A stretch of 64,000 nt of DNA from Desulfuromonadales bacterium (GTDB taxonomy: Bacteria > Desulfobacterota > Desulfuromonadia > Desulfuromonadales > BM103). The stretch covers positions 1-64,000 of the forward strand of contig JACZKE010000002.1 in NCBI GenBank assembly GCA_014860225.1. The letters are read 5' to 3'. The notes beneath the pieces were generated by a model that was not told the origin of the DNA, ran no database searches, and saw only the letters and a list, made by a program, of their open reading frames with translations. The first letter of the stretch is position 1. Every line of letters begins with the position of its first letter. Of this stretch, positions 1 through 64,000 are shown piece after piece. The position numbers were made by a program, and so were the translations under genes.

Positions 1-315
1 CCATGAGCCGGCTGCAAATTCGGCTGTTTGGCCCATATTTCAGCTCCTTTTTGGTCCATAGCTACGGCTATGAACCTGCAAATGAGCTAAAATCTGTTCT
101 CAAACATCCAAATTTTCGCTTCGGCCCGTATAGTCCGACAGGCTGCTAGCGAAAAATTGCTCGTTTCCAGATCGAAAACTGCGGTCGTGCCAACCGGAGT
201 TTCCGGATGGACACGAGCTAGATTGAAAAACTCTCCCTGCGTGTAGAATGCGTTGCAACAGTTTGAATCTGTTGCAACGGCATCTCAGCTTTGTCACTCC
301 TCACTCCTTTCGGTC
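1..315. other. Intergenic region with two hairpins, no gene seen
   Basis: No convincing coding region. Two inverted repeats stand out: CATAGC/GCTATG around a four-base loop at 57-72, and a perfect 11-bp repeat CGTTGCAACAG/CTGTTGCAACG at 251-279 with a 7-base loop. The second lies just past the stop of the leftward gene at 316 and could end its transcript, although no T tract follows on that strand. Confidence 0.5.
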
Positions 316-723
316 TTACTGCCCCATCGGCTGCGCTTGCCCGCGATATTTGTCAGGAACCTCATCAAGCGAATCAGTAAAGTGCAGCTCACCCTTGCCG
401 TCGGAATAAAGGTAGCGCTGTGATTTGCCTGCCTGGAGGTTACTTGCAGACCTGGTCTGCTCCTGGCCAGGCTTTTTGATCTTCTGTGGCATCGTTTCCC
501 GGGTGCCCTGCTGCTTCTCTATCACCGCTTCAATCGACTTCGGTGCGGTCTGCTTCTCGTTGGACACCAGGTTGATCAGGCGACTGCGAAAATCCCGGTA
601 GAAATTGCTGGCGGCGGCATGGGCCGGATGAACAGGAGGGACCTGCACAAGAAACTGGTCGATGACCAGCAACATGACCAGGAAAAGAAAGCTCCAGAAA
701 ATCGGTTTGATCAGGCGATGCAT
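316..723 (-). CDS. DUF4124-like membrane-anchored protein
   Basis: 135 residues. An N-terminal hydrophobic segment (about 8-28) ends in an Ala-rich stretch (HPAHAAA) that fits either an uncleaved anchor or a signal peptide. The linker is Lys/Gln-rich. The C-terminus (about 103-125) has the YLYSDGKGELHFTDSLDEVP pattern of DUF4124, a small beta domain common in envelope proteins of proteobacteria. Function is unknown. It lies 6 bp downstream of the cation exporter on the same strand and is probably co-transcribed with it. Confidence 0.65.
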   Translation of the reverse strand: MHRLIKPIFWSFLFLVMLLVIDQFLVQVPPVHPAHAAASNFYRDFRSRLINLVSNEKQTAPKSIEAVIEKQQGTRETMPQKIKKPGQEQTRSASNLQAGKSQRYLYSDGKGELHFTDSLDEVPDKYRGQAQPMGQ

Positions 724-729
724 AATTCC

Positions 730-1716
730 TCAGTGCGTATTGTGGTCATGATCATGGTTGTGGGTGTCGATGGATTCCCGGGAACGATGTCTGAGTTGCT
801 GAATGACCGGTCCGGTCATGCAACTTGAACACTCTCCCTGAAGCGTTGTTTGCGTTATGTGATAATCCTGGTACAGCATCTTTTCGAGCGTACCGATAAT
901 CTCACCCTGACGCAATCGGTACTCCGGTGCAAGGTCGATGTGTGCCGACAACGCTGTAATATGTGAGCAGATCGACCAGACATGCAAATGGTGAACGTTG
1001 TTGACGCCGGCAATAGCGCGCATCTTGCCGACCAGTTCATTGATGTCAATGTGCACCGGCACACCTTCCAGAAGGATATGGCCGGCTTCACGCAGGATGC
1101 GAATCGCACCCCAACCGATAATCAGGACGATGGCCATGGAAATCAGGGCATCAAGCACAAACCATTCGGTATAAAGCATAATGATGCCGCCGATGATGAC
1201 GCCAACCGAAGCGATGGCGTCGCCAAGAACATGTAGAAAGGCACTGCGGACATTGAGGTCGTCGTGGGAGTGACGATGCAGTTGACCGGCCGCGACCAGA
1301 TTCATGACCAGGCCGATGATAGCGATGATGAACATCTCCTTGCTCTTGACTGCTTCAGGGTGTATCAGCCGCCCCCAGGCTTCACTTAGTATACCGAAAC
1401 CGATCAGCAGCAGGGTGGTGCCATTGATAAGCGAGGCAAAGATTTCAGCGCGATGCCAGCCGTATGTGCGGGTATCGCTTGCCGGGAACTTCGCCAGGTG
1501 AATCGCCGCCAGTGACAGGACCAGAGCAAAGAGATCCATGAAAACATGGGCGGCATCAGACAGCAGGGCCAGGGAATTGGTCCAGAATCCGCCGATAAGC
1601 TCTGCGATAAAGGTGACTGCAGTCAGGCCTATCGCAATAATTAAGCCACGCGTGATGCCACGGTCCAGAAGGCCTTGATCGTGATGATGCGGATCTGTCT
1701 GAGTGTGTTCGGACAT
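730..1716 (-). CDS. CDF family cation efflux protein (ZitB/CzcD-like)
   Basis: 328 residues. Inner-membrane proton/metal antiporter exporting Zn2+ and probably Cd2+ or Co2+. Visible features: a His-rich N-terminus (DPHHHDQ), about six membrane helices, the paired HxxxD metal sites (HVFMD in helix 2, HVLGD in helix 5), a cytoplasmic C-terminal domain with HHLHVW, and a His-rich tail (DTHNHDHDHNTH). Length fits the ZitB/CzcD branch. Specificity cannot be read from sequence. Confidence 0.92.
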   Translation of the reverse strand: MSEHTQTDPHHHDQGLLDRGITRGLIIAIGLTAVTFIAELIGGFWTNSLALLSDAAHVFMDLFALVLSLAAIHLAKFPASDTRTYGWHRAEIFASLINGTTLLLIGFGILSEAWGRLIHPEAVKSKEMFIIAIIGLVMNLVAAGQLHRHSHDDLNVRSAFLHVLGDAIASVGVIIGGIIMLYTEWFVLDALISMAIVLIIGWGAIRILREAGHILLEGVPVHIDINELVGKMRAIAGVNNVHHLHVWSICSHITALSAHIDLAPEYRLRQGEIIGTLEKMLYQDYHITQTTLQGECSSCMTGPVIQQLRHRSRESIDTHNHDHDHNTH

Positions 1717-1876
1717 GGTAATAGCTTGTCTCCTGAAGGCCTCATTCTAAACTTACGAAGATCGTTTAATCAAGCTTTGTGGTGTTGACGCAAGCATTCC
1801 CTTTTCAAGACAGTCGTGCTATGTTGGCCATCGATTTTGAACGGCTGATGCTAACAAACAAACCTGGATACGAGTT

Positions 1877-2806
1877 ATGAGTGAAACCCTTTACGACGTA
1901 TTGATCATTGGTGGAGGCCCGGCCGGGTTGACCGCCGGCCTTTATACCTCGCGCGCCAGGTTGAAAACACTTCTGGTTGAACGCATGATTCTCGGTGGTC
2001 AGGTAATGACCACAACCATGGTTGAAAACTATCCGGGATTTCCGGGTGGCATAGACGGTCCCGATCTCATGATGCGTTTTCAGGAACATTGCCAGGAGTT
2101 TGGCCTGGAAACAATTACAGGTGAAGTTACCGGACTGGTTGACAAAGGCCGCGAGAAAATTGTTGCTGTAGACGACAGGGAGATACGGACCCGGGCGGTT
2201 ATTATTACCACCGGCGCCGAACCGAGCAAGCTTGGTATCCCTGGCGAATTGGAGTTTACCGGGCGCGGGGTTTCTTACTGCGCCACCTGCGATGGCGCTT
2301 TCTTCCGGAATGTACCGGTAGCGATCATCGGTGGCGGCGACACCGCCGCCGAAGAGGCACTTTTCCTCAGTCGTTTTGCCAGCAAGGTCTATCTGGTTCA
2401 TCGCCGTGATGAATTACGTGCCACCAAGGTTCTGCAGGATCGCATTTTTGCCAATGACAAGATTGAGCCAATATGGAACAGTACGGTCGAGCAGGTCGTG
2501 GGCGACAACACCGGGGTTACCAGCCTGATCTTACATAATCGTCAGGATGATTCTCAGCGGACCCTTGAAGCCGTCGGCATGTTCGTGGCCGTCGGCGTAA
2601 CGCCGAAGGCGCATTTCCTCGCCGACATCCTTGAACTCAATGCGGAAGGCTACATTCTGACCGATTCAGATTGCAGAACTTCGATTCCAGGTGTTTTTGC
2701 CGCCGGTGATGTCCGCAAAAAGATCCTCAAGCAGATTGCCACGGCGGTCGGTGACGGCGCGATTGCCGCCATTGTCGCCGAGAAGTATCTGGACTGCATG
2801 GAATAG
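1877..2806 (+). CDS. trxB: Thioredoxin reductase (NADPH)
   Basis: 309 residues, normal length for the bacterial low-molecular-weight enzyme, which uses NADPH and FAD to reduce thioredoxin in the cytoplasm. The FAD-binding GGGPAG lies near residue 12, the redox-active CATC at 135-138, the NADPH fold GGGDTA near 155 with HRRDELRA downstream, and a C-terminal FAD motif (GVFAAGDV). The start has only a weak ribosome site. Reads as a normal chromosomal gene. Confidence 0.96.
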   Translation: MSETLYDVLIIGGGPAGLTAGLYTSRARLKTLLVERMILGGQVMTTTMVENYPGFPGGIDGPDLMMRFQEHCQEFGLETITGEVTGLVDKGREKIVAVDDREIRTRAVIITTGAEPSKLGIPGELEFTGRGVSYCATCDGAFFRNVPVAIIGGGDTAAEEALFLSRFASKVYLVHRRDELRATKVLQDRIFANDKIEPIWNSTVEQVVGDNTGVTSLILHNRQDDSQRTLEAVGMFVAVGVTPKAHFLADILELNAEGYILTDSDCRTSIPGVFAAGDVRKKILKQIATAVGDGAIAAIVAEKYLDCME

Positions 2807-2908
2807 TTGGAATTAAAGCTATAAGCAGAAGTTATGAGGTGTCTGCCACCCTTATCTTCTCGTGATCTTTTGCCCCTTGGGGTATTACAATGACAATCAG
2901 GAGGGAAT

Positions 2909-3962
2909 ATGCTCGCCAAGGTTCTGTCCGGGGCGTTGCTCGGTATCGATGCTTACCCGGTTGAGGTAGAGGTCGATATAGCCCAGGGTCTGCCGCAGTT
3001 CGCTACGGTCGGTCTACCCGAGGGCGCGGTCAAGGAAAGCAAGGATCGCGTCAAATCCGCTATAAAGAATTCCGGTTACGAATTTCCCACCCGACGTATC
3101 ACCATCAACCTCGCCCCGGCCGATATCCGCAAAGAAGGAACCGCATTTGATCTGCCGATGGCTGTTGGTCTGCTGACGGCTATGGGGCTTGTGCCTCCGG
3201 AGCGTGCGGCACGCTTTCTCCTCATGGGGGAACTGTCTCTGGATGGTGGCCTCAAACCGGTGCGTGGCGCCCTGCCCGTGGCAGCCGCGGCCCGCCGCTG
3301 GGATCTGGATGGTCTGATTCTGCCTGCCGCCAATGCCGAAGAGGGGGCGCTGGTTGGCGGACTTCCGGTCTACGCAGCCAGCACCCTTGGTGAGGTGATC
3401 GATTTTCTGACCGGCAACCTCAACCTTGCTCCCTGTCAGGTTGATATTGCCTCGCTGATCGACAGCGGCATAAACGACGACGTCGACTTTGCGGAGGTCC
3501 GTGGTCAGGAGCATGTCAAGCGGGCCCTCGAAGTGGCAGCTGCCGGAGGGCACAACATCCTGATGGTCGGCCCGCCCGGCAGCGGTAAAACCATGCTGGC
3601 GAGGCGCATCTCGACAATCCTGCCGGCGCAAACCTTCGAGGAAGCGCTGGAGATCACCAAGATTCACTCGATTCTCGGCTTGCTTCCCGCAGGCCAGGCG
3701 CTGGTTGCCAAGCGTGTCTTTCGCTCTCCCCATCACACCATTTCCGATGCCGGCCTGATCGGCGGCGGCACCCATCCCCGACCGGGGGAAGTCTCCTTGG
3801 CGCACAACGGTGTGCTGTTTCTCGATGAATTGCCAGAATTCAAGAAAAATCTTCTCGAGATGCTGCGCCAACCCCTGGAAGACGGTCAGGTCTGCATCAG
3901 CCGGGCTGCGCAGAGTCTGACCTATCCGGCCTCATTTATGCTGGTTGCTGCGATGAATCCCT
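2909..3962 (+). pseudogene. comM: YifB/ComM Mg-chelatase-like AAA+ ATPase, 5' part, cut by the element
   Basis: About the first 350 residues are intact, starting from an ATG behind AGGAGG: the YifB N-terminal domain, Walker A GPPGSGKT and Walker [10 protein letters not shown]. The protein then reads MLVAAMNPW, where family members continue MNPCPCG. From that point the frame runs into element DNA and stops at 4237, giving about 90 unrelated residues. ComM is a hexameric branch-migration helicase that helps integrate incoming DNA in natural transformation. The rest of the gene should lie past the far end of the element, outside this window. Confidence 0.9.
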
Positions 3963-5441
3963 GGGGGTTTGAACATCTTTTTCAAGTACTCTTAAGGAGG
4001 GGCTATAAGAAAAGACAAAATGAAGGCTATCGTCCCCGATTTCAACATTGTCAACCAGGTCGTGAACGAGCTTCCTCTTTTCATCGTCATCCAAGATCGG
4101 CCACATCGAAGCAAAGTTTGTCGCACGATCCAAAAGGAAGTCCTTGGCGATGTTGTTCGCCTTGGCGAAATCGATTTCAGCTTGGAGGCGGGGGATCTCA
4201 GCGAGGATCTGCTCCTTGCGTTCCTTTAGCGGCATGAATCGCTCTGAGAAATTTCCACGATCTATTGTTTGATCTCCTATCAGATCGAGAAGAGTGTCAA
4301 TTTTTACATCAACTGACTTAATCTCTCTCTTCAACAATTCCAAACGTTCTTCTCTTGCCTGCCGCTCTGCCTCGTAATCGGATACAGCTTTCAATTCTTC
4401 AGGCTTAACGATCATGGTCTTGAGGGCTTTCAGGAAGTGTTCTTCAAGAACATCCTCATTCAGCTTGAAGCAACATTCCCGACACCTGTAGCGAGGTACC
4501 TTCATCCCCGAGTATGGCGCCACGTAAAGCTTGGTACCGCATTTACACTGGAGAAGACCACTGAATAAATACTTCCCCTCTTTTGGAAGTTTTTTCTGAA
4601 AAGGGGAGGCGTTTTTATCCAGGAGAGCGTTGACTTTGTCCCAAATATCCTCGTCCACAATGGGTTCTACCTCAGTAAAGACCCAATCTTCCTCTGGCTT
4701 GAGAATCCAGGATTTCTTATTTCCCTTACTTTTGCTGTAATTGGCTCTTCTGAGCCCCTTGTAGACCGTGTCCTGAAGAAAACGTTTTAACGTGACGGGC
4801 CTGAAAATTCCTTTTCTGGTTCTGAAGCCCTCTTCATGCAGTTTCTGGCAAGTCTTCAGAAGTTTCCCAGTCTCGAGGTAGAGCTCATAGGCCCGCCTGA
4901 TCGTAGGGGCCTCTTTTGGATTCGGTACGAATTGGCGGTCCTTCCACATATAGCCAAAGGCACCCTTCCCACCCGTTGGCTTACCTTGTCGGGCACGAAT
5001 CGGAATAGACGCCGCTACCCGCGCGGATATCTCTTCCCTTTCCCATTGCGCAAGCGCCCCAATAACTGTATAGAGCAAACGACCGGCCGGAGTGGATGTG
5101 TCTAGGCTTTCTTCAAGGCTTACGAGGTTTGCGTTATGCTTTTGAAAAAACTCGGAAAAATCGAGAAGTTCTCTTGTGTTTCGAGCAAGACGGGCCAGCT
5201 TTGAAAAGATCAAACCCTTGATCTTCCCCGACACGACATCGGCAAACATCCGTTGAGCCTCGGGGTGCTCCGAAACGGATTTACCCGAGACTCCAGACAG
5301 GTCATACATCTCAACGACCGTCCAGCCCTTCAGCTCGGCATACATCCGTGCCCTGGCTTCGTGGTTCTTGGGAGATTCTCCACGGGCCTGGTCCTCAGTG
5401 GAAACTCGTATCCAAATTCCAACTTGCATCGGTACCTTCAC
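3936..5441 (-). CDS. Large serine recombinase (element integrase)
   Basis: 501 residues. Integrates and excises the element by site-specific recombination. The N-terminal resolvase domain (about 5-150) has IRVSTEDQ with catalytic Ser14. A recombinase domain (about 165-280) follows, then a zinc ribbon (CKCG ... RCRECC, about 300-330), a long charged coiled coil (about 345-440) and a short tail. The last dozen codons and the TAA stop (3936-3938) are in comM sequence, so the C-terminus depends on where the element sits. Only 43 bp separate its start from the stop of the repressor gene. Confidence 0.95.
3950..3972. other. Element-chromosome junction (att site) inside comM
   Basis: The comM reading frame loses family resemblance between the AMNP codons (3952-3962) and the next bases, and the element's recombinase gene ends here in the opposite orientation. 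This is the expected position of one attachment half-site. The exact crossover dinucleotide cannot be fixed without the other junction. The target is a conserved ATPase motif, typical of large serine recombinases that use protein-coding attB sites. Confidence 0.75.
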
Positions 5442-5484
5442 TCAAACGTGTTCTGGCTTTTCTTTTCAGGGAAAGTCCAACCAG

Positions 5485-6177
5485 TTACATCCGCCGACCA
5501 CTCCAGACTACGCGGCCTATGATTTTTAAAGCCTCAGCCCGATCCTTTTGAAGTATCTCTGCATCGTAGAGCTGGTTGTCGCTCTTGATGACGACTGAGC
5601 CGTCCAACTTCCGCTGAATCCTCTTCACGAGAAGAGCATCATCAAACTCAAGAACATAGATGGCGCTGTCCTCAATTCGTTCTGATCTCAAATCAACAAG
5701 GATCATGTCCCCATCATTCAAGGTTGGATTCATGCTGTCCCCCTTGACCGACAGCAAGGCCAGATCTTTTCGCGGAACACGCAAAAAATTCTGGACCCAT
5801 TCCTCCTTGAAAGAGACAAAATCTACAACCTGTTCGCTTTGAACATTCCTTCCCGGGCCGGCTCCGGCCTCGATTTCATAGCGCGGAAACATCACGAATC
5901 CCCCCTGCACGGGCTCCGACCTGTTTTTGGAGCCCTCCCCTGTCAATAGCCAAGCCGGATTGGTATCCGGAAAGACCTCCAATATTTTCAAAAGAATATT
6001 TACGTCCGGGAAACGGTCACCCCGTTCGTAATTAGCCATAGTGTTTTTATGAACACCCATCTTGTCGGCTAACTCCGACTGCTGCATTTCTCCGCGAAGT
6101 TCCCTGATCCGATCACCGATGCTTCCCACAGGCTCCTCCACAAACGTGTGTCCAGTAATAATATTTTGTCTTGACAT
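5485..6177 (-). CDS. LexA/CI-like repressor: HTH plus S24 autoprotease domain
   Basis: 230 residues. An N-terminal XRE helix-turn-helix (ELADKMGVHKNTMANYERG, about 35-55) is followed by an S24 peptidase domain with the nucleophile in VKGDSMNP and the lysine in LLVKRI. A hinge EAGAGPG fits the Ala-Gly self-cleavage site. Such proteins repress mobile-element genes and are inactivated by RecA filaments in the SOS response. It sits divergent from the replication genes across a 119-bp control region and just upstream of the recombinase, so it probably controls excision and replication. Confidence 0.9.
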   Translation of the reverse strand: MSRQNIITGHTFVEEPVGSIGDRIRELRGEMQQSELADKMGVHKNTMANYERGDRFPDVNILLKILEVFPDTNPAWLLTGEGSKNRSEPVQGGFVMFPRYEIEAGAGPGRNVQSEQVVDFVSFKEEWVQNFLRVPRKDLALLSVKGDSMNPTLNDGDMILVDLRSERIEDSAIYVLEFDDALLVKRIQRKLDGSVVIKSDNQLYDAEILQKDRAEALKIIGRVVWSGRRM

Positions 6178-6296
6178 AATCTTTTGTGTGTCTTAAAACA
6201 AAAACGAGTGCTTTTGAACAATTTCATGTTTCCACTTTAGCGTCCGTGTCTTTTGCGAACTAAGCACACAACCAGGAAAAGCATAATTCACAAAAA
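6178..6296. promoter_or_regulatory. Divergent control region with spaced repressor-like sites
   Basis: Lies between the repressor (left) and the replication genes (right). Related 12-mers begin about every 20 bp: TGTCTTAAAACA at 6189 (close to palindromic), TGCTTTTGAACA at 6209, a weak TGTTTCCACTTT at 6227 and TGTCTTTTGCGA at 6247. A spacing near two helical turns is what cooperative repressor dimers use. Binding by the adjacent HTH-S24 protein is inference. Confidence 0.55.
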
Positions 6297-6476
6297 ATGA
6301 GTAGAACGACTACAAATACCACAAATTTTTGTGCTTCGAAAGTTTCTTTTGAATTTCGAGAGATCCCCCCTGAGCTTGCCCAAGCAAAGCACACCCGGAT
6401 TATGAAGATGTTTGCGGAGGCCTTAGTCCGAAGTGAACAGGGAGTTGATGAAGAACGAACTGAGGCTCAGGCGTGA
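6297..6476 (+). CDS. Small protein upstream of the replication initiator
   Basis: 59 residues. It starts at ATG 6297 and its TGA overlaps the GTG start of the next gene as GTGA, which argues for a real, translationally coupled gene. Sequence begins MSRTTTNTTNFCASKVSFEF and has a charged helical second half. No family recognised. It is the first gene to the right of the control region, so it may be a regulator or copy-control protein of the replicon. Confidence 0.6.
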   Translation: MSRTTTNTTNFCASKVSFEFREIPPELAQAKHTRIMKMFAEALVRSEQGVDEERTEAQA

Positions 6477-7339
6477 GAGGGGGTACAGAGGACAGTCACA
6501 ATATCTTGGGGCCAGTTTCGCCTGAAACGCCCACGTTAGACCCTGAATTGTTGGCGGTTCTGGAACGATTCCGAAGTGTGATCGAGGCGAGCCCCAAAAA
6601 CTTGCCTGAATGGACACCGACCAAGGGGGCATCACCAAACGAAATCGTTCGGTCGGCCATGTTCACGGCTCGTAACCGGAACAGGCGCAGGATTTACCTC
6701 AAACAAGCGGAAATAATCGTCACCGGAGGAGGAAGCATTCTTTACCTCGGTGAAGAGTTACGCCAGGACGATGAACTGGTTTGGATGCGGCTCCTGATGC
6801 TCGCCAAAGGACAACCCCTCGGTGACCCGATCTGCTTTACGCCCTACTCATTTCTGAAGGCGATTGGCTGGCGGGTCAACAATTGGGGGTATCAGCACCT
6901 CAGGGCTTGCCTGCTGCGCATGAAAGCCACTGCCGTCCAGATCACCTCAAACCGGCTTCATCAAACGGTCGTCACCAGCCTAATCGATTACATAGCGATG
7001 TGGGACCCGGAAAAGCAAACCTCTTTGGCGCAATGGGAAGTTCGGGTTTCGAAAGTCATGAGCCTTCTTTTTGCTGACGGCGCGTTCACGCTGATTGATC
7101 TGGAGCAGCGCAAAGCGCTGCCGGAAGGAATTGCTACGAAACTTCACAGCTACTGGTCCAGCCACAGAGAGCCATATCCGGTCAAGGTTGAAACTCTGCA
7201 AAAACTCTGTGCCAGCGACAGCGAACTCAGATTTTTCAGAAGAGAACTCAAGACAGCCCTGAAGGCACTTGTTGCGGTTGGATTCCTCGAAACCTGGGGC
7301 ATCGAATCAGATCTCGTAGCAGTGATCCGCAGAAGGTGA
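6473..7339 (+). CDS. trfA: TrfA-family plasmid replication initiator
   Basis: 288 residues, GTG start in a 4-bp overlap with the small gene before it. TrfA binds iterons at oriV and loads host DnaB helicase. The family signature is clear: SAMFTARNRNRRR, GEELRQDDELVWMRLLMLAKGQPLGD and FTPYSFLKAIGW, followed by winged-helix segments. The gene ends 4 bp before the first of six iterons. An initiator next to its iterons in an integrating element suggests extrachromosomal replication after excision. Confidence 0.85.
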   Translation: MRGGTEDSHNILGPVSPETPTLDPELLAVLERFRSVIEASPKNLPEWTPTKGASPNEIVRSAMFTARNRNRRRIYLKQAEIIVTGGGSILYLGEELRQDDELVWMRLLMLAKGQPLGDPICFTPYSFLKAIGWRVNNWGYQHLRACLLRMKATAVQITSNRLHQTVVTSLIDYIAMWDPEKQTSLAQWEVRVSKVMSLLFADGAFTLIDLEQRKALPEGIATKLHSYWSSHREPYPVKVETLQKLCASDSELRFFRRELKTALKALVAVGFLETWGIESDLVAVIRRR

Positions 7340-7343
7340 AGGG

Positions 7344-7565
7344 TATCGCTGCATGACTCACAGACTATCGCTGTAAGACGCACAAGCTATCGCTGTTTGA
7401 CTCACGGGGGACGCTGAATGACTCACGCAAAAGTCGCTGTAAGACTCACGGGACTATCGCTGTTTGGCTCACTGTGGACAACTCAATTCGTTAATGAATT
7501 CAGTGAATTAAACGTCTTTTTTGAGACGCTAACCGTTTTTAACCTTTTTTTAACCGTATAGGGGG
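7344..7565 (+). repeat. oriV: six iterons, DnaA-box-like site and AT-rich region
   Basis: Six 18-bp direct repeats close to TATCGCTGTTTGACTCAC start at 7344, 7366, 7388, 7409, 7432 and 7455, a period of 21-23 bp. The fourth and fifth are degenerate at the left end. Right after them TGTGGACAA (7473-7481) is one mismatch from a DnaA box. A stretch rich in A/T with T runs (7483-7560) could melt first. The order initiator, iterons, DnaA box, AT-rich DNA is that of theta-replicating plasmid origins. Confidence 0.85.
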
Positions 7566-7569
7566 AATT

Positions 7570-8844
7570 ATGCAGTGCTTTTCACCTGAAGATGCCATCT
7601 CCTGGGTGGACCAGAATGCCAAGCAGATAATCGGTCATTCGAGAAAATACCTCCCGTTTGCACCTTATGATCAGGAGGACTTTCTACAGGATGCCTATGA
7701 GGCAGCCCTTGAAGCTGTCGAGGTGTCTATGGAGCGCCAAATTCCTTTTCCTGCCTGCTTCTGGGTTCTATTTAAAGGCAAAGTCTCTGCCGTTACCCCG
7801 AATCCCGGTTCAAAACGAAATGCTGGTTCCTGTTCTCCTCCTCGGACAATTTGCGACTTCTCTGATTTCTCGACAGAAAGATTGGACCCACCAGATATCG
7901 TTGACCCCAAAGAGTCCGTGTCAACAATCGACGTTGATCGAATATATCCACTCATTCGCGAGCACCTTACCTCGGTAGAGGCGCTGACTCTTGAAGCAGT
8001 CGTAGGCATTCACGAAGGTCCCATGAAAATCAAGGAGGCCGCGAGGTTCCTGGGGTGCTCACCGGCAAACATTCGGCAGACATTGGCTAGGGCATATAGT
8101 CGAATTTCGGGACTGGTTGAAAGCGGAGAACTGAATATTCAAATCGTTGAAGGCGAGATAGTCCAACTACCATCCACTATTGCAATCCCTACCCTTGAGC
8201 CGCTCGAAGGTGCAGTCGACACTCAAGATTCCGAGGCGTTCACGGAGAAAGGTATTAGACGAAGTGATGATCCTTCAGAAGAAGGCCCGGCACAGGATCA
8301 ACCAAGATTCCATCAAGCGCCGATGGGAAGAAAGAAACAGAATTCCTGCCTTCCTTTGGATCCGAAAACACTTCAAGCAACTTGCAGCGACAGCCTTGAG
8401 AATCTTTTGGTGTGGAATGACCTCGCGGATGGTCACGCCGAAATAATGACCAGCCGGCGTCATGGTCACCACCTGGCCGATATGAAGGGCTTTGTAGACA
8501 ATGGTATTTCCGTCACACGACGCATTGCTCCCCGAATTCAACGAGAAAGTAGAGGACGTTTGAAGATCAATTCGAGCGGCATAGAGAGGAGGAGTGGGTT
8601 TGAGGCGGCGAACTCTATCGTTAACCAGATCAGTAGCCCAAATTGCAGAAATGGAACCATTTATATTTTTCCTGGAACCTGTGTTGATCCGCGGCCAATT
8701 TTACGATATCAGCCCATGCCGACTTCAGGCCAAAACAGAATACAAACTGAACCAGCGTGCAGGAATGGACCAGTTTCTTTCAATTCAGACGCGCTGCCAG
8801 ACCGAGATTGCTTTGAAACAACCTTATTTCGACTGGCTGCCTAA
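7570..8844 (+). CDS. Sigma-factor-like protein; C-terminal half doubtful
   Basis: 424-codon frame. The first 200 or so residues look like a sigma-70-type protein: QEDFLQDAYEAALEAV recalls region 2, and a C-terminal-type helix-turn-helix (MKIKEAARFLGCSPANIRQTLARAYSRI, written here as one helix pair near 155-180) recalls region 4. After about residue 215 the sequence is low in helical character and resembles nothing I know. A neighbouring frame (8180-8446) reads as a better helical protein, so a frameshift near 8150-8240 is possible. Function as a specialised sigma factor or element activator is inference. Confidence 0.5.
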   Translation: MQCFSPEDAISWVDQNAKQIIGHSRKYLPFAPYDQEDFLQDAYEAALEAVEVSMERQIPFPACFWVLFKGKVSAVTPNPGSKRNAGSCSPPRTICDFSDFSTERLDPPDIVDPKESVSTIDVDRIYPLIREHLTSVEALTLEAVVGIHEGPMKIKEAARFLGCSPANIRQTLARAYSRISGLVESGELNIQIVEGEIVQLPSTIAIPTLEPLEGAVDTQDSEAFTEKGIRRSDDPSEEGPAQDQPRFHQAPMGRKKQNSCLPLDPKTLQATCSDSLENLLVWNDLADGHAEIMTSRRHGHHLADMKGFVDNGISVTRRIAPRIQRESRGRLKINSSGIERRSGFEAANSIVNQISSPNCRNGTIYIFPGTCVDPRPILRYQPMPTSGQNRIQTEPACRNGPVSFNSDALPDRDCFETTLFRLAA

Positions 8845-8892
8845 AACTATTGGCCCCAGTGCTCTTCAGCACAGAACTTTTGGAGGATTTGG

Positions 8893-9348
8893 ATGACCCT
8901 CGGCAAAAGAATCCGCATGATTCGCGGAGACAGGACAATTTCCAGCTTTGTGGAGGGCTATGGGATTTGCCCGAACACATTGATGAACTACGAATCAGAC
9001 AGAAGAAAACCAGACGCTGCATTTCTAACCCGACTTTGTGAAATTGAAGGGGTCGAACCCAATTGGCTTCTCGGATTCCACGAAACAACCGGCAAGGAGA
9101 TCCAATACAAAAGAAGTGTTCTGGAGATGGTTGCCGTCGAGGCCACCAAACTGGCCCCGTTCCAGATCGGGCCAAAAATAGGAAAACTATTAACCCTGAC
9201 CTACGAGCGGGCGGTCATGACTCACGCCGGAAAAAATCAAGTGGAGACGATTGTTCGTGAACTTCTCGAATTTCTGGATTCCCCCGGAAGAAAGGTGAAG
9301 GCACCCCATGTTAGAGACGCCGATCAAAGACGCAGCGCAGCTAGTTAA
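8893..9348 (+). CDS. XRE-family transcriptional regulator
   Basis: 151 residues. N-terminal Cro/CI-type helix-turn-helix (about 2-60): GKRIRMIRGDRTISSFVEGY, then NTLMNYESDRRKPDAAFL and EPNWLLG. The C-terminal half is helical and unassigned. A weak ribosome site (GGAGGATTTGG) precedes the ATG. It overlaps the next gene by 41 bp in another frame. Likely controls the partition or transfer genes to the right; that is inference from position. Confidence 0.75.
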   Translation: MTLGKRIRMIRGDRTISSFVEGYGICPNTLMNYESDRRKPDAAFLTRLCEIEGVEPNWLLGFHETTGKEIQYKRSVLEMVAVEATKLAPFQIGPKIGKLLTLTYERAVMTHAGKNQVETIVRELLEFLDSPGRKVKAPHVRDADQRRSAAS

Positions 9349-9751
9349 TCTCCCCTTGAAGGTTCTCTATCAACTCAAGAGGGACGGAATTATTTGTGAT
9401 CCGGTTTCGGACGCCGACCTCAGGGGACTGGCTATGATTTCTCAGATATGGGGAAAAGTTTGGTACGTCCGCCACATGATGTCCCCTCTCCCCCAGGTCT
9501 ATCGCCGAAAGATATGCCTGGAGCCAGATATTTCACGCGCTGAACGCTATGCGCTTTCCTGCTACCTGAATGCCAAAGAAGGGGAGCGAATTCATGTCAA
9601 GGATGTTATCGGGAAAGTGAGGCACTACCTGAAAACATCTCTGACCGAAGAACAGGTGACCAAGGTGAGAGAGATCGCCTACGACATCCGGCGTGGTCGT
9701 CGCCTTGATCCGAGGACAAAGGCAGAGGGTACTTTGGATAATGCTGAATAA
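9308..9751 (+). CDS. Hypothetical protein with a possible N-terminal DNA-binding helix pair
   Basis: 147 residues, no family recognised. The first 25 residues (IKDAAQLVNLPLKVLYQLKRDGII) resemble the MerR/excisionase type of helix-turn-helix, and the rest is basic and helical (KVREIAYDIRRGRRLDPRTK). It overlaps the XRE regulator by 41 bp, so the two are co-expressed. An accessory regulator or recombination directionality factor are both possible; neither is shown. Confidence 0.55.
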   Translation: MLETPIKDAAQLVNLPLKVLYQLKRDGIICDPVSDADLRGLAMISQIWGKVWYVRHMMSPLPQVYRRKICLEPDISRAERYALSCYLNAKEGERIHVKDVIGKVRHYLKTSLTEEQVTKVREIAYDIRRGRRLDPRTKAEGTLDNAE

Positions 9752-9755
9752 TAAT

Positions 9756-9800
9756 TCTGGAAATCGCTGAAATTAATAAAGGTAGTTATTCCGTCTGGAA
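9756..9800 (+). repeat. 45-bp direct repeat, copy 1
   Basis: 45 bases identical to 24389-24433, 14.6 kb away in the same orientation. The unit begins and ends with TCTGGAA. This copy lies directly after the 9751 gene and before the partition region; the other precedes trbI. Flanking bases differ, so identity is confined to the unit. Confidence 0.85.
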
Positions 9801-9890
9801 GGTTGGGGCCTGCTTCTCGTCAAAGAAGAACTTTCTCAAACAGGCATCTTCCGTTGGACCTTCCCCCTTTCCCCATTGAACAGACAGGCC

Positions 9891-10002
9891 AAGTAAACAT
9901 TTTTGGCAACGTTTACTTTTTTGTCCACAAGGTCGGCGATGGTCGCCAATTTTGTCTACGAAAAAGTAAACAAACGCCAGAGATGTAAACCAAACAGTAA
10001 AC
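9891..10002 (+). promoter_or_regulatory. Putative parC centromere/operator with GTAAAC repeats
   Basis: GTAAAC occurs at 9893, 9966, 9985 and 9997, with one inverted copy (GTTTAC) at 9911. The first and the inverted copy form a perfect AAGTAAAC/GTTTACTT repeat with a 12-base spacer. The block ends 15 bp before the ParM start. ParR-type proteins bind arrays of short repeats next to their operon both as centromere and as operator, so this is the expected place. Confidence 0.65.
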
Positions 10003-10017
10003 GAAAGGAGATACAAA

Positions 10018-10893
10018 ATGGTTTTTGTCTGTGATCTTGGGTTTTCGGCCTTGAAGTGGGTGTATGGGGAGAGGCGTGGCCGAATCATTTCAGCGCATCG
10101 CCGTACTCACGATGAGCAAATACTCGTGGGGGATGAGGCACTGATGACAGCGGGGTCGAGTTATCTGAAAACGCTGGAGGATCTGGTGCATTATTATCCG
10201 ACGTTTGTGGATGCCGCTGCGAAAGCGGCCAATGCTCCCAAAGACGTTCCTCTAGTAGTAGGACTTCCCTATGGAGCATGGGTTACTTCGAAGGACCGCT
10301 CGGCTGGGGTCGTCAAAACCCTGAGCAGGGTCATGAACGGCAGTGGCTGGTCAGACGTGCGCGTCCTTCCCCAGGGACTTGGAGGGATTCGCCTCTTCCT
10401 GGATCAGAACCCAGGCACCAAGGGGAATGTCCTTGCGGTGGATATCGGATTCAACACCGTTATCTTCACTCTGTTCGCGGCGGACTCCAGAAATATCATT
10501 TACGGGGACACTTTTTACAAGCGGGGTGTTCACCAAATGGCCACCCAGCTGTTGTTGCCGAATATCAGGGAACTCGCTCCTTCCAGAACTTTTACTCCCG
10601 TCGAAGTCAGTTATCTGATTGAGCACGGTTTTATTCAGTATGGGTTCGAACGCCACGACATCAGCAAGGAAATCGAAACCGCCGCCAAATCTTACATCGA
10701 GGATGTGTTGCGAGACATCAATGGTGAACTCCAGGCTCACCTGGGGTTGAAAGCAAATTTTGACACCGTGCTGGTTTTTGGTGGAGGAGCCACGCTGATT
10801 CGAGACACCATCTCTTCCAGCAAGGTCAATATCAAGATTCTGCCTGAACCTGAATTTGCTAACGCCGCAGGTTTTGCTCTTGCGGATGGATAA
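10018..10893 (+). CDS. parM: ParM/StbA-like plasmid segregation actin
   Basis: 291 residues. An actin-like ATPase that pushes plasmid copies apart. The three nucleotide-binding blocks are present: DLGFSALKW at the N-terminus (phosphate 1), AVDIGFNTV near 142 (phosphate 2) and VFGGGATLI near 256 (adenosine). A good ribosome site (AAAGGAG) precedes the ATG. The next gene encodes a small ParR-like adaptor and the upstream DNA has GTAAAC repeats, which together make a type II partition locus. Confidence 0.85.
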   Translation: MVFVCDLGFSALKWVYGERRGRIISAHRRTHDEQILVGDEALMTAGSSYLKTLEDLVHYYPTFVDAAAKAANAPKDVPLVVGLPYGAWVTSKDRSAGVVKTLSRVMNGSGWSDVRVLPQGLGGIRLFLDQNPGTKGNVLAVDIGFNTVIFTLFAADSRNIIYGDTFYKRGVHQMATQLLLPNIRELAPSRTFTPVEVSYLIEHGFIQYGFERHDISKEIETAAKSYIEDVLRDINGELQAHLGLKANFDTVLVFGGGATLIRDTISSSKVNIKILPEPEFANAAGFALADG

Positions 10894-10905
10894 TCTGGAG
10901 GGCGT

Positions 10906-11190
10906 ATGGCAAATCGACTGCTTAGATTGACGGTTCACGATCCCGTTGTTATCAAGGCTTTGGACGCGCTACGAAAGACCAGAAAACAATCTGCCTTTGT
11001 TGTCGAAGCGCTGAAACACTTTCTGGGGACGACTCAAGGGCAAGAGCAGTTCGCGTCCTATTTGGCAACGGATACACCGCGCATCTCCGATTCACCGAGA
11101 CCTGAGGCTATTGAGCCTGTTGTAAAAGATGAGCCTTCACCACCCCAGGAAACACCCAAAACCAACCTGGACGATATCTTCAAATTCTGA
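10906..11190 (+). CDS. ParR-like partition adaptor
   Basis: 94 residues. The N-terminal half (LLRLTVHDPVVIKALDALRK ... QSAFVVEALKHFL) looks like a ribbon-helix-helix DNA-binding fold. The C-terminal half is Pro/Glu-rich and disordered and ends in a short motif (LDDIFKF) suited to docking on the ParM filament. Position 12 bp after parM and size fit ParR/StbB, although sequence similarity in this family is always weak. Confidence 0.65.
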   Translation: MANRLLRLTVHDPVVIKALDALRKTRKQSAFVVEALKHFLGTTQGQEQFASYLATDTPRISDSPRPEAIEPVVKDEPSPPQETPKTNLDDIFKF

Positions 11191-11199
11191 TCCTCTCCA

Positions 11200-11223
11200 A
11201 CATCCCCTCGCAAGAGGGGATGT
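11200..11223 (+). terminator. Hairpin after the partition genes
   Basis: Perfect 10-bp stem ACATCCCCTC/GAGGGGATGT with a GCAA tetraloop, 10 bp after the parR stop. No T tract follows, so it may only slow transcription or protect the transcript end between the partition genes and the transfer operon. Confidence 0.5.
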
Positions 11224-11276
11224 GCACCTTCCCCCCCTCCCTATTCCAGCAACAAGACCATTTCCCGGAGGCGGTT

Positions 11277-11816
11277 GTGAAAATATTCCTGTCGATTTAC
11301 CTGGCCACGGTCCTTACCACCAGTGCTTGGGCTGACTCAATTTGTCGTCAACCAGAGACTGCTGATTTTGGATCGGTTGTCACGAGTCAAACCAGCAACA
11401 GCTTCGTTATAACCCCGGGCTGTGAGGAGAACCGTCTTGTGGCGAAAAAACCGGTCAACCTTTCTGTTCTCATCAGTCGGAGCCGCGCATCTGACGTGTC
11501 AAATTCCACAGCAGGCTCTCGGCCTGATGTAACCGTCGTTTTTGACCTCAATCTGGCGAAACTGGACGAATCAGACCGCCGACTCATGGATCAGGTTCCT
11601 TCTGGAACAAGGGTAAATGTCACCGGCTACACCTGCTCAATCGGAAGCGAGGCGTACAACGACAAACTGTCACTGCAAAGGGCCGAGGTGGTCGCAAGCT
11701 ATCTGCGCAGTCGCGGCGTAACCATAAATGCCATTTACGGCAAAGGCGAGTGTTGCCCCGTGTCCACCACGGACCTGAGCAAAAACCGCAGAGTGCTTAT
11801 CGAGGAGGAAAAATGA
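11277..11816 (+). CDS. OmpA-like periplasmic protein of the transfer operon
   Basis: 179 residues from a GTG start at 11277 that has GGAGG a few bases upstream; the frame is open further left but that DNA lacks a start signal. A signal peptide (MKIFLSIYLATVLTTSAWA) is followed by an OmpA C-terminal type peptidoglycan-binding domain (VTGYTCSIGSEAYNDKLSLQRAEVVASYL region, then NRRVLIE). Its stop overlaps the next gene as ATGA. Probably anchors or positions the transfer apparatus in the cell wall. Confidence 0.75.
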   Translation: MKIFLSIYLATVLTTSAWADSICRQPETADFGSVVTSQTSNSFVITPGCEENRLVAKKPVNLSVLISRSRASDVSNSTAGSRPDVTVVFDLNLAKLDESDRRLMDQVPSGTRVNVTGYTCSIGSEAYNDKLSLQRAEVVASYLRSRGVTINAIYGKGECCPVSTTDLSKNRRVLIEEEK

Positions 11817-12526
11817 GGTTCACCTTTTGTTTGTTGTTGATCGCTTGCCTGGGAATACAACCTGTGCTGGCTGGGGAAACGGGTGAAAACCCTGTCGATC
11901 AGTTTTCCAAGATGATGCCCAACACCACCATTGACGGGTTTGGCCCAACTCCGATCCCAGGGCTTTTCGAAGTCACTGCCGGTGATCAGATTTTCTATTT
12001 CAGCCCAACTGGCCATCTTGTTTTTGGGGAGATCTGGACCAGTGACGGCCGCAGCCTCACGGGCGAACGTCGCGAACAAGCGGTTGCAGAAAAACTCAAG
12101 CGACTCCCTCTCCAGAAAGCACTGACTATCGGCAACGGTCCACATCAGATCATCGAGTTTACCGATCCGGATTGCCCATTCTGCCGAAAATTGGATGAAT
12201 TTCTCGCAGACCGCTCCGACGTCACCAGACACGTCTTTTTATACCCTCTTGAAGGATTGCACCCGAAGGCTGCGGCCAAAGCGCGCTTCGTGCTGTGCAG
12301 TGAAGACCAGGAAAAAGCTCTGAAAGACGTCTACTCAGGAAAATGGGACAACGCGGACCTACCACCACTAGCGGATAGTTGCCAAGAAACTCTCCTGGAC
12401 GAGCATCTCCAGCTCGGAGGGATGCTCGGCGTGCGGGGAACGCCGAGTATTTGGGTTGACGGTATCAGAATCAAGGGTGCCGATTTAGCCGCAATCGCCG
12501 CTTTGCTCGACCAACCATCAAAATAA
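11813..12526 (+). CDS. DsbC-like thiol:disulfide isomerase
   Basis: 237 residues from the ATG that overlaps the preceding stop. A signal peptide (to about residue 20) leads into a DsbC/G-type dimerisation region and a thioredoxin fold with the active site CPFC at 121-124 and the cis-proline loop RGTPSI. Such proteins correct disulfides in Cys-rich transfer proteins; the two TraN-type products and TraU encoded downstream are obvious clients. Equivalent genes are found in SXT/R391-like transfer regions. Confidence 0.85.
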   Translation: MRFTFCLLLIACLGIQPVLAGETGENPVDQFSKMMPNTTIDGFGPTPIPGLFEVTAGDQIFYFSPTGHLVFGEIWTSDGRSLTGERREQAVAEKLKRLPLQKALTIGNGPHQIIEFTDPDCPFCRKLDEFLADRSDVTRHVFLYPLEGLHPKAAAKARFVLCSEDQEKALKDVYSGKWDNADLPPLADSCQETLLDEHLQLGGMLGVRGTPSIWVDGIRIKGADLAAIAALLDQPSK

Positions 12527-12542
12527 TGAAGGAGATTTTCAC

Positions 12543-12827
12543 ATGAAGAAGGTTTTGCTCGTCACTGTTCTACTACTTTTCTGTGCCGGCCCCGTGCTGG
12601 CCATTACCGCCCCGGCGACGACCGGATTTGCCTACACCATGTATGACATCGTCGTGGTGAAAATGCTCCAAGGAGCGATCGGTTTCGTTTCCGGATTGGG
12701 ATTGGTGATCTGGGGGGCATCCATGTTGCCTCGTGGAGCCTATCTTCCGGCCGCTTTCACTGTCGCAGCCGGTGGCATGGTTATCAAGGCTGACACCATT
12801 GTCACCAGTTTGGGATTGATGATCTGA
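12543..12827 (+). CDS. traA: Conjugative pilin (TraA/VirB2-like)
   Basis: 94 residues. A leader peptide ending GPVLA is followed by a short polar segment and two hydrophobic helices (about 38-58 and 64-82), the layout of F-type and VirB2 pilins. It lies directly before traL, as in known MPF-F operons. Assignment rests on topology and position because pilin sequences diverge strongly. Confidence 0.75.
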   Translation: MKKVLLVTVLLLFCAGPVLAITAPATTGFAYTMYDIVVVKMLQGAIGFVSGLGLVIWGASMLPRGAYLPAAFTVAAGGMVIKADTIVTSLGLMI

Positions 12828-12831
12828 AAAA

Positions 12832-12855
12832 GGAAGGGGGTCCCCGCCCCCCTCC
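12832..12855 (+). terminator. GC-rich hairpin between pilin gene and traL
   Basis: GGAAGGGGG pairs with CCCCCCTCC across a 6-base loop, with one mismatch. It begins 5 bp after the pilin stop. It may act as a partial terminator or mRNA stabiliser so that the pilin is made in excess over the later proteins. No T tract follows. Confidence 0.5.
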
Positions 12856-12870
12856 TCTTGGAGAAAAAAA

Positions 12871-13137
12871 ATGGATAAGAAAATGCCTCAGTACCTCTCC
12901 AGCCCGTACCAGCTCCTCTGGTTCGAGCCGGACGACCTATCCATCATGGTCATCGGATATCTGCTCGCCATGGTTTTTGGAGGAATCTTCTGGCTGGGGA
13001 TGATTGCCGCCCCCTTGTCTTATGGACTGCTTAAGCGACGTTACCCCAGAGGGTTCCTGAGGCACATGTTTTATATGATCGGTTGGACCAAGCTGCATGG
13101 CTATCCGACCTTTTTCGAAGAGGAGTTTGTCGAATGA
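12871..13137 (+). CDS. traL: Type IV conjugative transfer protein TraL
   Basis: 88 residues with two membrane segments (about 24-45 and a shorter one near 45-55) and the family's YLSSPYQLLWFEPDD start. An inner-membrane component of the F-type pilus assembly complex. Its stop overlaps the traE start as ATGA. Confidence 0.85.
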   Translation: MDKKMPQYLSSPYQLLWFEPDDLSIMVIGYLLAMVFGGIFWLGMIAAPLSYGLLKRRYPRGFLRHMFYMIGWTKLHGYPTFFEEEFVE

Positions 13138-13691
13138 GGTTTGATCTCTTCGTGCAGAAAACCAGCAATCTCTTCGCGGAACGACGCCTGTTGCGATTGA
13201 TCGTCTTTTTGATTGGCGGATTGCAAGTCTTCAATTGCCTGCTGCTCTTCTCGGTGTTGGATCAGAAACGCACTATCTTGATCCCCGTGGGGAATCCGAA
13301 CAAGGTGTCAATCTCTGGGTCTTCGGCGGATACGACCTATTTGCGCGAAATGGGTCGCTATGTGACCGGGCTTGGACTGAGCTACAACCCGGGGACCGTA
13401 AGACAACAGTATGAAGAACTTCTGTCCCTGTTCTCTCCCGAGCACTTTACCAGTGCGAAAGAACAACTCTATGAAGCGGCCGATACCGTAGAGACGGCAG
13501 GAGCCTCCAGTGTCTTCTTTATCGCCGATATGACCAGTCATCCAGAACAGAAAATTCTCGACATCACCGGTACCCGGCAGATGTTTGTGCAGGACCAGAA
13601 AACGGACGAGAAACAATTGGTCTATCGGTTGTCTTACCAGATCAAAGATGGCCGTTTCTCGATCAACGATTTCTCGGAGAGGAAAAACTAA
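13134..13691 (+). CDS. traE: Type IV conjugative transfer protein TraE
   Basis: 185 residues, VirB8-like. The start at 13134 overlaps the traL stop. One N-terminal membrane helix (about 21-40) is followed by a periplasmic NTF2-like domain (YNPGTVRQQYEELLSLFSPE). Essential for pilus assembly as an inner-membrane scaffold component. Confidence 0.88.
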   Translation: MRFDLFVQKTSNLFAERRLLRLIVFLIGGLQVFNCLLLFSVLDQKRTILIPVGNPNKVSISGSSADTTYLREMGRYVTGLGLSYNPGTVRQQYEELLSLFSPEHFTSAKEQLYEAADTVETAGASSVFFIADMTSHPEQKILDITGTRQMFVQDQKTDEKQLVYRLSYQIKDGRFSINDFSERKN

Positions 13692-14560
13692 TGCGGTGGA
13701 ATAGATTTCAGGCCGTCATTCTGGCCGGACTTATTTTGGGTGGAGCAATGACCTTCGCCCATGCGGAAAATGGAGTGCCAGAGACATGGCCCACGGTCCT
13801 TCTTCCGGAGGTGACAACCAAAGTGAAATTGTCGAACACGGACGTGAACCGGTTGGTCTGCCCTGACGGAATCAAGGACGTGGTGTTCAGCCAGGAAAAA
13901 GGCGTCAAGGTGAAGATCACTGACGGCAATGCTTTCATCAAATTTCAGGTCATCAAAAAAGGTGAAGAGATGATCTACACCGAGGTTCCTTCGGAATTTT
14001 ACGTCGTCTGCGGTGAAGACATCTACAGCCTGATTGGAATGCCCCAAAGGGTTCCCGCGCAAACGATTCGGCTTTCGAGCGGGAAGAAGCAAAAAGTCCA
14101 ACAAAACCTCGCCATTTTTAGCGGAATGCCTTTGGAAAAAAAGATACTCACCCTGATTCGACAGACCTATACCGACCAACTTCCGGAGAGTTATCTGGTC
14201 AGGGAGATCGAACGCCAAGTGGACCTGTTTCCTGCTCTTTGGATGAGTTTTATCCGGGAGGTGGTTGTTGAGGGAGAAGGACTCGGGGTCCGCGAATATC
14301 GCATCTCTCTCAGAAGTGAAACAGGACAGACGCGTCTGTCGGAAAAGGAATTTCTTCGCTCCGAATTGACCAGCCAGCCATTAGCGGTCGCGGTTGATGA
14401 GTTGCTGTTGCGAGGTGGGGCTCAATCGAAGGTGTTCATTGTGGAACGGCGGGACTCCGACGCTCCCTCCCCGATGGTCAAGCAGCCACCCAGTAAAGCC
14501 TCTAAAGACGAGCAACCGGTATTCCAGTCGTTCAATGAGGAGGTGACAGATGCCCCTTAA
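13691..14560 (+). CDS. traK: Conjugative transfer protein TraK (secretin-like)
   Basis: 289 residues with a signal peptide ending in AHA. The mature part is beta-rich, as in TraK/VirB9 proteins, which join TraV and TraB in the outer-membrane core complex. The order traL-traE-traK-traB-traV matches F. Overlaps traE by one base and traB by 11. Confidence 0.85.
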   Translation: MRWNRFQAVILAGLILGGAMTFAHAENGVPETWPTVLLPEVTTKVKLSNTDVNRLVCPDGIKDVVFSQEKGVKVKITDGNAFIKFQVIKKGEEMIYTEVPSEFYVVCGEDIYSLIGMPQRVPAQTIRLSSGKKQKVQQNLAIFSGMPLEKKILTLIRQTYTDQLPESYLVREIERQVDLFPALWMSFIREVVVEGEGLGVREYRISLRSETGQTRLSEKEFLRSELTSQPLAVAVDELLLRGGAQSKVFIVERRDSDAPSPMVKQPPSKASKDEQPVFQSFNEEVTDAP

Positions 14561-15734
14561 GGAAACGTGGAAAAAACTCGACCCCGAGCGCAAACGAAAA
14601 TTCGTCCTGGCTGGTTCCATTGCCGTGGTTCTGCTCCTCGGCATCGGGGGATATCAAATGCGGTCAAAGCCTGTTCCGGTTTCACGCACTGAAGAGAAGG
14701 CTACCTCCCTGATACAGACACCAGGGATGTTGCAAAAGTCGCTGTACCAACAGTCGCAAAGAGAACTGGCGAAACGTGATCGACAGATGGAAGACCTCCG
14801 GGGTCAGCTGGCGACACTTATGGAGAAAGACCGAGGTGAAGGCAGCCAAGCAGGTGATGGAGGTCATGAAAGCGGGCGGCTCAATGGGCCTTTAATTGAC
14901 CGTCCTATGGCGACGGTTGACGCCCTGAATTACCCGCCACCGCCTCCTCCGGGAACCGTTTATCCATCGATGCCCGCACCTTCCACAGGACCGCCACCGA
15001 CTCCGGAAGAAATCATCGCAGTTGGAGATATCGGCATGATTTCGGCCTCCGTGTCGGAAATGGTCGAGGATAAAAAAAAAGTGGACGGGCAGAGGATCTA
15101 CCTTCCACCCTCCTTCATGGCGGCGACATTGCTTTCCGGCCTGGACGCACCGACTTCGGAAACAGCGAAAGGAAGCCCGGTTCCAGCGTTGTTGAGAATC
15201 AAGGATCTGGCAGTTCTACCGAACAGCGTCAAAGCGGATCTCAAGGGGTGCTTCGTTATCGCGGAGGGACTTGGAAATCTCGCTGACGAACGAGCGCATA
15301 TGCGACTGGTCTCTCTCTCCTGTCTGACTCGTGAAGGACAGTCGGTGATCGATCAGAAGATCAAAGGTTTCCTCGTAGACCAAGACGGCAAGATCGGCCT
15401 TAAGGGCAAGGTTGTCAGCCGGATGGGCAGTGCCATTGCCCGTTCCATGATTGCTGGATTTTTTGGAGGGTTGGGTGAATACGTCGCCGCCCAGAACACC
15501 ATCACCAGCACCAGTCCTCTCGGGACGACTCAGACGATTGACCCCAACGCCGCGCTGCAATACGGGGCGGGAAGCGGTCTGGCCTCGGCATTCAAGGACA
15601 CACAAAAGTTCTACCTCGATCTCGCCAAGCAGGCCTTGCCGGTTATCGAAATTGGCGCGACCAAAGATGTCACGTTAGTCATTGAAGAAGGGACCATGCT
15701 GGATCTGCAGGACCCCGCAAAGGAGAAAAAATGA
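14550..15734 (+). CDS. traB: Conjugative transfer protein TraB (VirB10-like)
   Basis: 394 residues. N-terminal membrane anchor (about 18-38), coiled coil (about 66-90), Pro-rich periplasmic linker (PPPPPPGTVYP) and the C-terminal TrbI/VirB10 beta-barrel domain (about 185-385). Spans from inner membrane to outer-membrane core. Confidence 0.9.
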   Translation: MPLKETWKKLDPERKRKFVLAGSIAVVLLLGIGGYQMRSKPVPVSRTEEKATSLIQTPGMLQKSLYQQSQRELAKRDRQMEDLRGQLATLMEKDRGEGSQAGDGGHESGRLNGPLIDRPMATVDALNYPPPPPPGTVYPSMPAPSTGPPPTPEEIIAVGDIGMISASVSEMVEDKKKVDGQRIYLPPSFMAATLLSGLDAPTSETAKGSPVPALLRIKDLAVLPNSVKADLKGCFVIAEGLGNLADERAHMRLVSLSCLTREGQSVIDQKIKGFLVDQDGKIGLKGKVVSRMGSAIARSMIAGFFGGLGEYVAAQNTITSTSPLGTTQTIDPNAALQYGAGSGLASAFKDTQKFYLDLAKQALPVIEIGATKDVTLVIEEGTMLDLQDPAKEKK

Positions 15735-16123
15735 TGAGACGGTTACTGCTTCCGGTATTGCTGACCATGACATTAACTGGCTGCCTGAATCCTTACGCCG
15801 GTGATTTTAATTGTCCGAAAACCGACAACGGAAAATGCGTGTCCGTTGAGGACGCCTATTACGAGTCAAAGGGACAATTTTTCGGAACACCTGGACAGCC
15901 GGGCTCCGGTGATTACCAGGACGCGCTTTATGGCCGGATGGCTGGATTGTTGAAGGAACCAGAGACTCCAATGGTTGTAGCCCCCAAAGTCATGCGGGTC
16001 CTGATGCTTCCCTATGAGGGTCAGGACGAGGAACTCTACCTTTACCGCTACGCCTACATTTTCACTGACCGGCCCCGTTGGATCTTGACTGATCCTCTGA
16101 ATACGCCACTGGGAGAAAAGTAA
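15731..16123 (+). CDS. traV: Conjugative transfer lipoprotein TraV
   Basis: 130 residues. A lipobox LTG-C18 gives an outer-membrane lipoprotein, followed by the conserved NPYAGDFNCPKTDNGKC start of mature TraV. VirB7-like part of the core complex. Overlaps traB by 4 bases and traC by one. Confidence 0.9.
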   Translation: MMRRLLLPVLLTMTLTGCLNPYAGDFNCPKTDNGKCVSVEDAYYESKGQFFGTPGQPGSGDYQDALYGRMAGLLKEPETPMVVAPKVMRVLMLPYEGQDEELYLYRYAYIFTDRPRWILTDPLNTPLGEK

Positions 16124-18564
16124 TGGGTCTTTCATCCCTGCTCTTCGGTGATGGAGGGCTGACCAAGGGGCAGCTGGCCCGTGATACGCGGCGTAGCAAT
16201 CTGTCTAACTACCTGCCCTATATCGCCTACGATCCGGCCACCCGAATCTACCTGAACAACGATGATAGCGTTGGACTGCTCTGGGAATGCTCACCGGTTG
16301 TTTTCGCCGGGGAACGGACCATGCGTGCCCTTGATGGCCTCTTTCGAATCGATTTCCCGGCAGGCACCATCCTTCAGTTCATCCTACATGGTGATCCCCA
16401 CGTTGATCCGATTCTGGCTGACTTCAGAAATCTCAAAGGCCGCAAAGGGGAGTTATTTGAGCAAATCTCCTCTGCGCTGACAGATCACTTTCGTGCAGGC
16501 GCGACCGGCCAATGGGAATCGGCAGGGCCACTGCTGAGAAATTTCCGGGTTTTTTTCTCGGTCAAATGGCCCCGGGATAAAAAGGCCAATGTGGCCGACA
16601 TCGCAGGCATGACGGAAGAGGCTTTGGCTGGGGCATCGCTTCACCCTCGTCCCGTGCCACCGACACACCTTCTGGATTGGCTGCGCCGTCTGCTGAACGA
16701 TTCTCCCTCCGGTGATCCTGGTCACTACGACGAAACTGTACCGATCAGGAAACAGGCGATCTTTGCGGAGACAGTGACGACCAAGGCTTTCGATCATGTG
16801 CGTATCGGGGAACGGGAATGGCGCTGCCTGACGCCCAAAGGATATCCCCCAGAGGTAAATCCACTGCAAACAAACCAGCTCTTCGGTGGAATCGAAGGTG
16901 GCGCGTCCGATGCCGACCAGCTCCCCGGGCCATTTCTTTATTGCCTGAATATCCTGCTGGAGGACCAGAAAACCAAACTTCACGCCAAGTGCAACATGAT
17001 CCTGATGCAGCAGGGTGTTGGTTCTTTCGCTCCAAGCCTGTCCAGAAAGAAGGAGGAGTATCTCTGGGCTACTGGAGAAATTGACAAGGGGGCCAAATTC
17101 TACAAGATCATTCCGGTGATGTGGGTGTACGACGCTCCTGAGAAAGCCAGAAGGGCTCTGGACCGTGCCAGGCGTCTCTGGGAGGGGCAGGGTTATCTGA
17201 TGCAGGAAGATCGCGGCATCCTACCGGTCATGCTGATCTCCGCTCTGCCGTTTGGGCTCTACGACACCGGCAGGAATATCGATCAACTGGAGCGTGACTA
17301 TATCGTGCCGGCCGGTACCGTTTCGACCATTCTCCCGGTTCAGGGGGATTTCTCAGGCGTTGGCCGACCCCAGATGATTTTCGCTTCGCGCAAAGGGCAG
17401 GTTGCCGGGCTGGATCTGATGGACAAGGAAGCGATCAACCACAATGCCTTTATCGCAGCGTCAAGCGGCTCCGGGAAGAGCTTTTTTATCAACTATCTGG
17501 TCACCAACTATTTTTCGGCCGGGGCAAAGATCCGGATCATCGACATCGGTGGCAGCTACCAGAAAATGACCAAAATGTGCGGAGCCCGTTATCTCGACTT
17601 CACGGACGAGGCGGATATCTGTATCAACCCCTTTACCAAGATCATCGAACCGGAACATGACATCCCGGTGATCGCCCCGATCATCGCCCAGATGGTTTAC
17701 TCGACCACCGAAACACCGCCGACTGAAATCGAGATGACCCTGATTAAAAATGCGGTGCGCTGGGCCTGGGATCAGGAAGGCAATGCGTCCGGCGTGGACA
17801 CGGTGCATCGCTATCTCTCGGAATACAAGGATCATGGAGGGCACAACGGGGAGATCCTCGCGTCTGCGGAAAAGCTGGCGTTCAACATCGATGACTTCAC
17901 CAGTCGCGGGCCCTACGGACGCTTTTTCAATGGTCCCTCAACCTTCGATATCTCCAACGATGATTTCGTGGTGCTGGAACTGGAGCACCTGGAGCCGAAA
18001 AAGGAACTCTTTCGGGTGGTCACGTTGCAGATCATCAACGCCGTCACCAAAGACCTCTATCTTTCGGACCGGAAAACTCCGCGATTCGTCATTTTCGACG
18101 AGGCCTGGAAGTTTCTTGGCAAATCAGGTCATCTTCAGGAAGTCATTGAAGAGGGATATCGCAGAGCCCGTAAATTCAAAGGCTCCTTCAACGTCATCAC
18201 CCAGTCCATTCTCGACCTCAAGCAGTTCGGGCCTGTCGGTGATGTTATCCAGGGGAACAGCGCTTTCAAGTTCTATTTGGAGTCCGGGGACTTCGAGCGG
18301 GCTGCTGCCCAGAAACTGATCAACTACGACCCGTTCTCGATGCAGATGCTCAAGAGTGTCAAGAGCCGAAAACCTCGCTATTCGGAGATTTTCATGGACA
18401 CTCCGTTCGGGATCGGGGTCGGGCGCCTGATGGTTGACCCATTCAGTTACTACGCGTTCACCTCAGACGCGGATGAAATTGCGGAGATCGAGGACCTGGT
18501 GCAGGAGGGATTATCTTATGCCGAAGCTATCAAAGCGATGGTGGACAAATATCGTCGCCGCTAA
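16123..18564 (+). CDS. traC: Type IV secretion ATPase TraC (VirB4-like)
   Basis: 813 residues. Cytoplasmic ATPase powering pilus assembly. Walker A (SSGSGKSFF, about 446-455), Walker B (FVIFDEAWKF, about 655-664) and the C-terminal VirB4 motif (FNVITQSILDL) are all present. N-terminal region is of the TraC/F type. Start ATG overlaps the traV stop by one base. Confidence 0.95.
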   Translation: MGLSSLLFGDGGLTKGQLARDTRRSNLSNYLPYIAYDPATRIYLNNDDSVGLLWECSPVVFAGERTMRALDGLFRIDFPAGTILQFILHGDPHVDPILADFRNLKGRKGELFEQISSALTDHFRAGATGQWESAGPLLRNFRVFFSVKWPRDKKANVADIAGMTEEALAGASLHPRPVPPTHLLDWLRRLLNDSPSGDPGHYDETVPIRKQAIFAETVTTKAFDHVRIGEREWRCLTPKGYPPEVNPLQTNQLFGGIEGGASDADQLPGPFLYCLNILLEDQKTKLHAKCNMILMQQGVGSFAPSLSRKKEEYLWATGEIDKGAKFYKIIPVMWVYDAPEKARRALDRARRLWEGQGYLMQEDRGILPVMLISALPFGLYDTGRNIDQLERDYIVPAGTVSTILPVQGDFSGVGRPQMIFASRKGQVAGLDLMDKEAINHNAFIAASSGSGKSFFINYLVTNYFSAGAKIRIIDIGGSYQKMTKMCGARYLDFTDEADICINPFTKIIEPEHDIPVIAPIIAQMVYSTTETPPTEIEMTLIKNAVRWAWDQEGNASGVDTVHRYLSEYKDHGGHNGEILASAEKLAFNIDDFTSRGPYGRFFNGPSTFDISNDDFVVLELEHLEPKKELFRVVTLQIINAVTKDLYLSDRKTPRFVIFDEAWKFLGKSGHLQEVIEEGYRRARKFKGSFNVITQSILDLKQFGPVGDVIQGNSAFKFYLESGDFERAAAQKLINYDPFSMQMLKSVKSRKPRYSEIFMDTPFGIGVGRLMVDPFSYYAFTSDADEIAEIEDLVQEGLSYAEAIKAMVDKYRRR

Positions 18565-20533
18565 TCTCGCTGCCCTTATCTTGCTCTCAGTTGGTTCGCA
18601 CGGTGCTGCGACGGGGCAAATGGCCACCGGGCAAACAGCGGGACAAGCCGCTGGAGAGACGATCCGTGGGAAGTTTGGCTCCCAGGATGTTTTACGGCAG
18701 AACATCGTCAATCCGATGACCTCCTCCGAGACGCCACTGGAAACGGTTGATGGGAGCACAGCATTCCCCGGGCAGTTGTCCTTCCCCAGTTCCAGAAAGT
18801 TTCTGGAAGTGTTTATGCAACCGGGGCCATCCGGGGATCTTTCGACCGTGATTGTCGGGGAAGATCTCAATTTTGACGGCACGACTGATTATTCTTACCA
18901 GCTTCCCTATCCTGTTTCCGGGGTCTGTGGCAACGGAATCATCTCCTGTGTGCCAGGGACCTGGACAGATTGCCAGCACTATCTCTGGACAGCCGACGCT
19001 ACTGGTCGTGTCAGTATTCAGGGGACCTCTCCGGACAACATGGGGGGCTGCTACTGCATCAACAGCGACTGCGGCAGCAATCTGGTTTGGAGTAATGCGC
19101 AAGTCATCCTGCAGGATCTTGGCGGCGGGGTGGTCGGGTCAATGCAGCAGGCCAATGCGGGATTTACGGTTTCCGATGTGAGGCTCGACAACACGACGAT
19201 CTCCTATTACGGGCAGGATACCTCAAGAACAACTGACGCAAGCGGAGCCCCTTCCGCAGCCTCTCCTGTGCCTCCATCGCAAACAGCTTTCTTGACCAAT
19301 CCCTTGGCCATCCCCGGCCAGGCACAGAGCATGGCAATGGCTCAAGCCAGTGATTCCCAGAGTCTTTACAGCCTGATCAGCGGAATCAACACGAACCAGC
19401 AACAGAATCCCTGCGATGTTCGTCGGCTCATCTCCATGAGCAAACCGGACATCAATGACGTGATCGTTCCCCTGGGAGGGACCGGAGCCGTCCAATACTG
19501 TGGCCCGGATTGCATCGACGTCATCCTCGGGCAGGTCGGCGACAACTACTGGAGCGGGCGGTGTGCCATTTTTGAGAAGGATTTCCGAGTTTATGTCAAA
19601 CAACCCGATCTGATTCAGTCGGCCACGATCGTTCGAGCGAAATGGGACGATTACATGCAGGTCTGGATCGGAGGCACCAAGGTCTGGAGCGGACCAAACA
19701 ACAACTTTCCCCCCGAAACCGCTGGCGCCTGTGAGCTGAGCACTAGCTGGAACCAGAATCCGAATAAGGATGTCACCGGATACTTCCAGAACTACGGTGA
19801 AATTCAGACCAAGATCCGTGTTTCGGTCACTGGAGGCGGGGAAGGGTATGCCTTTGTGCGTATCCGGCTAAAGCCAGACCGCTGCGTTATCGAGTCCAGC
19901 GTGGTGGATGGCTGTGCTGCCCTGTCTTCCCGTTCCGATTGTTCTCTACAAGAGGAAAAAGTGGATAGTGTTCAAACCTACCACAATGCCAACCCGACCA
20001 GCCTGTCACCTTTGCCTTCCTCGAAAACTCTGACCCAGGGCGAATGCACCGAAACGATAACCCAGGATTGGTGGCTCAAAGAACGCATCTATTTGTGTTC
20101 CTCGCCCGTCTATGACTTCTCAGATACCAAGACCCGCTATGGCCAGGTGATTGGATCACTGACGGCGGATAGTTCATCCGCCAGTTATCAGGATATGCAG
20201 CGAAACAATGGGCAGTGGATATCGACATCCGAGACTCTTGGTCTTATGGAGCTCCCCGTCCACGATGAATGCGAAAAAGCCTGTAAGACCAGGCGGTCTA
20301 CTCAGGACACCCAAGCCGTTTTAGCTGGTCATTCAGACCAGTTCAAGACCAGCACGGACAGCTACGACATTCTTTATCACACCTGTGTCAATGATCAGTG
20401 CCCGACTGAACCGGGCGAGGAGATCCTGAAGGATTGCCAGTGCCTCAACGAGTTTGCTGAAGCGGCCACCATCATACAGATGCTTCGGCTGGCCGGGCAG
20501 GACACCATTTGCTCTGACGGGGTGCCGAAATGA
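18518..20533 (+). CDS. Cys-rich secreted protein, probable N-terminal half of a split TraN
   Basis: 671 residues from ATG 18518, behind GGAGGGA and inside the end of traC (47-bp overlap); the longer frame lacks a ribosome site. It has an N-terminal hydrophobic segment and many cysteines over the whole length (for example CGPDCIDV and CEKACKTRR). The next gene, overlapping by ATGA, has the conserved C-terminal part of TraN. In SXT-type elements TraN is one very long protein, so this gene plausibly supplies the N-terminal, recipient-contacting half. TraN stabilises mating pairs at the outer membrane. Domain identity here is inference. Confidence 0.6.
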   Translation: MPKLSKRWWTNIVAANLAALILLSVGSHGAATGQMATGQTAGQAAGETIRGKFGSQDVLRQNIVNPMTSSETPLETVDGSTAFPGQLSFPSSRKFLEVFMQPGPSGDLSTVIVGEDLNFDGTTDYSYQLPYPVSGVCGNGIISCVPGTWTDCQHYLWTADATGRVSIQGTSPDNMGGCYCINSDCGSNLVWSNAQVILQDLGGGVVGSMQQANAGFTVSDVRLDNTTISYYGQDTSRTTDASGAPSAASPVPPSQTAFLTNPLAIPGQAQSMAMAQASDSQSLYSLISGINTNQQQNPCDVRRLISMSKPDINDVIVPLGGTGAVQYCGPDCIDVILGQVGDNYWSGRCAIFEKDFRVYVKQPDLIQSATIVRAKWDDYMQVWIGGTKVWSGPNNNFPPETAGACELSTSWNQNPNKDVTGYFQNYGEIQTKIRVSVTGGGEGYAFVRIRLKPDRCVIESSVVDGCAALSSRSDCSLQEEKVDSVQTYHNANPTSLSPLPSSKTLTQGECTETITQDWWLKERIYLCSSPVYDFSDTKTRYGQVIGSLTADSSSASYQDMQRNNGQWISTSETLGLMELPVHDECEKACKTRRSTQDTQAVLAGHSDQFKTSTDSYDILYHTCVNDQCPTEPGEEILKDCQCLNEFAEAATIIQMLRLAGQDTICSDGVPK

Positions 20534-21981
20534 GAAGAACAGTTGCGCTTCTGGTAATGATTTGTTTTGTCATGGGGATGCCGGTAAATGCTCTGGCCGT
20601 TTTTTCCTGCGGGGCAGACCTCAATGGTGACGGCTTCGCGGACGCAGCCGGGGAAACAGCGGCATGCTATTCCGCTCCATTGTGGGGACAGGATAACTCG
20701 CAGTGGTTCTGTCCGGTTCAAGCCACCGATTGTCAGCGGGATTTCACCCAACCGGTCATCGAGCAGACATGTTCCTTGCCGGGGTTTTCCTATGTCGAGC
20801 TTCGGGATCGTTGCGAATCTCCTGTCTCTTCGGGATGTAGTGGAGCGCAGTATGACCCGACTTTGAATGTCTGCTTCGCCTCGTCATTGGCAACGCCAAC
20901 TTGCCCGACCGGCACCTATGACCAGGCCACGGGCATGTGTGACCAGGAAACCTATTCCTGCCCGTTGGGAGGGTATTCATGCCTTGATACGGGAGGCGCG
21001 GTTCCTCAATGCTCTCCCAACCCCTGCATCGATGTCGCCAACCCAGCAAATGATGTAACGCTGCTCCCGAGCAAAGAACCAATGCTGCAGAACGACGGTC
21101 AGGTGGATGCCAACGGAAACTGTCTTGGTGAGATCTACATATTCAGTGGCAAAGCGACCAAATGCAGACCGGGTGGAATGACCGTCGGTTACGCCAACGA
21201 TTGTTGTGATAGCAGCGATCCTGTTGTGATGGATTCCACCACGGGAAGCAAAATCAACAATGTGGCCTCTGCCATTTCCACAGTCTACGAAATGGCCCAG
21301 GTAGGCTATTACTCCTACCAGATTTCCACCGGGGCGATGGCTGCCGTGGAATACGGGGGTCAGGTCGTCGTCTACAACATGGCGAACGGCACCATTGCCG
21401 CATCCTATGCTTCTGGAACAGCGACGGCCTCTGGAGTCATGGCGGCTCAAGGCACCGCAACCGCTGGTGCCGCGACAACCACTGGGACCGTCACTTCCGG
21501 CTTGTCGTCTTACGCCAGCGCCCTTTTCAACCCAACAACGATCGCCATTGCCATTGTTGTCATGGTGGTGATGAAAGTCATGTTTGGCGACGGTTGTTCT
21601 CCCGAGGACATCGAAACCGCCATGCTGGCCAACTCCGACTATTGTCACTATTTGGGAACGATATGCGAGCGGAAGTGGAAATTCGTCGGTTGTGTGCAAA
21701 GGGCCAAGCGGTTTTGTTGCTTCAACTCGAAGATGGCGAGGATTGTTCAGGAACAGGGGCGTCCTCAGCTTCGAGCTTTTGGCCCCAGTGGTGATTGGGG
21801 TACGGCAGAGAACCCGAACTGTCGAGGATTCACCCCGCAGGAATTTCAGCAACTCGATTTCTCGCGAATCGATCTGACGGAATACTTCGGGGATATTCAA
21901 CAAAACATGTCGCAGAAAATTCAGGATGCTCAATCGACCGTTCAACAGAAGGTCCAAGAGCATTACCAACAGATCAGATGA
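20530..21981 (+). CDS. traN: Mating-pair stabilisation protein TraN, C-terminal type
   Basis: 483 residues with a signal peptide (ending ALA). The first 200 residues are Cys-rich with repeated CPxGTYD-like units; the middle is Ala/Thr/Gly-rich and hydrophobic (about 245-350); the end carries the TraN hallmark ICERKWKFVGCVQRAKRFCCFNS-type segment (near 375-400) and the RGFTPQEFQQLDF motif. The gene begins inside the stop of the preceding Cys-rich gene, so both halves are made together. Confidence 0.82.
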   Translation: MRRTVALLVMICFVMGMPVNALAVFSCGADLNGDGFADAAGETAACYSAPLWGQDNSQWFCPVQATDCQRDFTQPVIEQTCSLPGFSYVELRDRCESPVSSGCSGAQYDPTLNVCFASSLATPTCPTGTYDQATGMCDQETYSCPLGGYSCLDTGGAVPQCSPNPCIDVANPANDVTLLPSKEPMLQNDGQVDANGNCLGEIYIFSGKATKCRPGGMTVGYANDCCDSSDPVVMDSTTGSKINNVASAISTVYEMAQVGYYSYQISTGAMAAVEYGGQVVVYNMANGTIAASYASGTATASGVMAAQGTATAGAATTTGTVTSGLSSYASALFNPTTIAIAIVVMVVMKVMFGDGCSPEDIETAMLANSDYCHYLGTICERKWKFVGCVQRAKRFCCFNSKMARIVQEQGRPQLRAFGPSGDWGTAENPNCRGFTPQEFQQLDFSRIDLTEYFGDIQQNMSQKIQDAQSTVQQKVQEHYQQIR

Positions 21982-22607
21982 GCATGAAGCGGTTGAAAAT
22001 ATCCCTGGTTCTAGTTTTTTGTGCCCTTTCCGCTTGGCCCGTTCAGGCCAAAGTGATTGGTACCTTCGGCAAGGTTTATTCCATCGCCGAACCTGATGCC
22101 TTGGCGGAGATCGAGCAACGCGCCAGATCGATCAATTGGCAGTCTATTCTGGACAAGGAGAAACCGGAGGATTTCAGACCGTCGAACCTGGTTGCGCTGC
22201 CACGAGCCAGCCATGATCGTTCTTTTCTGGTTGATGTGACCTACACCCTTGAATTTGATGTGCCGGATGGACGGGGCGGTGTTCTCTATCCCCGTGGATA
22301 TAGCTTCAATCCACTTGATTACGTGCCCTTCAACCAAACCCTCGTGATTTTGGATGGAGATGATCCCGACCAGTTGGCCTGGCTGCAACACTCCTCGTTT
22401 CTGAATGACTCGAACGCAATGATCCTTTTGACCCGGGGAGCATTTTCAACGGTGGGAGAACGCTTGGGACGGGCCATCTTCTATGCAGACAGGCGCATCC
22501 TGGAGCGGTTCAACCTTGCCGCAGTTCCTTCGATTGTCACCAGAAGAGGTCGCTTGATGGAGGTAAAAGAAATTGAAGTCCCCATTTCTCGCTCTGCTGC
22601 TCAGTAG
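21978..22607 (+). CDS. traW: Conjugative transfer protein TraW
   Basis: 209 residues from ATG 21978, which overlaps the traN stop. Signal peptide (ending VQA), then the TraW pattern: KVIGTFGKVYSIAEPDAL at the mature N-terminus, YPRGYSFNPLDYVPF in the middle and AVPSIVTRRGRLMEV near the end. A periplasmic pilus assembly factor that works with TrbC and TraU. Overlaps traU by 35 bp. Confidence 0.92.
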   Translation: MSMKRLKISLVLVFCALSAWPVQAKVIGTFGKVYSIAEPDALAEIEQRARSINWQSILDKEKPEDFRPSNLVALPRASHDRSFLVDVTYTLEFDVPDGRGGVLYPRGYSFNPLDYVPFNQTLVILDGDDPDQLAWLQHSSFLNDSNAMILLTRGAFSTVGERLGRAIFYADRRILERFNLAAVPSIVTRRGRLMEVKEIEVPISRSAAQ

Positions 22608-23571
22608 CTTCCTCTTTCCCGCGACGACGTGGGGAAAGTGTGATTCGAGACCGATCAATCCGGTCATAGATGTTTGCTGGTCATGCATTTTTCCGATTCA
22701 GTTCGGAGGGAAGCTCACCCTCGGTAACAGCCAGGGACAAGTCCCGGTTGAGAACACTTCGCCCCCGGTCTGCGCCTGTTTCAATGGTGGAAGTCTTACC
22801 ATCGGAGTCACGGCGAGTTTTTACGAGCCGGCCAGAATGATTGAGACAGTCCATGACGCCTATTGCTTCCCATCAATGGGAACGTCCATGAACAACCCGC
22901 AGCCGGGGCTGCTCAATGGGTCTGTAGATGACCAGGACGTCTCAGGGGGGACGCAAGTCTTTCAGCAGGCGCACTATTACATCCTGCCGGTTTTCGCGAT
23001 CATGGATCTGTTCGTCGACTTTCCTTGCCTGGAACAAGAAGGCTTCGATCTGGCCTATATGACCGAAGTCGACCCTCTCTGGAGTAACGATTCACTGGCT
23101 TTCCTGATAAATCCCGAAGCGCTTCTGTTCGCGAATCCAGCATCGCAGCTCTCTTGTATTCCTGACAGTACGGCGGCGAATCTTGGCTATCCGCTAGACT
23201 CGCTTTTCTGGTGCATGGGGAGTTGGGGCAGTGCCTATCCTTTGACGGGAACGATTCCGGAGAGGGATACCACAACCGCCAACGCCGGGCTGGCAGCACG
23301 GATGCTTTTCAAGCTCAGCCGCGAGATGCTGCTTTGGGACACAGCGAGTAACGCCTGTGGGCCAGTTATGGCCCCGATCTGGCGCAAGAGTCATTACCGA
23401 CTGCAAATCGCCCGGCCGGTTAAAGGAAATGACTGTATCCCCATTGGACGCAGCGATCTGCTCTGGGGCAGCGGTAAAAACCCGCCTGGTGGGGCAGGGG
23501 CAAACGCTCCGGATAATTTCCTCTGGATTCTGACTCGCAAGAACAAGTGCTGCATTGGGTACTCGCCATGA
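22573..23571 (+). CDS. traU: Conjugative transfer protein TraU
   Basis: 332 residues from a TTG start preceded by GGAGG at 22559. Signal peptide ending TTWG, then the conserved INPVIDVCWSCIFPI and many paired cysteines. Periplasmic pilus assembly and DNA transfer factor of F-type systems. Most of its cysteines should form disulfides, linking it to the DsbC-like gene upstream. Confidence 0.92.
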   Translation: MKSPFLALLLSSFLFPATTWGKCDSRPINPVIDVCWSCIFPIQFGGKLTLGNSQGQVPVENTSPPVCACFNGGSLTIGVTASFYEPARMIETVHDAYCFPSMGTSMNNPQPGLLNGSVDDQDVSGGTQVFQQAHYYILPVFAIMDLFVDFPCLEQEGFDLAYMTEVDPLWSNDSLAFLINPEALLFANPASQLSCIPDSTAANLGYPLDSLFWCMGSWGSAYPLTGTIPERDTTTANAGLAARMLFKLSREMLLWDTASNACGPVMAPIWRKSHYRLQIARPVKGNDCIPIGRSDLLWGSGKNPPGGAGANAPDNFLWILTRKNKCCIGYSP

Positions 23572-24320
23572 AGAAATTACTGGTTTGTCTGATCCTGGCC
23601 CTAACTCCAGTTCTTGTGAATGCGGCAGGGAAAGAAGAATCCCTGGAGAAGAGTCTTCGACCCCTGATGACTGATGCCGGCAATGTCGAGGTGATACTCC
23701 CTGAAGACAATCCGGAGGCAACTCAAGCCGCAGAGGCATTGTTTCGGCTCTACCAGTCGGATGCCTTCCAGACGAAGATTTTGAAAGAGCGCCATCGGCT
23801 TGCAGAACAATTCTTCGGTGCGAAACAGAAGGGGGTTAAGGACGATAACCCCAAGGCTGACGGAGATGGGAATCCCGCCACGGCCGACAGAATCTATCTG
23901 TTTGTTTCCTCGTCAGTGCCGTTACTCACGCTTAGGAACTACGCAATGGACATGGCAAGACTCAATGACCCTCGGCTTGTTCTAGTGATGCGCGGTTTTG
24001 TTGGAGGGGCGAATCGGATTGGTCCAACAGCCTCGTTTATCGCGGAGGTACTGAAGGCAGATCCAAATTGCGAACTCGGCGCGAACAGAGAATGCGCCAT
24101 GAGAGAGATACCGTTTATCGTCGATCCAACGTTATTCCGAGAAGCCAGGATCGGAAAAGTACCGGCCGTTGGTTTTATCCCTGGCGGTGCTCAGAAGGCA
24201 AGTGAGCCCTTGATCGTCTATGGCGATACAAGTCTTGGCTATGCCCTGGAACGGATGGCTCGGGAGTCCGGCAGCAGGGATTTGGAGCAACTTTCTGAAA
24301 AGCTGAAACCGATTCCGTGA
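23568..24320 (+). CDS. trbC: Type-F pilin assembly protein TrbC
   Basis: 250 residues from the ATG overlapping the traU stop. Signal peptide ending VNA, then a TrbC-type domain: IYLFVSSSVPLLTLRNYA, LVLVMRGFVGG and IPFIVDPTLFREARIGKVPA. A thioredoxin-like fold without an active CxxC. Acts with TraW in pilus assembly. Confidence 0.9.
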   Translation: MKKLLVCLILALTPVLVNAAGKEESLEKSLRPLMTDAGNVEVILPEDNPEATQAAEALFRLYQSDAFQTKILKERHRLAEQFFGAKQKGVKDDNPKADGDGNPATADRIYLFVSSSVPLLTLRNYAMDMARLNDPRLVLVMRGFVGGANRIGPTASFIAEVLKADPNCELGANRECAMREIPFIVDPTLFREARIGKVPAVGFIPGGAQKASEPLIVYGDTSLGYALERMARESGSRDLEQLSEKLKPIP

Positions 24321-24388
24321 GCTTCCCCCTGTCCCCATTCTCAAAGGAGAAGTGGGTGAAAGATTTCTGGAGAATGCAAAATTCCCTC

Positions 24389-24433
24389 TCTGGAAATCGC
24401 TGAAATTAATAAAGGTAGTTATTCCGTCTGGAA
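24389..24433 (+). repeat. 45-bp direct repeat, copy 2
   Basis: Identical over 45 bases to 9756-9800. It lies between trbC and trbI, 28 bp before the TTG of trbI, in the one place where the otherwise overlapped transfer operon opens to a 141-bp gap. It could hold a promoter or regulator site for the second half of the operon, or mark an old insertion join. Confidence 0.85.
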
Positions 24434-24461
24434 TTTCTCGCCACTGTTTTTGGAGGTTTCG

Positions 24462-24836
24462 TTGAGCGAAGAAACAAACTCGTCCCCCATGCAATCGACC
24501 GAAACGTCTTCCGGGCCGGAGACTCCACCTAGCGCCCCCCCTCCAGTTGGGTGGAGCCCGGCCCGGATCTTTTTTTGCGTGGTCTTTGTCTCATTGGTGA
24601 CCTCTTTTGGTTCGGTTTACCTCTATGACCGATTCATCGCCCAAAAAGTCGTGGCGGTTGATCTCCAGGGTTTTCTGGTTGAGCAGAAGGGACTGTACCT
24701 GCGTGGAGATATCGATGACGCCGATCTGAAGCTTCGAATAGACCGTCTGGAGCAATTTGTGGAAACCATTCCGAAACGCTATGCGGTTGTCCTGGGCGAT
24801 GTCGTGGTTCGCAATGTCGAAGTGATTAAGCCGTGA
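24462..24836 (+). CDS. trbI: Type-F conjugative transfer protein TrbI
   Basis: 124 residues from TTG 24462, chosen because GGAGG lies 5 bases before it. A disordered Ser/Pro/Thr-rich cytoplasmic start precedes one membrane helix (about 35-55) and a short periplasmic domain (VAVDLQGFLVEQKG). Fits the small inner-membrane TrbI of F-type systems, which affects pilus outgrowth and retraction. Confidence 0.75.
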   Translation: MSEETNSSPMQSTETSSGPETPPSAPPPVGWSPARIFFCVVFVSLVTSFGSVYLYDRFIAQKVVAVDLQGFLVEQKGLYLRGDIDDADLKLRIDRLEQFVETIPKRYAVVLGDVVVRNVEVIKP

Positions 24837-25333
24837 CGACGCTGAAAAAGCGCACAATCCTGTTGGTCTCCTTGCTGTTGGCTGGCTTTGCAGGATCTTT
24901 CCTGCCCGGCAGAATCAGCGTCACCCTCACGCCGTCTGTCAAGCACCGGGTATGGTGGCTGTCGCAAGACACATCCCATGTCCGTCATGGACAGTACGTC
25001 TTGTTCCATCTTCCCTCTTCCCGTCTGGATGGAATGACGGTTCCCGAAACGGTTGTCACCGGTCAGGATATTCGCGTGATCAAACGGATCGGGTGCGATG
25101 AGGACGAGGAGTTGAAGCGCAAGGGGCGTGATTTTTACTGCGGAGAAGAATACCTCGGTCATGCAAGGGAGCGGTCACAACAGGGTGAGCCACTGACTCC
25201 TTTTCTGTTCTCTGGGAAGATCCCCTCCGGCAAAGCTTTTCTGGTGGGAGACCACCCTGACAGTTTTGATTCCCGATATTTCGGCCTGGTGGAAAAATCG
25301 AACTACCAGGCCTGGGCACGTCCGATTTTTTAG
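24833..25333 (+). CDS. traF: TraF-type S26 signal peptidase
   Basis: 166 residues, GTG start overlapping trbI by GTGA. One N-terminal membrane helix, then the S26 serine/lysine dyad: Ser in LTPSVKHRVWW and Lys in IRVIKRIGC, with the C-terminal box GDHPDSFDSRYFG. TraF/TrhF peptidases mature pilin or other transfer proteins in the periplasm. The symbol follows the P-type TraF and TrhF usage, not F-plasmid TraF. Confidence 0.85.
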   Translation: MTTLKKRTILLVSLLLAGFAGSFLPGRISVTLTPSVKHRVWWLSQDTSHVRHGQYVLFHLPSSRLDGMTVPETVVTGQDIRVIKRIGCDEDEELKRKGRDFYCGEEYLGHARERSQQGEPLTPFLFSGKIPSGKAFLVGDHPDSFDSRYFGLVEKSNYQAWARPIF

Positions 25334-25342
25334 GAGGAACCG

Positions 25343-25597
25343 GTGGACTGGATCAACCAATTGAACCCGCTGACACATATGGGGGCCGGTGAGTACATCG
25401 GATTCTGGCAGAACCTGTTTGCCACGATCTTCCTCGGGCTTTGGAGCCGGGTCTTCGCCGTTCTTTTGTTGGGACTTTCGTTCTGGTTCGGCGTGAGACG
25501 ACGCAATTTCATGATGGGGTTTTGGACATTCATCGCCTCGGGAGGCATTGCCTACGGTGCAGCGATCTTTCGTTTTCTCGGGCTGCTGGCCCGTTAG
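25343..25597 (+). CDS. Small membrane protein of the transfer operon
   Basis: 84 residues, GTG start behind AGGAGG. Two hydrophobic helices (about 24-48 and 56-80) split by a basic loop (GVRRRNF). No family recognised. Its place between the S26 peptidase and traG, with close spacing on both sides, argues for a role in transfer or surface exclusion. Confidence 0.6.
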   Translation: MDWINQLNPLTHMGAGEYIGFWQNLFATIFLGLWSRVFAVLLLGLSFWFGVRRRNFMMGFWTFIASGGIAYGAAIFRFLGLLAR

Positions 25598-25607
25598 GAG
25601 GTGAGCC

Positions 25608-26333
25608 TTGAGTAGAAACGATTCAAGCGGCGACATCATGCCGATGCCCCCGGGGCAGGAGATTCACCCCAAAGGGTTTCTGGAGGCAATCTCCTATATC
25701 GAGCAGAACTTCGCCAACGAGCTCGGCGGTGCAGTTATCCGCGACACCTTTCTTACAACCAAGCAGCGACTGGAATTCTTCGAGGTGGGTTTCCGCAGCT
25801 CATTTCTCTCGGGTCTGATTTCGGCATTACTGACCCCCTTTGCCATCGGTGTGGTTGAACGGTATATCCCGGTGTTCGGCTCCACCTCTCCGGATACCTT
25901 CGACATGATCTTCGCGTTCCTGTTGGCCGTCGGTTACTCCTTGGGCTTCGCGATCTTTCTCGCTTATGCCTGTACCAAGTTTGTCGGCACCTATACCCGT
26001 GCCATGACCCGTAACCTTCTTGGTGGCGTTATCGCCGGGGCTGTAATGAAGGCGATCCTGGCCTTTATCGGCTTTCATTTTTTGTACATCGTCGTCATGA
26101 CGGATTTTAACCTTCAGTGGGCAGCAAAACAGCTCTATCGGCTCAAACTTTCAAAACCATCCGTGTTGGCCGTCTACAACTGGGTCTATGGCTTCAAGGG
26201 CGTTTTCCTGACCTCGGCCTGGTTTGTTTTGGGAATAACCGTTGTCTTTGTCGCTATTCCCTCGGTCGCCATGCTCCTTGCCGTGCGCCGTAACCGAAAA
26301 CTTGTCGAGGCGGGGGTTGTCCATGTCGAGTAG
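25608..26333 (+). CDS. Membrane protein of the transfer operon
   Basis: 241 residues from TTG at 25608 (AGGAGG upstream). A soluble N-terminus of about 65 residues is followed by four hydrophobic helices (about 66-86, 100-130, 140-170 and 205-228). No family recognised. Overlaps traG by 11 bp, so it is made with it. Entry exclusion proteins of F-like elements also sit next to traG, which makes that role worth testing. Confidence 0.6.
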   Translation: MSRNDSSGDIMPMPPGQEIHPKGFLEAISYIEQNFANELGGAVIRDTFLTTKQRLEFFEVGFRSSFLSGLISALLTPFAIGVVERYIPVFGSTSPDTFDMIFAFLLAVGYSLGFAIFLAYACTKFVGTYTRAMTRNLLGGVIAGAVMKAILAFIGFHFLYIVVMTDFNLQWAAKQLYRLKLSKPSVLAVYNWVYGFKGVFLTSAWFVLGITVVFVAIPSVAMLLAVRRNRKLVEAGVVHVE

Positions 26334-29300
26334 ATCTTTGCAGAGGCACTTTGTATGTGCCGGAACACTGGCAGCTATCCTGGTTCCTGGTTCCGCCTTC
26401 GCGCTGGACGCTGATTATTACACCTGGGGTGGGTTCGATGCCGTGGCCAGCGGGTTTCAGAGGCTCGCTCTGATTTTCAGCGACGGTGGTTATCGAGGAC
26501 TGTTTTTCTCGGTCATCGTGATGGCGTTCATGTTCGGTGGGTTTGCCATCGTGGCCCGTGCGGCAAGCGGAGCCAGGGCCAACCCCATTTCCTGGCTCGT
26601 TCCGATATTTGCCGGGGTAGTGATCTATCTCGGACTTGTTGTTCCGACCGGAACCATTCACATCTATGACAACCAGACCAACAAGTATCAAGCGATCGGT
26701 GGAATACCGGACGGGATTATCGCTGTCGCAGGTGTCTTGAATCTGGTGGAACGGGGCATGGTGGAGATCGTTTCGACTTCCGGCGATCCTCGCAGCTATG
26801 TCGATCAGGCGGGCGGAGCCGGCTTTCTGGGGTTATTTCAGGCAGCCAGTAAAGTTTTGACAACCGACGATACCTTGATGGATACCTCGGTGAACAAATA
26901 CATCCAGGACTGCGCTTCTTTTGAACTGACGCGGCCCGGAACGACTTTGACCGTGGACGAGTTGCGCCGGACCACGGGTGATTTCAGGACCTCTTTGGCG
27001 AAAGCCAACTCTCCAGCGATCTACACCGTTTATTATGACTTGACAGCTCCTCAGGGGCAGACCATGACCTGCCAGCAGGCCTGGACAAACATCAATTCAT
27101 ACATTGGGTCACCCGCCCACCTGGAAGAGAACCTGAAGGGGATCTGCGCCCAGATCGGTTATGACACCGCGACTGCGGCCAGTTACCAGAAGTGTAAAAC
27201 CTCACTGCAGGCGACTTTTTCTGATCTCGGTGTTTCCGGGGTGACCACGGATGACTTTATACGTCAGGCGTATCTCTCTCAACGCCTGCATGACGTATTT
27301 CGCTCAGGAGATACTGCAGCTGTCACCAATTACAATTTTTTGGTGAGTGCCAGCGGCTCCATGAAGGCTGCCAATGAATGGCTGCCGATCATGAAGGGTG
27401 TCCTGACGGCGGTCGCACTTGGACTTGTTCCCTTTCTGGCTCTGTTTATTCCGACGCCTTTACTCGGCAAAGCAATCAGCGTCATGCTCGGTTTTTTTAT
27501 CTGGTTGACCGCCTGGGGTGTCACCGACGCTCTCCTGCATCAATTCCTGATGGACTACGGCACCCGGGCGATGGAGGGATTGAGACTTCATAGCGGAGGA
27601 ACCGGACTCGGCATGGATGCTTTCTACTTCATGCCGAACGAGACGATCAAAATTCTTGGGATGTTCGGCACCGTGAGGATGTCGGGCTTGATGTTGGCAA
27701 CGGTCATAACCGGGATGTTGGTCAAATTTGGCGGACATGCCCTGGCTACGATGGGCAGCAGTCTCATGGGACAGGTACAAAGTGCTGGCCAGCAAGCAGC
27801 ACGAATGACTCAAGACCCTGCCGGTCGAGCTTCCGCTCTCAAGTCCAACGCCTGGTCCATGCCTACTGAAACCATCGCCAATGACCATCGCTATGGCTAC
27901 CAAGGCATGATGACGGAGGGCCTTGTGAATCAAAGCTGGGGGGTCGAAGGTGCGGCAGCACGACTGCAAAATATGGAAGCATTACAAAGACAAGGTGCGA
28001 TTCCACAAGCTCCGGGAAGATTGGGATTAGGTGGCTTTGCACGGCAATCCCAGGCAACAGGAAAAGTCGTAACGCCTGATGGTGTCATGGGGTATGGGAC
28101 GACCCCCAATTATGTCGTTAATTCAGATCTTCGTGGTGAACATACAGCCGCAACCACGGACTCGATGGGTTGGCGACTTACCAGTAATACCCTTAAGGAT
28201 GAAGACGGGAATGATGTCGCCGGCACGGTGACCCATTCCGGCGCAGCGGGGTCAGTGAAAACTCATCTTGACGGCGACAGGCAGGTTGTTGATCAGGTGG
28301 ATCTTGCAGGTTTGAGCGGGAAGTTTGGTCTTGGTTATCGTGAAGACGCTGTCCGGAAGGGTGCTCACAGTTTGGCTTCTGAACATACATGGAACCGCTT
28401 GGCGCAGAAAGTCGACGAGGATTCTGTCAATTCCAATGAGGCCAGAAGCTTTAAAGAGGCGGTCAATAATAACGTTTCTGAAGAAACGGCACGTCGTGTT
28501 GAAAATGGCTCGGCTTTCTCTCAAGTTAGAGATGAGACAAAACGAAATATGCTTGAAGCCGGTGTTTCCATTGGGCTGGGAAAGGGGGCTACCGGTTTGC
28601 TCTCCGCTCTTACTCTTGGAACCATAGATGTCAAAGCTCAAGGAGGTGGCAGGTATCAGTTAATTGGAACCGAAGGTAAAAAGGCCAGTTTTAGTGCCAG
28701 CGAATCAGAAGTTAATGCTTTAAAAAATTCGTCCACCGAAATTCGAGAGTCTGCATTAGCTAGAACCCTTCAAACTTCAGAAGGGCGAAAGTATGCATCT
28801 TCATTGTCTGCCCAGGATATTGGAAAGGAAGGATACTCTTATGTTCAGGAGGCTGCTGCTCGGGACACGACGTCAACGGCTCAGGACATGGAACTAATGA
28901 CGGCCTATACCATGAACAGAGCTCAGAGAGAGTATGGCATGGCTAGCGTTGAAAACATCGAGCGCACTGCTACCGATATTGCAGTTCAGCGCACCGGCAG
29001 CGCTGTAGAGCAGAACTCACTGAATAAAGATATTCAGAGCTTCATTGCTGATCGGTATAGAACACTTGACAACGAGAACGATGGCAACTGGGTATTACGG
29101 GACAAGGCGGCAATTCAGAGCCGTGTGACAGGTGCAGTTGGAAACCTTCGAGGGCAGGCTGGATCTGCCGCAAGTGAGGCTAAAGCAGCAACAAGCGACT
29201 ATCGTTATGATGATCCACGACCAAACAATATAACCGGGCCAACCAATCATGCCGAAAAAGCTGCCGATAATCGAAGGGGAGCTATCAATGCCGCCTATGA

Positions 29301-29592
29301 AGACAATGGAGCCTTTGATTTTGGGTCAAACACATTGAAGCAGTTTGGAAGGGATTTGGCTCGACCGATGATCCCGCAGCCTGAAAGCCCGGATGCTAGA
29401 TCCTTGGTTGGTGGGCCTAACTCCAACATTACGGGGCCAGTCTCCCATACGCCAACATCCCTAAATACAAACCCTCCCAATGGAACTTCGACCCTTGGAA
29501 ATGGCCCCCGTAACTCAGGAGGGAGTTGGAATATCGACCCAGAATCGTTGAAAAGGTTGGAAGAGTTATCGCAGAAACTGGAAGGACGATAG
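26323..29592 (+). CDS. traG: Mating-pair stabilisation/pilus assembly protein TraG
   Basis: 1089 residues from ATG 26323, just before the stop of the previous gene; upstream codons in the frame lie in that gene. Signal-like N-terminus, hydrophobic helices in the first 160 residues and again at about 345-480, then a long hydrophilic C-terminal region (about 490-1080), as in F TraG, whose N-terminal part builds pili and whose C-terminal part contacts TraN or the recipient. The C-terminal half from about 28000 on is richer in A/T than the rest and may have been exchanged. Confidence 0.85.
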   Translation: MSSRSLQRHFVCAGTLAAILVPGSAFALDADYYTWGGFDAVASGFQRLALIFSDGGYRGLFFSVIVMAFMFGGFAIVARAASGARANPISWLVPIFAGVVIYLGLVVPTGTIHIYDNQTNKYQAIGGIPDGIIAVAGVLNLVERGMVEIVSTSGDPRSYVDQAGGAGFLGLFQAASKVLTTDDTLMDTSVNKYIQDCASFELTRPGTTLTVDELRRTTGDFRTSLAKANSPAIYTVYYDLTAPQGQTMTCQQAWTNINSYIGSPAHLEENLKGICAQIGYDTATAASYQKCKTSLQATFSDLGVSGVTTDDFIRQAYLSQRLHDVFRSGDTAAVTNYNFLVSASGSMKAANEWLPIMKGVLTAVALGLVPFLALFIPTPLLGKAISVMLGFFIWLTAWGVTDALLHQFLMDYGTRAMEGLRLHSGGTGLGMDAFYFMPNETIKILGMFGTVRMSGLMLATVITGMLVKFGGHALATMGSSLMGQVQSAGQQAARMTQDPAGRASALKSNAWSMPTETIANDHRYGYQGMMTEGLVNQSWGVEGAAARLQNMEALQRQGAIPQAPGRLGLGGFARQSQATGKVVTPDGVMGYGTTPNYVVNSDLRGEHTAATTDSMGWRLTSNTLKDEDGNDVAGTVTHSGAAGSVKTHLDGDRQVVDQVDLAGLSGKFGLGYREDAVRKGAHSLASEHTWNRLAQKVDEDSVNSNEARSFKEAVNNNVSEETARRVENGSAFSQVRDETKRNMLEAGVSIGLGKGATGLLSALTLGTIDVKAQGGGRYQLIGTEGKKASFSASESEVNALKNSSTEIRESALARTLQTSEGRKYASSLSAQDIGKEGYSYVQEAAARDTTSTAQDMELMTAYTMNRAQREYGMASVENIERTATDIAVQRTGSAVEQNSLNKDIQSFIADRYRTLDNENDGNWVLRDKAAIQSRVTGAVGNLRGQAGSAASEAKAATSDYRYDDPRPNNITGPTNHAEKAADNRRGAINAAYEDNGAFDFGSNTLKQFGRDLARPMIPQPESPDARSLVGGPNSNITGPVSHTPTSLNTNPPNGTSTLGNGPRNSGGSWNIDPESLKRLEELSQKLEGR

Positions 29593-29600
29593 CAGGGGGC

Positions 29601-29855
29601 CTACTCTTCCCAGATATCCATATTGGACATCGAAGCACCGTCGCTAGGGTCACCATGCCTCTCCCACTCGTCATCCACCCATTCGTGAAGATTTTTTCTC
29701 ACTGCAAGTTTTTCCGGATCTTTGAGAGGATCAAATACCACTTTTGTGCCACCAAAAGCCGAAGCCTCAGCTATCTCCTTTTCGGCCGGGTCCTGAATGA
29801 AATCGTCTCCAAAATTGGGGAATTTGATTTTTTTCAGAATATCCAGAATCGACAT
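29601..29855 (-). CDS. Small acidic hypothetical protein
   Basis: 84 residues from the ATG at 29855, which has GGAGG 7 bases upstream; a longer frame from 29873 lacks this. Sequence starts MSILDILKKIKFPNFGDDF and ends rich in Asp/Glu. No family recognised. It converges on traG and is the first gene of the accessory region. Confidence 0.6.
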   Translation of the reverse strand: MSILDILKKIKFPNFGDDFIQDPAEKEIAEASAFGGTKVVFDPLKDPEKLAVRKNLHEWVDDEWERHGDPSDGASMSNMDIWEE

Positions 29856-29981
29856 AAAGAGCCTCCTTTTCAACCAGCAGAAGAGATTTTGCCTCTGTTT
29901 AATTATATAGGGAGAAGGGGAAGCTCTGTTCGTATTGATGTTCTATAAATTTTTAGATGATTCGAGATTCCCCTTTTAGAA

Positions 29982-30021
29982 CAACTTATAGGAAAAGCTA
30001 ACACAGGAATTATAAGTTGGG
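29982..30021. repeat. Inverted repeat at the left edge of the defence cargo
   Basis: CAACTTATA (29982-29990) faces TATAAGTTG (30011-30019). The right arm extended to TTATAAGTTGGG (30010-30021) is an exact inverted match of CCCAACTTATAA at 39516-39527, beyond the SPARTA genes. The whole gap 29874-30075 is A/T-rich and has no gene. Confidence 0.5.
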
Positions 30022-30075
30022 CTTTAAGATCTGAAAAACAGTGCTTAATAAAAAATCGAAGCAAAACTTTCAGTT

Positions 30076-31536
30076 CTACAAACCGATCATAAAAAAGGTT
30101 TTTTCCGATTCTGAATACTCATCATAGTCTTTCTCACGATCCCAAATACGCAAGCGTATGAAGTAAGCAAGTTTACGGCCTAGTCGTTCCTTTGATTTAT
30201 CGAGAACCTCTTGTTCGATCATTGTTGCGCTGCCACAGCGCGTCGAACCACCTCTTGGGTACTGTGGGGTCCAATTGTCGTTCCATATCTGAGTTGTCGA
30301 GACAACTTTTCCGTTAGGTGCAATACTATTGATGGTCTCGCATGTACACTGAATTTCTGCGCCGGGAACAATGTAGGGTGCTGCGACATTGAGCCCCATG
30401 CTGAAATAGTCACTTTGCCAGGCCCCAAATGGCATCGGAGTCAGGCTGCTGCAGACAGCGACCCCATCACCCGTTTTACCTTTTTTGCATGCCTCCTCGA
30501 CCGAGATCTCCCCTTGAGGCCCCTTAAGCTCAAACGTATCTGCAATAAACAAAAAAGACATTTTCTCGTAGAGGGAGTCATCTTCAGGCAATTCGAAATC
30601 CGGTGTTACGAGATGAGCGCTGAGAGTTAGGTTGGCGAATTTCTGCACTGATAGTGCAATAGGTGTATTTAGTGAGACGAGTTTCATCTCTTCCGTTCGT
30701 GCAGATTCCAAAAGTCTACGGCCGAGATGCTGAAAATCCGTGCTCTGACCACAGAACTCTTCAGGTAAATCCGAGAGCCATGCTGGCCTTGCACCGGGTT
30801 CGACATCGAAGAAACCGGCAACCCCGTAAACCATATCGACACAGTAGTCTTCCGCAATCCTCTGAGGCATATGCCACTCACTCACGGCATATGCCAAAGT
30901 CCGCAGATAGGCCGAGAGATAGACCTCTCTCATTCGCTGCCAGCACTGGCTTGTAATTCCAGCACGTGCATCACCCGCACCGTCAAAATAATACGGATAG
31001 CGTGTGTAACGTGTGCCCACCTTGTCTCTCAGGGTTTTCCACTCGTAGGCCCAGTGCTGAACTAATGGATAGCCGCTGAGACTTTCCAAACGGCATAGGT
31101 TGTTCAAAAAAATTGGCGGCACATGTGCGGTCTTATGTTCCTCAAAGTAGCTGCCACTCACGAAATCGCCCGGAGCATCTCCCGAGTGAGCTGTTCCCCA
31201 TCCTCCGGTGCTATACCCCTGTCCATAGGTTCGCTCCAGAATCATATCGGCAAGAATGGAAGGACAATGGATACGTAATACGAGTTCCTCGTGCTTAGGT
31301 CTGTTAACCGACGAGGTCAAAAAGACAATTGTTAGGATTTCACAGACTTCAGACTCGGTCCTGCACTGATCGAGATAGTCCAAGAGTGCATTCGTCGTTG
31401 AGGATCTGGTCTCTGGCTTATTGAGAAGGTTGCGGATTTCTTTAGCCGTGCGCCAACGTGACATCGGCACCGGCCATTTGAGCCGCTGAAAGAGGAAGGA
31501 AAGGGCTAGCGGTGCCGAGTTTATTAGCGGAACCAT
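30076..31536 (-). CDS. Unknown partner of the nuclease-STAND protein
   Basis: 486 residues, no domain recognised. Its ATG lies in the last codons of the STAND gene (13-bp overlap), behind GGAG, so the two are translationally coupled. The N-terminal half is helical; the C-terminal 170 residues look beta-rich with conserved-looking aromatic and Gly positions (MPFGAWQSDYFSMGLN). No signal peptide or membrane segment. Likely a second component of the same defence system: effector, adaptor or regulator. Confidence 0.7.
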   Translation of the reverse strand: MVPLINSAPLALSFLFQRLKWPVPMSRWRTAKEIRNLLNKPETRSSTTNALLDYLDQCRTESEVCEILTIVFLTSSVNRPKHEELVLRIHCPSILADMILERTYGQGYSTGGWGTAHSGDAPGDFVSGSYFEEHKTAHVPPIFLNNLCRLESLSGYPLVQHWAYEWKTLRDKVGTRYTRYPYYFDGAGDARAGITSQCWQRMREVYLSAYLRTLAYAVSEWHMPQRIAEDYCVDMVYGVAGFFDVEPGARPAWLSDLPEEFCGQSTDFQHLGRRLLESARTEEMKLVSLNTPIALSVQKFANLTLSAHLVTPDFELPEDDSLYEKMSFLFIADTFELKGPQGEISVEEACKKGKTGDGVAVCSSLTPMPFGAWQSDYFSMGLNVAAPYIVPGAEIQCTCETINSIAPNGKVVSTTQIWNDNWTPQYPRGGSTRCGSATMIEQEVLDKSKERLGRKLAYFIRLRIWDREKDYDEYSESEKTFFMIGL

Positions 31537-34500
31537 GGCGTCTCCGGGATAGGCTGTTCTCGGACCTCATCGACCAGTGAGGCTACAAAGGCTGTGGCGA
31601 TTTTATCGGCAAGCTCTTCCTGAGAGACGAGTATTAAAAAGCGCACCAAATATTTGTAGCCGAGCACGAAGCTGTAGCCCTTGCGGCGATAGTAGGGTGC
31701 GGGAATAGACGTGTCCTTGATGTATTGTAGCCAGCGATCCGAATAGTAATCTGCTGCAAGCTTGAGCCGAGCCATTACCTCAGCCTCAGATGCATAGTAA
31801 CTCTGCCAGCCATTGCGATGAATGTGCGCTTTGACAAGCCACTGATACGCAGCCTCCCTACCCTCGGCCGCGAGGCTCACAAGGAATGCTTCGTCGAGGA
31901 TTTCTTCAGCGCGGTAGATCGTTTCGACCGTCTCGAAGTAGGAAAGGATTGTGCGCAGAGCGTGTGATGCCTTACCTTGACCCTTCCAGTGCTGAAGCCA
32001 CTTCACCATAAATTCTTTTCTACTCTTGTAATGAATGGTCTCAGCCGCCTCGACGACAGCGGTGAAGTCTTTATATCCGAACGATGTAGGATTGACTGTG
32101 GCTGCTTCTTTCTCCCGTTCGGAACGCTCTTCTTCGGTCGCTTTGATTTTGTCGATAATATTCTGTGAGCGGCCAAGAACGGCATTCTGACCATCCAATA
32201 AAACACGGGCGGCAGGTTCTTCAACCGCGCGGTTCTCAAGAACCCCCAATGTTCGATCATCAAGAAACGTGCGAGCCAGGGCTGCTCCTTCAGGGGATTC
32301 TAAATCCATCACCTTCGCGAGTTCGACCAGGCACTCATCGGCATAGGAATGTTCATCGATCAAAAGATGATGTTCATAGAGCGAAGGCAATCGCTCCGGT
32401 GCAACCTTCGCCACGACTTCAATCAGCTCAGATCTCACGTGATTAGTTTCGTCACCGTCGGTAAATTCCGTGATCATCTCTATAATCGGGACTAGCGAAT
32501 CGAGGCGCGACCGCGTGACCGCAGGGTCTTTCGCTCCCAACTCGACAATGGCATCAAGTACATCCAGCGCGTGGAGGTCTTTTCGCCAGCCATAGCCAAC
32601 GAGACATTCAGCAGCATGTGCCAAAAACTCGCCTTGTCTCTCGTCCCCATAGAGGAGTGCCAAGTTCGCGAGTTGCGTCCAACGTTCCGAGCGCTCACTG
32701 AACTCCGTCACTTTCGTTGAAAGGACGTTCGACTCATCGGTGAGAAGCTGTGCCGCAGCTTCTTTATCCAAGAGCGGAATCCAGTCCTTCACGTTTCGAG
32801 TCACCCAAATCTCACCCGACCAATGGGCTGATTGTCTGGCTATGCTCAGCTCCGAGGGTGATATTTTAGTATTTCCGCCCGGCGAAATACTAAGGAAATG
32901 CAGATCGACTGCGATACGAGAGAGAACCTTCTTGAATGCCCGGTACTGTGCATTATCCCTTTCGTAACTGGACCCCCACGGGACGGGCTCTATATCCACT
33001 ACTTCGGCATAGACAGTAGAGAAGGTGGGAGCGAGTCGACCTTCCGAGATGCCCCTTGCGATTTCCTCGAGCTTTGCCAGACCTTGCGGCAGCCAACCCA
33101 GATCATCCCCGACTAGCCCTGGATGGATTATTGAGTAATCGTTGCCGTTCGTACAGATCCCCACATACAATGAGCTCCAAAATTCATCATAAAAGAATGT
33201 CGAGACATCCGTGTTATCAACGAGTGAATACCGCTCGCGTATCAGATCAATGGGTACCTGGGGGATATTCAATTCTAGCTTTACATTACGATCGCGCCAG
33301 AGGAACCAGCATGCGGCAAAGGTTGAGAGAGGTTCTTTGCCAAGAGGGACGAGTTCTTTGCCATCCGCACCTGCTAAACTGGCCGAACGTATGAGCGCAT
33401 CGTGGATCAATCGTCGTTGATCATTCCACTTGGCACCGCTTAGCGCTTTGCGGACAAACTGAAGCCCCTCGATATTTTGCGCATCGCCTAGCAAATGAAT
33501 GAACTTCGAGACATGGGGCTCTGGATCTCTGAACCTACGCGCGAAGTTTAGCGTACGCCGCACTGTTGCCACATCCATCAACGCGCCGACAGAGAGGAGC
33601 TGGTCCGCAAGACTCGTGAATTCTTGACCGGGGCGATGACGAAGCGCAATCCAAGCGTTTACGCGTCTAGCAAGTTCCTCAAGGCAAACCTGCCTGGCCC
33701 CTTCATTGGGGCCGAGGCGGGCGAGTTCTGTGATCTCACTATCTGTCAAGTTGTGGATGTCATCGAGAAGGTTCATCATTTGCTGGTGATTGCCGGAAAC
33801 GGCAAGCGCGGTTGCAAGGTAAGCGGCAAAATCCCTCGATTGAAACTCGCGCGCGTTTGAGGCGCGGGTTTTAAGACTGCGAAGAGACACAGTCCACGGC
33901 AAGTCTCCGTATTCAAAGGTCTTCGCTTCAGCTGCAGCGAGAATATTTTCAATTTGCTGATCGGGCCAACCCTTGGCAAAGGAGTTGACTACCCAATCCC
34001 GCGTTGCTCCCGAGAGCAAGTCGTCATAGTCTCCGGCCTGCGCTTTGGCGAGCCACAACCAGCCCCACCGCCAATATTCAGGTGCATCACTCTCAAGCCA
34101 GCTGATAACCTTCGGCAGAAGCGCCTGATAAATTTCAGCATGATCCGCCTGTTCCCGCACCCACGCGAAGATGCTCGAATGGAAGGGGACCATACCGATA
34201 TTTCGGGGCTCCAATAGGTGATCGATTTGACTGAAGTCTCCGAGCGCCTGCCTTATACCAAGGCTTGGCCAGAAAAACCCCGACCCCGCAAGCATGTGTA
34301 GGGCGTTCCTGGCATCTGCACGGAGGTGAACCCATAGGCCCCGATAGTATGTTCGAATATCGCCATCTGGGCACGGCGGGAGCAGTTCAATTTCCTCCGC
34401 CGACGTTGGGTGCCCTGTCCGCATGAGTCCCTCATATGCATAAATCAAATGCAGCGGATGTCCCTGACTGATATTAAAAAATGCCGTCGCGATCTCGTTG

Positions 34501-35888
34501 AGCATTTCGGTGCGTTGCTCAGGTGTCGGATCAAACCGAAGGATGAGAGGCCGCACATTGTCCTGCTGCGCTACCCAGCGGTGGACTGCGACCTCGTCCA
34601 TGCGTGGAATATCAATCCAATCATCGCCATTCGTGATCGTCAACAGCTTGCCGGGCTGCCTGTCGTCAGATACGCGTTGGGTTCCGACGATAAGGCTGAC
34701 ATTTGGTGGCAGAGGAAGCAGTTCGTTGAAGAGGTGATTAAGTTGGTCGACTCGTTGCGTGTCACGCCACACGTGATCGAGCCCATCGACGACGATGTAG
34801 AGTCGCTGCCCTTTGACGGCGAAGTTGGCTGCGGCAATCCCGATGTCGGACCGAAGTTTGTTAGCTTCTAGTGAAACACCCGCCATGGCTTCGGGGTGGC
34901 GCACATAGAGCTGATCCATCAGCGAAGTCGAAATCTCGATGAAAGAGCTGCGACTGGAACTGGAATCCTCTGCAGACAAAAAGTAGTGGTGTCGTGTGAC
35001 GGCCGCTCCTTCCTTCTGGAGCTCCTGCGTCAGATAGCTGAGAAAGGTGCTCTTTCCGCGGCCGGGCGTTCCCCAGAGGATAGTAATCGGATTGTCGTCC
35101 TTAGTGATGCGCTCTCGAATGGATTCAAAGAAGGTCTCGCTTGGTGGGCTGTAACCGTCTGGAACGATAAAGTCCTGTCGAATTGGCTGCGGGCGGCGCT
35201 TCGTGATGAGCTGTACAACATGCTCCCGCAGAATACGACCATCGGGCTCCGGCTGCTTCTTGTAGGTAGCCCAACGCCGCACGTTGTGACGGAAGGCGAG
35301 CCAGCCCAGCGAGTCCGTGTCGGTAGGAACGAGTTGATCACACAAATAGTTTTCGTAATCATCGAAATCCAGCAGGTCTCCAATGAAATCGAAACTACTG
35401 AAAAACGACTTGGCCTCGGTAGCGCCACCGCAAGCGTTTTCAACGGACTCACGAACTTCCTTCGACAGAAGGTCAATATCGACACGTGCACCCTTTAAGC
35501 TCTTGGCGAACTCCGCAGATGGAATGCGATTTGTCTTGAGACTCGCACTGTAGATCGGGCCCATAGCAGCTACGCGGGCGAGAGATGTCGCCCACTTTTC
35601 AAGCATAGAGGTCCCCTTTTTAGTCTTGGCGAGAAGCCAGTCCCAATCCAACTCGTAGCGTTCAGGGTCGACCGTAAACTTGACTTGCACAAATTCGAAA
35701 GAACCATCCTTTCGCGCAGCCACGACATCATCAAGCGCTCGGTAATCAGTGTCGTCTGCCTCAAGTTGCACCCACGCATAAAGATCTTGGTCTCGGTAAT
35801 GGCGAATAAGTATATCGATGCCGACAAGATCTTGGTACTCGTAACCGGCTCTTGGTATCGAAGCTGTTTTTATCCTGGACCTTGCCAT
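31524..35888 (-). CDS. Nuclease-STAND ATPase, candidate antiviral sensor (Avs-like)
   Basis: 1454 residues. The N-terminus (about 13-75) reads GYEYQDLVGIDILIRHY ... DDVV ... EFVQVK, a PD-(D/E)xK-type nuclease of the Cap4/DUF4297 style (Asp53/54, Gln68-x-Lys70). A STAND NTPase follows with Walker A GTPGRGKS (about 273-280) and Walker B LYIVVDGLDHVW (about 363-374). The remaining 900 residues are helical and repeat-like, as expected for a ligand sensor. Proteins of this plan bind a phage protein, oligomerise and cut DNA. No metal-dependent subtype can be named from sequence alone. Confidence 0.8.
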   Translation of the reverse strand: MARSRIKTASIPRAGYEYQDLVGIDILIRHYRDQDLYAWVQLEADDTDYRALDDVVAARKDGSFEFVQVKFTVDPERYELDWDWLLAKTKKGTSMLEKWATSLARVAAMGPIYSASLKTNRIPSAEFAKSLKGARVDIDLLSKEVRESVENACGGATEAKSFFSSFDFIGDLLDFDDYENYLCDQLVPTDTDSLGWLAFRHNVRRWATYKKQPEPDGRILREHVVQLITKRRPQPIRQDFIVPDGYSPPSETFFESIRERITKDDNPITILWGTPGRGKSTFLSYLTQELQKEGAAVTRHHYFLSAEDSSSSRSSFIEISTSLMDQLYVRHPEAMAGVSLEANKLRSDIGIAAANFAVKGQRLYIVVDGLDHVWRDTQRVDQLNHLFNELLPLPPNVSLIVGTQRVSDDRQPGKLLTITNGDDWIDIPRMDEVAVHRWVAQQDNVRPLILRFDPTPEQRTEMLNEIATAFFNISQGHPLHLIYAYEGLMRTGHPTSAEEIELLPPCPDGDIRTYYRGLWVHLRADARNALHMLAGSGFFWPSLGIRQALGDFSQIDHLLEPRNIGMVPFHSSIFAWVREQADHAEIYQALLPKVISWLESDAPEYWRWGWLWLAKAQAGDYDDLLSGATRDWVVNSFAKGWPDQQIENILAAAEAKTFEYGDLPWTVSLRSLKTRASNAREFQSRDFAAYLATALAVSGNHQQMMNLLDDIHNLTDSEITELARLGPNEGARQVCLEELARRVNAWIALRHRPGQEFTSLADQLLSVGALMDVATVRRTLNFARRFRDPEPHVSKFIHLLGDAQNIEGLQFVRKALSGAKWNDQRRLIHDALIRSASLAGADGKELVPLGKEPLSTFAACWFLWRDRNVKLELNIPQVPIDLIRERYSLVDNTDVSTFFYDEFWSSLYVGICTNGNDYSIIHPGLVGDDLGWLPQGLAKLEEIARGISEGRLAPTFSTVYAEVVDIEPVPWGSSYERDNAQYRAFKKVLSRIAVDLHFLSISPGGNTKISPSELSIARQSAHWSGEIWVTRNVKDWIPLLDKEAAAQLLTDESNVLSTKVTEFSERSERWTQLANLALLYGDERQGEFLAHAAECLVGYGWRKDLHALDVLDAIVELGAKDPAVTRSRLDSLVPIIEMITEFTDGDETNHVRSELIEVVAKVAPERLPSLYEHHLLIDEHSYADECLVELAKVMDLESPEGAALARTFLDDRTLGVLENRAVEEPAARVLLDGQNAVLGRSQNIIDKIKATEEERSEREKEAATVNPTSFGYKDFTAVVEAAETIHYKSRKEFMVKWLQHWKGQGKASHALRTILSYFETVETIYRAEEILDEAFLVSLAAEGREAAYQWLVKAHIHRNGWQSYYASEAEVMARLKLAADYYSDRWLQYIKDTSIPAPYYRRKGYSFVLGYKYLVRFLILVSQEELADKIATAFVASLVDEVREQPIPETPWFR

Positions 35889-35940
35889 CTGTAAGTTTCA
35901 CCCCCTGGAAGGCACTTCATAAGTTGGAAATTAAGACAAA

Positions 35941-35975
35941 AACCGCTGGTCAGTATATGGCTGACAGCAGCGGTT
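35941..35975 (-). terminator. Terminator after the short Argonaute gene
   Basis: AACCGCTG-GTCAG pairs with CTGAC-AG-CAGCGGTT around a 7-base loop (two extra bases in one arm). On the minus strand the stem is followed by TTTTTGTCTT. It separates the SPARTA transcript from the STAND operon. The gap 35889-36183 otherwise shows only promoter-sized A/T-rich DNA for the STAND gene. Confidence 0.75.
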
Positions 35976-36183
35976 AGTTTTATCCTCGGTTTTGACTTTC
36001 AAGTTTGGTAGTCAGGCCCCGCCTCCTACATTTCAAACTAAATAATCGTTGCCAATCTAAGTAAGTCAGGCTCTCTCCAGTGTCAACGGCTCTGCAGGTG
36101 AGCAACGCAGCATTATCGCGACTTCTCCACTGGCGTTGGGTATCATTTTGTGCTTTGTGGCTCCTATTGGGGCCCCAAAAATG

Positions 36184-37686
36184 TCAAATATAATGCTTGA
36201 AGGTCAATACTTCGGCCCTGATATTCTTGCCAGCTGTCAGTACATCCCCGATGCTGTTGGCAAACCGAAGCGTCACGGGTAAACCATCGCCAAATATGCA
36301 GGCGTTATAGTTCAATTTGGTCAGTGATAAGATGTCCTGACAGACGGTTCTGAAATCCATTTCTCCCCTGGTTATTTCTATGTTCAGAGGATTCGGCACT
36401 TCAAGTCCCATCTGGGTTTGCAGGCGCGGGACGAATCCGCGAGACCATAAATAGCCCTGCCTATTGGAAACCTGTAGAACCGTGCCACGGGGAACGCAGT
36501 ACGAGTAATCCCGGTAGATTTTGTATGTCCCGTCACTCCTGATTTTCACGCCAACAACATTAGTTTTCCCCGCTGCAGCACCGGTAAATCCTTCCCACTC
36601 ATCATCGTTGAAATTCGTCCGGGCGTGGATAAATATCTGCTCCGGATACATACCTGATTTCTCCTTGAAGGCCACTAGAGACTGATTCAGCAACTCGCTC
36701 GCATCGCTTTTTCTGAGATGGAATTCCTTGGTTGTCGGATTATACCAGGGCCCCAAGTTGCCCCGGAATACCATACCGTCGCCGTTATCGAGGAACATCT
36801 GGGCGGCACAGCAGGCATTGGTATTTCTTTCATTGGTATCGGTCTTTTTGTACACCAGTCCGAGGTAGCAGACCTTATCCCGGATTTCCCCCAACTTCCA
36901 TGGGATTCCGCCTGCCTTGTAATAAAGGGTTGTAACGATGTTCCATGCCTTCGCAGTGTCGAACTTTCTCGCAGATAGGATATTCTCTTCATCCGACCAT
37001 ATCTGGTCATAGGCAATGGTGCTTTCTTTGATTATCTGGGTCACGACCTTGGCAGGGAGCAATTTCGCTTTCAATTGATGATGGAAGTTTATCTCGAAAT
37101 TATAAGCTTCCTGCATCTTGTTCATGTCTGCAAACAAAAATGACTGCGCAGAATCACGGTCCTTCTTCTTCAAGCCTGCTCTTATGTTGTCTTTCGCTTG
37201 CGGAATCGTTGATTTGGGACGACCATACTTGTAAATGCTGTCGGGAATTACGACGAACCATACCGTGACAGGCATCTCTTCCTCGTTGCCATATTTTTCA
37301 AGGGGAGTGGCGTACAAGTTAGTCAGGTTGTGAACCCGCTGATAGCCATCGGTGAATCTCAGATATCTCTCAATTTCTGAGCTATTGACATCAATCTCGG
37401 CAAGATTGTCAAAGTTGATGAAGATATCGAAGGCGGCTTCCAGGCCAGGAAATGAGGGACGGGCTTTGTCGGGCGTTTCCGGAGTAACAGGGCGGTGGAT
37501 TCTTTTCAGATACTCCTTCATATATTTCCGTTGTGGTTCCGGGCCGACAATACCAATATTCACCTGTCCCTTGAGTTTGTTTCGGGTAAAGGGTCCGAAA
37601 AGCAAGAGACCGTCTCGGGGGTCTTGAAGTTTCTGCCCGTAACCGAAGGTCAGCTTGGGTTCCGGGATATGGTAAAGGTCAGACAT
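36184..37686 (-). CDS. Short prokaryotic Argonaute (SPARTA, MID-PIWI)
   Basis: 500 residues from the ATG at 37686, which lies in an 8-bp overlap with the end of the TIR-APAZ gene. Length and order match short pAgos, which keep only MID and PIWI domains. PIWI-like segments are visible (YLGLVYKK near the normal first catalytic Asp position, FIHARTNFNDDEW, and GYLWSRGFVPRLQTQMG), but the DEDX tetrad is not conserved, so it should bind but not cut nucleic acid. In SPARTA it binds guide RNA and target DNA and activates the TIR partner. Confidence 0.88.
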   Translation of the reverse strand: MSDLYHIPEPKLTFGYGQKLQDPRDGLLLFGPFTRNKLKGQVNIGIVGPEPQRKYMKEYLKRIHRPVTPETPDKARPSFPGLEAAFDIFINFDNLAEIDVNSSEIERYLRFTDGYQRVHNLTNLYATPLEKYGNEEEMPVTVWFVVIPDSIYKYGRPKSTIPQAKDNIRAGLKKKDRDSAQSFLFADMNKMQEAYNFEINFHHQLKAKLLPAKVVTQIIKESTIAYDQIWSDEENILSARKFDTAKAWNIVTTLYYKAGGIPWKLGEIRDKVCYLGLVYKKTDTNERNTNACCAAQMFLDNGDGMVFRGNLGPWYNPTTKEFHLRKSDASELLNQSLVAFKEKSGMYPEQIFIHARTNFNDDEWEGFTGAAAGKTNVVGVKIRSDGTYKIYRDYSYCVPRGTVLQVSNRQGYLWSRGFVPRLQTQMGLEVPNPLNIEITRGEMDFRTVCQDILSLTKLNYNACIFGDGLPVTLRFANSIGDVLTAGKNIRAEVLTFKHYI

Positions 37687-39100
37687 TGGCCACCTCGTCG
37701 GGGTCAATATCTTCTCTGTCTTGATAATCATATTCCACCGTCAGGATATCGTGTCTGTCCTGACATTTTGGCTCGATATAGCCGAAATCCGAGTGATAGG
37801 TATTGGTCCATGGTTTCAGGGCCAGTTCAAAGGTCGGATTAAGCATGATATTCACCGTCGTCCCTCCCTGACAGAGGGCATGCAAGAACGCAAAAAGCAA
37901 GTCACGCCACTCCTCGTTGAACATCAAACGTCCCTTCCGCCTTCTGGCCGTGTGCATCTTGGCTCTGTCGTCCCACAACTTCACGCCATCAGTGGTAAAT
38001 ACGATATGGGACTTGAGGCCGAAGGCCAACTGTGGGGTTATTATCGGCTTGGCAGAAAGGGCGTAATGCCAGAAATTACTTAAATGCTTGCCGAAGATGA
38101 CCTTGCTCTTTCCTGCCTTGGTAGCACGGTGAGGATATTCAAATTTTATTTTTTGAGGACTCTTTGCCGTGAAAAAATATGCCTGCTTCATGTTAGCCAT
38201 ATCATGCCAGTGAAGATGTCGCTCTTTCATGATGAGGTGGAAGGTTCGCTGCAGTAAGGAACGGAAATAGTTTTCGACCTCTCGTGTGCCGGGGAAACCT
38301 GACCTGGCAGTTCCGGCGATGACATCGCTGACCTTGATTTCATGCTTGCCCGTAAAGGGTATCCTTTGGAGTTGTCCATCAATTTCGATTTCGATTTCTG
38401 ATGTGTCGAAAAAGGAAGTGAGGATGTTGGACGCCTTGCCGGTGGGATATTTGGACCTCTGGTGAACCTGTGACGCAACCACGTTGTTCGGTAAGTTATA
38501 GACGAAAAAGGATTCGGGGAGTTCGGGAATCGGCCACCAGCAGTCGTAATAAATTTCTTGCAGGTTCTCGATACCATGGCGGAGGACATATTCATCCTCA
38601 TACCACTTGGAAAAATCGCCAACAGGGGTGCCTGTCGGCTCTAGCCCCTCCTTTTTGAACTTCTTCCGCAGCTGGGAATAACCGTTCGCCCAGTTCTCGT
38701 AGAAAGGAACCTGGTTGAGGGTATCCGCTCCGATGAAAAGGTTATATTCGGAACCATCTAGATTGAGGAGGATCATGAAGTCTTTGAGGCCGTTTGAAGT
38801 GGCGATGCCTTCCGCCATACTTATTTCCTTGTCGACCCCATTTTTGAGGATACCACGTTGTTTCTGGTAACAGATGTGCTCGCTATAGACCAGCAGGAAC
38901 TTGACGGCCTTGTGCCGAATTACCTGGTCGATTTCTTGCCAGAACTTTTCGCCACCGACGAGAGCCTGTTTATCAATCCAAACCTCGAACCCCTCGGATT
39001 GAAGTCTTGAAGCGAGCCAAAGGGTAAAATCGTTGTCTTCCGGAGTGGCGTGGCTGATGAAAATGACATTTCGTATATTCGCCGAAGGTAACAAAAACAC
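37679..39100 (-). CDS. TIR-APAZ protein (SPARTA effector)
   Basis: 473 residues. An N-terminal TIR domain (about 10-135) starts NVIFISHATPEDNDF and contains WIDKQAL and VDKEISMAEG, with Glu92 the likely catalytic residue. The rest (about 150-473) is the APAZ region, which replaces the N, L1, PAZ and L2 parts of long Argonautes. With the next gene it forms SPARTA, which on detecting guide-matched DNA oligomerises and degrades NAD(P)+, killing or arresting the invaded cell. Lies upstream of and overlaps the Argonaute gene. Confidence 0.9.
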   Translation of the reverse strand: MFLLPSANIRNVIFISHATPEDNDFTLWLASRLQSEGFEVWIDKQALVGGEKFWQEIDQVIRHKAVKFLLVYSEHICYQKQRGILKNGVDKEISMAEGIATSNGLKDFMILLNLDGSEYNLFIGADTLNQVPFYENWANGYSQLRKKFKKEGLEPTGTPVGDFSKWYEDEYVLRHGIENLQEIYYDCWWPIPELPESFFVYNLPNNVVASQVHQRSKYPTGKASNILTSFFDTSEIEIEIDGQLQRIPFTGKHEIKVSDVIAGTARSGFPGTREVENYFRSLLQRTFHLIMKERHLHWHDMANMKQAYFFTAKSPQKIKFEYPHRATKAGKSKVIFGKHLSNFWHYALSAKPIITPQLAFGLKSHIVFTTDGVKLWDDRAKMHTARRRKGRLMFNEEWRDLLFAFLHALCQGGTTVNIMLNPTFELALKPWTNTYHSDFGYIEPKCQDRHDILTVEYDYQDREDIDPDEVANV

Positions 39101-39543
39101 CTCACTGGTTATGGATGGATTCTAGTCAACAAGTAATACGCAGCAGAGAACCATTCTTTAGGGAAGCACACAGCTACCTGAAAACGGGGACGGATTTATT
39201 TTTCGCTCGGATTTGACTCTTGGATGCTTGGGAAAACTAAGGACACTTCCCAGTTTTCTCAGTCATCAATTCACAAACGAAAAAACCACCCACCAGTCAA
39301 AACCGGTCAGGTGGTTTACATATTTCTGAATCTCTTTTGTTCCCCTCGCAAATCTCATATTGTTTCCCCCAGAAAACAGATTTGATCTCAGCAACTTATG
39401 TCACAGCTTATATGAAGTCAAGTCATTCAACAGTCATGCTTTGGTCTCGTAAATTGTGTCACTGAAAATTAATTGTCCATGAGGTGAGGTAGGTTGACAA
39501 ATATTTCTTGTTTCCCCCAACTTATAAGACAGGGTTGCCCCAA
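39101..39543. other. Gap between SPARTA and thermonuclease genes, with a terminator
   Basis: No gene seen. A stem AAACCACC/GGTGGTTT (39283-39317) with an inner ACC/GGT is followed on the minus strand by six T, so it should end the thermonuclease/Mrr transcript. Promoter for SPARTA should lie between it and 39100. CAAATCT/AGATTTG (near 39350-39385) forms another weak repeat. CCCAACTTATAA at 39516-39527 is the inverted partner of 30010-30021. Confidence 0.6.
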
Positions 39544-40188
39544 TCACTTGCAGAGCGATTCGCAGGGAATCCCATCGCCATCACGGTCAAGACTCGAAAA
39601 CCCACAATCATTTAAGAAAAACATCGCATCTTCGCAGGAGTTCATGTCTTTACAGTATCGTTTCTGGCCGCATTCTCTGTTGGCCTCTGGAAAACTCTGA
39701 ACAGACAGCCCAGGAGAGTCTATCTTTTTGCCACCATGCCGCCAATTCCAAGGTGGAACAGGACTGGAATCCGCCCAAAGGCCAAGACGGTTGGCCTGAG
39801 CTTCCGATTCCAGCAGGCCGAGAGTTGTGTCTGAACTATATTTCCGATACCACCAAGCGTAGCCGGCGCGAACCAACTCACGATTCAAACTTCTGCCGTT
39901 TGGCAGAATAACCTCTCCAACGGTTCTTCCATAGCGATCAGTTGTCTCCACTTTCACCGTGACGATCTTTTTAGCAGCCAAGTCTAAGGTAAACCGTTTG
40001 GCAGCTTGGCCGAATGCTTGCTTTTTCTCTGGACAATCGATTCCGGCGAGCCTGATTTTTTCCGCCTGTCCGTCTCGTAGAACCTCAATCGTGTCTCCAT
40101 CTGCCACCTTAACAACCTTGCCCGAGAAGGACAGAGCGAATACAGGGGTAGATGTAAGAAGAAGCAGAAATATAATCAGGTTTCGCAT
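39544..40188 (-). CDS. Secreted thermonuclease with excalibur domain
   Basis: 214 residues from the ATG at 40188, 2 bp past the stop of the upstream gene; the longer frame has no start signal. Signal peptide (MRNLIIFLLLLTSTPVFA), then a staphylococcal nuclease fold (about 20-150): VVKVADGDTIEV, IRLAGIDCPE and DRYGRTVGEV supply the catalytic Asp/Arg/Glu pattern. The C-terminal DRDGDGIPCESLC is the calcium-binding excalibur motif. Degrades DNA or RNA outside the cytoplasm. Many conjugative elements carry such nucleases. Confidence 0.88.
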   Translation of the reverse strand: MRNLIIFLLLLTSTPVFALSFSGKVVKVADGDTIEVLRDGQAEKIRLAGIDCPEKKQAFGQAAKRFTLDLAAKKIVTVKVETTDRYGRTVGEVILPNGRSLNRELVRAGYAWWYRKYSSDTTLGLLESEAQANRLGLWADSSPVPPWNWRHGGKKIDSPGLSVQSFPEANRECGQKRYCKDMNSCEDAMFFLNDCGFSSLDRDGDGIPCESLCK

Positions 40189-40190
40189 CG

Positions 40191-41006
40191 CTAGCCCTCT
40201 GTGGGTAGAATCGTCTTGCAATTGGGATAAGCCGAACATCCCCAGAAAGTTTTCCCTGCGTGCTGGCCTTTTCGAGCTACCCGTTGCAGCATTTCCTGAC
40301 CACATTTGGGGCAGGTTTTCGTTGATTGGATTTGGGGTGCTTGTTGCTTAACTGGTGGGCGTTCTGATTTCGTTGGCTTCGTGGTTTGAACTTCTCGCAC
40401 CATTTGAGCCAATTCTATGCCATCGACAAGTTCCACGCTCTTGCCCTGCGCAAAGGATCTTGCCTCCCCGGTAAAAACTCCGCTGGTGATCATAATCCCC
40501 CGGGTGGCCCTTTCCGCCGCCATAACCCCATAAAGCTCGCGAACGACTTTTACGCCGACCTTATAGGATTTCCAATGCTTGCATTGGACCAGGACCCGGT
40601 CGTCTCCACGCTTCAAGCGAATATCAACACCGCCATCCGCGCCTCCCATAATGTTTTCGAGAACTTGGTAGCCTTTGCGCCGATAGGCTTCAGCGACCAG
40701 CTCTTCAAATTCTTTCCAGGAGAGACGACGCAGGGAATGAATGTCTGATTGGGTATCCAGTAAACGGGCTTTTCGTTTGCCGTTTAAAAAGGCGATTAAG
40801 CCGATGAAGCAGAAGAACAGGGCAACCCACGTGGCCAGAGAACCGGCCATCCCTGCCAGGCCGAAAAGAATTTTATGGTCCGAAAACTGCCTTGGGATAA
40901 AAACGCCGAGAAAAAGATAAGCTCCGCCAGCGACAACCAAACTAAGCCACCAGGCGGAGTTGAGAAGTTCCGCTATGAGTTTTTCGAACTCAGATTTTCG
41001 AGCCAC
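40191..41006 (-). CDS. Mrr-like restriction endonuclease with membrane anchor and zinc ribbon
   Basis: 271 residues. Two N-terminal hydrophobic helices (about 14-35 and 45-70), then a Mrr_cat PD-(D/E)xK domain (about 92-200) with GGADGGVDIRL and VQCKHWK as the active-site blocks, and a topoisomerase-type C4 zinc ribbon at the end (CPKCGQEM ... GCSAYPNC). Probably cuts foreign or modified DNA close to the membrane. Co-transcribed with the thermonuclease. Confidence 0.85.
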   Translation of the reverse strand: MARKSEFEKLIAELLNSAWWLSLVVAGGAYLFLGVFIPRQFSDHKILFGLAGMAGSLATWVALFFCFIGLIAFLNGKRKARLLDTQSDIHSLRRLSWKEFEELVAEAYRRKGYQVLENIMGGADGGVDIRLKRGDDRVLVQCKHWKSYKVGVKVVRELYGVMAAERATRGIMITSGVFTGEARSFAQGKSVELVDGIELAQMVREVQTTKPTKSERPPVKQQAPQIQSTKTCPKCGQEMLQRVARKGQHAGKTFWGCSAYPNCKTILPTEG

Positions 41007-41125
41007 ATTCCCCTCCCCATATAAACCAATTCACGCAACCTACAGAATACTCTCATTTTTTGTTCAATTTTTCAATGTGATTACCGTTCAACATCGACAG
41101 GGAAGATATTGTTCGAAAACGTCCC

Positions 41126-42109
41126 CTAGCTGATCTTCACGGGAATCTCCCTGGTGTATCTGGCCTTGCCACGCTCGATGATGTGCGCATAGCCTGCCGA
41201 AGTGGCGATGTTGCTGTGCCCCAAGGTCTCTTGGACTGCCCTCACATCGCGGGTCGCCTGGTAGAGTAGGGCTCCACAAGTATGCCTCAAGGCATGGCAG
41301 GACAGCCCCTCTCTTTTCAGCCCGGCGTTCTGCAGATAGTGGTCGACCACCTTGTTCACTCCGGTCCGGCTGATTCGGCCCATGGCGGTGCCACCCTTGC
41401 GGATCTGGACAAACAGCGGCTCGCCATGTACGTCTCGTTCCACTGCCCCCCTCGCCATCAGATAGTCCTGAAGCACCTGGGCGGTATCTTCTCTCGGATA
41501 AATAAACCGCTCTTTCCCTTTGCCGTGAATCAGAAGGCGAAGACCTTCCAAATCGTTCCCAATGTCGGAAACACTGGCGCGAACGATCTCGACCCGGCGC
41601 AAACCTTCAAGCGCCATTAAACCGATCATGGCCTTGTCTCGTAGAGATTTTATTTCGGAATCCTTCGGAACCGCCCTGAAAAGCAGCTCGGCTTCGCCGG
41701 CAGAGAGGTATTTGATCTGCTCTTTCACGGCCCGCCGTTCTTTTGGAGCTCGGACATTGGCTGCAGGGTTGGACTTGAGAATTCCCCTGTCCACGGCGGA
41801 CTGGTAAAATCTTCGGACGGTGGTGAGTTTCAGAGAGATCGTCGAGGGTTTCGATCCGGCCGCAACGAGATCCTGCCGCCACCCCTTCACGTTCTCGACA
41901 GTTGCTTGTCCAGGATGGACAGAATTCTCACCGCACCAGGTTAGCCAGGCAGCAAAATTCCCCCGATAGGTTTTCAGGGTATCGGAACAGGCATCGCCAT
42001 TCGCCACATCAAGATGAAGCCAGTCAGCGACGAGACTCTCTACATCCAAAGTCGCGATTTCGGCTTGCCGGGTAGGAGCAATAACTAGGCTATTTGCTTT
42101 CTCTTCCAT
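41126..42109 (-). CDS. Tyrosine recombinase (XerC/XerD-like)
   Basis: 327 residues. A SAM-like N-terminal core-binding domain (about 20-110) precedes a catalytic domain with GLRRVEI (Arg), HGKGKERFI (Lys), HALRHTCG (His-x-x-Arg), LGHSNI (His/Trp position) and SAGYAHI (Tyr). The element already has a serine integrase, so this could resolve dimers of the circular form, or be the integrase of an older cargo island. Stops 4 bp from the upstream gene's stop region, on the same strand. Confidence 0.9.
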   Translation of the reverse strand: MEEKANSLVIAPTRQAEIATLDVESLVADWLHLDVANGDACSDTLKTYRGNFAAWLTWCGENSVHPGQATVENVKGWRQDLVAAGSKPSTISLKLTTVRRFYQSAVDRGILKSNPAANVRAPKERRAVKEQIKYLSAGEAELLFRAVPKDSEIKSLRDKAMIGLMALEGLRRVEIVRASVSDIGNDLEGLRLLIHGKGKERFIYPREDTAQVLQDYLMARGAVERDVHGEPLFVQIRKGGTAMGRISRTGVNKVVDHYLQNAGLKREGLSCHALRHTCGALLYQATRDVRAVQETLGHSNIATSAGYAHIIERGKARYTREIPVKIS

Positions 42110-42112
42110 ATG

Positions 42113-43018
42113 TCAGATATCCAGTCTCACCCGGTACCGGGTCTTGCCAACGACAGCTTCTGAAGGTCCGACCCAGCAGGCATCGATCATAACTCGTTGC
42201 CCTTGCTTGTTCTTGAACCGTTCCGACTTCAATAGTCGCCAATGCCGCCGGCGTTCATGTGGGCGCTTGCCACTGACTCCATCGCCTGTTGGCCGATCCA
42301 GACCCATCGTCTTGCGGATGGTCTCCGGCTTCAATGGAATGTAGCGGGGCCGGTCAGGACTGCGAGTGATTCGCCCGGCCTTGCACTTCCTGGGATTTGC
42401 AGGAGACTTCTCAAAGATGAAATATCCCGGATCGCTGTTGATCAGCATTAATTCTTCGATGGAGGTGATGACGTTTCCGATGATGCCCCGGCAAGACTCT
42501 TCGGCTCCGGGCATAAATTTGAGCTCCTGCATGATCATGTCGGACTGGATTTCCCCGCGTCCGTTCACAATAACGATTCGATCGACACAGGCAGAAGCTT
42601 GATAGTCCGTAGTTCCGACAGGTAACTTCATTGAGAAAATTCGCCCCAGAGCGATCTGGTGAAAACCCTCCTGCTTTGCCCACTGCCTCATTTCAGGGTC
42701 GAGTTCAGACAGGCTTCCCTTGAAGGCCCCGGGGTCGTCACTGCCTGCCAGGGAAAGAACATCGATGAAGGCTCTGGGCGATGACAGTCCCACCTGCTTT
42801 TCAGTTCCGTCGAACAGAAAGGTACAGGTTGCTTTGTCCTCGATGGCCGTTCGCGGAAATGGCAAAAAGAAGTGCTCCAGGTCATCCTGGCAAAACCTAC
42901 CCGGAGCGACGGCTTCATGCGCCCGAAATGGAAACTCAAATAGTGCAGTTTGTTCGAGATCCGGAACCATGTCAGGAATATGCCGCTCGATAAAACCAGC
43001 GAGTTTGTCAAAAAGCAT
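42113..43018 (-). CDS. Hypothetical protein upstream of the tyrosine recombinase
   Basis: 301 residues, start behind GGGAGG. Not recognised. The C-terminal 60 residues (SGKRPHERRRHWRLLKSERF, ending in a VGPSEAVVGKTRYRV-like stretch) are basic and resemble ends of several phage and plasmid hypothetical proteins. Its promoter region contains a perfect 12-bp inverted repeat. Co-transcribed with the recombinase, 3 bp apart. Confidence 0.6.
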   Translation of the reverse strand: MLFDKLAGFIERHIPDMVPDLEQTALFEFPFRAHEAVAPGRFCQDDLEHFFLPFPRTAIEDKATCTFLFDGTEKQVGLSSPRAFIDVLSLAGSDDPGAFKGSLSELDPEMRQWAKQEGFHQIALGRIFSMKLPVGTTDYQASACVDRIVIVNGRGEIQSDMIMQELKFMPGAEESCRGIIGNVITSIEELMLINSDPGYFIFEKSPANPRKCKAGRITRSPDRPRYIPLKPETIRKTMGLDRPTGDGVSGKRPHERRRHWRLLKSERFKNKQGQRVMIDACWVGPSEAVVGKTRYRVRLDI

Positions 43019-43075
43019 CTACAGCCTCCCAAATCAAAATTTACCCGTCAGGGCAGTCTATAATTATAAAATCCG

Positions 43076-43111
43076 TTTTGGTACACAGAAGGTCCATTAT
43101 GTGTACCAAAA
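43076..43111 (-). promoter_or_regulatory. Perfect inverted repeat over the promoter of the recombinase operon
   Basis: TTTTGGTACACA (43076-43087) and TGTGTACCAAAA (43100-43111) are exact complements around a 12-base spacer. On the minus strand TATAAT follows immediately (43061-43070 region), so the repeat covers the -35 zone of the promoter for the gene starting at 43018. An operator is the simplest reading. A second perfect stem, AGCGGGCC/GGCCCGCT, lies at about 43123-43142 and may end the upstream transcript. Confidence 0.65.
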
Positions 43112-43270
43112 ACGCCGATTAAGAGCGGGCCGATTGGCCCGCTAAATTCACTCTTGGTTATCCACAGGATCTCTGGAAAAATCACCTTCTTCCTGTTGAG
43201 AGACTCCGGGTCGCTCAGGTGGGGAAAGCCACTTTACCTCTTTGCCTATTTTTTGATCTTTGCTCTATCA

Positions 43271-43729
43271 TCAACTGGCCTGCGCAATGAGACCTGTACC
43301 ATCACATCTGTGACATGGCGTTCTCTTCTCCTGGTCGTGGTCATCGTACTCGACAATCTTCCCCCGGCCACTGCAGGTGAAACAGGTTTGCTTCCATCTG
43401 TTGCTGATGTGGTAGCGGAACCACCGGTCCCAGATCCGATGGAATACTTCCCGCCCGTCTGGGACCAGGTTGTGGGGTTCGATCATCAGTTCCTTTCGTC
43501 CCCGGATGACATTGAGGGCAGCCAGATAATATTTGCCGTCAAGCAGGCTCAGTTCTGTGACATCAAGCTGCCATTCGTCGCCGTTGTAGGCACTCAGCAC
43601 AACTTGGGCCGCAACCCGTCCGCCCGAGGTATCGGTTTGGGCCAAGTTGGTCATGATACGGATGGCTTCTTCATATCCCTTGTGGTCGATAGGTTTCATC
43701 AACGGTTCCTCAGTTGGATCATGGTTCAT
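43271..43729 (-). CDS. Zinc-finger hypothetical protein (DUF7673-like)
   Basis: 152 residues. The middle (TDTSGGRVAAQVVLSAYNGD ... ELSLLD ... EPHNLVPDGREVFHRIWDRW) matches a domain often seen in plasmids and ICEs, which I believe is DUF7673. The end has a DnaJ-type pair CFTCSGRGK and CHRCDGTG that should bind one zinc. Function unknown. Overlaps the upstream gene by 11 bp. Confidence 0.6.
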   Translation of the reverse strand: MNHDPTEEPLMKPIDHKGYEEAIRIMTNLAQTDTSGGRVAAQVVLSAYNGDEWQLDVTELSLLDGKYYLAALNVIRGRKELMIEPHNLVPDGREVFHRIWDRWFRYHISNRWKQTCFTCSGRGKIVEYDDHDQEKRTPCHRCDGTGLIAQAS

Positions 43730-44015
43730 TGCGATAATAGTTGGTGCCCGTGTCCCTCAAGATCACAGTGCTCTCGTCGGGCAAGACCGCTGGTTCCAAA
43801 GGATTAGTGACAAATTGCCTGATATTTGCGCCGGCTTTGGTTTGCAAGCCGTTTCCCTGCCCAGAAGAATAACTGACCTGGTTGACCGGGCTATTTCGAT
43901 AAGCAGGCTCAGAGGGGCCAAACCAAAACCACCAGGCAGCTGTCACGGCCGCAAAGAGCATCAGAAACTTGACCCATGACGGCATCACATTTGTTGGCAT
44001 AAAGCTCCTTGCCAT
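43719..44015 (-). CDS. Small membrane-anchored hypothetical protein
   Basis: 98 residues with one hydrophobic helix (about 15-33) and a polar, probably periplasmic, C-terminus. No family recognised. Sits between two small plasmid-type genes on the same strand and overlaps the next one. Confidence 0.5.
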   Translation of the reverse strand: MARSFMPTNVMPSWVKFLMLFAAVTAAWWFWFGPSEPAYRNSPVNQVSYSSGQGNGLQTKAGANIRQFVTNPLEPAVLPDESTVILRDTGTNYYRNEP

Positions 44016-44030
44016 GACGGTTGACCGGCA

Positions 44031-44330
44031 TCAATGCTCTGAAGCGAACAGATCGAGCTGAGTCGATGAAGAACCCATCCGGTAAACCCGAGTACGGTTG
44101 GTCTTGGTTTTTTTCTGAACAATTTTGGAGAAAACCTTCTCGGCATCTTCCAGCCCCCAGCGAAACCAGGCTTCCATTTGACCGCGTCCACGTGTGCTGC
44201 CGGAGGATTTTTCAACAACGTAACCGTCGCGAATTTGCAGGAGCCTAAGGCGATACCAGGCACTGCACACTGACTCGGACTGAAGGAATACTTGCCGAAT
44301 AACTTCAGAATGTCTTTGGTGACTGTCCAT
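44031..44330 (-). CDS. WGR-like domain protein
   Basis: 99 residues from the ATG at 44330, with GGAG 6 bases upstream; a start at 44348 is possible. The segment RLRLLQIRDGYVVEKSSGS ... AWFRWGLEDAEKVFSKIVQKK looks like a short WGR domain, a nucleic-acid-binding fold of plasmid and repair proteins. Family assignment is tentative. Confidence 0.5.
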   Translation of the reverse strand: MDSHQRHSEVIRQVFLQSESVCSAWYRLRLLQIRDGYVVEKSSGSTRGRGQMEAWFRWGLEDAEKVFSKIVQKKTKTNRTRVYRMGSSSTQLDLFASEH

Positions 44331-44397
44331 TTCAGGCTCCACAAACATGTGCTTGACTGATAATGGGGAAGGGGGGAAGGTTCATGGTGAGATTTTG

Positions 44398-44443
44398 TTG
44401 AAAACTCTGTAAATGTCATTTATAGTTCGCATAATACGAACTA
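44398..44443 (+). promoter_or_regulatory. Promoter and palindromic operator of the NTase/winged-helix pair
   Basis: TTGAAA (44398-44403), a 17-base spacer and TATAGT (44421-44426) make a good sigma-70 promoter. TAGTTCG (44423-44429) and CGAACTA (44437-44443) are exact inverted repeats around 7 bases and overlap the -10 box and the start of transcription. This is where an autorepressor should bind; the second gene encodes a winged-helix protein. Confidence 0.75.
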
Positions 44444-44452
44444 GGAGATACA

Positions 44453-45052
44453 ATGTCATATCAATATGAGCAGTTTGACACAGCACTACGGTTACTTAAT
44501 GGCCGCTTGGCCATAGCTGACTCCCCAAATTTCAACCTGGTGGTTTGCGGTGGAACAGCTTTGGTCGCAACCGAGTTGGTCATGCGAGCCACTAGAGACG
44601 TAGACATCGTGGCGATGGCGGATGACGAAGGCTGCCTGATTGACCCAGCACCACTTCCAGGTGCATTGGTGACAGCGGCCCTTGAGGTAGCGGAGGATCT
44701 GGGGCTTCCGGTGGACTGGTTGAATAATGGACCCAGTAGCGGTGAAGGAGGAATTTACCGCCTTGGCCTTCCTCAGGGGTTTGCTGGTCGCTTGACCTGG
44801 AAGAGGTTCGGAGAAAAGTTGTCAGTTGCCTTCATCGATCGTATTGATCAGATTTACTTTAAACTCTATGCCGCCGTTGATCAGTTCGGCAGTTATCATG
44901 CAACAGATCTCCAGGAGTTGAATCCCACGGATGATGAGCTGCTAAAGGCCATTGCCTGGTCAAGAACGCATGATCCATCAGAGGGTTACATGGAAAGTAT
45001 CAAAATGTTTTTTAGAGAGTTTGGCTATGAGCATCTCGTTGACCGAATTTAA
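44453..45052 (+). CDS. Nucleotidyltransferase-fold protein (AbiEii/DUF6036-like)
   Basis: 199 residues, ATG behind GGAGA. The NTase signature is CGGTALVAT (Gly33-Gly34) followed by TRDVDIV (Asp49, Asp51), then a helical tail. Such proteins occur as toxins or as partners in abortive-infection and toxin-antitoxin loci, adding nucleotides to tRNA or proteins. The next gene overlaps by 26 bp and encodes a putative regulator, so the two form a unit with its own operator. Confidence 0.75.
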   Translation: MSYQYEQFDTALRLLNGRLAIADSPNFNLVVCGGTALVATELVMRATRDVDIVAMADDEGCLIDPAPLPGALVTAALEVAEDLGLPVDWLNNGPSSGEGGIYRLGLPQGFAGRLTWKRFGEKLSVAFIDRIDQIYFKLYAAVDQFGSYHATDLQELNPTDDELLKAIAWSRTHDPSEGYMESIKMFFREFGYEHLVDRI

Positions 45053-46043
45053 AAAGAAAATCCTTGAAAGCCTACTCGATCTATTGTGGCGACAATGGTC
45101 TGCAATTGGTGTTTCCGGTTACAGCACGTCAGAAGAGTCGAAGGTGATTGACCCAGAGGCTCTCTTGTTGCTGACCTTGACGGTTGCTCGGCACGATGCT
45201 CGTTTATTTGATGAAGTGCTGGATTGGCTGGGTGTCAACGGAGACTTTTTGAATGTTCAGCGCCTGCAGAACCTGGTGAAACAATTTGATTTCCAGGCCA
45301 AGGTGGAGCTTAGCGCCATTGCAGAGATGCTTGGCCAAAAATCCTCTGTAGCGCTCAAATGGAAAAAACTGGCGACAAAATACTTCCAGGAAAAGGAATC
45401 AGCTCTATTCTATATGAAAGATGGGCGTCAGATGCCGTCACCAGAAGAATGCGACGGAATCTTTCGTCATCATGGACTGCTGCGCCCAGTGATTCAGAAA
45501 CGAGGGCTTTCTCAAGCTTTTCCCAAAGAAGGAATGCCCGCTTTGCTTTTGCGGCTGCGAGCTCTGTTTGGAGTGAATCTCAGATGTGAAATTCTATGCC
45601 TACTCGGGTCGGTTGATGAAATTCACCCTTCTCTGATTGCCAAATTAATTGGCCAAAGCCCGCGCTCAACGCAGAATATTCTGGCTGAAATGGCTCGCTC
45701 AGGTGTCGTACAGGTTCGAACCAGCGCTCGCGAAAAAATTTACGCCCTTGCCCCAGAAGCCCTGGATAAACTATTGCGGCCGGAAGGCTGGACACCATGG
45801 GTGAATTCTGTTCCATTATTTCGGGCTCTCGAGATTCTTTGGCTTGGCGTGACCAATCCCAAGTTACAATCGCTCGATCCGTTGATGCTGGCCTCGGAAT
45901 GGCGGAGGATAACGAAGCAGATCAGGCCGTTACTCGGGGACGCCGGAAGGGGGCAGCCTTTACGGGAAGATTTTTCGTTTGCAGGTGAAAAATATTACGA
46001 GATTTTCATAGATGACATTAGCCAGGTTTTGGCCAAGCTATAA
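45027..46043 (+). CDS. Winged-helix regulator paired with the nucleotidyltransferase
   Basis: 338 residues from ATG 45027. The centre (about 185-250) is a MarR/ArsR-like winged helix: LRCEILCLLGSVDEIHPSLI, then SPRSTQNILAEMARSGVVQV as the recognition helix, and EKIYALAPEAL as the wing. The flanking helical regions are unassigned. Probably represses its own operon through the TAGTTCG palindrome, acting as the antitoxin-like half. Confidence 0.7.
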   Translation: MSISLTEFKKKILESLLDLLWRQWSAIGVSGYSTSEESKVIDPEALLLLTLTVARHDARLFDEVLDWLGVNGDFLNVQRLQNLVKQFDFQAKVELSAIAEMLGQKSSVALKWKKLATKYFQEKESALFYMKDGRQMPSPEECDGIFRHHGLLRPVIQKRGLSQAFPKEGMPALLLRLRALFGVNLRCEILCLLGSVDEIHPSLIAKLIGQSPRSTQNILAEMARSGVVQVRTSAREKIYALAPEALDKLLRPEGWTPWVNSVPLFRALEILWLGVTNPKLQSLDPLMLASEWRRITKQIRPLLGDAGRGQPLREDFSFAGEKYYEIFIDDISQVLAKL

Positions 46044-46284
46044 CTTGATGCTTATTTTGAGGCTCGTCCACCATGTCAGGTGCCGCCGCAGGCAGGGACC
46101 TAGATTGCGGGATTTGTTGGAATGGCTATCAGGCTATCCACCTAGACCCCAAAATCAATGAAGAACATAATCTAGAACGCCACCAATGTTTTGACCTTCC
46201 TTGAAGACTGGGGTAGATTGGCGATGTTAAATTTTTATTGATCTACGAGAAAATTTGTTGCTAAGGGGGGCATCAGTTAAGGAG

Positions 46285-46312
46285 GCCATCCGATCGCAGG
46301 GTGGCTTTTTTT
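46285..46312 (+). terminator. Rho-independent terminator
   Basis: GCCATCC/GGGTGGC stem (46285-46305, one wobble) with a 7-base loop followed by seven T. It lies in the 355-bp gap 46044-46398, which holds no gene that I can support, and ends the NTase operon before the next defence genes. Confidence 0.85.
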
Positions 46313-46398
46313 CGTAACTATTCCCCCGTCCCTGAAGTCGATGCCCTGGCGGGCTCAGCTTAACGGCCCGTCCCGTCATGCACTAGCACGGAGCCAGC

Positions 46399-47124
46399 AT
46401 GAGTGATATTTACGCGAACGCCGTTGACTCACTTCGAATAGGCATTGAACATTTCTTGAAGGTGCCGGGCTACTCTAGCCGCAAACACGCAATTCTTACC
46501 CTTTTTCACTCGATCGAACTCTTTTTGAAAGAGCAACTCCATCGCACAAACCCCATCCTGATCTACCGGAATCTTGATACGAAGATTACCGATGACTCAA
46601 TTACGGTTGGGATCAAGGAGGCTCTAACCCGGTTGGAGAACCTTGGATCGGGATTGTCCAAGGAACCCCAAGAAGTCATCGAGCGAATTCAGAAAAGACG
46701 AAATCGCATCGAGCACCACCGCTACGATCACATGGAAGAGGACGAAAAGATCATTTCTGAATCGCTCGCCTTCATCCTATTTTTCGTAGATGGCGTCCTC
46801 AAAGGAAAACTTGAGGATGATGTACCTGCAGATACTCTCAGAGAAATTCAAAGGCTAGTGTACGACCGCCAAGACCTCTCCTGGATCGCAATGCATCGAG
46901 TTGAACAATGGATGCTTGAAATTTGGCCAGAATGGAACAACGAGGAATCGGACACCCCGGAAGAATTCAGTGGGACGCTGGACTGCCCAATCTGCCGCGA
47001 ATCATATTTGGTCCTTGGCTATCACGACAAACCATTCTGTTTCCATTGCAACACCTCCGTTGCTGCTGCCGAATGCGAAGACTGCGGTCGCACTTATCTC
47101 ATAAGCAAAGGCTGCTGTTCATGA
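46399..47124 (+). CDS. HEPN-like protein with C-terminal zinc ribbon
   Basis: 241 residues. The first 140 are helical, with RRNRIEHH (about 104-111) matching the Rx4-6H motif of HEPN ribonucleases. The last 50 carry CPIC ... CFHC ... CEDC, a double zinc ribbon that could recognise nucleic acid or protein. No membrane segment. Sits among Abi and TIR genes, so an RNA-cleaving defence protein is likely, but no named family is certain. Confidence 0.65.
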   Translation: MSDIYANAVDSLRIGIEHFLKVPGYSSRKHAILTLFHSIELFLKEQLHRTNPILIYRNLDTKITDDSITVGIKEALTRLENLGSGLSKEPQEVIERIQKRRNRIEHHRYDHMEEDEKIISESLAFILFFVDGVLKGKLEDDVPADTLREIQRLVYDRQDLSWIAMHRVEQWMLEIWPEWNNEESDTPEEFSGTLDCPICRESYLVLGYHDKPFCFHCNTSVAAAECEDCGRTYLISKGCCS

Positions 47125-47205
47125 ACCAAACGCATAACCTTGCAGTTGAGCTGACCTGCGCAAAATGCCGCGCAGGCCGCTCACTTTCAAGATAGTTGCA
47201 AAAAT

Positions 47206-48030
47206 ATGAAAATTACAGAACGAACAATTAGTGCAATAGGAAAAATAGCTACTGGCGATGAGCATCTTTCCACGTATCGTAGCGGCCCACAACTAGTTCG
47301 GCTTTTCAACGAATTCGGAACCAATGACATATATGGCCAAGGTTTTCCATCCCGTTGGCAATATGCAGAAGACAAAATTCGCTCCCTGAATGGCACTGAT
47401 GCAATCGGCGCCCTGTTGTGCCAAATACTCGATCCAAGAGAATTCATGGACACCGAGTTCAGCATGAGTGAGGCCGTACAATACGTCAATGCGAGATTTA
47501 AATACGATGGCTATGAGGTAGTTATTGATAATGGTTTAGCCAAAATTCGAGATCTGGCTGGCATTGCTGTAACCTGCGAGCATCCCTTTCAAGGCTCTAA
47601 AAAGGAAGGGCACCTTTTCATTGATGAACAAATCAAAAAGGCAGAGACAAAAATCAAAGAAGGTGACTATGACGGTGCAATAACAAATGCAAGGTCATTG
47701 CTCGAGGCCGTGTTGACTGAACTCGAAAAAACACTCGATAAAAATGCACCACCATACGATGGTGATCTGACCAAACTATATAAACGGGTACAAAAACTTT
47801 TGAATTTAGAACCAGGCCGACCTGATATTGAAGGCCCATTAAAACAGGTACTTTCAGGCTTGAGCAGTATCGTGAATGGCATGGCTGGCTTAAGCAATAA
47901 AATGGGTGACAGGCATGTCCGGTCTTATAAGCCCAATAAACACCATGCTTCACTTGTAGTAAACACAGCGAAAACATTAGCTAACTTTCTCTTTGAAACA
48001 CATCAGTATCAGAAAGGAAAAAGCAGCTAA
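47206..48030 (+). CDS. Abortive infection protein (AbiJ/Abi_C-like)
   Basis: 274 residues. The C-terminal part (about 145-268) has the Abi_C pattern: a helix pair around ARSLLEAVLTELEKTL, LYKRVQKLLNLEP, then MGDRHVRSYKPNKHHA and TLANFLFETH, a HEPN-type fold with the RxxxxxH residues. The N-terminal part (about 1-130) resembles AbiJ N-terminal domains. The ribosome site is weak. Acts, by analogy, by RNA cleavage when phage infects. Confidence 0.75.
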   Translation: MKITERTISAIGKIATGDEHLSTYRSGPQLVRLFNEFGTNDIYGQGFPSRWQYAEDKIRSLNGTDAIGALLCQILDPREFMDTEFSMSEAVQYVNARFKYDGYEVVIDNGLAKIRDLAGIAVTCEHPFQGSKKEGHLFIDEQIKKAETKIKEGDYDGAITNARSLLEAVLTELEKTLDKNAPPYDGDLTKLYKRVQKLLNLEPGRPDIEGPLKQVLSGLSSIVNGMAGLSNKMGDRHVRSYKPNKHHASLVVNTAKTLANFLFETHQYQKGKSS

Positions 48031-48163
48031 CAGTAGATCAAGCGGATGGAATGGGGCTGGGTCCTTCCCGAAAACAAAACCAAATTGCGGCAAGTCAAGC
48101 TTGCGTCGCCACCGCTTGTCGTGAACCGTTAACACTTCACTTTCAAATAGGGAGATAAGGGAC

Positions 48164-48877
48164 ATGGCTAGATGCACAGCACCAGTACTCGGCCATCGCA
48201 CAGCGAGCGCCGCAGCCAACTGCCCTGCGTGCGGTGAACGTTATGGAAGAAGCTATGGGGGGTACAGCAGCTACGGGTCGTATTCACCCTCGTCATACTC
48301 CCCGACGCGAAGCAGTGGGAGTAGTGGGAGTAGTGGGAGTAGCGGCGGGCCAAGCCGCGGCACAAAGCCGCGCTGGTCTGGAGCCGGTTCGTCCGTGTGG
48401 TACACGCCTGAAGAAGTGCGAGCGCTCACACCTTTACGCAACAGCGTCGAGGAGTTGACAAAGAAGCCTGACCTTCGGGATGTATTCCTATGCCATGCCT
48501 GGGACGACCGGTGGGGGGCAGCTAAGGAGCTTCACGATCTACTGGAGTCATGTGGTGTGCGGGTCTGGTTTAGCGAGAAAGACGTTGGCCTTGGTGTGCC
48601 GTTACTCCGTGCAATTGATAAGGGCCTGGCAAACTCGAAAGTAGGAATCGTGCTGGTGACCCCTGCGCTGCTACGCCGCTTACCTGCAGAGGGCATCGCT
48701 GACAAAGAGCTGTCGGCACTTCTCGCGCGCGAGCGGCTCGTCCCAGTCGTGCACGGGACGACGTATGAAGCTCTCCGCGAAGTTAGCCCCCTTCTTGCTT
48801 CGCGAAGTGGCCTGAGTACTGCAGAAGATCCAATGGCAGACGTCGCAGCCAAGCTCGCAGAGCTGGTTGCGCTATAA
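48164..48877 (+). CDS. TIR domain protein with zinc-finger-like N-terminus
   Basis: 237 residues. A CPAC pair near the start (one visible CxxC) and a low-complexity Ser/Gly/Tyr linker (about 30-66) precede a TIR domain (about 102-235): DVFLCHAWDDR, VRVWFSEKDVGLG and DKELSAL with the probable catalytic Glu near 182. The linker is coded by 9-bp tandem repeats. TIR enzymes make NAD-derived signals or deplete NAD. No ThsA-like sensor gene is adjacent, so the partner is unknown. Confidence 0.8.
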   Translation: MARCTAPVLGHRTASAAANCPACGERYGRSYGGYSSYGSYSPSSYSPTRSSGSSGSSGSSGGPSRGTKPRWSGAGSSVWYTPEEVRALTPLRNSVEELTKKPDLRDVFLCHAWDDRWGAAKELHDLLESCGVRVWFSEKDVGLGVPLLRAIDKGLANSKVGIVLVTPALLRRLPAEGIADKELSALLARERLVPVVHGTTYEALREVSPLLASRSGLSTAEDPMADVAAKLAELVAL

Positions 48878-49198
48878 CTGAGTCAACCGTACTTAGTTAA
48901 CCCCCGCCTTCAGCACGGCTTAGGGGCCACGCCGTTTTGGATCTAGGAAAACTATTCCAAATCACGACCTATAGAACACGAACACTGTTAGCCTAGCGAT
49001 CCTGGTGAGGTGTTCGTGTAATGCAGGAAGATTGTTAATGGGGTACTGGCAACCGATTTGGCATTAAAAATCAATGCGGGATAATATTTAAGGCGGTCCT
49101 AAAGTGAATCTAGCCAGCAGAATGACTCAACTTTGTCTACGGAACCTGAGTCGGTTCGTGATGCAGCGGTCTGCACCTTGTCTGTTGGTTGAAGCCGA
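48878..49198. other. Gap with a perfect inverted repeat
   Basis: No gene seen. ACACGAACAC (48976-48985) and GTGTTCGTGT (49010-49019) are exact inverted repeats with a 24-base loop, either an operator for the next gene or a transcript hairpin. Confidence 0.5.
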
Positions 49199-50122
49199 AT
49201 GAACGACACATGGAAAATGCAACGCGATATCTTGAATAGTATCCCAGAATTTGAACGTCTGAGGATCCAGGAAGAAAATGCGAAGGAAGCTGAGGCACTC
49301 TACAAAGAGTTTACGGCAGCCTTTAGCAAGGAAATGTGTGATTCATGTGGCAAGCCGATCAACACTTTCTCAAAAGAGAGTCCATGCTTTCACTGGCTCT
49401 TAAGACCTGGGAAGGCGAAAAAAGAGCACATTGAAAAAGTCCTAAGGGAAAAAGGTTACTTTAGATGTGCTGCATATATAAAATGGGTCTCCAATTTTGA
49501 AAGCCACTTCAAATATATTAACAATTTGTCCGAAGAGGGAAATTTAGAAGCACTATTCCATTGGTCAGCGAAGTACAAGCATATCAAGTGGACGTTTTGG
49601 TGTACCAGAAATGATTACGCAGGGCACAATAATCAACCACCACATTTTCATTTCGAAATGCGCCTCGATAAGATGCCATTTATAAAATTCAATGATTTTC
49701 ATATTCCTTTTTCAGAAGAAGATTTGTTTAATATCCGCTCTCATGAAGATCCAGAATCGCCAGTTAAGCAAACATTCGGATTTTATGGTGCAGGACTAGA
49801 GGAGGCTTTTTCTCTTGATACAGAAAAACTTTTAAATGGGCTAACGACGACAGAAAATCAGGAAGAGGCAGTTTATCATGTACATACTGTTCTTCATTCA
49901 GAAGAAGGAATACCTGTTGAAGTGATAAACAAAGCTATGGCTGCAGCGAAAAAAAAGAAGGTCCCAGTGGCAAAGATTCTTCGGGGGCTTGGTTATGATG
50001 CGAAAGTTGTAATTGAGCCGGCTGAGTCCTTAATTACAAAAGAAAGTAGAAGCAACCCGAGACAGAAAAAATTATCTAGCAGTTCTGTGGATGCCGAACT
50101 GGACCCTCCCTTTGTAAAGTAG
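49199..50122 (+). CDS. Hypothetical cargo protein with zinc-binding motifs
   Basis: 307 residues, no family recognised, and clearly richer in A/T than the genes to either side, suggesting separate acquisition. Visible features: CDSCGKPI (about 46-53) with a later C/H pair, PPHFHFEMRLDKMPF (about 150-165) with an HxH that could bind metal, and a Lys-rich C-terminal region (about 250-290). Last gene of the defence-rich block. Confidence 0.6.
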   Translation: MNDTWKMQRDILNSIPEFERLRIQEENAKEAEALYKEFTAAFSKEMCDSCGKPINTFSKESPCFHWLLRPGKAKKEHIEKVLREKGYFRCAAYIKWVSNFESHFKYINNLSEEGNLEALFHWSAKYKHIKWTFWCTRNDYAGHNNQPPHFHFEMRLDKMPFIKFNDFHIPFSEEDLFNIRSHEDPESPVKQTFGFYGAGLEEAFSLDTEKLLNGLTTTENQEEAVYHVHTVLHSEEGIPVEVINKAMAAAKKKKVPVAKILRGLGYDAKVVIEPAESLITKESRSNPRQKKLSSSSVDAELDPPFVK

Positions 50123-50340
50123 GCACCTCAACTTAGCGGAGGTGTCTTGAAAAATACCATCTGCAACACAAAACGGCCCAACCTGATTCCAAATGGTTGA
50201 GCCGCCTTACGTGTTGTGCTGTAATGAAGTCTTGCTCCACCTAGAATTTAAGGCACATATCGATTTATCAATAATCTAGCATTTACTTTTGAAAATGGAC
50301 TTCGGGGAACTCAGGTCCATCCGCAAATTTAATGATTCAT

Positions 50341-50379
50341 AAAAATGGGAGGCAACCATTTTGGCCACCTCCCATTTTT
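50341..50379. terminator. Bidirectional terminator
   Basis: AAAAATGGGAGG (50341-50352) and CCTCCCATTTTT (50368-50379) are exact 12-bp inverted repeats, giving a T5 run in both directions. It separates the rightward cargo genes from the leftward maintenance module. In the gap before it (50123-50340), GCAACAC/GTGTTGTGC arms at 50163-50219 form a longer, imperfect hairpin. Confidence 0.9.
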
Positions 50380-50496
50380 CTACCCCATACTCAAAATTTC
50401 CACCTGAGCACTTGGGGCCTTTCTCCGGATCAGCTTCTCAAACTCATCCCAAGAGAGTGTGTACTCACGATTGTTGATTCTGACCTTGACCGACAT
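50380..50496 (-). CDS. Small 38-residue protein
   Basis: Starts at ATG 50496 with AAGGAG 8 bases upstream, stops directly at the bidirectional terminator. Sequence MSVKVRINNREYTLSWDEFE continues into a basic helix and ends ILSMG. Too short for family recognition, but the ribosome site, terminator and structured 5' region (GTAGGGCTTC/GAAGCCCTAT-type stem around 50529-50580) argue for a real gene, last in the module. Confidence 0.6.
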   Translation of the reverse strand: MSVKVRINNREYTLSWDEFEKLIRRKAPSAQVEILSMG

Positions 50497-50634
50497 AGAC
50501 CGTCTCCTTTCCGGTTGAAGTTCGCCCGATAGGGCTTCCTGCAACCCCCGTCAAAATGGACAGGAGCTCCAAGAAGCCCTACCGGGTTACCGGAAGGGAT
50601 GGATCTATGTGATCAGATCAAAGGCGCTTGGAAG

Positions 50635-50979
50635 CTAATAACTCACCTTTTCCATCAGCGCCTCATACTCTTTATCGCTGAGGGCTTCATAAGCCTCCCG
50701 CGAAATGTCGCCTGGCAGACCAGGACGCCAGCGTTGACGCCGCTTTTCCACAACCTGGCCTTCCTGGTCAATCGACTTCACAATTACTTCACCGTCACCA
50801 GCAGAGCCGGAACCAGCGTTAGCAACTGTCGCCGCCGCCCAGATAGGCAGGTGGATGGCAGTACCAATAAGATTAGTCGTTCCCGCCAGCCGGGTGTTTT
50901 CTTCGGCCTTCTTAAGACCGGCTGCAGAGCAGCCGGTCAGGACAGAGAGAGAAAGCAACAAAACAGCTAATTTCCTCAT
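50635..50979 (-). CDS. Small lipoprotein
   Basis: 114 residues. Signal sequence MRKLAVLLLSLSVLTGC gives a lipobox with Cys17. The rest has a Gly/Ala stretch, then a basic segment (KRRQRWRPGLPGD) and an acidic helical tail. Function unknown; entry-exclusion proteins of plasmids are often small lipoproteins of this size. Confidence 0.65.
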   Translation of the reverse strand: MRKLAVLLLSLSVLTGCSAAGLKKAEENTRLAGTTNLIGTAIHLPIWAAATVANAGSGSAGDGEVIVKSIDQEGQVVEKRRQRWRPGLPGDISREAYEALSDKEYEALMEKVSY

Positions 50980-50994
50980 GATGTCTTCCTTTTT

Positions 50995-51489
50995 CTATAA
51001 GATCCCATCGTTAGCGAAGGAGTAATATCCTGTCTCACCAACGATCAAATGATCCAGCACGCGGATTCCGAGAAGTTCACCAGCATCTTTGAGCCGCTTG
51101 GTGATCTCAATATCCTCTCGGCTTGGTGCCGTATCTCCCGAAGGGTGGTTGTGAATGAAGATCACTGCTGCTGCAGATGACAGCAACGCCGCCTTATATA
51201 CCTCGCGAGGGTGAACGATACTCGCATTGAGCGAACCGATTGAAACCGTGTCGTAACAGATGATCCGGTTTTTGGCGTCCAAATGAAGAGCCACAAAATT
51301 CTCCTTGGCCTCCTTTGCCAAATCGCGGAACAACTCGAACACATTCTCAGCGCTGGTGCAGGATGTATTCACCCAGGCAGGTGCGTTCTCCCGAATCACT
51401 TCGTTATTAAAAACCGCTCGGATTGACCTGATGCGGATTTTTTGGGTTTTCGGCTCGGGCTCCAGACCGAAAAGATTCATCGATTCCAT
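50995..51489 (-). CDS. radC: RadC-like JAB-domain protein
   Basis: 164 residues. JAB/MPN metalloprotease fold of the RadC type, with FIHNHPSGDTAPSREDIEIT as the metal site. Plasmid and ICE RadC proteins lack the N-terminal helix-hairpin-helix and have no proven activity. It is in the same position relative to cobS and bet as in SXT-like elements. The start is behind AGGAGA inside a structured leader. Confidence 0.88.
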   Translation of the reverse strand: MESMNLFGLEPEPKTQKIRIRSIRAVFNNEVIRENAPAWVNTSCTSAENVFELFRDLAKEAKENFVALHLDAKNRIICYDTVSIGSLNASIVHPREVYKAALLSSAAAVIFIHNHPSGDTAPSREDIEITKRLKDAGELLGIRVLDHLIVGETGYYSFANDGIL

Positions 51490-51556
51490 ATCCTATTCTC
51501 CTTGTCGGGAACGGACATGGACCCCTTGCGGGGGCTTTGTCTGCCCCCGCTAATGG
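51490..51556 (-). promoter_or_regulatory. Structured leader of the radC gene
   Basis: On the minus strand GCGGGGGC/GCCCCCGC forms a strong hairpin, then CCATGTCC can pair with GGATATGG, a segment that includes the AUG, while TTCC pairs with the Shine-Dalgarno GGAG. A variant of the leader type seen at seven other genes of this module. Confidence 0.55.
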
Positions 51557-51568
51557 GTGATTGAATTG

Positions 51569-51946
51569 TTACTGGTGCAAGCTTGTTTCGTCAGGACTCT
51601 CCAGGAATCCTGAATGCAACCTGATAGCCTTTCCGATGGCATCGACGCAGGAAGTGACTCTATCGTCACCGTCAATTACCGGTGCCCTGTGGCAACCATG
51701 GCCGATCAACCCTTTGATCGCATCTCTCACATCCATACCGGATCGAAGTCCGTAAGACGTAATGATCGTCAGCGCATTGGCGACCAGACTTCCGCAGGTA
51801 CCTGATTTTCCGAACCTGACAAACACCTCCATGAGGTCGCCGGTATCCGGGTTATCATTCAATGTGACGTATATTTTCCCGCAAGGTGATTGCATCTCAA
51901 GGGTTTCTCCCTGAACAGCCTTCGGCCGTTGTCGTTTGGGTGTCAT
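51569..51946 (-). CDS. TSCPD-domain protein
   Basis: 125 residues. It resembles the C-terminal TSCPD domain of B12-dependent ribonucleotide reductase (NrdJ): MQSPCGKIYVTLN, VFVRFGKSGTCGSLVANAL, and the end DRVTSCVDAIGKAI. On its own this domain may deliver reducing power or regulate host ribonucleotide reductase, which would suit an element that synthesises DNA during transfer; that role is inference. Confidence 0.75.
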   Translation of the reverse strand: MTPKRQRPKAVQGETLEMQSPCGKIYVTLNDNPDTGDLMEVFVRFGKSGTCGSLVANALTIITSYGLRSGMDVRDAIKGLIGHGCHRAPVIDGDDRVTSCVDAIGKAIRLHSGFLESPDETSLHQ

Positions 51947-51970
51947 GATTATCCTCCAAGGTCGTGATTG

Positions 51971-52729
51971 TCAGGACAGCGCCTCGCAAACAGCCTTCAG
52001 TCCAATGGCAGTTTGGGTAACACTGTCGAGATAGGCCCAGGCTTTTGAATCGCTCCCGTCACTTTGTGGAACGTTGACCAGGTCCTCGTCCGGGGTGGAT
52101 TCGGTGTCATAGTCAATGACCATGACCTTCCAATCGGCCATTAACTCCGGCTGATCGGAAACGATTGCCTGGACGATACCTCCCTGGAGTATGATTCCCA
52201 AGTAGGGAGCAGGCCGATTCAAAATCCTTTGCACTTCGCTTAACGCCACCTTCTGGATCTCCGGTTCCTTCATGGAACCAATAACCAGAGAGGCTTCAAT
52301 TGTTCGCAAAACCGAAAGAGGGGTTTGCGGCATGTGATGTCGATTTGTGAGGTCATTGGATTCAACGGGGCCAAGGGGAACGGTGTCGGTTTCCCACCGA
52401 ACATTGGTGTGTTTGACGTAGCCACTCCAATAATAATCATCGGTCGTGACATTCAACGTCACGCACTCCACCCGGCAGGCATTTTCTTCATCCTCGTCTT
52501 CCGGTGTCCGGTACGCTATCGGCCCATCGTTCTCCTCAGCGTCATAGTCCCGAAGGAAGAAGTCCGGAGAGCCATTGAACTCGGAGACTTTGTAAGCTCC
52601 AAGAACTTTTGCCGCTGCCGCCAGTTGACGAATGCGGGCATCAAGCGTCGAGGTGATCTCCACCACGGCAACTTCAGGCCCGTGATCGAACTCGGAACCG
52701 ATATGAACCTCCAATATTTTCTTAGTCAT
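51971..52729 (-). CDS. Hypothetical protein of the maintenance module
   Basis: 252 residues, acidic, no membrane segment and no family recognised. The N-terminal half contains an Asp/Glu-rich loop (PEDEDEENACR); the C-terminal half looks alpha/beta. It has the structured leader of the module and lies between the CobT-like and TSCPD genes. Confidence 0.6.
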   Translation of the reverse strand: MTKKILEVHIGSEFDHGPEVAVVEITSTLDARIRQLAAAAKVLGAYKVSEFNGSPDFFLRDYDAEENDGPIAYRTPEDEDEENACRVECVTLNVTTDDYYWSGYVKHTNVRWETDTVPLGPVESNDLTNRHHMPQTPLSVLRTIEASLVIGSMKEPEIQKVALSEVQRILNRPAPYLGIILQGGIVQAIVSDQPELMADWKVMVIDYDTESTPDEDLVNVPQSDGSDSKAWAYLDSVTQTAIGLKAVCEALS

Positions 52730-52796
52730 GATCTTCTCCTGTCATTGGGGACCGGGAGAAGTCCCCCGGGAGGGGAATATTTCCCCCCGTCCGGGT
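52730..52796 (-). promoter_or_regulatory. SD-sequestering leader, copy 1
   Basis: Minus-strand order: hairpin GGGGAA/TTCCCC (52772-52786), then CTTCTCC (52755-52761), then the ribosome site GGAGAAG (52733-52739). The last two pair over 7 bp and would hide the ribosome site of the gene starting at 52729. Confidence 0.65.
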
Positions 52797-52818
52797 TGGT
52801 TGTTCTGTTGGTTTTTGC

Positions 52819-54501
52819 CTATTCGGTCAACGCTTCCTGGAAAAGCTCGAAAACTGCGGCTGGCAGCTCACTGAGGCTCTGGACCGTTCGATGTCTGGCA
52901 AAGAAATGCCTCGTCGTTCCTTGATCCAAAATTCCGAGCCCCATGAGTTCGACCCCTTCTGCTTCCAATTTTTCGAGAAGGGCCCTTACCAGTCCAGGAT
53001 TTGAAGGCTGACCATCGGTTGCAACCAGCAGTATTTTTCTCTGTTCTTGTCTGACGGCCATCTGGACCCTGGCCCATCCGAGAGCCTGAGCTAAAGGTGT
53101 TCCCCCGTTGGCTGTTATCGCGTAGTTATCCTTCGTCTGAGAAGCTGTTCGGCCGAAAGGGGTCATTGAAACCACCGCCCCTTCTTTTCCCGGAAACGCT
53201 CCTGTCGATACGCTGATTCCCGGAATAACACCAAGGACATCGGCAAGGGCCAGCACGGTCTTTCTTGCCAGCTCCATGCGAGCCCCTGACATCGATCCGG
53301 AGCGATCAAGAAGAACGATCACTGCGGTATTGATGGCGCGTTTTTCCTCTTTGCGTCGGAACACTCGTGGATCACCTGCAGGCAATCGGTGTAGCGTTCG
53401 GTGGTCGACCAAGCGCCCGAGGCGGCCGGCACACGACCTCTTTAGTTTGGACGCCTGCACCAGCCTTGCGAGCTTGGAGCGAAGTGCCACTGTTTCATGT
53501 CGGACCTGGTGGAGATCTGGTGGATTTCCACAGGTCACTTCTTTAGCGAGTTGTTCTCCCGGATAGATACCAGTCATGGATTCCATGCCGTTTTCTCTCA
53601 CCGCCTGGTCAGACGCTGCCTGTAATGCTTCAGCAGTCATCTGACCGAGGTCCCCAAACGCACCGGGATCTTTCCCCAGAATCCGTTTTAAGGTCTCTTT
53701 GCTGGCGGCCGGCGAAGATCTGGAACCTTCAGTGATATCCGTGTCATTGTCAGACCCGGACGGTGATTCTTCCATGCTGCTGTCTTCCGGAGCGTCATTG
53801 CCCTGCTTGTCTGATTTAGACTCAGGGGATGGAGTCGGTTGTTCCTCGGATTTTTTCTTGTCCGTCTGGCTTGCCGCCTTTTGTGGACGTTGATTCTGAG
53901 CCTGCCTAAGCCGATCCAGAATCTCTTCGGCCAGATCATGTGCCTGACGAGTCGTTGAAAGACTCTCAACTCTCTTCAGCAATGCCTCAGTTTGGTTCAC
54001 GAGAACAACTCCAAGCCGTTTAACCAATGACTTCCTTGCTTTTTGAGCGACAGGAACCAGGGCTGACTGCTTCAGTACGTGACTGCGACATTCGGCCAAG
54101 ATCCAGCCCAAAAAGAGCTGCTCCGGTTTGTTTGCTGATGGGGTAAAGGCCCCTTCATAGGCCAGATGATTAGCGAGGTTTCGCAAGTTGACGGCGCAAC
54201 CGGGATAGGTCCACCCCATCGCCTGCTCTATACGGATATCCTCAAGGATGTTGGCAAGAGCCTTATGAATTGGGGTGTCTTCCCTCACGGAAAAGTCCGT
54301 GTGGCGAACATGCCCGGCCTCGTGGTCAAGATATCCACGCGCCAAGATCCAGGCCGATTCGTCCCCTTCGGGAAGCACAGGCAGATAAATGGTGTTGCCA
54401 TCTGTCATAGCCTGGCTACCTTGAATGCGAACTTTGACGCCCATCTTATCCCCCATCGCCATGGCGACGACGGGCAGGGATCGAATGAAAACCTTGTTCA
54501 T
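52819..54501 (-). CDS. CobT-like VWA-domain protein
   Basis: 560 residues from ATG 54501 behind GGAGG. The N-terminus has a peptidase-like DHEAGHVRH (about 65-73); the middle is a low-complexity acidic region (about 205-275); the C-terminal third is a von Willebrand A domain with the MIDAS motif LLDRSGSM and downstream TPLAQAL and LVATDGQPS. With the MoxR/CobS-like ATPase encoded upstream it should form a metal-insertion or remodelling chelatase-type complex. Cobalamin synthesis itself is unlikely on a mobile element. Confidence 0.82.
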   Translation of the reverse strand: MNKVFIRSLPVVAMAMGDKMGVKVRIQGSQAMTDGNTIYLPVLPEGDESAWILARGYLDHEAGHVRHTDFSVREDTPIHKALANILEDIRIEQAMGWTYPGCAVNLRNLANHLAYEGAFTPSANKPEQLFLGWILAECRSHVLKQSALVPVAQKARKSLVKRLGVVLVNQTEALLKRVESLSTTRQAHDLAEEILDRLRQAQNQRPQKAASQTDKKKSEEQPTPSPESKSDKQGNDAPEDSSMEESPSGSDNDTDITEGSRSSPAASKETLKRILGKDPGAFGDLGQMTAEALQAASDQAVRENGMESMTGIYPGEQLAKEVTCGNPPDLHQVRHETVALRSKLARLVQASKLKRSCAGRLGRLVDHRTLHRLPAGDPRVFRRKEEKRAINTAVIVLLDRSGSMSGARMELARKTVLALADVLGVIPGISVSTGAFPGKEGAVVSMTPFGRTASQTKDNYAITANGGTPLAQALGWARVQMAVRQEQRKILLVATDGQPSNPGLVRALLEKLEAEGVELMGLGILDQGTTRHFFARHRTVQSLSELPAAVFELFQEALTE

Positions 54502-54573
54502 GGTGTCCTCCAAAGAACGCCCCCCGTCCGGGGCGTTTCGGCAGAAACAGACCCCGGGATGGCGGGATGAGAA

Positions 54574-55491
54574 TCAGAACCAAGTCGCCGGCATAGCAGC
54601 TGCCAAAGGCATTGGTGTCATCTCCTCTAGTTCTATGAAAGGCTCAATGATCCTCTCGATGTCTTCGTCTCCATAATCCTGTTCAAGGACGACAGGGTTT
54701 TTTGCTCCTTCCAGATCGACCAACGCGTGCAGAACTCCCACCAGCTGGCGAAAGTCTCGCCCTTCCAGGTAACCGGATTTCGGCAGGCCATTTAGCTCTT
54801 CCTCGATCCCAGCGATCACCGGAACAAGGCTCCCTTCCAAGAAAGACAGCCCTTTGGCTTTTTCCAAAATGGCTCGGATTGGTCTTAGGGCTTTCTGACT
54901 GACCTTGGCCCGTCCCCGAAAAGATGCTTCCCAGGTCTGGATCGCTGAACGAGAGATTTCCTTGATGAGTCGGTCTCCGAGAGTATTAACGGAAGCGGTC
55001 AGTCCATCGTCCAATCCTTCAACGCCCTGAACCTGAAAGGTCTGGTGCGAAAATGAAAGACGGTTGGCGATGGACTCGATCGGCTCGATGGCCTCAGCGA
55101 CCATGTGTCGCCATTGGCTTGGGATTGTTTTTAGCCAGACCTCGGTGGACTCGCTATAGCGGGCGAGGAAATGTTGCTTCTCTTCCGCAAAATCAGCAGC
55201 CACTTTTCTGAGTTCATCAACGACAGCCTCGGCCTTGTCCTGAGGGATGGTGTATCCCCCCAGAAATCGGACCCCTGCCGCTTCGCACGCACGTTCGGCG
55301 CGTCTTCTCAGATTCTGGAATGTTTTGAGTTCGTCGGGATCGCAGATCTTCTTGACCCCAAGAGAGGCGAGTTCTTCCGGAGGAATTTCTCCGGCGTTAA
55401 GGTTCAGGTCAGCGGGCTGGAGTTTCTTCCGGCCGCTCCAAATGTGGATATTGAGACTGACACAGATCAGCTTGTTCAGCATGTCGAGCAT
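54574..55491 (-). CDS. DUF3150 protein
   Basis: 305 residues, mostly helical, cytoplasmic. The N-terminus (LNIHIWSGRKKLQPADL) and Cys/Ala-rich helix (RRRAERACEAAGVRFLGGYTI) match DUF3150, a family almost always found between CobS-like and VWA genes in ICEs and plasmids. Probably the third subunit of that complex. Carries the clearest of the module's leaders. Confidence 0.8.
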   Translation of the reverse strand: MLDMLNKLICVSLNIHIWSGRKKLQPADLNLNAGEIPPEELASLGVKKICDPDELKTFQNLRRRAERACEAAGVRFLGGYTIPQDKAEAVVDELRKVAADFAEEKQHFLARYSESTEVWLKTIPSQWRHMVAEAIEPIESIANRLSFSHQTFQVQGVEGLDDGLTASVNTLGDRLIKEISRSAIQTWEASFRGRAKVSQKALRPIRAILEKAKGLSFLEGSLVPVIAGIEEELNGLPKSGYLEGRDFRQLVGVLHALVDLEGAKNPVVLEQDYGDEDIERIIEPFIELEEMTPMPLAAAMPATWF

Positions 55492-55561
55492 GGATTCCTC
55501 CTTTAAAGTTGACCTGGAGGAATCCCCCTGCCGGGAGATTTTCTCCCCCAGGCGGGGTTGA
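55492..55561 (-). promoter_or_regulatory. SD-sequestering leader, copy 2
   Basis: Hairpin GGGAGA/TCTCCC (55533-55547) with outer CCCC/GGGG, followed by GGATTCCTCC (complement of 55516-55525), which pairs perfectly over 10 bp with GGAGGAATCC (complement of 55492-55501). The second arm is the ribosome site and reaches the base before the AUG of the gene starting at 55491. Confidence 0.75.
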
Positions 55562-55564
55562 CGA

Positions 55565-55909
55565 CTAGAACCAGTTTTGGGTGTTTTCCTGTCCCCACTC
55601 CTGTAGCACCGATGAGACGCCAGAATCTTGTTCAGAGACCGGGCTACAAGGTTCTACAGGTGGGGGAGGCGCAACACCGGCTAGGCTTGGTTGCTCCCGA
55701 ACCAGCATGTAGCCTTTCTTCATTTTTTGGTCGGCCCGGCTGCGGGCTTCTCCAGTCGGGTCCGGACGGCATTCGATAGCAGGAATGAATCTTTCCTGCA
55801 TGGTTCGCGCAGCGGTTTTTCCAAACCGAATGACCAGACCGTCTGGCCTGATCTCAGCGAACCAATCCTTACTGCCTCCGGCCGGATGGTAATAACGCAG
55901 ATGAATCAT
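55565..55909 (-). CDS. WGR-like hypothetical protein
   Basis: 114 residues. DGLVIRFGKTAARTMQERFIPA and a basic segment (ARSRADQKMKKGYMLV) recall WGR domains; the tail is Pro-rich and disordered. Lies 12 bp downstream of the CobS-like gene without a leader of its own, so it is probably translated from the same message. Confidence 0.5.
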   Translation of the reverse strand: MIHLRYYHPAGGSKDWFAEIRPDGLVIRFGKTAARTMQERFIPAIECRPDPTGEARSRADQKMKKGYMLVREQPSLAGVAPPPPVEPCSPVSEQDSGVSSVLQEWGQENTQNWF

Positions 55910-55921
55910 CAGTTATCCCTC

Positions 55922-56851
55922 CTATCCGAAAATGCGCTGAGCGATTTCCGCCAGAGCACTCCGGCTCTCGGGTTCGGCCCTGAATGACAAGGCGCGTTCC
56001 AGAGCGTGGAGGAGCGGGTTTTTCCCCTGAGCCGCAAGCGGCCGGAAGAATTCCGCCATTTTCGCCCACCGAACCAGAGTCCGGGTGGAGAGGGTAACTT
56101 CGACCTGCCCGCCGACGAAGAGCTTGCGCACCTCGGTGGCAAAGGCGATCATTCCTTTTCTCAGTTCTTCGGGAAGCGCCGGAACGACTCGGGTCAAAAT
56201 ACTCAATTCCTGTTCCATCTCGGGATAGCCGACTTCGACCATCCAAAAACGGTCCAGAAAAGCGAGATTCTGGCGCAGTGTTCCCTGATAAAGCCCAGTC
56301 TGATCTCCTGACCCTGCCGTGTTCCCGGTTGCAATGAAGCAAAAACCAGGGGCAGAGGTCACCATTTCACCACTTTTCTCCGGAATAACCAGAGGAGCCC
56401 CTTCGACAATGCCGTTAAGGCCTGCTGCGGTTGCCGGATCGAGCAGATCAATCTCATCGAGAAGAAACCAATGGCCTTCTCGCATGGCAATGGTAAGGGG
56501 CCCGTCGACAAAAGACATGGAGCCAGCAACCAAAGCATAGTGACCGATCAGCTCGGGTGTTTCCAACCGACTGTGTGCGGTGACGCGGTGTACGGGGATA
56601 TTCAGACGAGCGGCGACCTGGAGAACCAGGGTTGATTTTCCGGACCCGGTGGGGCCGGTCAGATAGAGGCCTTCGGTCCCGCCAAGCATATGCCAGGCGA
56701 GAAGGTCTGAAAGGAGATCCTTTCGGAACAGGTAATGCTGATCCAGGCGCGGAACGAAAGGTGTTCCCTCCTGATAACCTTGGACCGTCAGTTCGTCGGG
56801 TATCCCTTCGAGCCCGAAGGTTTTGGCGATACTGAATGCTTTTGTTTTCAT
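55922..56851 (-). CDS. cobS: CobS-like MoxR-family AAA+ ATPase
   Basis: 309 residues. Walker A LTGPTGSGKSTLV (about 64-76), Walker B WFLLDEIDLLDP (about 130-142), sensor 1 FIATGNT and the arginine-containing ENLAFLDRFWMV-type block. Closest in plan to CobS subunits of cobalt chelatase and to MoxR ATPases, which work with VWA proteins; a VWA gene follows two genes downstream. SXT/R391 elements carry a cobS-like gene next to bet and exo as here. Confidence 0.88.
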   Translation of the reverse strand: MKTKAFSIAKTFGLEGIPDELTVQGYQEGTPFVPRLDQHYLFRKDLLSDLLAWHMLGGTEGLYLTGPTGSGKSTLVLQVAARLNIPVHRVTAHSRLETPELIGHYALVAGSMSFVDGPLTIAMREGHWFLLDEIDLLDPATAAGLNGIVEGAPLVIPEKSGEMVTSAPGFCFIATGNTAGSGDQTGLYQGTLRQNLAFLDRFWMVEVGYPEMEQELSILTRVVPALPEELRKGMIAFATEVRKLFVGGQVEVTLSTRTLVRWAKMAEFFRPLAAQGKNPLLHALERALSFRAEPESRSALAEIAQRIFG

Positions 56852-56935
56852 CGTGTCTTCTCCTTGATCGTGATCGACCCGGAAGAGACACGTCCCCTGT
56901 CAGGGGAGGAAGTCTCCCCCGGGCCGGGGTTTAAG
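56852..56935 (-). promoter_or_regulatory. SD-sequestering leader, copy 3
   Basis: Hairpin GGGGAG/CTCCCC (56903-56919) inside a CCCC/GGGG outer stem, then CGTGTCTCTTCC opposite GGAGAAGACACG (ribosome site, 56852-56863), 10 of 12 positions pairing, with a GATC/GATC hairpin between the arms. Confidence 0.65.
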
Positions 56936-56939
56936 TTGG

Positions 56940-57143
56940 TCAGGCCGCTTCTTCAGCTTTCCATACCGAAATCATGCGCGGTATGGAGTCCACCTTATAG
57001 GCCACGATCACCAATCCTTTGTAGCGGAACCGCAATGGGTTCTCGTTGAGGATCGGAGCGGCCATTCGGCAGGCGTCAACAGCTTCGTATGGAATTTCTC
57101 GTTCCAGAATGCGGTTAGCAGCGTGCATCGTCAGCGCGACCAT
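56940..57143 (-). CDS. DUF4258-like small protein
   Basis: 67 residues: MHAANRILEREIPYEAVDAC, then RFRYKGLVIVAY and ISVWK, the pattern of DUF4258 proteins, which are RelE-fold-like and common in toxin or plasmid contexts. Its start lies within the end of the upstream small membrane gene (13-bp overlap). Confidence 0.6.
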   Translation of the reverse strand: MVALTMHAANRILEREIPYEAVDACRMAAPILNENPLRFRYKGLVIVAYKVDSIPRMISVWKAEEAA

Positions 57144-57301
57144 GACGCCACCTCCTTTTCCATGTCCTTGTAGACTCCATAGGCGTGAAGAAATTCACGG
57201 GAGCGTTCTTCTCTGTCAGGCCGCAACAGCGGGGTCAGAATCATGTGCAGAAAAAGCAGCACAGTCAGTCCCACGGCCAGCAGGTAACTGAAATCTTTCA
57301 T
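57131..57301 (-). CDS. Small membrane protein
   Basis: 56 residues from ATG 57301 with AAGGAG 6 bases upstream. One N-terminal helix (MKDFSYLLAVGLTVLLFLHM) and a charged cytoplasmic tail. Function unknown. Its 5' region (57302-57375) has GGGCG/CGCCC and CCA/TGG stems but only a poor anti-ribosome-site arm, so it is a weak member of the leader group. Confidence 0.55.
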   Translation of the reverse strand: MKDFSYLLAVGLTVLLFLHMILTPLLRPDREERSREFLHAYGVYKDMEKEVASWSR

Positions 57302-57383
57302 CGTGTCTCCTTGTCGGGCGCAAACACTCCGAAAAAGGAGGCCCACCAGGGCGATAGTTGCGCCCCGCTGGGGAATAGTGTTG

Positions 57384-57608
57384 TCAGGCAGCGTTACTGG
57401 TTGCCGGGATCACCTCTTCATAAGGATTACCGTCGAACAGCTTGGCAACGGGAACGAATACAAATTCGTCCTGGCAGCGGTTCACGGCGCAGATCACCAT
57501 GACCAGTTTGCCTGTCGCTGAGCAATGGCACTCCATGAGAGCGAGATCTCCATTGGCGGCTGCCAGTTTCAATGTCTCAAAATTGTTTTTGTGTCCCTTG
57601 GGAATCAT
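57384..57608 (-). CDS. DUF6117-like small protein
   Basis: 74 residues: MIPKGHKNNFETLKLAAANG, ALMEC, VMVICAVNR, then FVFVPVAKLFDGNPYE. This pattern recurs in ICE and plasmid proteins which I believe are grouped as DUF6117. Function unknown. Preceded by a typical leader of this module. Confidence 0.65.
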   Translation of the reverse strand: MIPKGHKNNFETLKLAAANGDLALMECHCSATGKLVMVICAVNRCQDEFVFVPVAKLFDGNPYEEVIPATSNAA

Positions 57609-57680
57609 CGTGCCTCCTTGTGGATTGTCGTCAAAGGGAGGCCCCCGTTGACAGGAGGTAGGCCTCCCGTCCGGGATGAG
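57609..57680 (-). promoter_or_regulatory. SD-sequestering leader, copy 4
   Basis: Hairpin GGAGG/CCTCC (57654-57667), then GCCTCC (complement of 57637-57642) opposite the ribosome site GGAGGC (complement of 57612-57617). The first hairpin's GGGAGGC arm could instead pair with GCCTCCC and free the ribosome site. Confidence 0.65.
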
Positions 57681-57699
57681 ATGTTGCGTGATGGCTTGC

Positions 57700-58644
57700 C
57701 TAGATTGGCTTGATGTCGAGCCGGGTAAATCCGGCGCGTTCCTTTTTTACCTGCTGGTAGACATCGGGGAACCGATTCTTGAGCACATAGGCATCGACAG
57801 TCTCCGAAGGACCAACCTCCGAAGTATTGATGAACAGACTGTCCGATTTTCCCTTGAATCGGGTTCCGGTGAAGGAAAGAATGTCTTCCTTGAGTTTGCT
57901 GACTTTCTTCTCTGCGGTTTTCTTCAGTTCGGTTGCTTCCAGGTGGCGCTTGGCCAAGGCCTGCACTTCATCGGGAATAACAAAAGCTTCTTCCAGAAAT
58001 GCTGGACAGTCGATTCGGTACGGACAGAATCCGCACAGAAGTCCAGGCTCCACGTCAGGAGTTTCCCCGACATCGAGGCAGGCCTTGATGCGTCGCCCTT
58101 TGGCGACCAGAAGATTGAAGGTGATTTCATCGGGTTTGTAGCTGTTGAATTCATGCCAGGTGCCGGCGTTCAGATCGATGGCGAGAATACTCCCACCGAT
58201 GTCGGCGCCTGGATAATGGAGGGCTAACAGGCCCATCTGGAAATGCAGTTGGTCCACCCAGGACCCGTATGGGGTGTCGGGCAGGCCGTTGGTGGTTTTC
58301 AGTTCGACGACATGGAATCTGCCGCTTTTCGCCTTGAACAGGAAGTCAATGTGGCAGAGCAGATCTGGGAACACGGGGTGGCGGATTTCCATTTCCCGCA
58401 GAGGGGTCAATCCTCCCGCCTGGAAAATCCCGTGGATCAGATCCTCTGCCGCATGCCCCCGGGCGAACTTCAACAAAGTTGCCGCGTCGTGCTCGACCGG
58501 TAGAATGCGGGTCAAAACCGCTTTACGAGGACAACCTCCGATATCGGAAGCACCGATATAGGTTCTGCGGTCCCCGAGGTGTTGGCTGCTTTGCCGGTTC
58601 TTTTCTTTCAGTGCTTTTTCAAGAAATGCCTGAAGTTTGCTCAT
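57700..58644 (-). CDS. Cas4-like PD-(D/E)xK exonuclease
   Basis: 314 residues. Active-site blocks CHIDFLFKAKSGRFHVVELKT (Asp ... Glu-x-Lys, about 90-112). Four cysteines for an iron-sulfur cluster: one in GGCPRKAV near 34 and CGFCPYRIDC near 200-210. An RGHAAE His also fits. With Bet it should form a recombination pair like lambda Exo-Bet, with this nuclease in the Exo role. Located next to bet, 12 bp past a small membrane gene. Confidence 0.85.
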   Translation of the reverse strand: MSKLQAFLEKALKEKNRQSSQHLGDRRTYIGASDIGGCPRKAVLTRILPVEHDAATLLKFARGHAAEDLIHGIFQAGGLTPLREMEIRHPVFPDLLCHIDFLFKAKSGRFHVVELKTTNGLPDTPYGSWVDQLHFQMGLLALHYPGADIGGSILAIDLNAGTWHEFNSYKPDEITFNLLVAKGRRIKACLDVGETPDVEPGLLCGFCPYRIDCPAFLEEAFVIPDEVQALAKRHLEATELKKTAEKKVSKLKEDILSFTGTRFKGKSDSLFINTSEVGPSETVDAYVLKNRFPDVYQQVKKERAGFTRLDIKPI

Positions 58645-58655
58645 GATTGCCCTCC

Positions 58656-58760
58656 CTAGAAAACGATCGCCAAGACCGCCACCATCGGTAAGCCGAGGGC
58701 GACACCGGTCAGGACATTTCTCATTTCTACGAATTCGAGGGCTTCGATGATTGCTTTCAT
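58656..58760 (-). CDS. Small single-helix membrane protein
   Basis: 34 residues: MKAIIEALEFVEMRNVLTGV, then a hydrophobic stretch to the end. Good ribosome site (AAGGAGAC) and a full leader upstream show that it is translated. It lies between bet and the nuclease gene. Function unknown; a membrane-associated small protein or holin-like peptide. Confidence 0.65.
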   Translation of the reverse strand: MKAIIEALEFVEMRNVLTGVALGLPMVAVLAIVF

Positions 58761-58848
58761 AATCTTGTCTCCTTGTGGTTAGACCACAGGGGAGACAAGA
58801 CGCACCCCTCCCGGGGAGATCTTAAATCTCCCCCGTGGGGTAGGTTGT
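58761..58848 (-). promoter_or_regulatory. SD-sequestering leader, copy 5
   Basis: Hairpin of 8 perfect pairs, GGGGAGAT/ATCTCCCC (58813-58833), inside ACCCC/GGGGT. Then CTTGTCTCC (complement of 58791-58799) pairs over 9 bp with the ribosome site GGAGACAAG (complement of 58764-58772), around a perfect TGTGGT/ACCACA hairpin. Confidence 0.75.
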
Positions 58849-58864
58849 CATGCGATTGAGAACG

Positions 58865-59923
58865 TTACTGAGTGGTCAGATACCAGCTCTTCATTTTGCC
58901 GTCCCAGCGAAAACCGAGTTGCTTGAGAAAATTCCGGTGTTCGTAAGAGGTGGCGTAAATTGTCTTGCCGTTTTCGGTCAGCTTCGCCTCGATCTTATGA
59001 GCGGCGAGTGCGGAAAGAACCGCATCAACACTCTGAGGATTGCTGAAGGTTTTGCCTGAATTCTTCCGCTTGAGAGCTTCAATTGCCTGCTGATACAGGG
59101 CGTGTGGCAGCATCTTTAGGGAAGAGACTCCGAGGTACTGGAGGAACTTTTGTTCGTCAGTGCCGGTGCTTTGAATCAGGCTCTGGAGTGTTCCAATCTG
59201 TCCTTTTGATAAAAGAATCTCAGTGTCCGCACCCGGTTCAGGCTCTTCTTGTTCGTGGTAACCGGTTTCGGTGTTATGCCGTTCGGGATGCGAATCTTCG
59301 GTAAAATCGTCAACGATGTTTCCGGCCTGATCCATTTCTTCCTGGACATAAAGTCCTGAAAGTTCTTGTGGGAATGCGCGACGGATCGCGAGAGCTTCTG
59401 CGACCTTGGCGATCATCAGGTCCGGCATGGATGCCCAGAAACGGGTCAGGTTGCCCTGTTTCGTTCTCTGTGCGTAGGTTGAAAAGCGGGCGACTGCCCA
59501 CAGTGGTTCTTTGAAATCCGTCCGAAGAACGCCAACCTTGGCCGCTAAGGGCGTGGTTGACTCATCGAGCCAGACTTCTTTCCATTCTCCGTTTCTGCCA
59601 CACCAGTACGGGCCGAGTTGGCCGGCATACTTGCCGGTTCTTTCGGCGATCAGCCTGAAGCCGTCGATTGAAGTCTGGATGGACATGACTTCACGGTTCT
59701 GACTGGAATCCCAGCGTTTGATCGCGTGGATTTGGCGGGCAAAGGGGTCCAGGCCGGTGCGTTTGCACTGATTGACGAAAAGCTGAAGCTCATCGTTGCT
59801 GGCCCCTTTACAGATTGTTCGCTTGATGAGGGTGATTTTCTCCTCGTCGAACAAAGACTGGGGGACCGGTAGCCTGGCGGTGTGATTGTGAAGAGTAAGG
59901 GCTTGTGCTGTTTGAGCGGTCAT
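58865..59923 (-). CDS. bet: Bet/RecT-family single-strand annealing protein
   Basis: 352 residues from ATG 59923, behind AAAGGAGACA; the frame is open to 60067 but that stretch is the leader. The RecT/Bet domain (about 20-215) has [38 protein letters not shown] and [14 protein letters not shown], typical of Bet. The C-terminal part (about 240-352) has an acidic linker and a small fold ending [11 protein letters not shown]. Anneals complementary strands for homologous recombination between elements. Confidence 0.92.
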
Positions 59924-60008
59924 CGTTGTCTCCTTTCTCGGGCGAAAGCCCGAACAGGGGAGACAGAACCGCCCCGCCCGGGGAGATGATGTCTCCCCCT
60001 TGGGGTGG
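59924..60008 (-). promoter_or_regulatory. SD-sequestering leader, copy 6
   Basis: Hairpin GGGGAGA/TCTCCCC (59980-59998) in a CCCC/GGGG outer stem, then TGTCTCC (complement of 59959-59965) pairing over 7 bp with the ribosome site GGAGACA (complement of 59927-59933), around TCGGGC/GCCCGA with a 4-base loop. Confidence 0.75.
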
Positions 60009-60032
60009 TCGCTACGTTGTCGGATAGGTCCC

Positions 60033-60416
60033 TTAGAAGGGATGTTCCTCTTGGTCAGTTTGGTCATCGAACCAGCAAAGGTCTTTGACCTTCTCCAGAA
60101 ACTTCACTTGGTCGGCTACGATCTCTGTGATGTAGCGATCTTGGCCGCCTTTGTCCTGATATTTCCGCAAGCGGATTTTGCCTTCGACAAAGACAAGTTT
60201 GCCTTTCGTCAAATAGTTGTGGCAGGTGTCCGCAAGGGATTTCCAGGTAACGATGTTGTGCCATTCAGTGAATTCCTTGACCTCTCCGTCCTTGTCTTTG
60301 CGCCGTTCAGAGGTTGCCAGTGAAAATGTCGTCACAGGCGTACCTGAGGCTGCGGTGCAGCGATAGTCCGGATCGGTTCCCAACCTTCCAATCAATTGAA
60401 CCTTGTTGAGCATCAT
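60033..60416 (-). CDS. ssb: Single-stranded DNA-binding protein
   Basis: 127 residues. OB fold with the usual start ([20 protein letters not shown]), [22 protein letters not shown] and [11 protein letters not shown]. The tail is shortened but keeps an acidic end with final Phe (DQEEHPF), the docking site for partner proteins. First gene of the leftward recombination module, behind a leader and a terminator-like hairpin. Confidence 0.93.
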
Positions 60417-60495
60417 TTTTCTCCTTTCTCGGGTTTCCCCGGCAAAAAGGAGTCATCCCACCAAGGGAAGAAGTCTCCTCCCGGCCGGGATGGTT
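60417..60495 (-). promoter_or_regulatory. SD-sequestering leader, copy 7 (ssb)
   Basis: Upstream stem CATCCC/GGGATG with inner GGGA/TCCC-type pairs, then CTCCTTT (complement of 60446-60452) opposite the ribosome site AAAGGAG (complement of 60421-60427), around CGGG/CCCG. Same order as the other copies, with different paired bases. Confidence 0.65.
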
Positions 60496-60502
60496 GTTTG
60501 GA

Positions 60503-60540
60503 CAACAAAAAACCCATTCCGGCACAATGCCAAAACGGGT
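60503..60540 (-). terminator. Rho-independent terminator upstream of ssb
   Basis: On the minus strand ACCCGTTTTGGCA pairs with TGCCGGAATGGGT along all 13 positions (three wobbles) across a 3-base loop, followed by TTTTTGTTG. It lies between the only promoter seen and ssb, so it either ends a separate short RNA or acts as an attenuator. Confidence 0.85.
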
Positions 60541-60797
60541 CAGTTAATTCGGTATTCCGTTGCACGTTGAGAAAACGTACGTTATTTCGATAGACCACTT
60601 TTCAAGGTGGAAACTAGAAAAGCGGAGGTACACCACAGGGGAGTCTGCTGTTGCATGCAGATCGGGTCACCGGGCGTTCCGGTATCTCCCTGGTTAATCG
60701 TCCCATGCCTGGGGTATTAGGATTAGAGGCTATCTCTAAAACTTTGTCCTGCTCAATAGAGAGCAAGGAGTCACTATAGAAACATAGTGTGGATTAA
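60541..60797 (-). ncRNA. Candidate structured RNA between promoter and terminator
   Basis: Transcription from the promoter at 60805-60832 would cross this stretch and could stop at 60503, giving about 295 nt with no open frame of note. It can form CACTAT/ATAGTG (60774-60791), CCGG/CCCGG and TCTGC/GCAGA stems. It contains CTCCTT and GACTCCCC, segments complementary to ribosome sites and to the GGGGAG arms of the leaders downstream. Independent RNA or long ssb leader are both possible. Confidence 0.45.
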
Positions 60798-60804
60798 TAG
60801 GTCT

Positions 60805-60832
60805 ATTTTAAAAATCTCATCAACTCTGTCAA
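60805..60832 (-). promoter_or_regulatory. Promoter for the leftward module
   Basis: Minus-strand TTGACA (complement of 60827-60832), 16-base spacer and TAAAAT (complement of 60805-60810), close to the sigma-70 consensus. It points toward ssb and the recombination genes. Confidence 0.7.
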
Positions 60833-60871
60833 GCGCAAATGACACGGCTCGCAAGAATGAATTGAATTATA

Positions 60872-61201
60872 TTACGCATAGACTACATTGAGGTGAGCAT
60901 GTTCTCGGGTTCTGGGCTTCTTTTTGATGACAATTTCTACGTCTCGATTGAGCTTTACCATTAGCATCATGAGTTTTTCCAGAGAGAAGCCATCCAGCCG
61001 ACCAGCCATAATATTGGATATTTTTGGCTGGGTCAGATCAAGTTCGGTAGCAGCCTCTTTTTGAGTCATGTGCCGATGATTAATAATCTGCGAAATGAGA
61101 TATGCGATCTGTACTTTTGCCTGTAACTCTTCTGGCTGTTGAAGGCCAAGATCAGCAAAAACATTGCCGCTGCTTTCGGTAAAATCCTTTTCAACTGTCA
61201 T
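60872..61201 (-). CDS. HigA-like XRE antitoxin
   Basis: 109 residues. Helix-turn-helix MTQKEAATELDLTQPKISNIMAGRLDGFSLEKL (about 45-78), as in the XRE antitoxins that follow HigB/RelE-type toxin genes. Start overlaps the toxin stop by 4 bp. Binds the toxin and represses the operon. Confidence 0.85.
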   Translation of the reverse strand: MTVEKDFTESSGNVFADLGLQQPEELQAKVQIAYLISQIINHRHMTQKEAATELDLTQPKISNIMAGRLDGFSLEKLMMLMVKLNRDVEIVIKKKPRTREHAHLNVVYA

Positions 61202-61557
61202 GATTTGACTCCTTCCAACCTTTTGACGTCCGTTAGGCGACTATTGATAACGTCAATATCCGCCTGCGGTGTCGCAATCCCTTTTTTCGATTTCTTCTGA
61301 AAAGCATGAAGGACGTAAATTTTGTTACCGTACCTCACGGTGTACATGCAACGGTAGGTTTCCCTATCGTGATCTTCAATGATTTCCAGAACGCCGGCTC
61401 CCTTGTGACCCTTCATTGGAGTGGCCTGTGGGTGCTTGCCGCCTCGTTGAGCATAATAGATGGCTGTACCAAAAACTTGCTTTACTTCGTCCGGAAAGCC
61501 ACGTAAGTCCTTGAGCGAACTCCCCATCCAGACCACATCTTTTTCAGTCTTTGCCAT
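61198..61557 (-). CDS. HigB/Gp49-family toxin
   Basis: 119 residues. RelE-superfamily mRNA interferase: KDLRGFPDEVKQVFGTAIYYAQRG, GHKGAGVLEI, YRCMYTVRYGNKIYVLHAFQKKSKKG. The order toxin then antitoxin is the HigBA arrangement. Stabilises the element by killing cells that lose it and may also respond to phage. Confidence 0.87.
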   Translation of the reverse strand: MAKTEKDVVWMGSSLKDLRGFPDEVKQVFGTAIYYAQRGGKHPQATPMKGHKGAGVLEIIEDHDRETYRCMYTVRYGNKIYVLHAFQKKSKKGIATPQADIDVINSRLTDVKRLEGVKS

Positions 61558-61602
61558 TCAATGACCCCATTATACCAGTTTAGGTATATCTGTCTACAGA
61601 AT

Positions 61603-62778
61603 TTATGGATTTGTTTTTGTCTTCAGGGAGGGTTCAGAATTTTCCCAACAGAGGCTGTAGCTGACGCTTCTGCCGCCTCCCTGATTCATGCGAAGGACAC
61701 CCTTTGCAACCAGACCCGCCAACTCTTCAAGGGCGGTCTCTCGGCTGACATGCGCTATGCTGGCATACTTGCGATCCGTCATTCCCCCTTCGAAACCATC
61801 ACGGCCTGAGTCAAGTAGTCTGGTGATGACTTTACGTTGCCGCTCGTTAAGTTCCGTCTGGGTATGGTGTTGCCAAAAGCGGGTTTTTTGCATGACATTG
61901 GTCAGTAATTCGTTTGAGTGTAAAATGGCTCTGGACACGCAGTTCAGGAACCACAATATCCACTCGGTAATGTCGCCATCCCCCTTGTTGGTGCGTTCGA
62001 GAACCAAGTAATAGGACTCTCGGTCCGCCATAATCTGGGAGGAAAGACTATAATACCGGGTCGTCAGAGCTTCATCCTGAGCCAACGCCATTTCGGTCAA
62101 AGTTCGCGCGATCCTGCCGTTGCCATCTTCAAACGGATGAACTGCGGCAAACCATAGGTGAGACACTGCCGCTCTCAGGAGTCCATCCACTTCCTGTGTG
62201 CTTTTTCCCCACCATCGCAGATATTGGGCCATCTCGTCAGCCAAGCGGTCGGCAGGAAGCGCCTCATAATGGATTTTTTCTCGGCCGATTGGTCCTGATA
62301 TGATGCACATCGGGCCGTCTCGGTCATCTCGCCAAGAGGCCACCTGGATTTTGTTTAGACCGGACCAGCCAGTCGGGAAAAGAGCTGCATGCCAGCCAAA
62401 GATACGATCGGCATTCAACTCCTTCTCATACCCTAGGGTCGCGTCCAGCAGGATCTCAACCACACCTTCCGCATGTTTGTTCTTTACCTTCTGAAGGCCA
62501 CCTGCAGGCAGGCCGAGCCTGTGGGCCACCCAATACCGGACGGCATTTTGATCAAGCCGTTCCCCTTCGATCTCAGAGGTCTTCAATGCTTCTTCAATCA
62601 AGATTTCGGCTTGGACTTGCAGGCGAACATCAAGCCCCAATTCCCGCAGCTGTGCCAGCAGGGAACCCTGTTGAAAACGGCAAAGTTTCAAGGGTTTCAT
62701 CAGCGTCGAATGATCCCAGCGAAACTGTGGCCACGATGGTTGCTGCCAGATGTATTGTCCTTCTTGAGTCATATGCAA
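61603..62778 (-). CDS. Fic-domain AMP-transferase-type protein
   Basis: 391 residues. An N-terminal DUF4172-like region (about 10-110) carries the inhibitory-helix-like TSEIEGERLDQ. The Fic core has HPFEDGNGRIAR (about 213-224), the complete HxFx(D/E)GNGRxxR motif. A C-terminal winged helix (about 320-375) follows. Such proteins modify targets by adding AMP and may act as toxin or regulator. Separated from the HigBA pair by 45 bp on the same strand. Confidence 0.9.
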   Translation of the reverse strand: MHMTQEGQYIWQQPSWPQFRWDHSTLMKPLKLCRFQQGSLLAQLRELGLDVRLQVQAEILIEEALKTSEIEGERLDQNAVRYWVAHRLGLPAGGLQKVKNKHAEGVVEILLDATLGYEKELNADRIFGWHAALFPTGWSGLNKIQVASWRDDRDGPMCIISGPIGREKIHYEALPADRLADEMAQYLRWWGKSTQEVDGLLRAAVSHLWFAAVHPFEDGNGRIARTLTEMALAQDEALTTRYYSLSSQIMADRESYYLVLERTNKGDGDITEWILWFLNCVSRAILHSNELLTNVMQKTRFWQHHTQTELNERQRKVITRLLDSGRDGFEGGMTDRKYASIAHVSRETALEELAGLVAKGVLRMNQGGGRSVSYSLCWENSEPSLKTKTNP

Positions 62779-62868
62779 CCCCTTTTCGACTCATGATTTG
62801 AGTCGATGATAGGTAGCAAACGACTCACATGCAAATCTTTACCAGAGTACTTGCCTCCAAGAAAGAAT

Positions 62869-63231
62869 CTAAGCCTTTTTCTTTACTTCTTTCTTTTCAT
62901 CTTCTTTCAAAGGGTTGTCGAAGCCCCGAGGTGCCCGGTACGACATGCCCAGCGACTGACACATTTCAGCGTTGAGCTTGTTCATCTCCTGGCGTAATTC
63001 CTCATTACGCTCCAGAAATTTGACCGCCTGGTCAACCGGGACGCCACTTGGGCGGCCAAGCTGATTTCTCAGCCGGTTGATGATGTAGTCATTTGCCGAA
63101 AGCAAACGAATGAAGTCGTTGGTCTCAGCGGCCCGGCGCGAAATCACTTCCATGTCATCGCGTTTGGCGAGTTCGAGTTTCCGATCCAGTCGTTCCTGGC
63201 GAAAGTTCTGCTTTACGTTTTCCTTGGCCAT
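62869..63231 (-). CDS. Coiled-coil hypothetical protein next to traH
   Basis: 120 residues, highly charged, with helical heptads over about 5-95 (LERNEELRQEMNKLNAEM) and a Lys-rich tail. Start behind GGGAGAAG, 18 bp after the traH stop. No family recognised. Probably belongs to the transfer genes that continue beyond the window. Confidence 0.6.
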   Translation of the reverse strand: MAKENVKQNFRQERLDRKLELAKRDDMEVISRRAAETNDFIRLLSANDYIINRLRNQLGRPSGVPVDQAVKFLERNEELRQEMNKLNAEMCQSLGMSYRAPRGFDNPLKEDEKKEVKKKA

Positions 63232-63249
63232 ACTCTTCTCCCTTTGTGT

Positions 63250-64000
63250 TTAAAGATTCATTGCTCTTGTAGCCACACCTTCTCCGAATCGCTGGCGGAG
63301 AGACTGGTAGGCTTCATCACTGAATTTTTGCTGCTTCCGGACAAACTCGTAGATGGTGTTTAGTTCGGCCACGGTCGTGGCGTACTCGGTCTGAACTTCC
63401 CGCATAAGGTCAAACAAGCGGCTCTCGATCTTTTCCACCGCCGCCATCGACTCTGAGACATTCTCGATCCGACATGACGAAGTGGCGTTGTTCCCTGCCG
63501 GGCCGCCCTGGGTACTCATGATATTTTTGGCTGTCTCGAAGATCCCCCGGGTCTTGGCGTACATGTCGGTCAGGATCGAGTAGGCGTAGGCCTTGGCGGT
63601 CACATCGGAGAGCTGGGCGATGACCGCGCCCTCCTGCTGTTCTCCTATCGCGGTCTTCAGGACCAGTCCCACCGCGAGGGGAGAGGCGTTGATAAAGGCC
63701 TGGTCCGTTGTGGACAAAGCTTGCCGGTTCCGATACCGGCTGGAGATCCCGCTCAGGCGAGTCTGGACGTACTGACGAAGATTCCGATTGGCATCGGAGA
63801 TGGTTGAACAGGCTCCATTGGTCGGTTTGCCCTGGGCTGTTCCGTCAAGAAGGTCTTTGAGCCCCTTATCCTGATCACAGGGTTTGTCGTAGACCACCTT
63901 GTAGGCGTTGATATTCAGGGCTGCATTGGGTGCCTGGATAAAGATATCCCCGACATACCCCCGAATCAGATTGAGATAGTCGGCGTTGGTGATCCCCACC
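63250..64000 (-). CDS. traH: Conjugative pilus assembly protein TraH, C-terminal part
   Basis: The last 250 residues are inside the window; the start lies beyond base 64000. YVGDIFIQAPNA, then ASPLAVGLVLKTAIGE and a C-terminal coiled-coil region (ESMAAVEKIESRLFDLMREV) fit TraH, a periplasmic protein needed for F-pilus assembly with TraW, TrbI and TraF. It completes, on the opposite strand, the set of mating-pair genes at 11-30 kb. Confidence 0.78.
   Translation of the reverse strand, partial: VGITNADYLNLIRGYVGDIFIQAPNAALNINAYKVVYDKPCDQDKGLKDLLDGTAQGKPTNGACSTISDANRNLRQYVQTRLSGISSRYRNRQALSTTDQAFINASPLAVGLVLKTAIGEQQEGAVIAQLSDVTAKAYAYSILTDMYAKTRGIFETAKNIMSTQGGPAGNNATSSCRIENVSESMAAVEKIESRLFDLMREVQTEYATTVAELNTIYEFVRKQQKFSDEAYQSLRQRFGEGVATRAMNL

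Follow-up and report, generated by a model that had tools for sequence, protein, structure and literature searches.

Metastable leaders, among them those of hok mRNA and of the maturation gene of MS2, have two long-lived folds, one of which conceals the ribosome site, and riboswitches and RNA thermometers combine hiding of the Shine-Dalgarno (SD) sequence with an alternative fold. The radC RNA motif precedes genes for DNA handling, radC included. A strong translational attenuator has been described upstream of bet in SXT, where it hinders recombination-gene expression, and also in IncA/C plasmids (PMC4542580, citing Garriss et al. 2013); the sections of that paper drawn on here discuss both IncA/C plasmids and SXT/R391 ICEs in terms of their transcription activators. 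Hiding of the SD therefore has a precedent in print, and the idea is not wholly new. In the titles and abstract openings listed, the leader family described below does not appear beyond the bet attenuator; a term search of PMC2786100 returned no mention, and one of PMC3118119 returned two unrelated passages.

The window analyzed here is a 64,000-nt stretch from Desulfuromonadales bacterium GCA_014860225.1 (JACZKE010000002.1, positions 1 to 64,000), with the module of interest at positions 50,995 to 60,495 on the minus strand. From 5' to 3', a leader consists of an outer CCCC, arm1, arm2, an outer 3' GGGG, an anti-SD segment, and the SD. The outer CCCC/GGGG and arm1:arm2 pairings make up hairpin P1, and anti-SD:SD makes up P2. 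MFE folds of 14 gene starts in the module gave P1 followed by P2 at 52729, 55491, 56851, 57608, 58760, 59923, and 60416, the same seven genes for which a sequence-only reading had claimed a shared hairpin and an SD-hiding helix. Of the two weaker members it had listed, 51489 (radC) stands, with a clear P1, a weaker P2, and a match to covariance model R1, while 57301 remains weak, with a P1-like hairpin, a different second hairpin, and no R1 match. The plan was absent at 51946, 55909, 57143, and 58644, and the VWA gene at 54501 has a different two-way leader; thus, the element is not on every gene of the module.

Table 1. Positions of the leaders and their parts in the window
Feature	Positions	Strand	Basis and remarks
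ssb two-state leader (start 60416)	60411..60496	-	Model match 60411-60494, R1 E 1.2e-5; folds
recT two-state leader (start 59923)	59921..60012	-	Folds; R2 E 2.1e-12, training row
recT outer 5' CCCC	60002..60005	-	Paired in hidden fold, free in open fold; placed by eye
recT arm1 GGGGGAGACA	59990..59999	-	Partner arm2 (hidden) or anti-SD segment (open); folds and family evidence
recT arm2 TCTCCCC	59980..59986	-	Partner arm1 (hidden); its CCCC with outer 3' GGGG (open)
recT outer 3' GGGG	59972..59975	-	Computed folds
recT anti-SD segment TGTCTCCCCT	59956..59965	-	Partner SD (hidden) or arm1 (open); folds and family evidence
recT SD segment GGAGACA	59927..59933	-	Computed folds
Two-state leader, small ORF 58760 (upstream of gene 58644)	58758..58847	-	Folds; R2 E 2.1e-12, training row
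DUF6117 gene leader (start 57608)	57606..57683	-	P1 and P2; R1 E 1.3e-4
ORF 57301 leader, weak and divergent	57299..57377	-	Arm1-like GGGCGCAA, downstream TTGCGCCC, by eye
AAA (CbbQ/MoxR-like) ATPase two-state leader (start 56851)	56849..56934	-	Folds; R2 E 6e-13, training row
DUF3150 two-state leader (start 55491)	55489..55564	-	Folds; R2 E 2.9e-8, training row
ORF 52729 two-state leader	52727..52805	-	Folds; R1 E 6.3e-6
radC leader (start 51489)	51487..51562	-	Strong P1, weaker P2; R1 E 3.0e-4
Promoter-like site TTGACA-16-TAAAAT	60805..60832	-	11/12 consensus match only; upstream of ssb

We propose that each leader probably acts in cis as a translational attenuator and is bistable. With P1 formed, as in the hidden fold, the anti-SD segment would be free to take up the SD in P2, so that a ribosome could not land. 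In the open fold, arm1 would quit arm2 and pair with the anti-SD segment, leaving the SD free, and arm2 would close on the outer 3' GGGG in a small hairpin.

The training set of covariance model R1 comprised 18 leaders, four from the window (59923, 56851, 55491, and 58760) and 14 from relatives; the model was then run on 37 of 104 loci as well as the window. In the window it recovered 52729, 60416, 57608, and 51489 (E-values of 6.3e-6 to 3.0e-4), and it did not match 57301 at a limit of E 0.1. Across the 3.9 Mb of the bacterium's own genome, R1 gave nine matches at E <= 1, seven of them sense matches in the module, one antisense inside the recT leader, and one at chance level elsewhere (E 0.95); 57608 was missed in this search. 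The leaders are concentrated in the replication/recombination block, as had been claimed. A second model, R2, matches all nine window leaders, eight of which, like five IncC matches, are training rows because R2 was built from alignment A6; the exception, 57301, matched at E 0.0087. A6 holds the best 150 of 159 matches, from 30 sources, and 17 of its rows are antisense partial matches. Like leaders were found in same-order relatives, SXT/R391-like loci, an IncC plasmid, and other Proteobacteria.

A gene-start survey kept 536 starts, leaving out loci L001-L014 and L020 as well as any match that lay on the minus strand or began past query residue 30, any place that lacked a start codon, and any start with fewer than 100 bases upstream. 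Among bet-type starts, P1 and P2 were parsed at 43 of 44; most of these loci are near-identical, with 6 distinct at 93%. Among recT-type starts, they were parsed at 7 of 11. The recombination block of the IncC plasmid gave 23/37, and starts elsewhere on that plasmid 18/46 and 7/21, a background of ~33 to 39% that led us to reject counts from the MFE parser as proof. An earlier parser with other settings, which returned 1948 matches across both strands, was abandoned.

Pairing between segments was measured within and between 66 leaders less than 80% identical, selected for folding as P1 and P2, a choice that inflates the hidden-fold figures of this test. Complementarity of arm1 to the anti-SD segment was greater within than between leaders (z -8.8, 0/2000 permutations) and remained so with shuffling inside gene families (z -7.0); the untargeted controls arm2:SD, arm1:SD, and arm2:anti-SD scored +1.7, +1.7, and -0.2. 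This strongly supports the alternative arm1:anti-SD pairing that had been proposed from sequence, which was incomplete in that arm2 additionally pairs with the outer 3' GGGG: the other helix of the open fold, arm2:(outer 3' + linker), scored z -4.5 when taken over the 50 leaders, out of 66, with a P1 internal loop. A weak score for (outer 3' + linker):anti-SD (z -3.2) is unexplained, and o5:SD scored +2.9. Four of the 13 pair tests (o5:o3, o5:a1, a2:s3, and o5:s3) were left unused because of no-duplex values, and the bases unpaired in the hidden fold, only 8 positions, showed nothing.

A structure-free test covered 106 starts from nine gene families, with vwa, 55909, 57143, and TSCPD left out, and gave z -8.3 for middle:SD, -7.3 for upstream:middle, and 0.0 for upstream:SD. 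With all families included (156 starts) the values were -6.7, -7.5, and +1.2; vwa, 57143, and TSCPD gave little signal as single families. Gene 55909, which showed P1 and P2 at 2 of 35 starts, was discarded as a negative control, having just 4 nonredundant starts. The nine window leaders scored z -3.8 for middle:SD (2 of 3000 permutations as good) and z -4.3 for upstream:middle (0/3000), and 20 plus-strand gene starts of the window scored +0.6 on both. In one IncC plasmid, upstream:middle reached z -7.1 over 37 starts of the recombination block; other parts of the plasmid also scored (upstream:middle -2.3 and -2.6, middle:SD -1.5 and -3.1), so only the larger z values count. In the window and IncC tests the upstream and middle stretches share two bases, unlike in the 106- and 156-start tests.

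Alignment columns were examined in A2, a MAFFT alignment of 18 leaders of the recT, AAA, DUF3150, and 58760 types, chosen by eye, which did not include the DUF3150 leader of locus L015. RNAalifold, supplied with no structure, returned the open fold on A2. Open-fold pairs filled 90.9% of cells against 84.8% in shuffles (0/500), with 20 double-changed cells against 6.9 (0/500), and pairs slid out of register reached at most 62%; two of the five measures were ordinary (119/500 and 44/500 shuffles). When the best 150 of 159 matches were fitted to the A2 model, open-fold pairs reached 95.8% against 81.2%, and each of the 11 arm1:anti-SD pairs showed double changes. The A2 open-fold columns hold 28 G.U against 4 A.C, which points to the mRNA strand. 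For the hidden fold, alignment columns gave 81.3 against 80.8%, and those of A6 (best 150 of 159) 76.7 against 75.4%, yet 0/500 shuffles reached the latter. The column evidence for this fold is weak, and the case for it rests on the structure-free tests and energies. Two wider, worse-aligned sets did not return the open fold: the A4 consensus has 10 pairs, comprising arm1:arm2 and a helix belonging to neither fold, and the A5 consensus has 4, all arm1:arm2. Across these tests covariation is present, in that the arms change between genes while pairing is kept, as first read from the sequence, and two mutually exclusive folds are both under selection.

On computed energies the hidden fold is the default. 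The GGAG core has a mean unpaired probability of <=0.02 in eight of nine window leaders and of 0.254 in radC (51489). Hidden and open folds of the AAA ATPase leader (56851) differ by 4.8 kcal/mol, and the arm1:anti-SD helix is ~10 to 15 bp where the open fold is found. No open fold was obtained by energy for radC, 57301, or 57608 in the window or for IncC bet; the SD-open fold computed for 57608 retains P1, and the computed fold of 57301 does not show the alternative pairing. By energy, both folds are available to the bet leader of an SXT-like locus (L050), which can form P1 and P2 as well as the alternative pairing, and in the L015 DUF3150 leader the open fold is the best fold. Folding the prefix that precedes the SD gave the open fold in 41 of the 66 leaders and not in 25. 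Direct-path barriers, computed by a method without pseudoknots or kinetics, were a median of 3.0 kcal/mol into the hidden fold, 17.4 kcal/mol from P1 to the open fold, and a median of 15.3 kcal/mol from open to hidden in the 41 prefix-open leaders. With a low barrier into the hidden fold and a high one into the open fold, switching on would need help, and spontaneous opening appears unlikely. The observation made by the sequence-only reading is confirmed, and its interpretation as the two-state switch of a regulon is partly supported: SD hiding by energy and a conserved alternative pairing are present, and the opening would, on these barriers, require assistance.

One special case of the attenuator would need no factor: nascent RNA would be open and translated, and later hidden. 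Before the SD is transcribed, the open fold would beat P1 alone and, once formed, would be hard to leave, consistent with the 41 prefix-open leaders and their barrier. However, P1 forms first and would then face the high step to the open fold, a point that is not decisive given the barrier method. We consider this case rather doubtful. Alternatively, P1 might be opened by an element-encoded or host protein, or by ribosomes finishing a nearby upstream gene, which would disturb the P1 outer arm so that genes are read in turn. A same-strand upstream stop lies within 120 nt in 189 of 342 P1+P2 leaders, and 10 to 19 nt before P1 in 102 of the 189, many of them near-identical loci. At that distance, though, the ribosome edge would barely touch P1, judged by the ribosome footprint; in the window the stop-P1 distance varies across five leaders from 7 to 23 nt, and the same search showed no ORF upstream of ssb. 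The ribosome-coupled special case seems unlikely. A ProQ/FinO regulator was dropped as a candidate, since the bacterium's own genome gave no match to the domain.

The leaders might instead be fixed dampers that set a low protein level, the second fold having no role of its own. The default hidden fold and its low entry barrier would suit this, as would the wider alignments lacking the open fold and the description of the SXT bet case, in the parts of PMC4542580 drawn on, simply as an expression-hindering attenuator. A damper does not need the arm1:anti-SD complementarity, yet it is strongly kept. Because the leaders of one element, and those of distant elements, all keep the complementarity needed for both folds, the leaders are probably switches, and fixed damping is distinctly unlikely. 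DNA-level hairpins acting as single-strand promoters or as recombination or replication signals would fit the conjugative-element context but are highly improbable given complementarity to each gene's own SD region, the G.U excess (28 against 4), and start-codon anchoring (the best 150 of 159 matches include 133 sense rows, 130 of which finish on ATG or GTG, in a model that includes ATG). Equally improbable are transcription attenuators or terminators: one of nine leaders (56893-56907) and the VWA leader look terminator-like on the gene strand, but the other eight have no score for a GC-rich stem with a direct T run, and, counting both strands, the region carries 19 terminator-like sites where shuffles carry 12.7 (sd 3.2).

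Building on the bistable attenuator, we tentatively suggest as a possibility that this new RNA family forms an element-wide post-transcriptional regulon, in which one signal would open the leaders and free recombination and early genes. The signal might be an element protein, a host chaperone, or ribosome traffic, acting on up to about twenty leaders per conjugative element in SXT/R391-like ICEs, IncC plasmids, Geobacter-like bacteria, Thiocapsa, Azospirillum, Methyloversatilis, and others. In the window, the promoter-like site upstream of ssb is a possible start of the operon transcript. Such a shared RNA layer could explain the poor translation of strongly transcribed genes such as bet and exo and would offer a testable way into the question of when these elements use their recombination genes. 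With many like leaders per element, it would also provide a natural set for studying two RNA folds under selection.

Rfam 15 gave no match at gathering score in the window and seven relative loci (139,640 bases), which spares the sequence-only reading one of the refutations it had named. In E-value mode, three leaders overlapped far sub-threshold hits to SNORA77 (0.11), Noro_CRE (0.82), and mir-2300 (5.5), which are eukaryotic or viral families. The radC RNA (RF01754) has a similar gene context but differs in having no sequence-model match to these leaders: none was found in the window (gathering and E-value modes), the seven relative loci (gathering), loci L018 and L024 (E <= 0.5), or the own genome, where control genomes likewise gave none. 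We therefore rejected this identity on the searches of the window and relative loci. Unlike riboswitches and thermometers, the leaders have GC-rich stems and, by eye, no aptamer-like conserved loop, and unlike hok and MS2, there are many leaders of one kind per element. They resemble the SXT bet attenuator, as far as the parts of its description used here go, in gene role, element type, and SD hiding (here by energy only), and differ in that they form a family, which spans a whole block, occurs in several types of element, and has a second fold that is conserved. What is new is the extent, the family, and that second fold.

The window holds an integrative element. Its transfer-type genes, recognised by eye from the ORFs, lie on the plus strand, and it also encodes a serine recombinase, an S24/CI-like repressor and a TrfA-like replication protein. 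The minus-strand module opens with ssb, recT, a small ORF, gene 58644, DUF6117, two small ORFs and an AAA ATPase, and continues with a small ORF, DUF3150, a VWA/CobT-like gene, ORF 52729, a TSCPD gene and radC. Gene 58644 has no Pfam match and is labelled exo by its position and by matches in common with the IncC exonuclease.

Further features of the window (R2, covariance model of the leader family)
Coordinates	Strand	Feature	Remarks
2909-5441		Mg-chelatase/ComM-like ORF (by eye), interrupted close to the serine recombinase gene	Break suggests the insertion site of the element
36184-39100	-	Short prokaryotic Argonaute adjoining a TIR-domain partner; very strong PADLOC matches for both	Presumably a SPARTA-like pair
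40191-48877		Mrr-like nuclease, AbiJ-like protein and ThsB-like TIR protein; defence-like (PADLOC)	Between transfer genes and recombination module
50494-50594	-	Weak additional hit of R2 (E 0.022)	Downstream of radC
54499-54596	-	Different two-way leader of the VWA/CobT-like gene; a single strand has two possible pairing partners, one upstream and one downstream	Also in relatives; unmatched by R2 in the window
60511-60832	-	Near-consensus promoter (11/12); terminator-like stem and T run between promoter and ssb	Could regulate transcription into the operon

Folding of upstream sequences confirmed the two hairpins claimed for the seven main starts at all seven: P1, an outer CCCC/GGGG helix continued by arm1:arm2, and P2, which pairs an anti-Shine-Dalgarno (anti-SD) segment with the SD. 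Together they form the hidden fold. Computed energies favoured hiding of the SD, and a structure-free test of complementarity between the middle segment and the SD gave z -8.3 for nine gene families and -6.7 for all families. On alignment columns the hidden fold was weak, probably reflecting drifting register and variable loops.

A RecT relative was found at E <= 0.001 in 7 of 98 genomes, own genome counted, and seven stretches were taken from five of these genomes. In loci L015 to L018, matched proteins were 32-90% identical to those of the window. A parser found P1 and P2 together at 4/7, 6/10, 4/10 and 8/10 homologous starts of these four loci, respectively, and at 7/12 in the window; at some starts that it missed (e.g., recT and DUF3150 of L015) the best fold differs and the arms are visible by eye. 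Relatives of DUF3150 occurred in 1099 plasmid records, one phage-collection record and 120 genome stretches, the best 80 of which were kept. Many of these records come from hosts typical of SXT/R391 ICEs; we use "SXT/R391-like" as a label based on host and gene content. One genome (G034, contig C1, 3.98-4.12 Mb) has 10 leader matches alongside several partial matches to RecT, as if the region held more than one element, or remnants.

In the alternative, open fold, arm1 pairs with the anti-SD segment and the SD is free. The sequence-only reading had proposed this exchange, and permutation, consensus and double changes now support it better than that reading could show. With the SD forced open, many leaders refolded to a single long hairpin, in which arm1:anti-SD encloses a small hairpin formed by arm2 and the outer 3' GGGG; at least six arm1:anti-SD pairs formed in 35 of 66 leaders. 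Individual leaders stand out: the exo leaders of L017 and L018 have GGGGCGGA as arm1 and TCCGCCCC as anti-SD segment, and the DUF3150 leader of L015 sets CTGCGGGAAAGACGC against GTGTCTTTCCCGCAG. We compared pairing within leaders with pairing between leaders by permutation. Arm1:anti-SD pairing reached z -8.8 in the 66 leaders, which had been selected for P1 and P2. Without structural selection, complementarity between the upstream and middle segments gave z -7.3 (106 starts, nine gene families) and -7.5 (156 starts, all gene families). Untargeted control pairings ranged from -0.2 to +1.7 across the three permutation tests.

RNAalifold on a MAFFT alignment of 18 hand-picked leaders of four genes returned the open fold. 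Its pairs scored above the shuffles on three of the five measures, and above every slid version in cells paired. On two wider alignments (A4 and A5) it returned arm1:arm2 pairs and not the open fold, and one of these consensuses (A4) also holds a helix belonging to neither fold. When 150 matches were fitted to the open fold, 95.8% of pairs were kept and double changes occurred in 11 of 11 main-helix pairs, in a set biased toward that fold by the fitting itself.

For the 41 of 66 leaders with an open-folding prefix, median energies were -20.7 kcal/mol for P1 alone, -28.4 for the open prefix and -38.0 for the hidden full length. Median barriers, computed over direct paths with pseudoknots left out, were 3.0 kcal/mol from P1 to hidden, 17.4 from P1 to open and 15.3 from open to hidden. 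This modelling suggests that the leaders would be hidden by default. Opening would require P1 to be perturbed or assisted in exchanging partners, and the open state, once reached, would be long-lived.

The leader family is real and widespread. Covariance model R1 (18 training leaders, none from IncC) gave seven sense matches in the window's own genome, all in the module, with one antisense match inside the module and one chance-level match elsewhere. Under strict filters, R1 matched 7 of 136 genomes of the order (E <= 0.001), and R2, built from the best 150 of 159 R1 matches, matched 12 of 395 of the phylum (E <= 1e-4). On one IncC plasmid (110,067 of 160,789 bases searched), R1 made 13 matches on the plus strand (E <= 0.01). 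All of them fall in what we label the recombination/early block, and a 48 kb stretch with most transfer and maintenance genes has none at that threshold. R2, whose training rows include five IncC matches, made 22 on the plasmid (E <= 0.1), 21 on the plus strand in the block and one antisense; at least two of the 21 lie off annotated starts (near 3,543 of stretch L024 and 9,301 of L106). In agreement with this, upstream:middle complementarity within the plasmid gave z -7.1 in the block and -2.3 and -2.6 in two other parts. R2 was also run on 15 further loci, four of which had already served the R1 search behind R2. It made 48 matches, of which one is antisense, and hit 13 of the loci, among them SXT/R391-like ones and those of Methyloversatilis, Azospirillum and Thiocapsa.

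An attenuator of translation ahead of bet has been reported for SXT (Garriss et al. 2013, as cited in PMC4542580), where it is said to hinder expression of the recombination genes, and the review places it in IncA/C plasmids as well. The function of the present leaders is assigned by analogy and inference, and would be translational control of the kind known for bet. The literature surveyed, which covered few subscription papers, gave no description of the family beyond the bet attenuator. By energy, both folds are available to the bet leader of the SXT-like locus L050. The IncC bet leader retains P1 in the SD-open computation. The present leaders therefore extend the known case to a whole family, in which a second fold is conserved.
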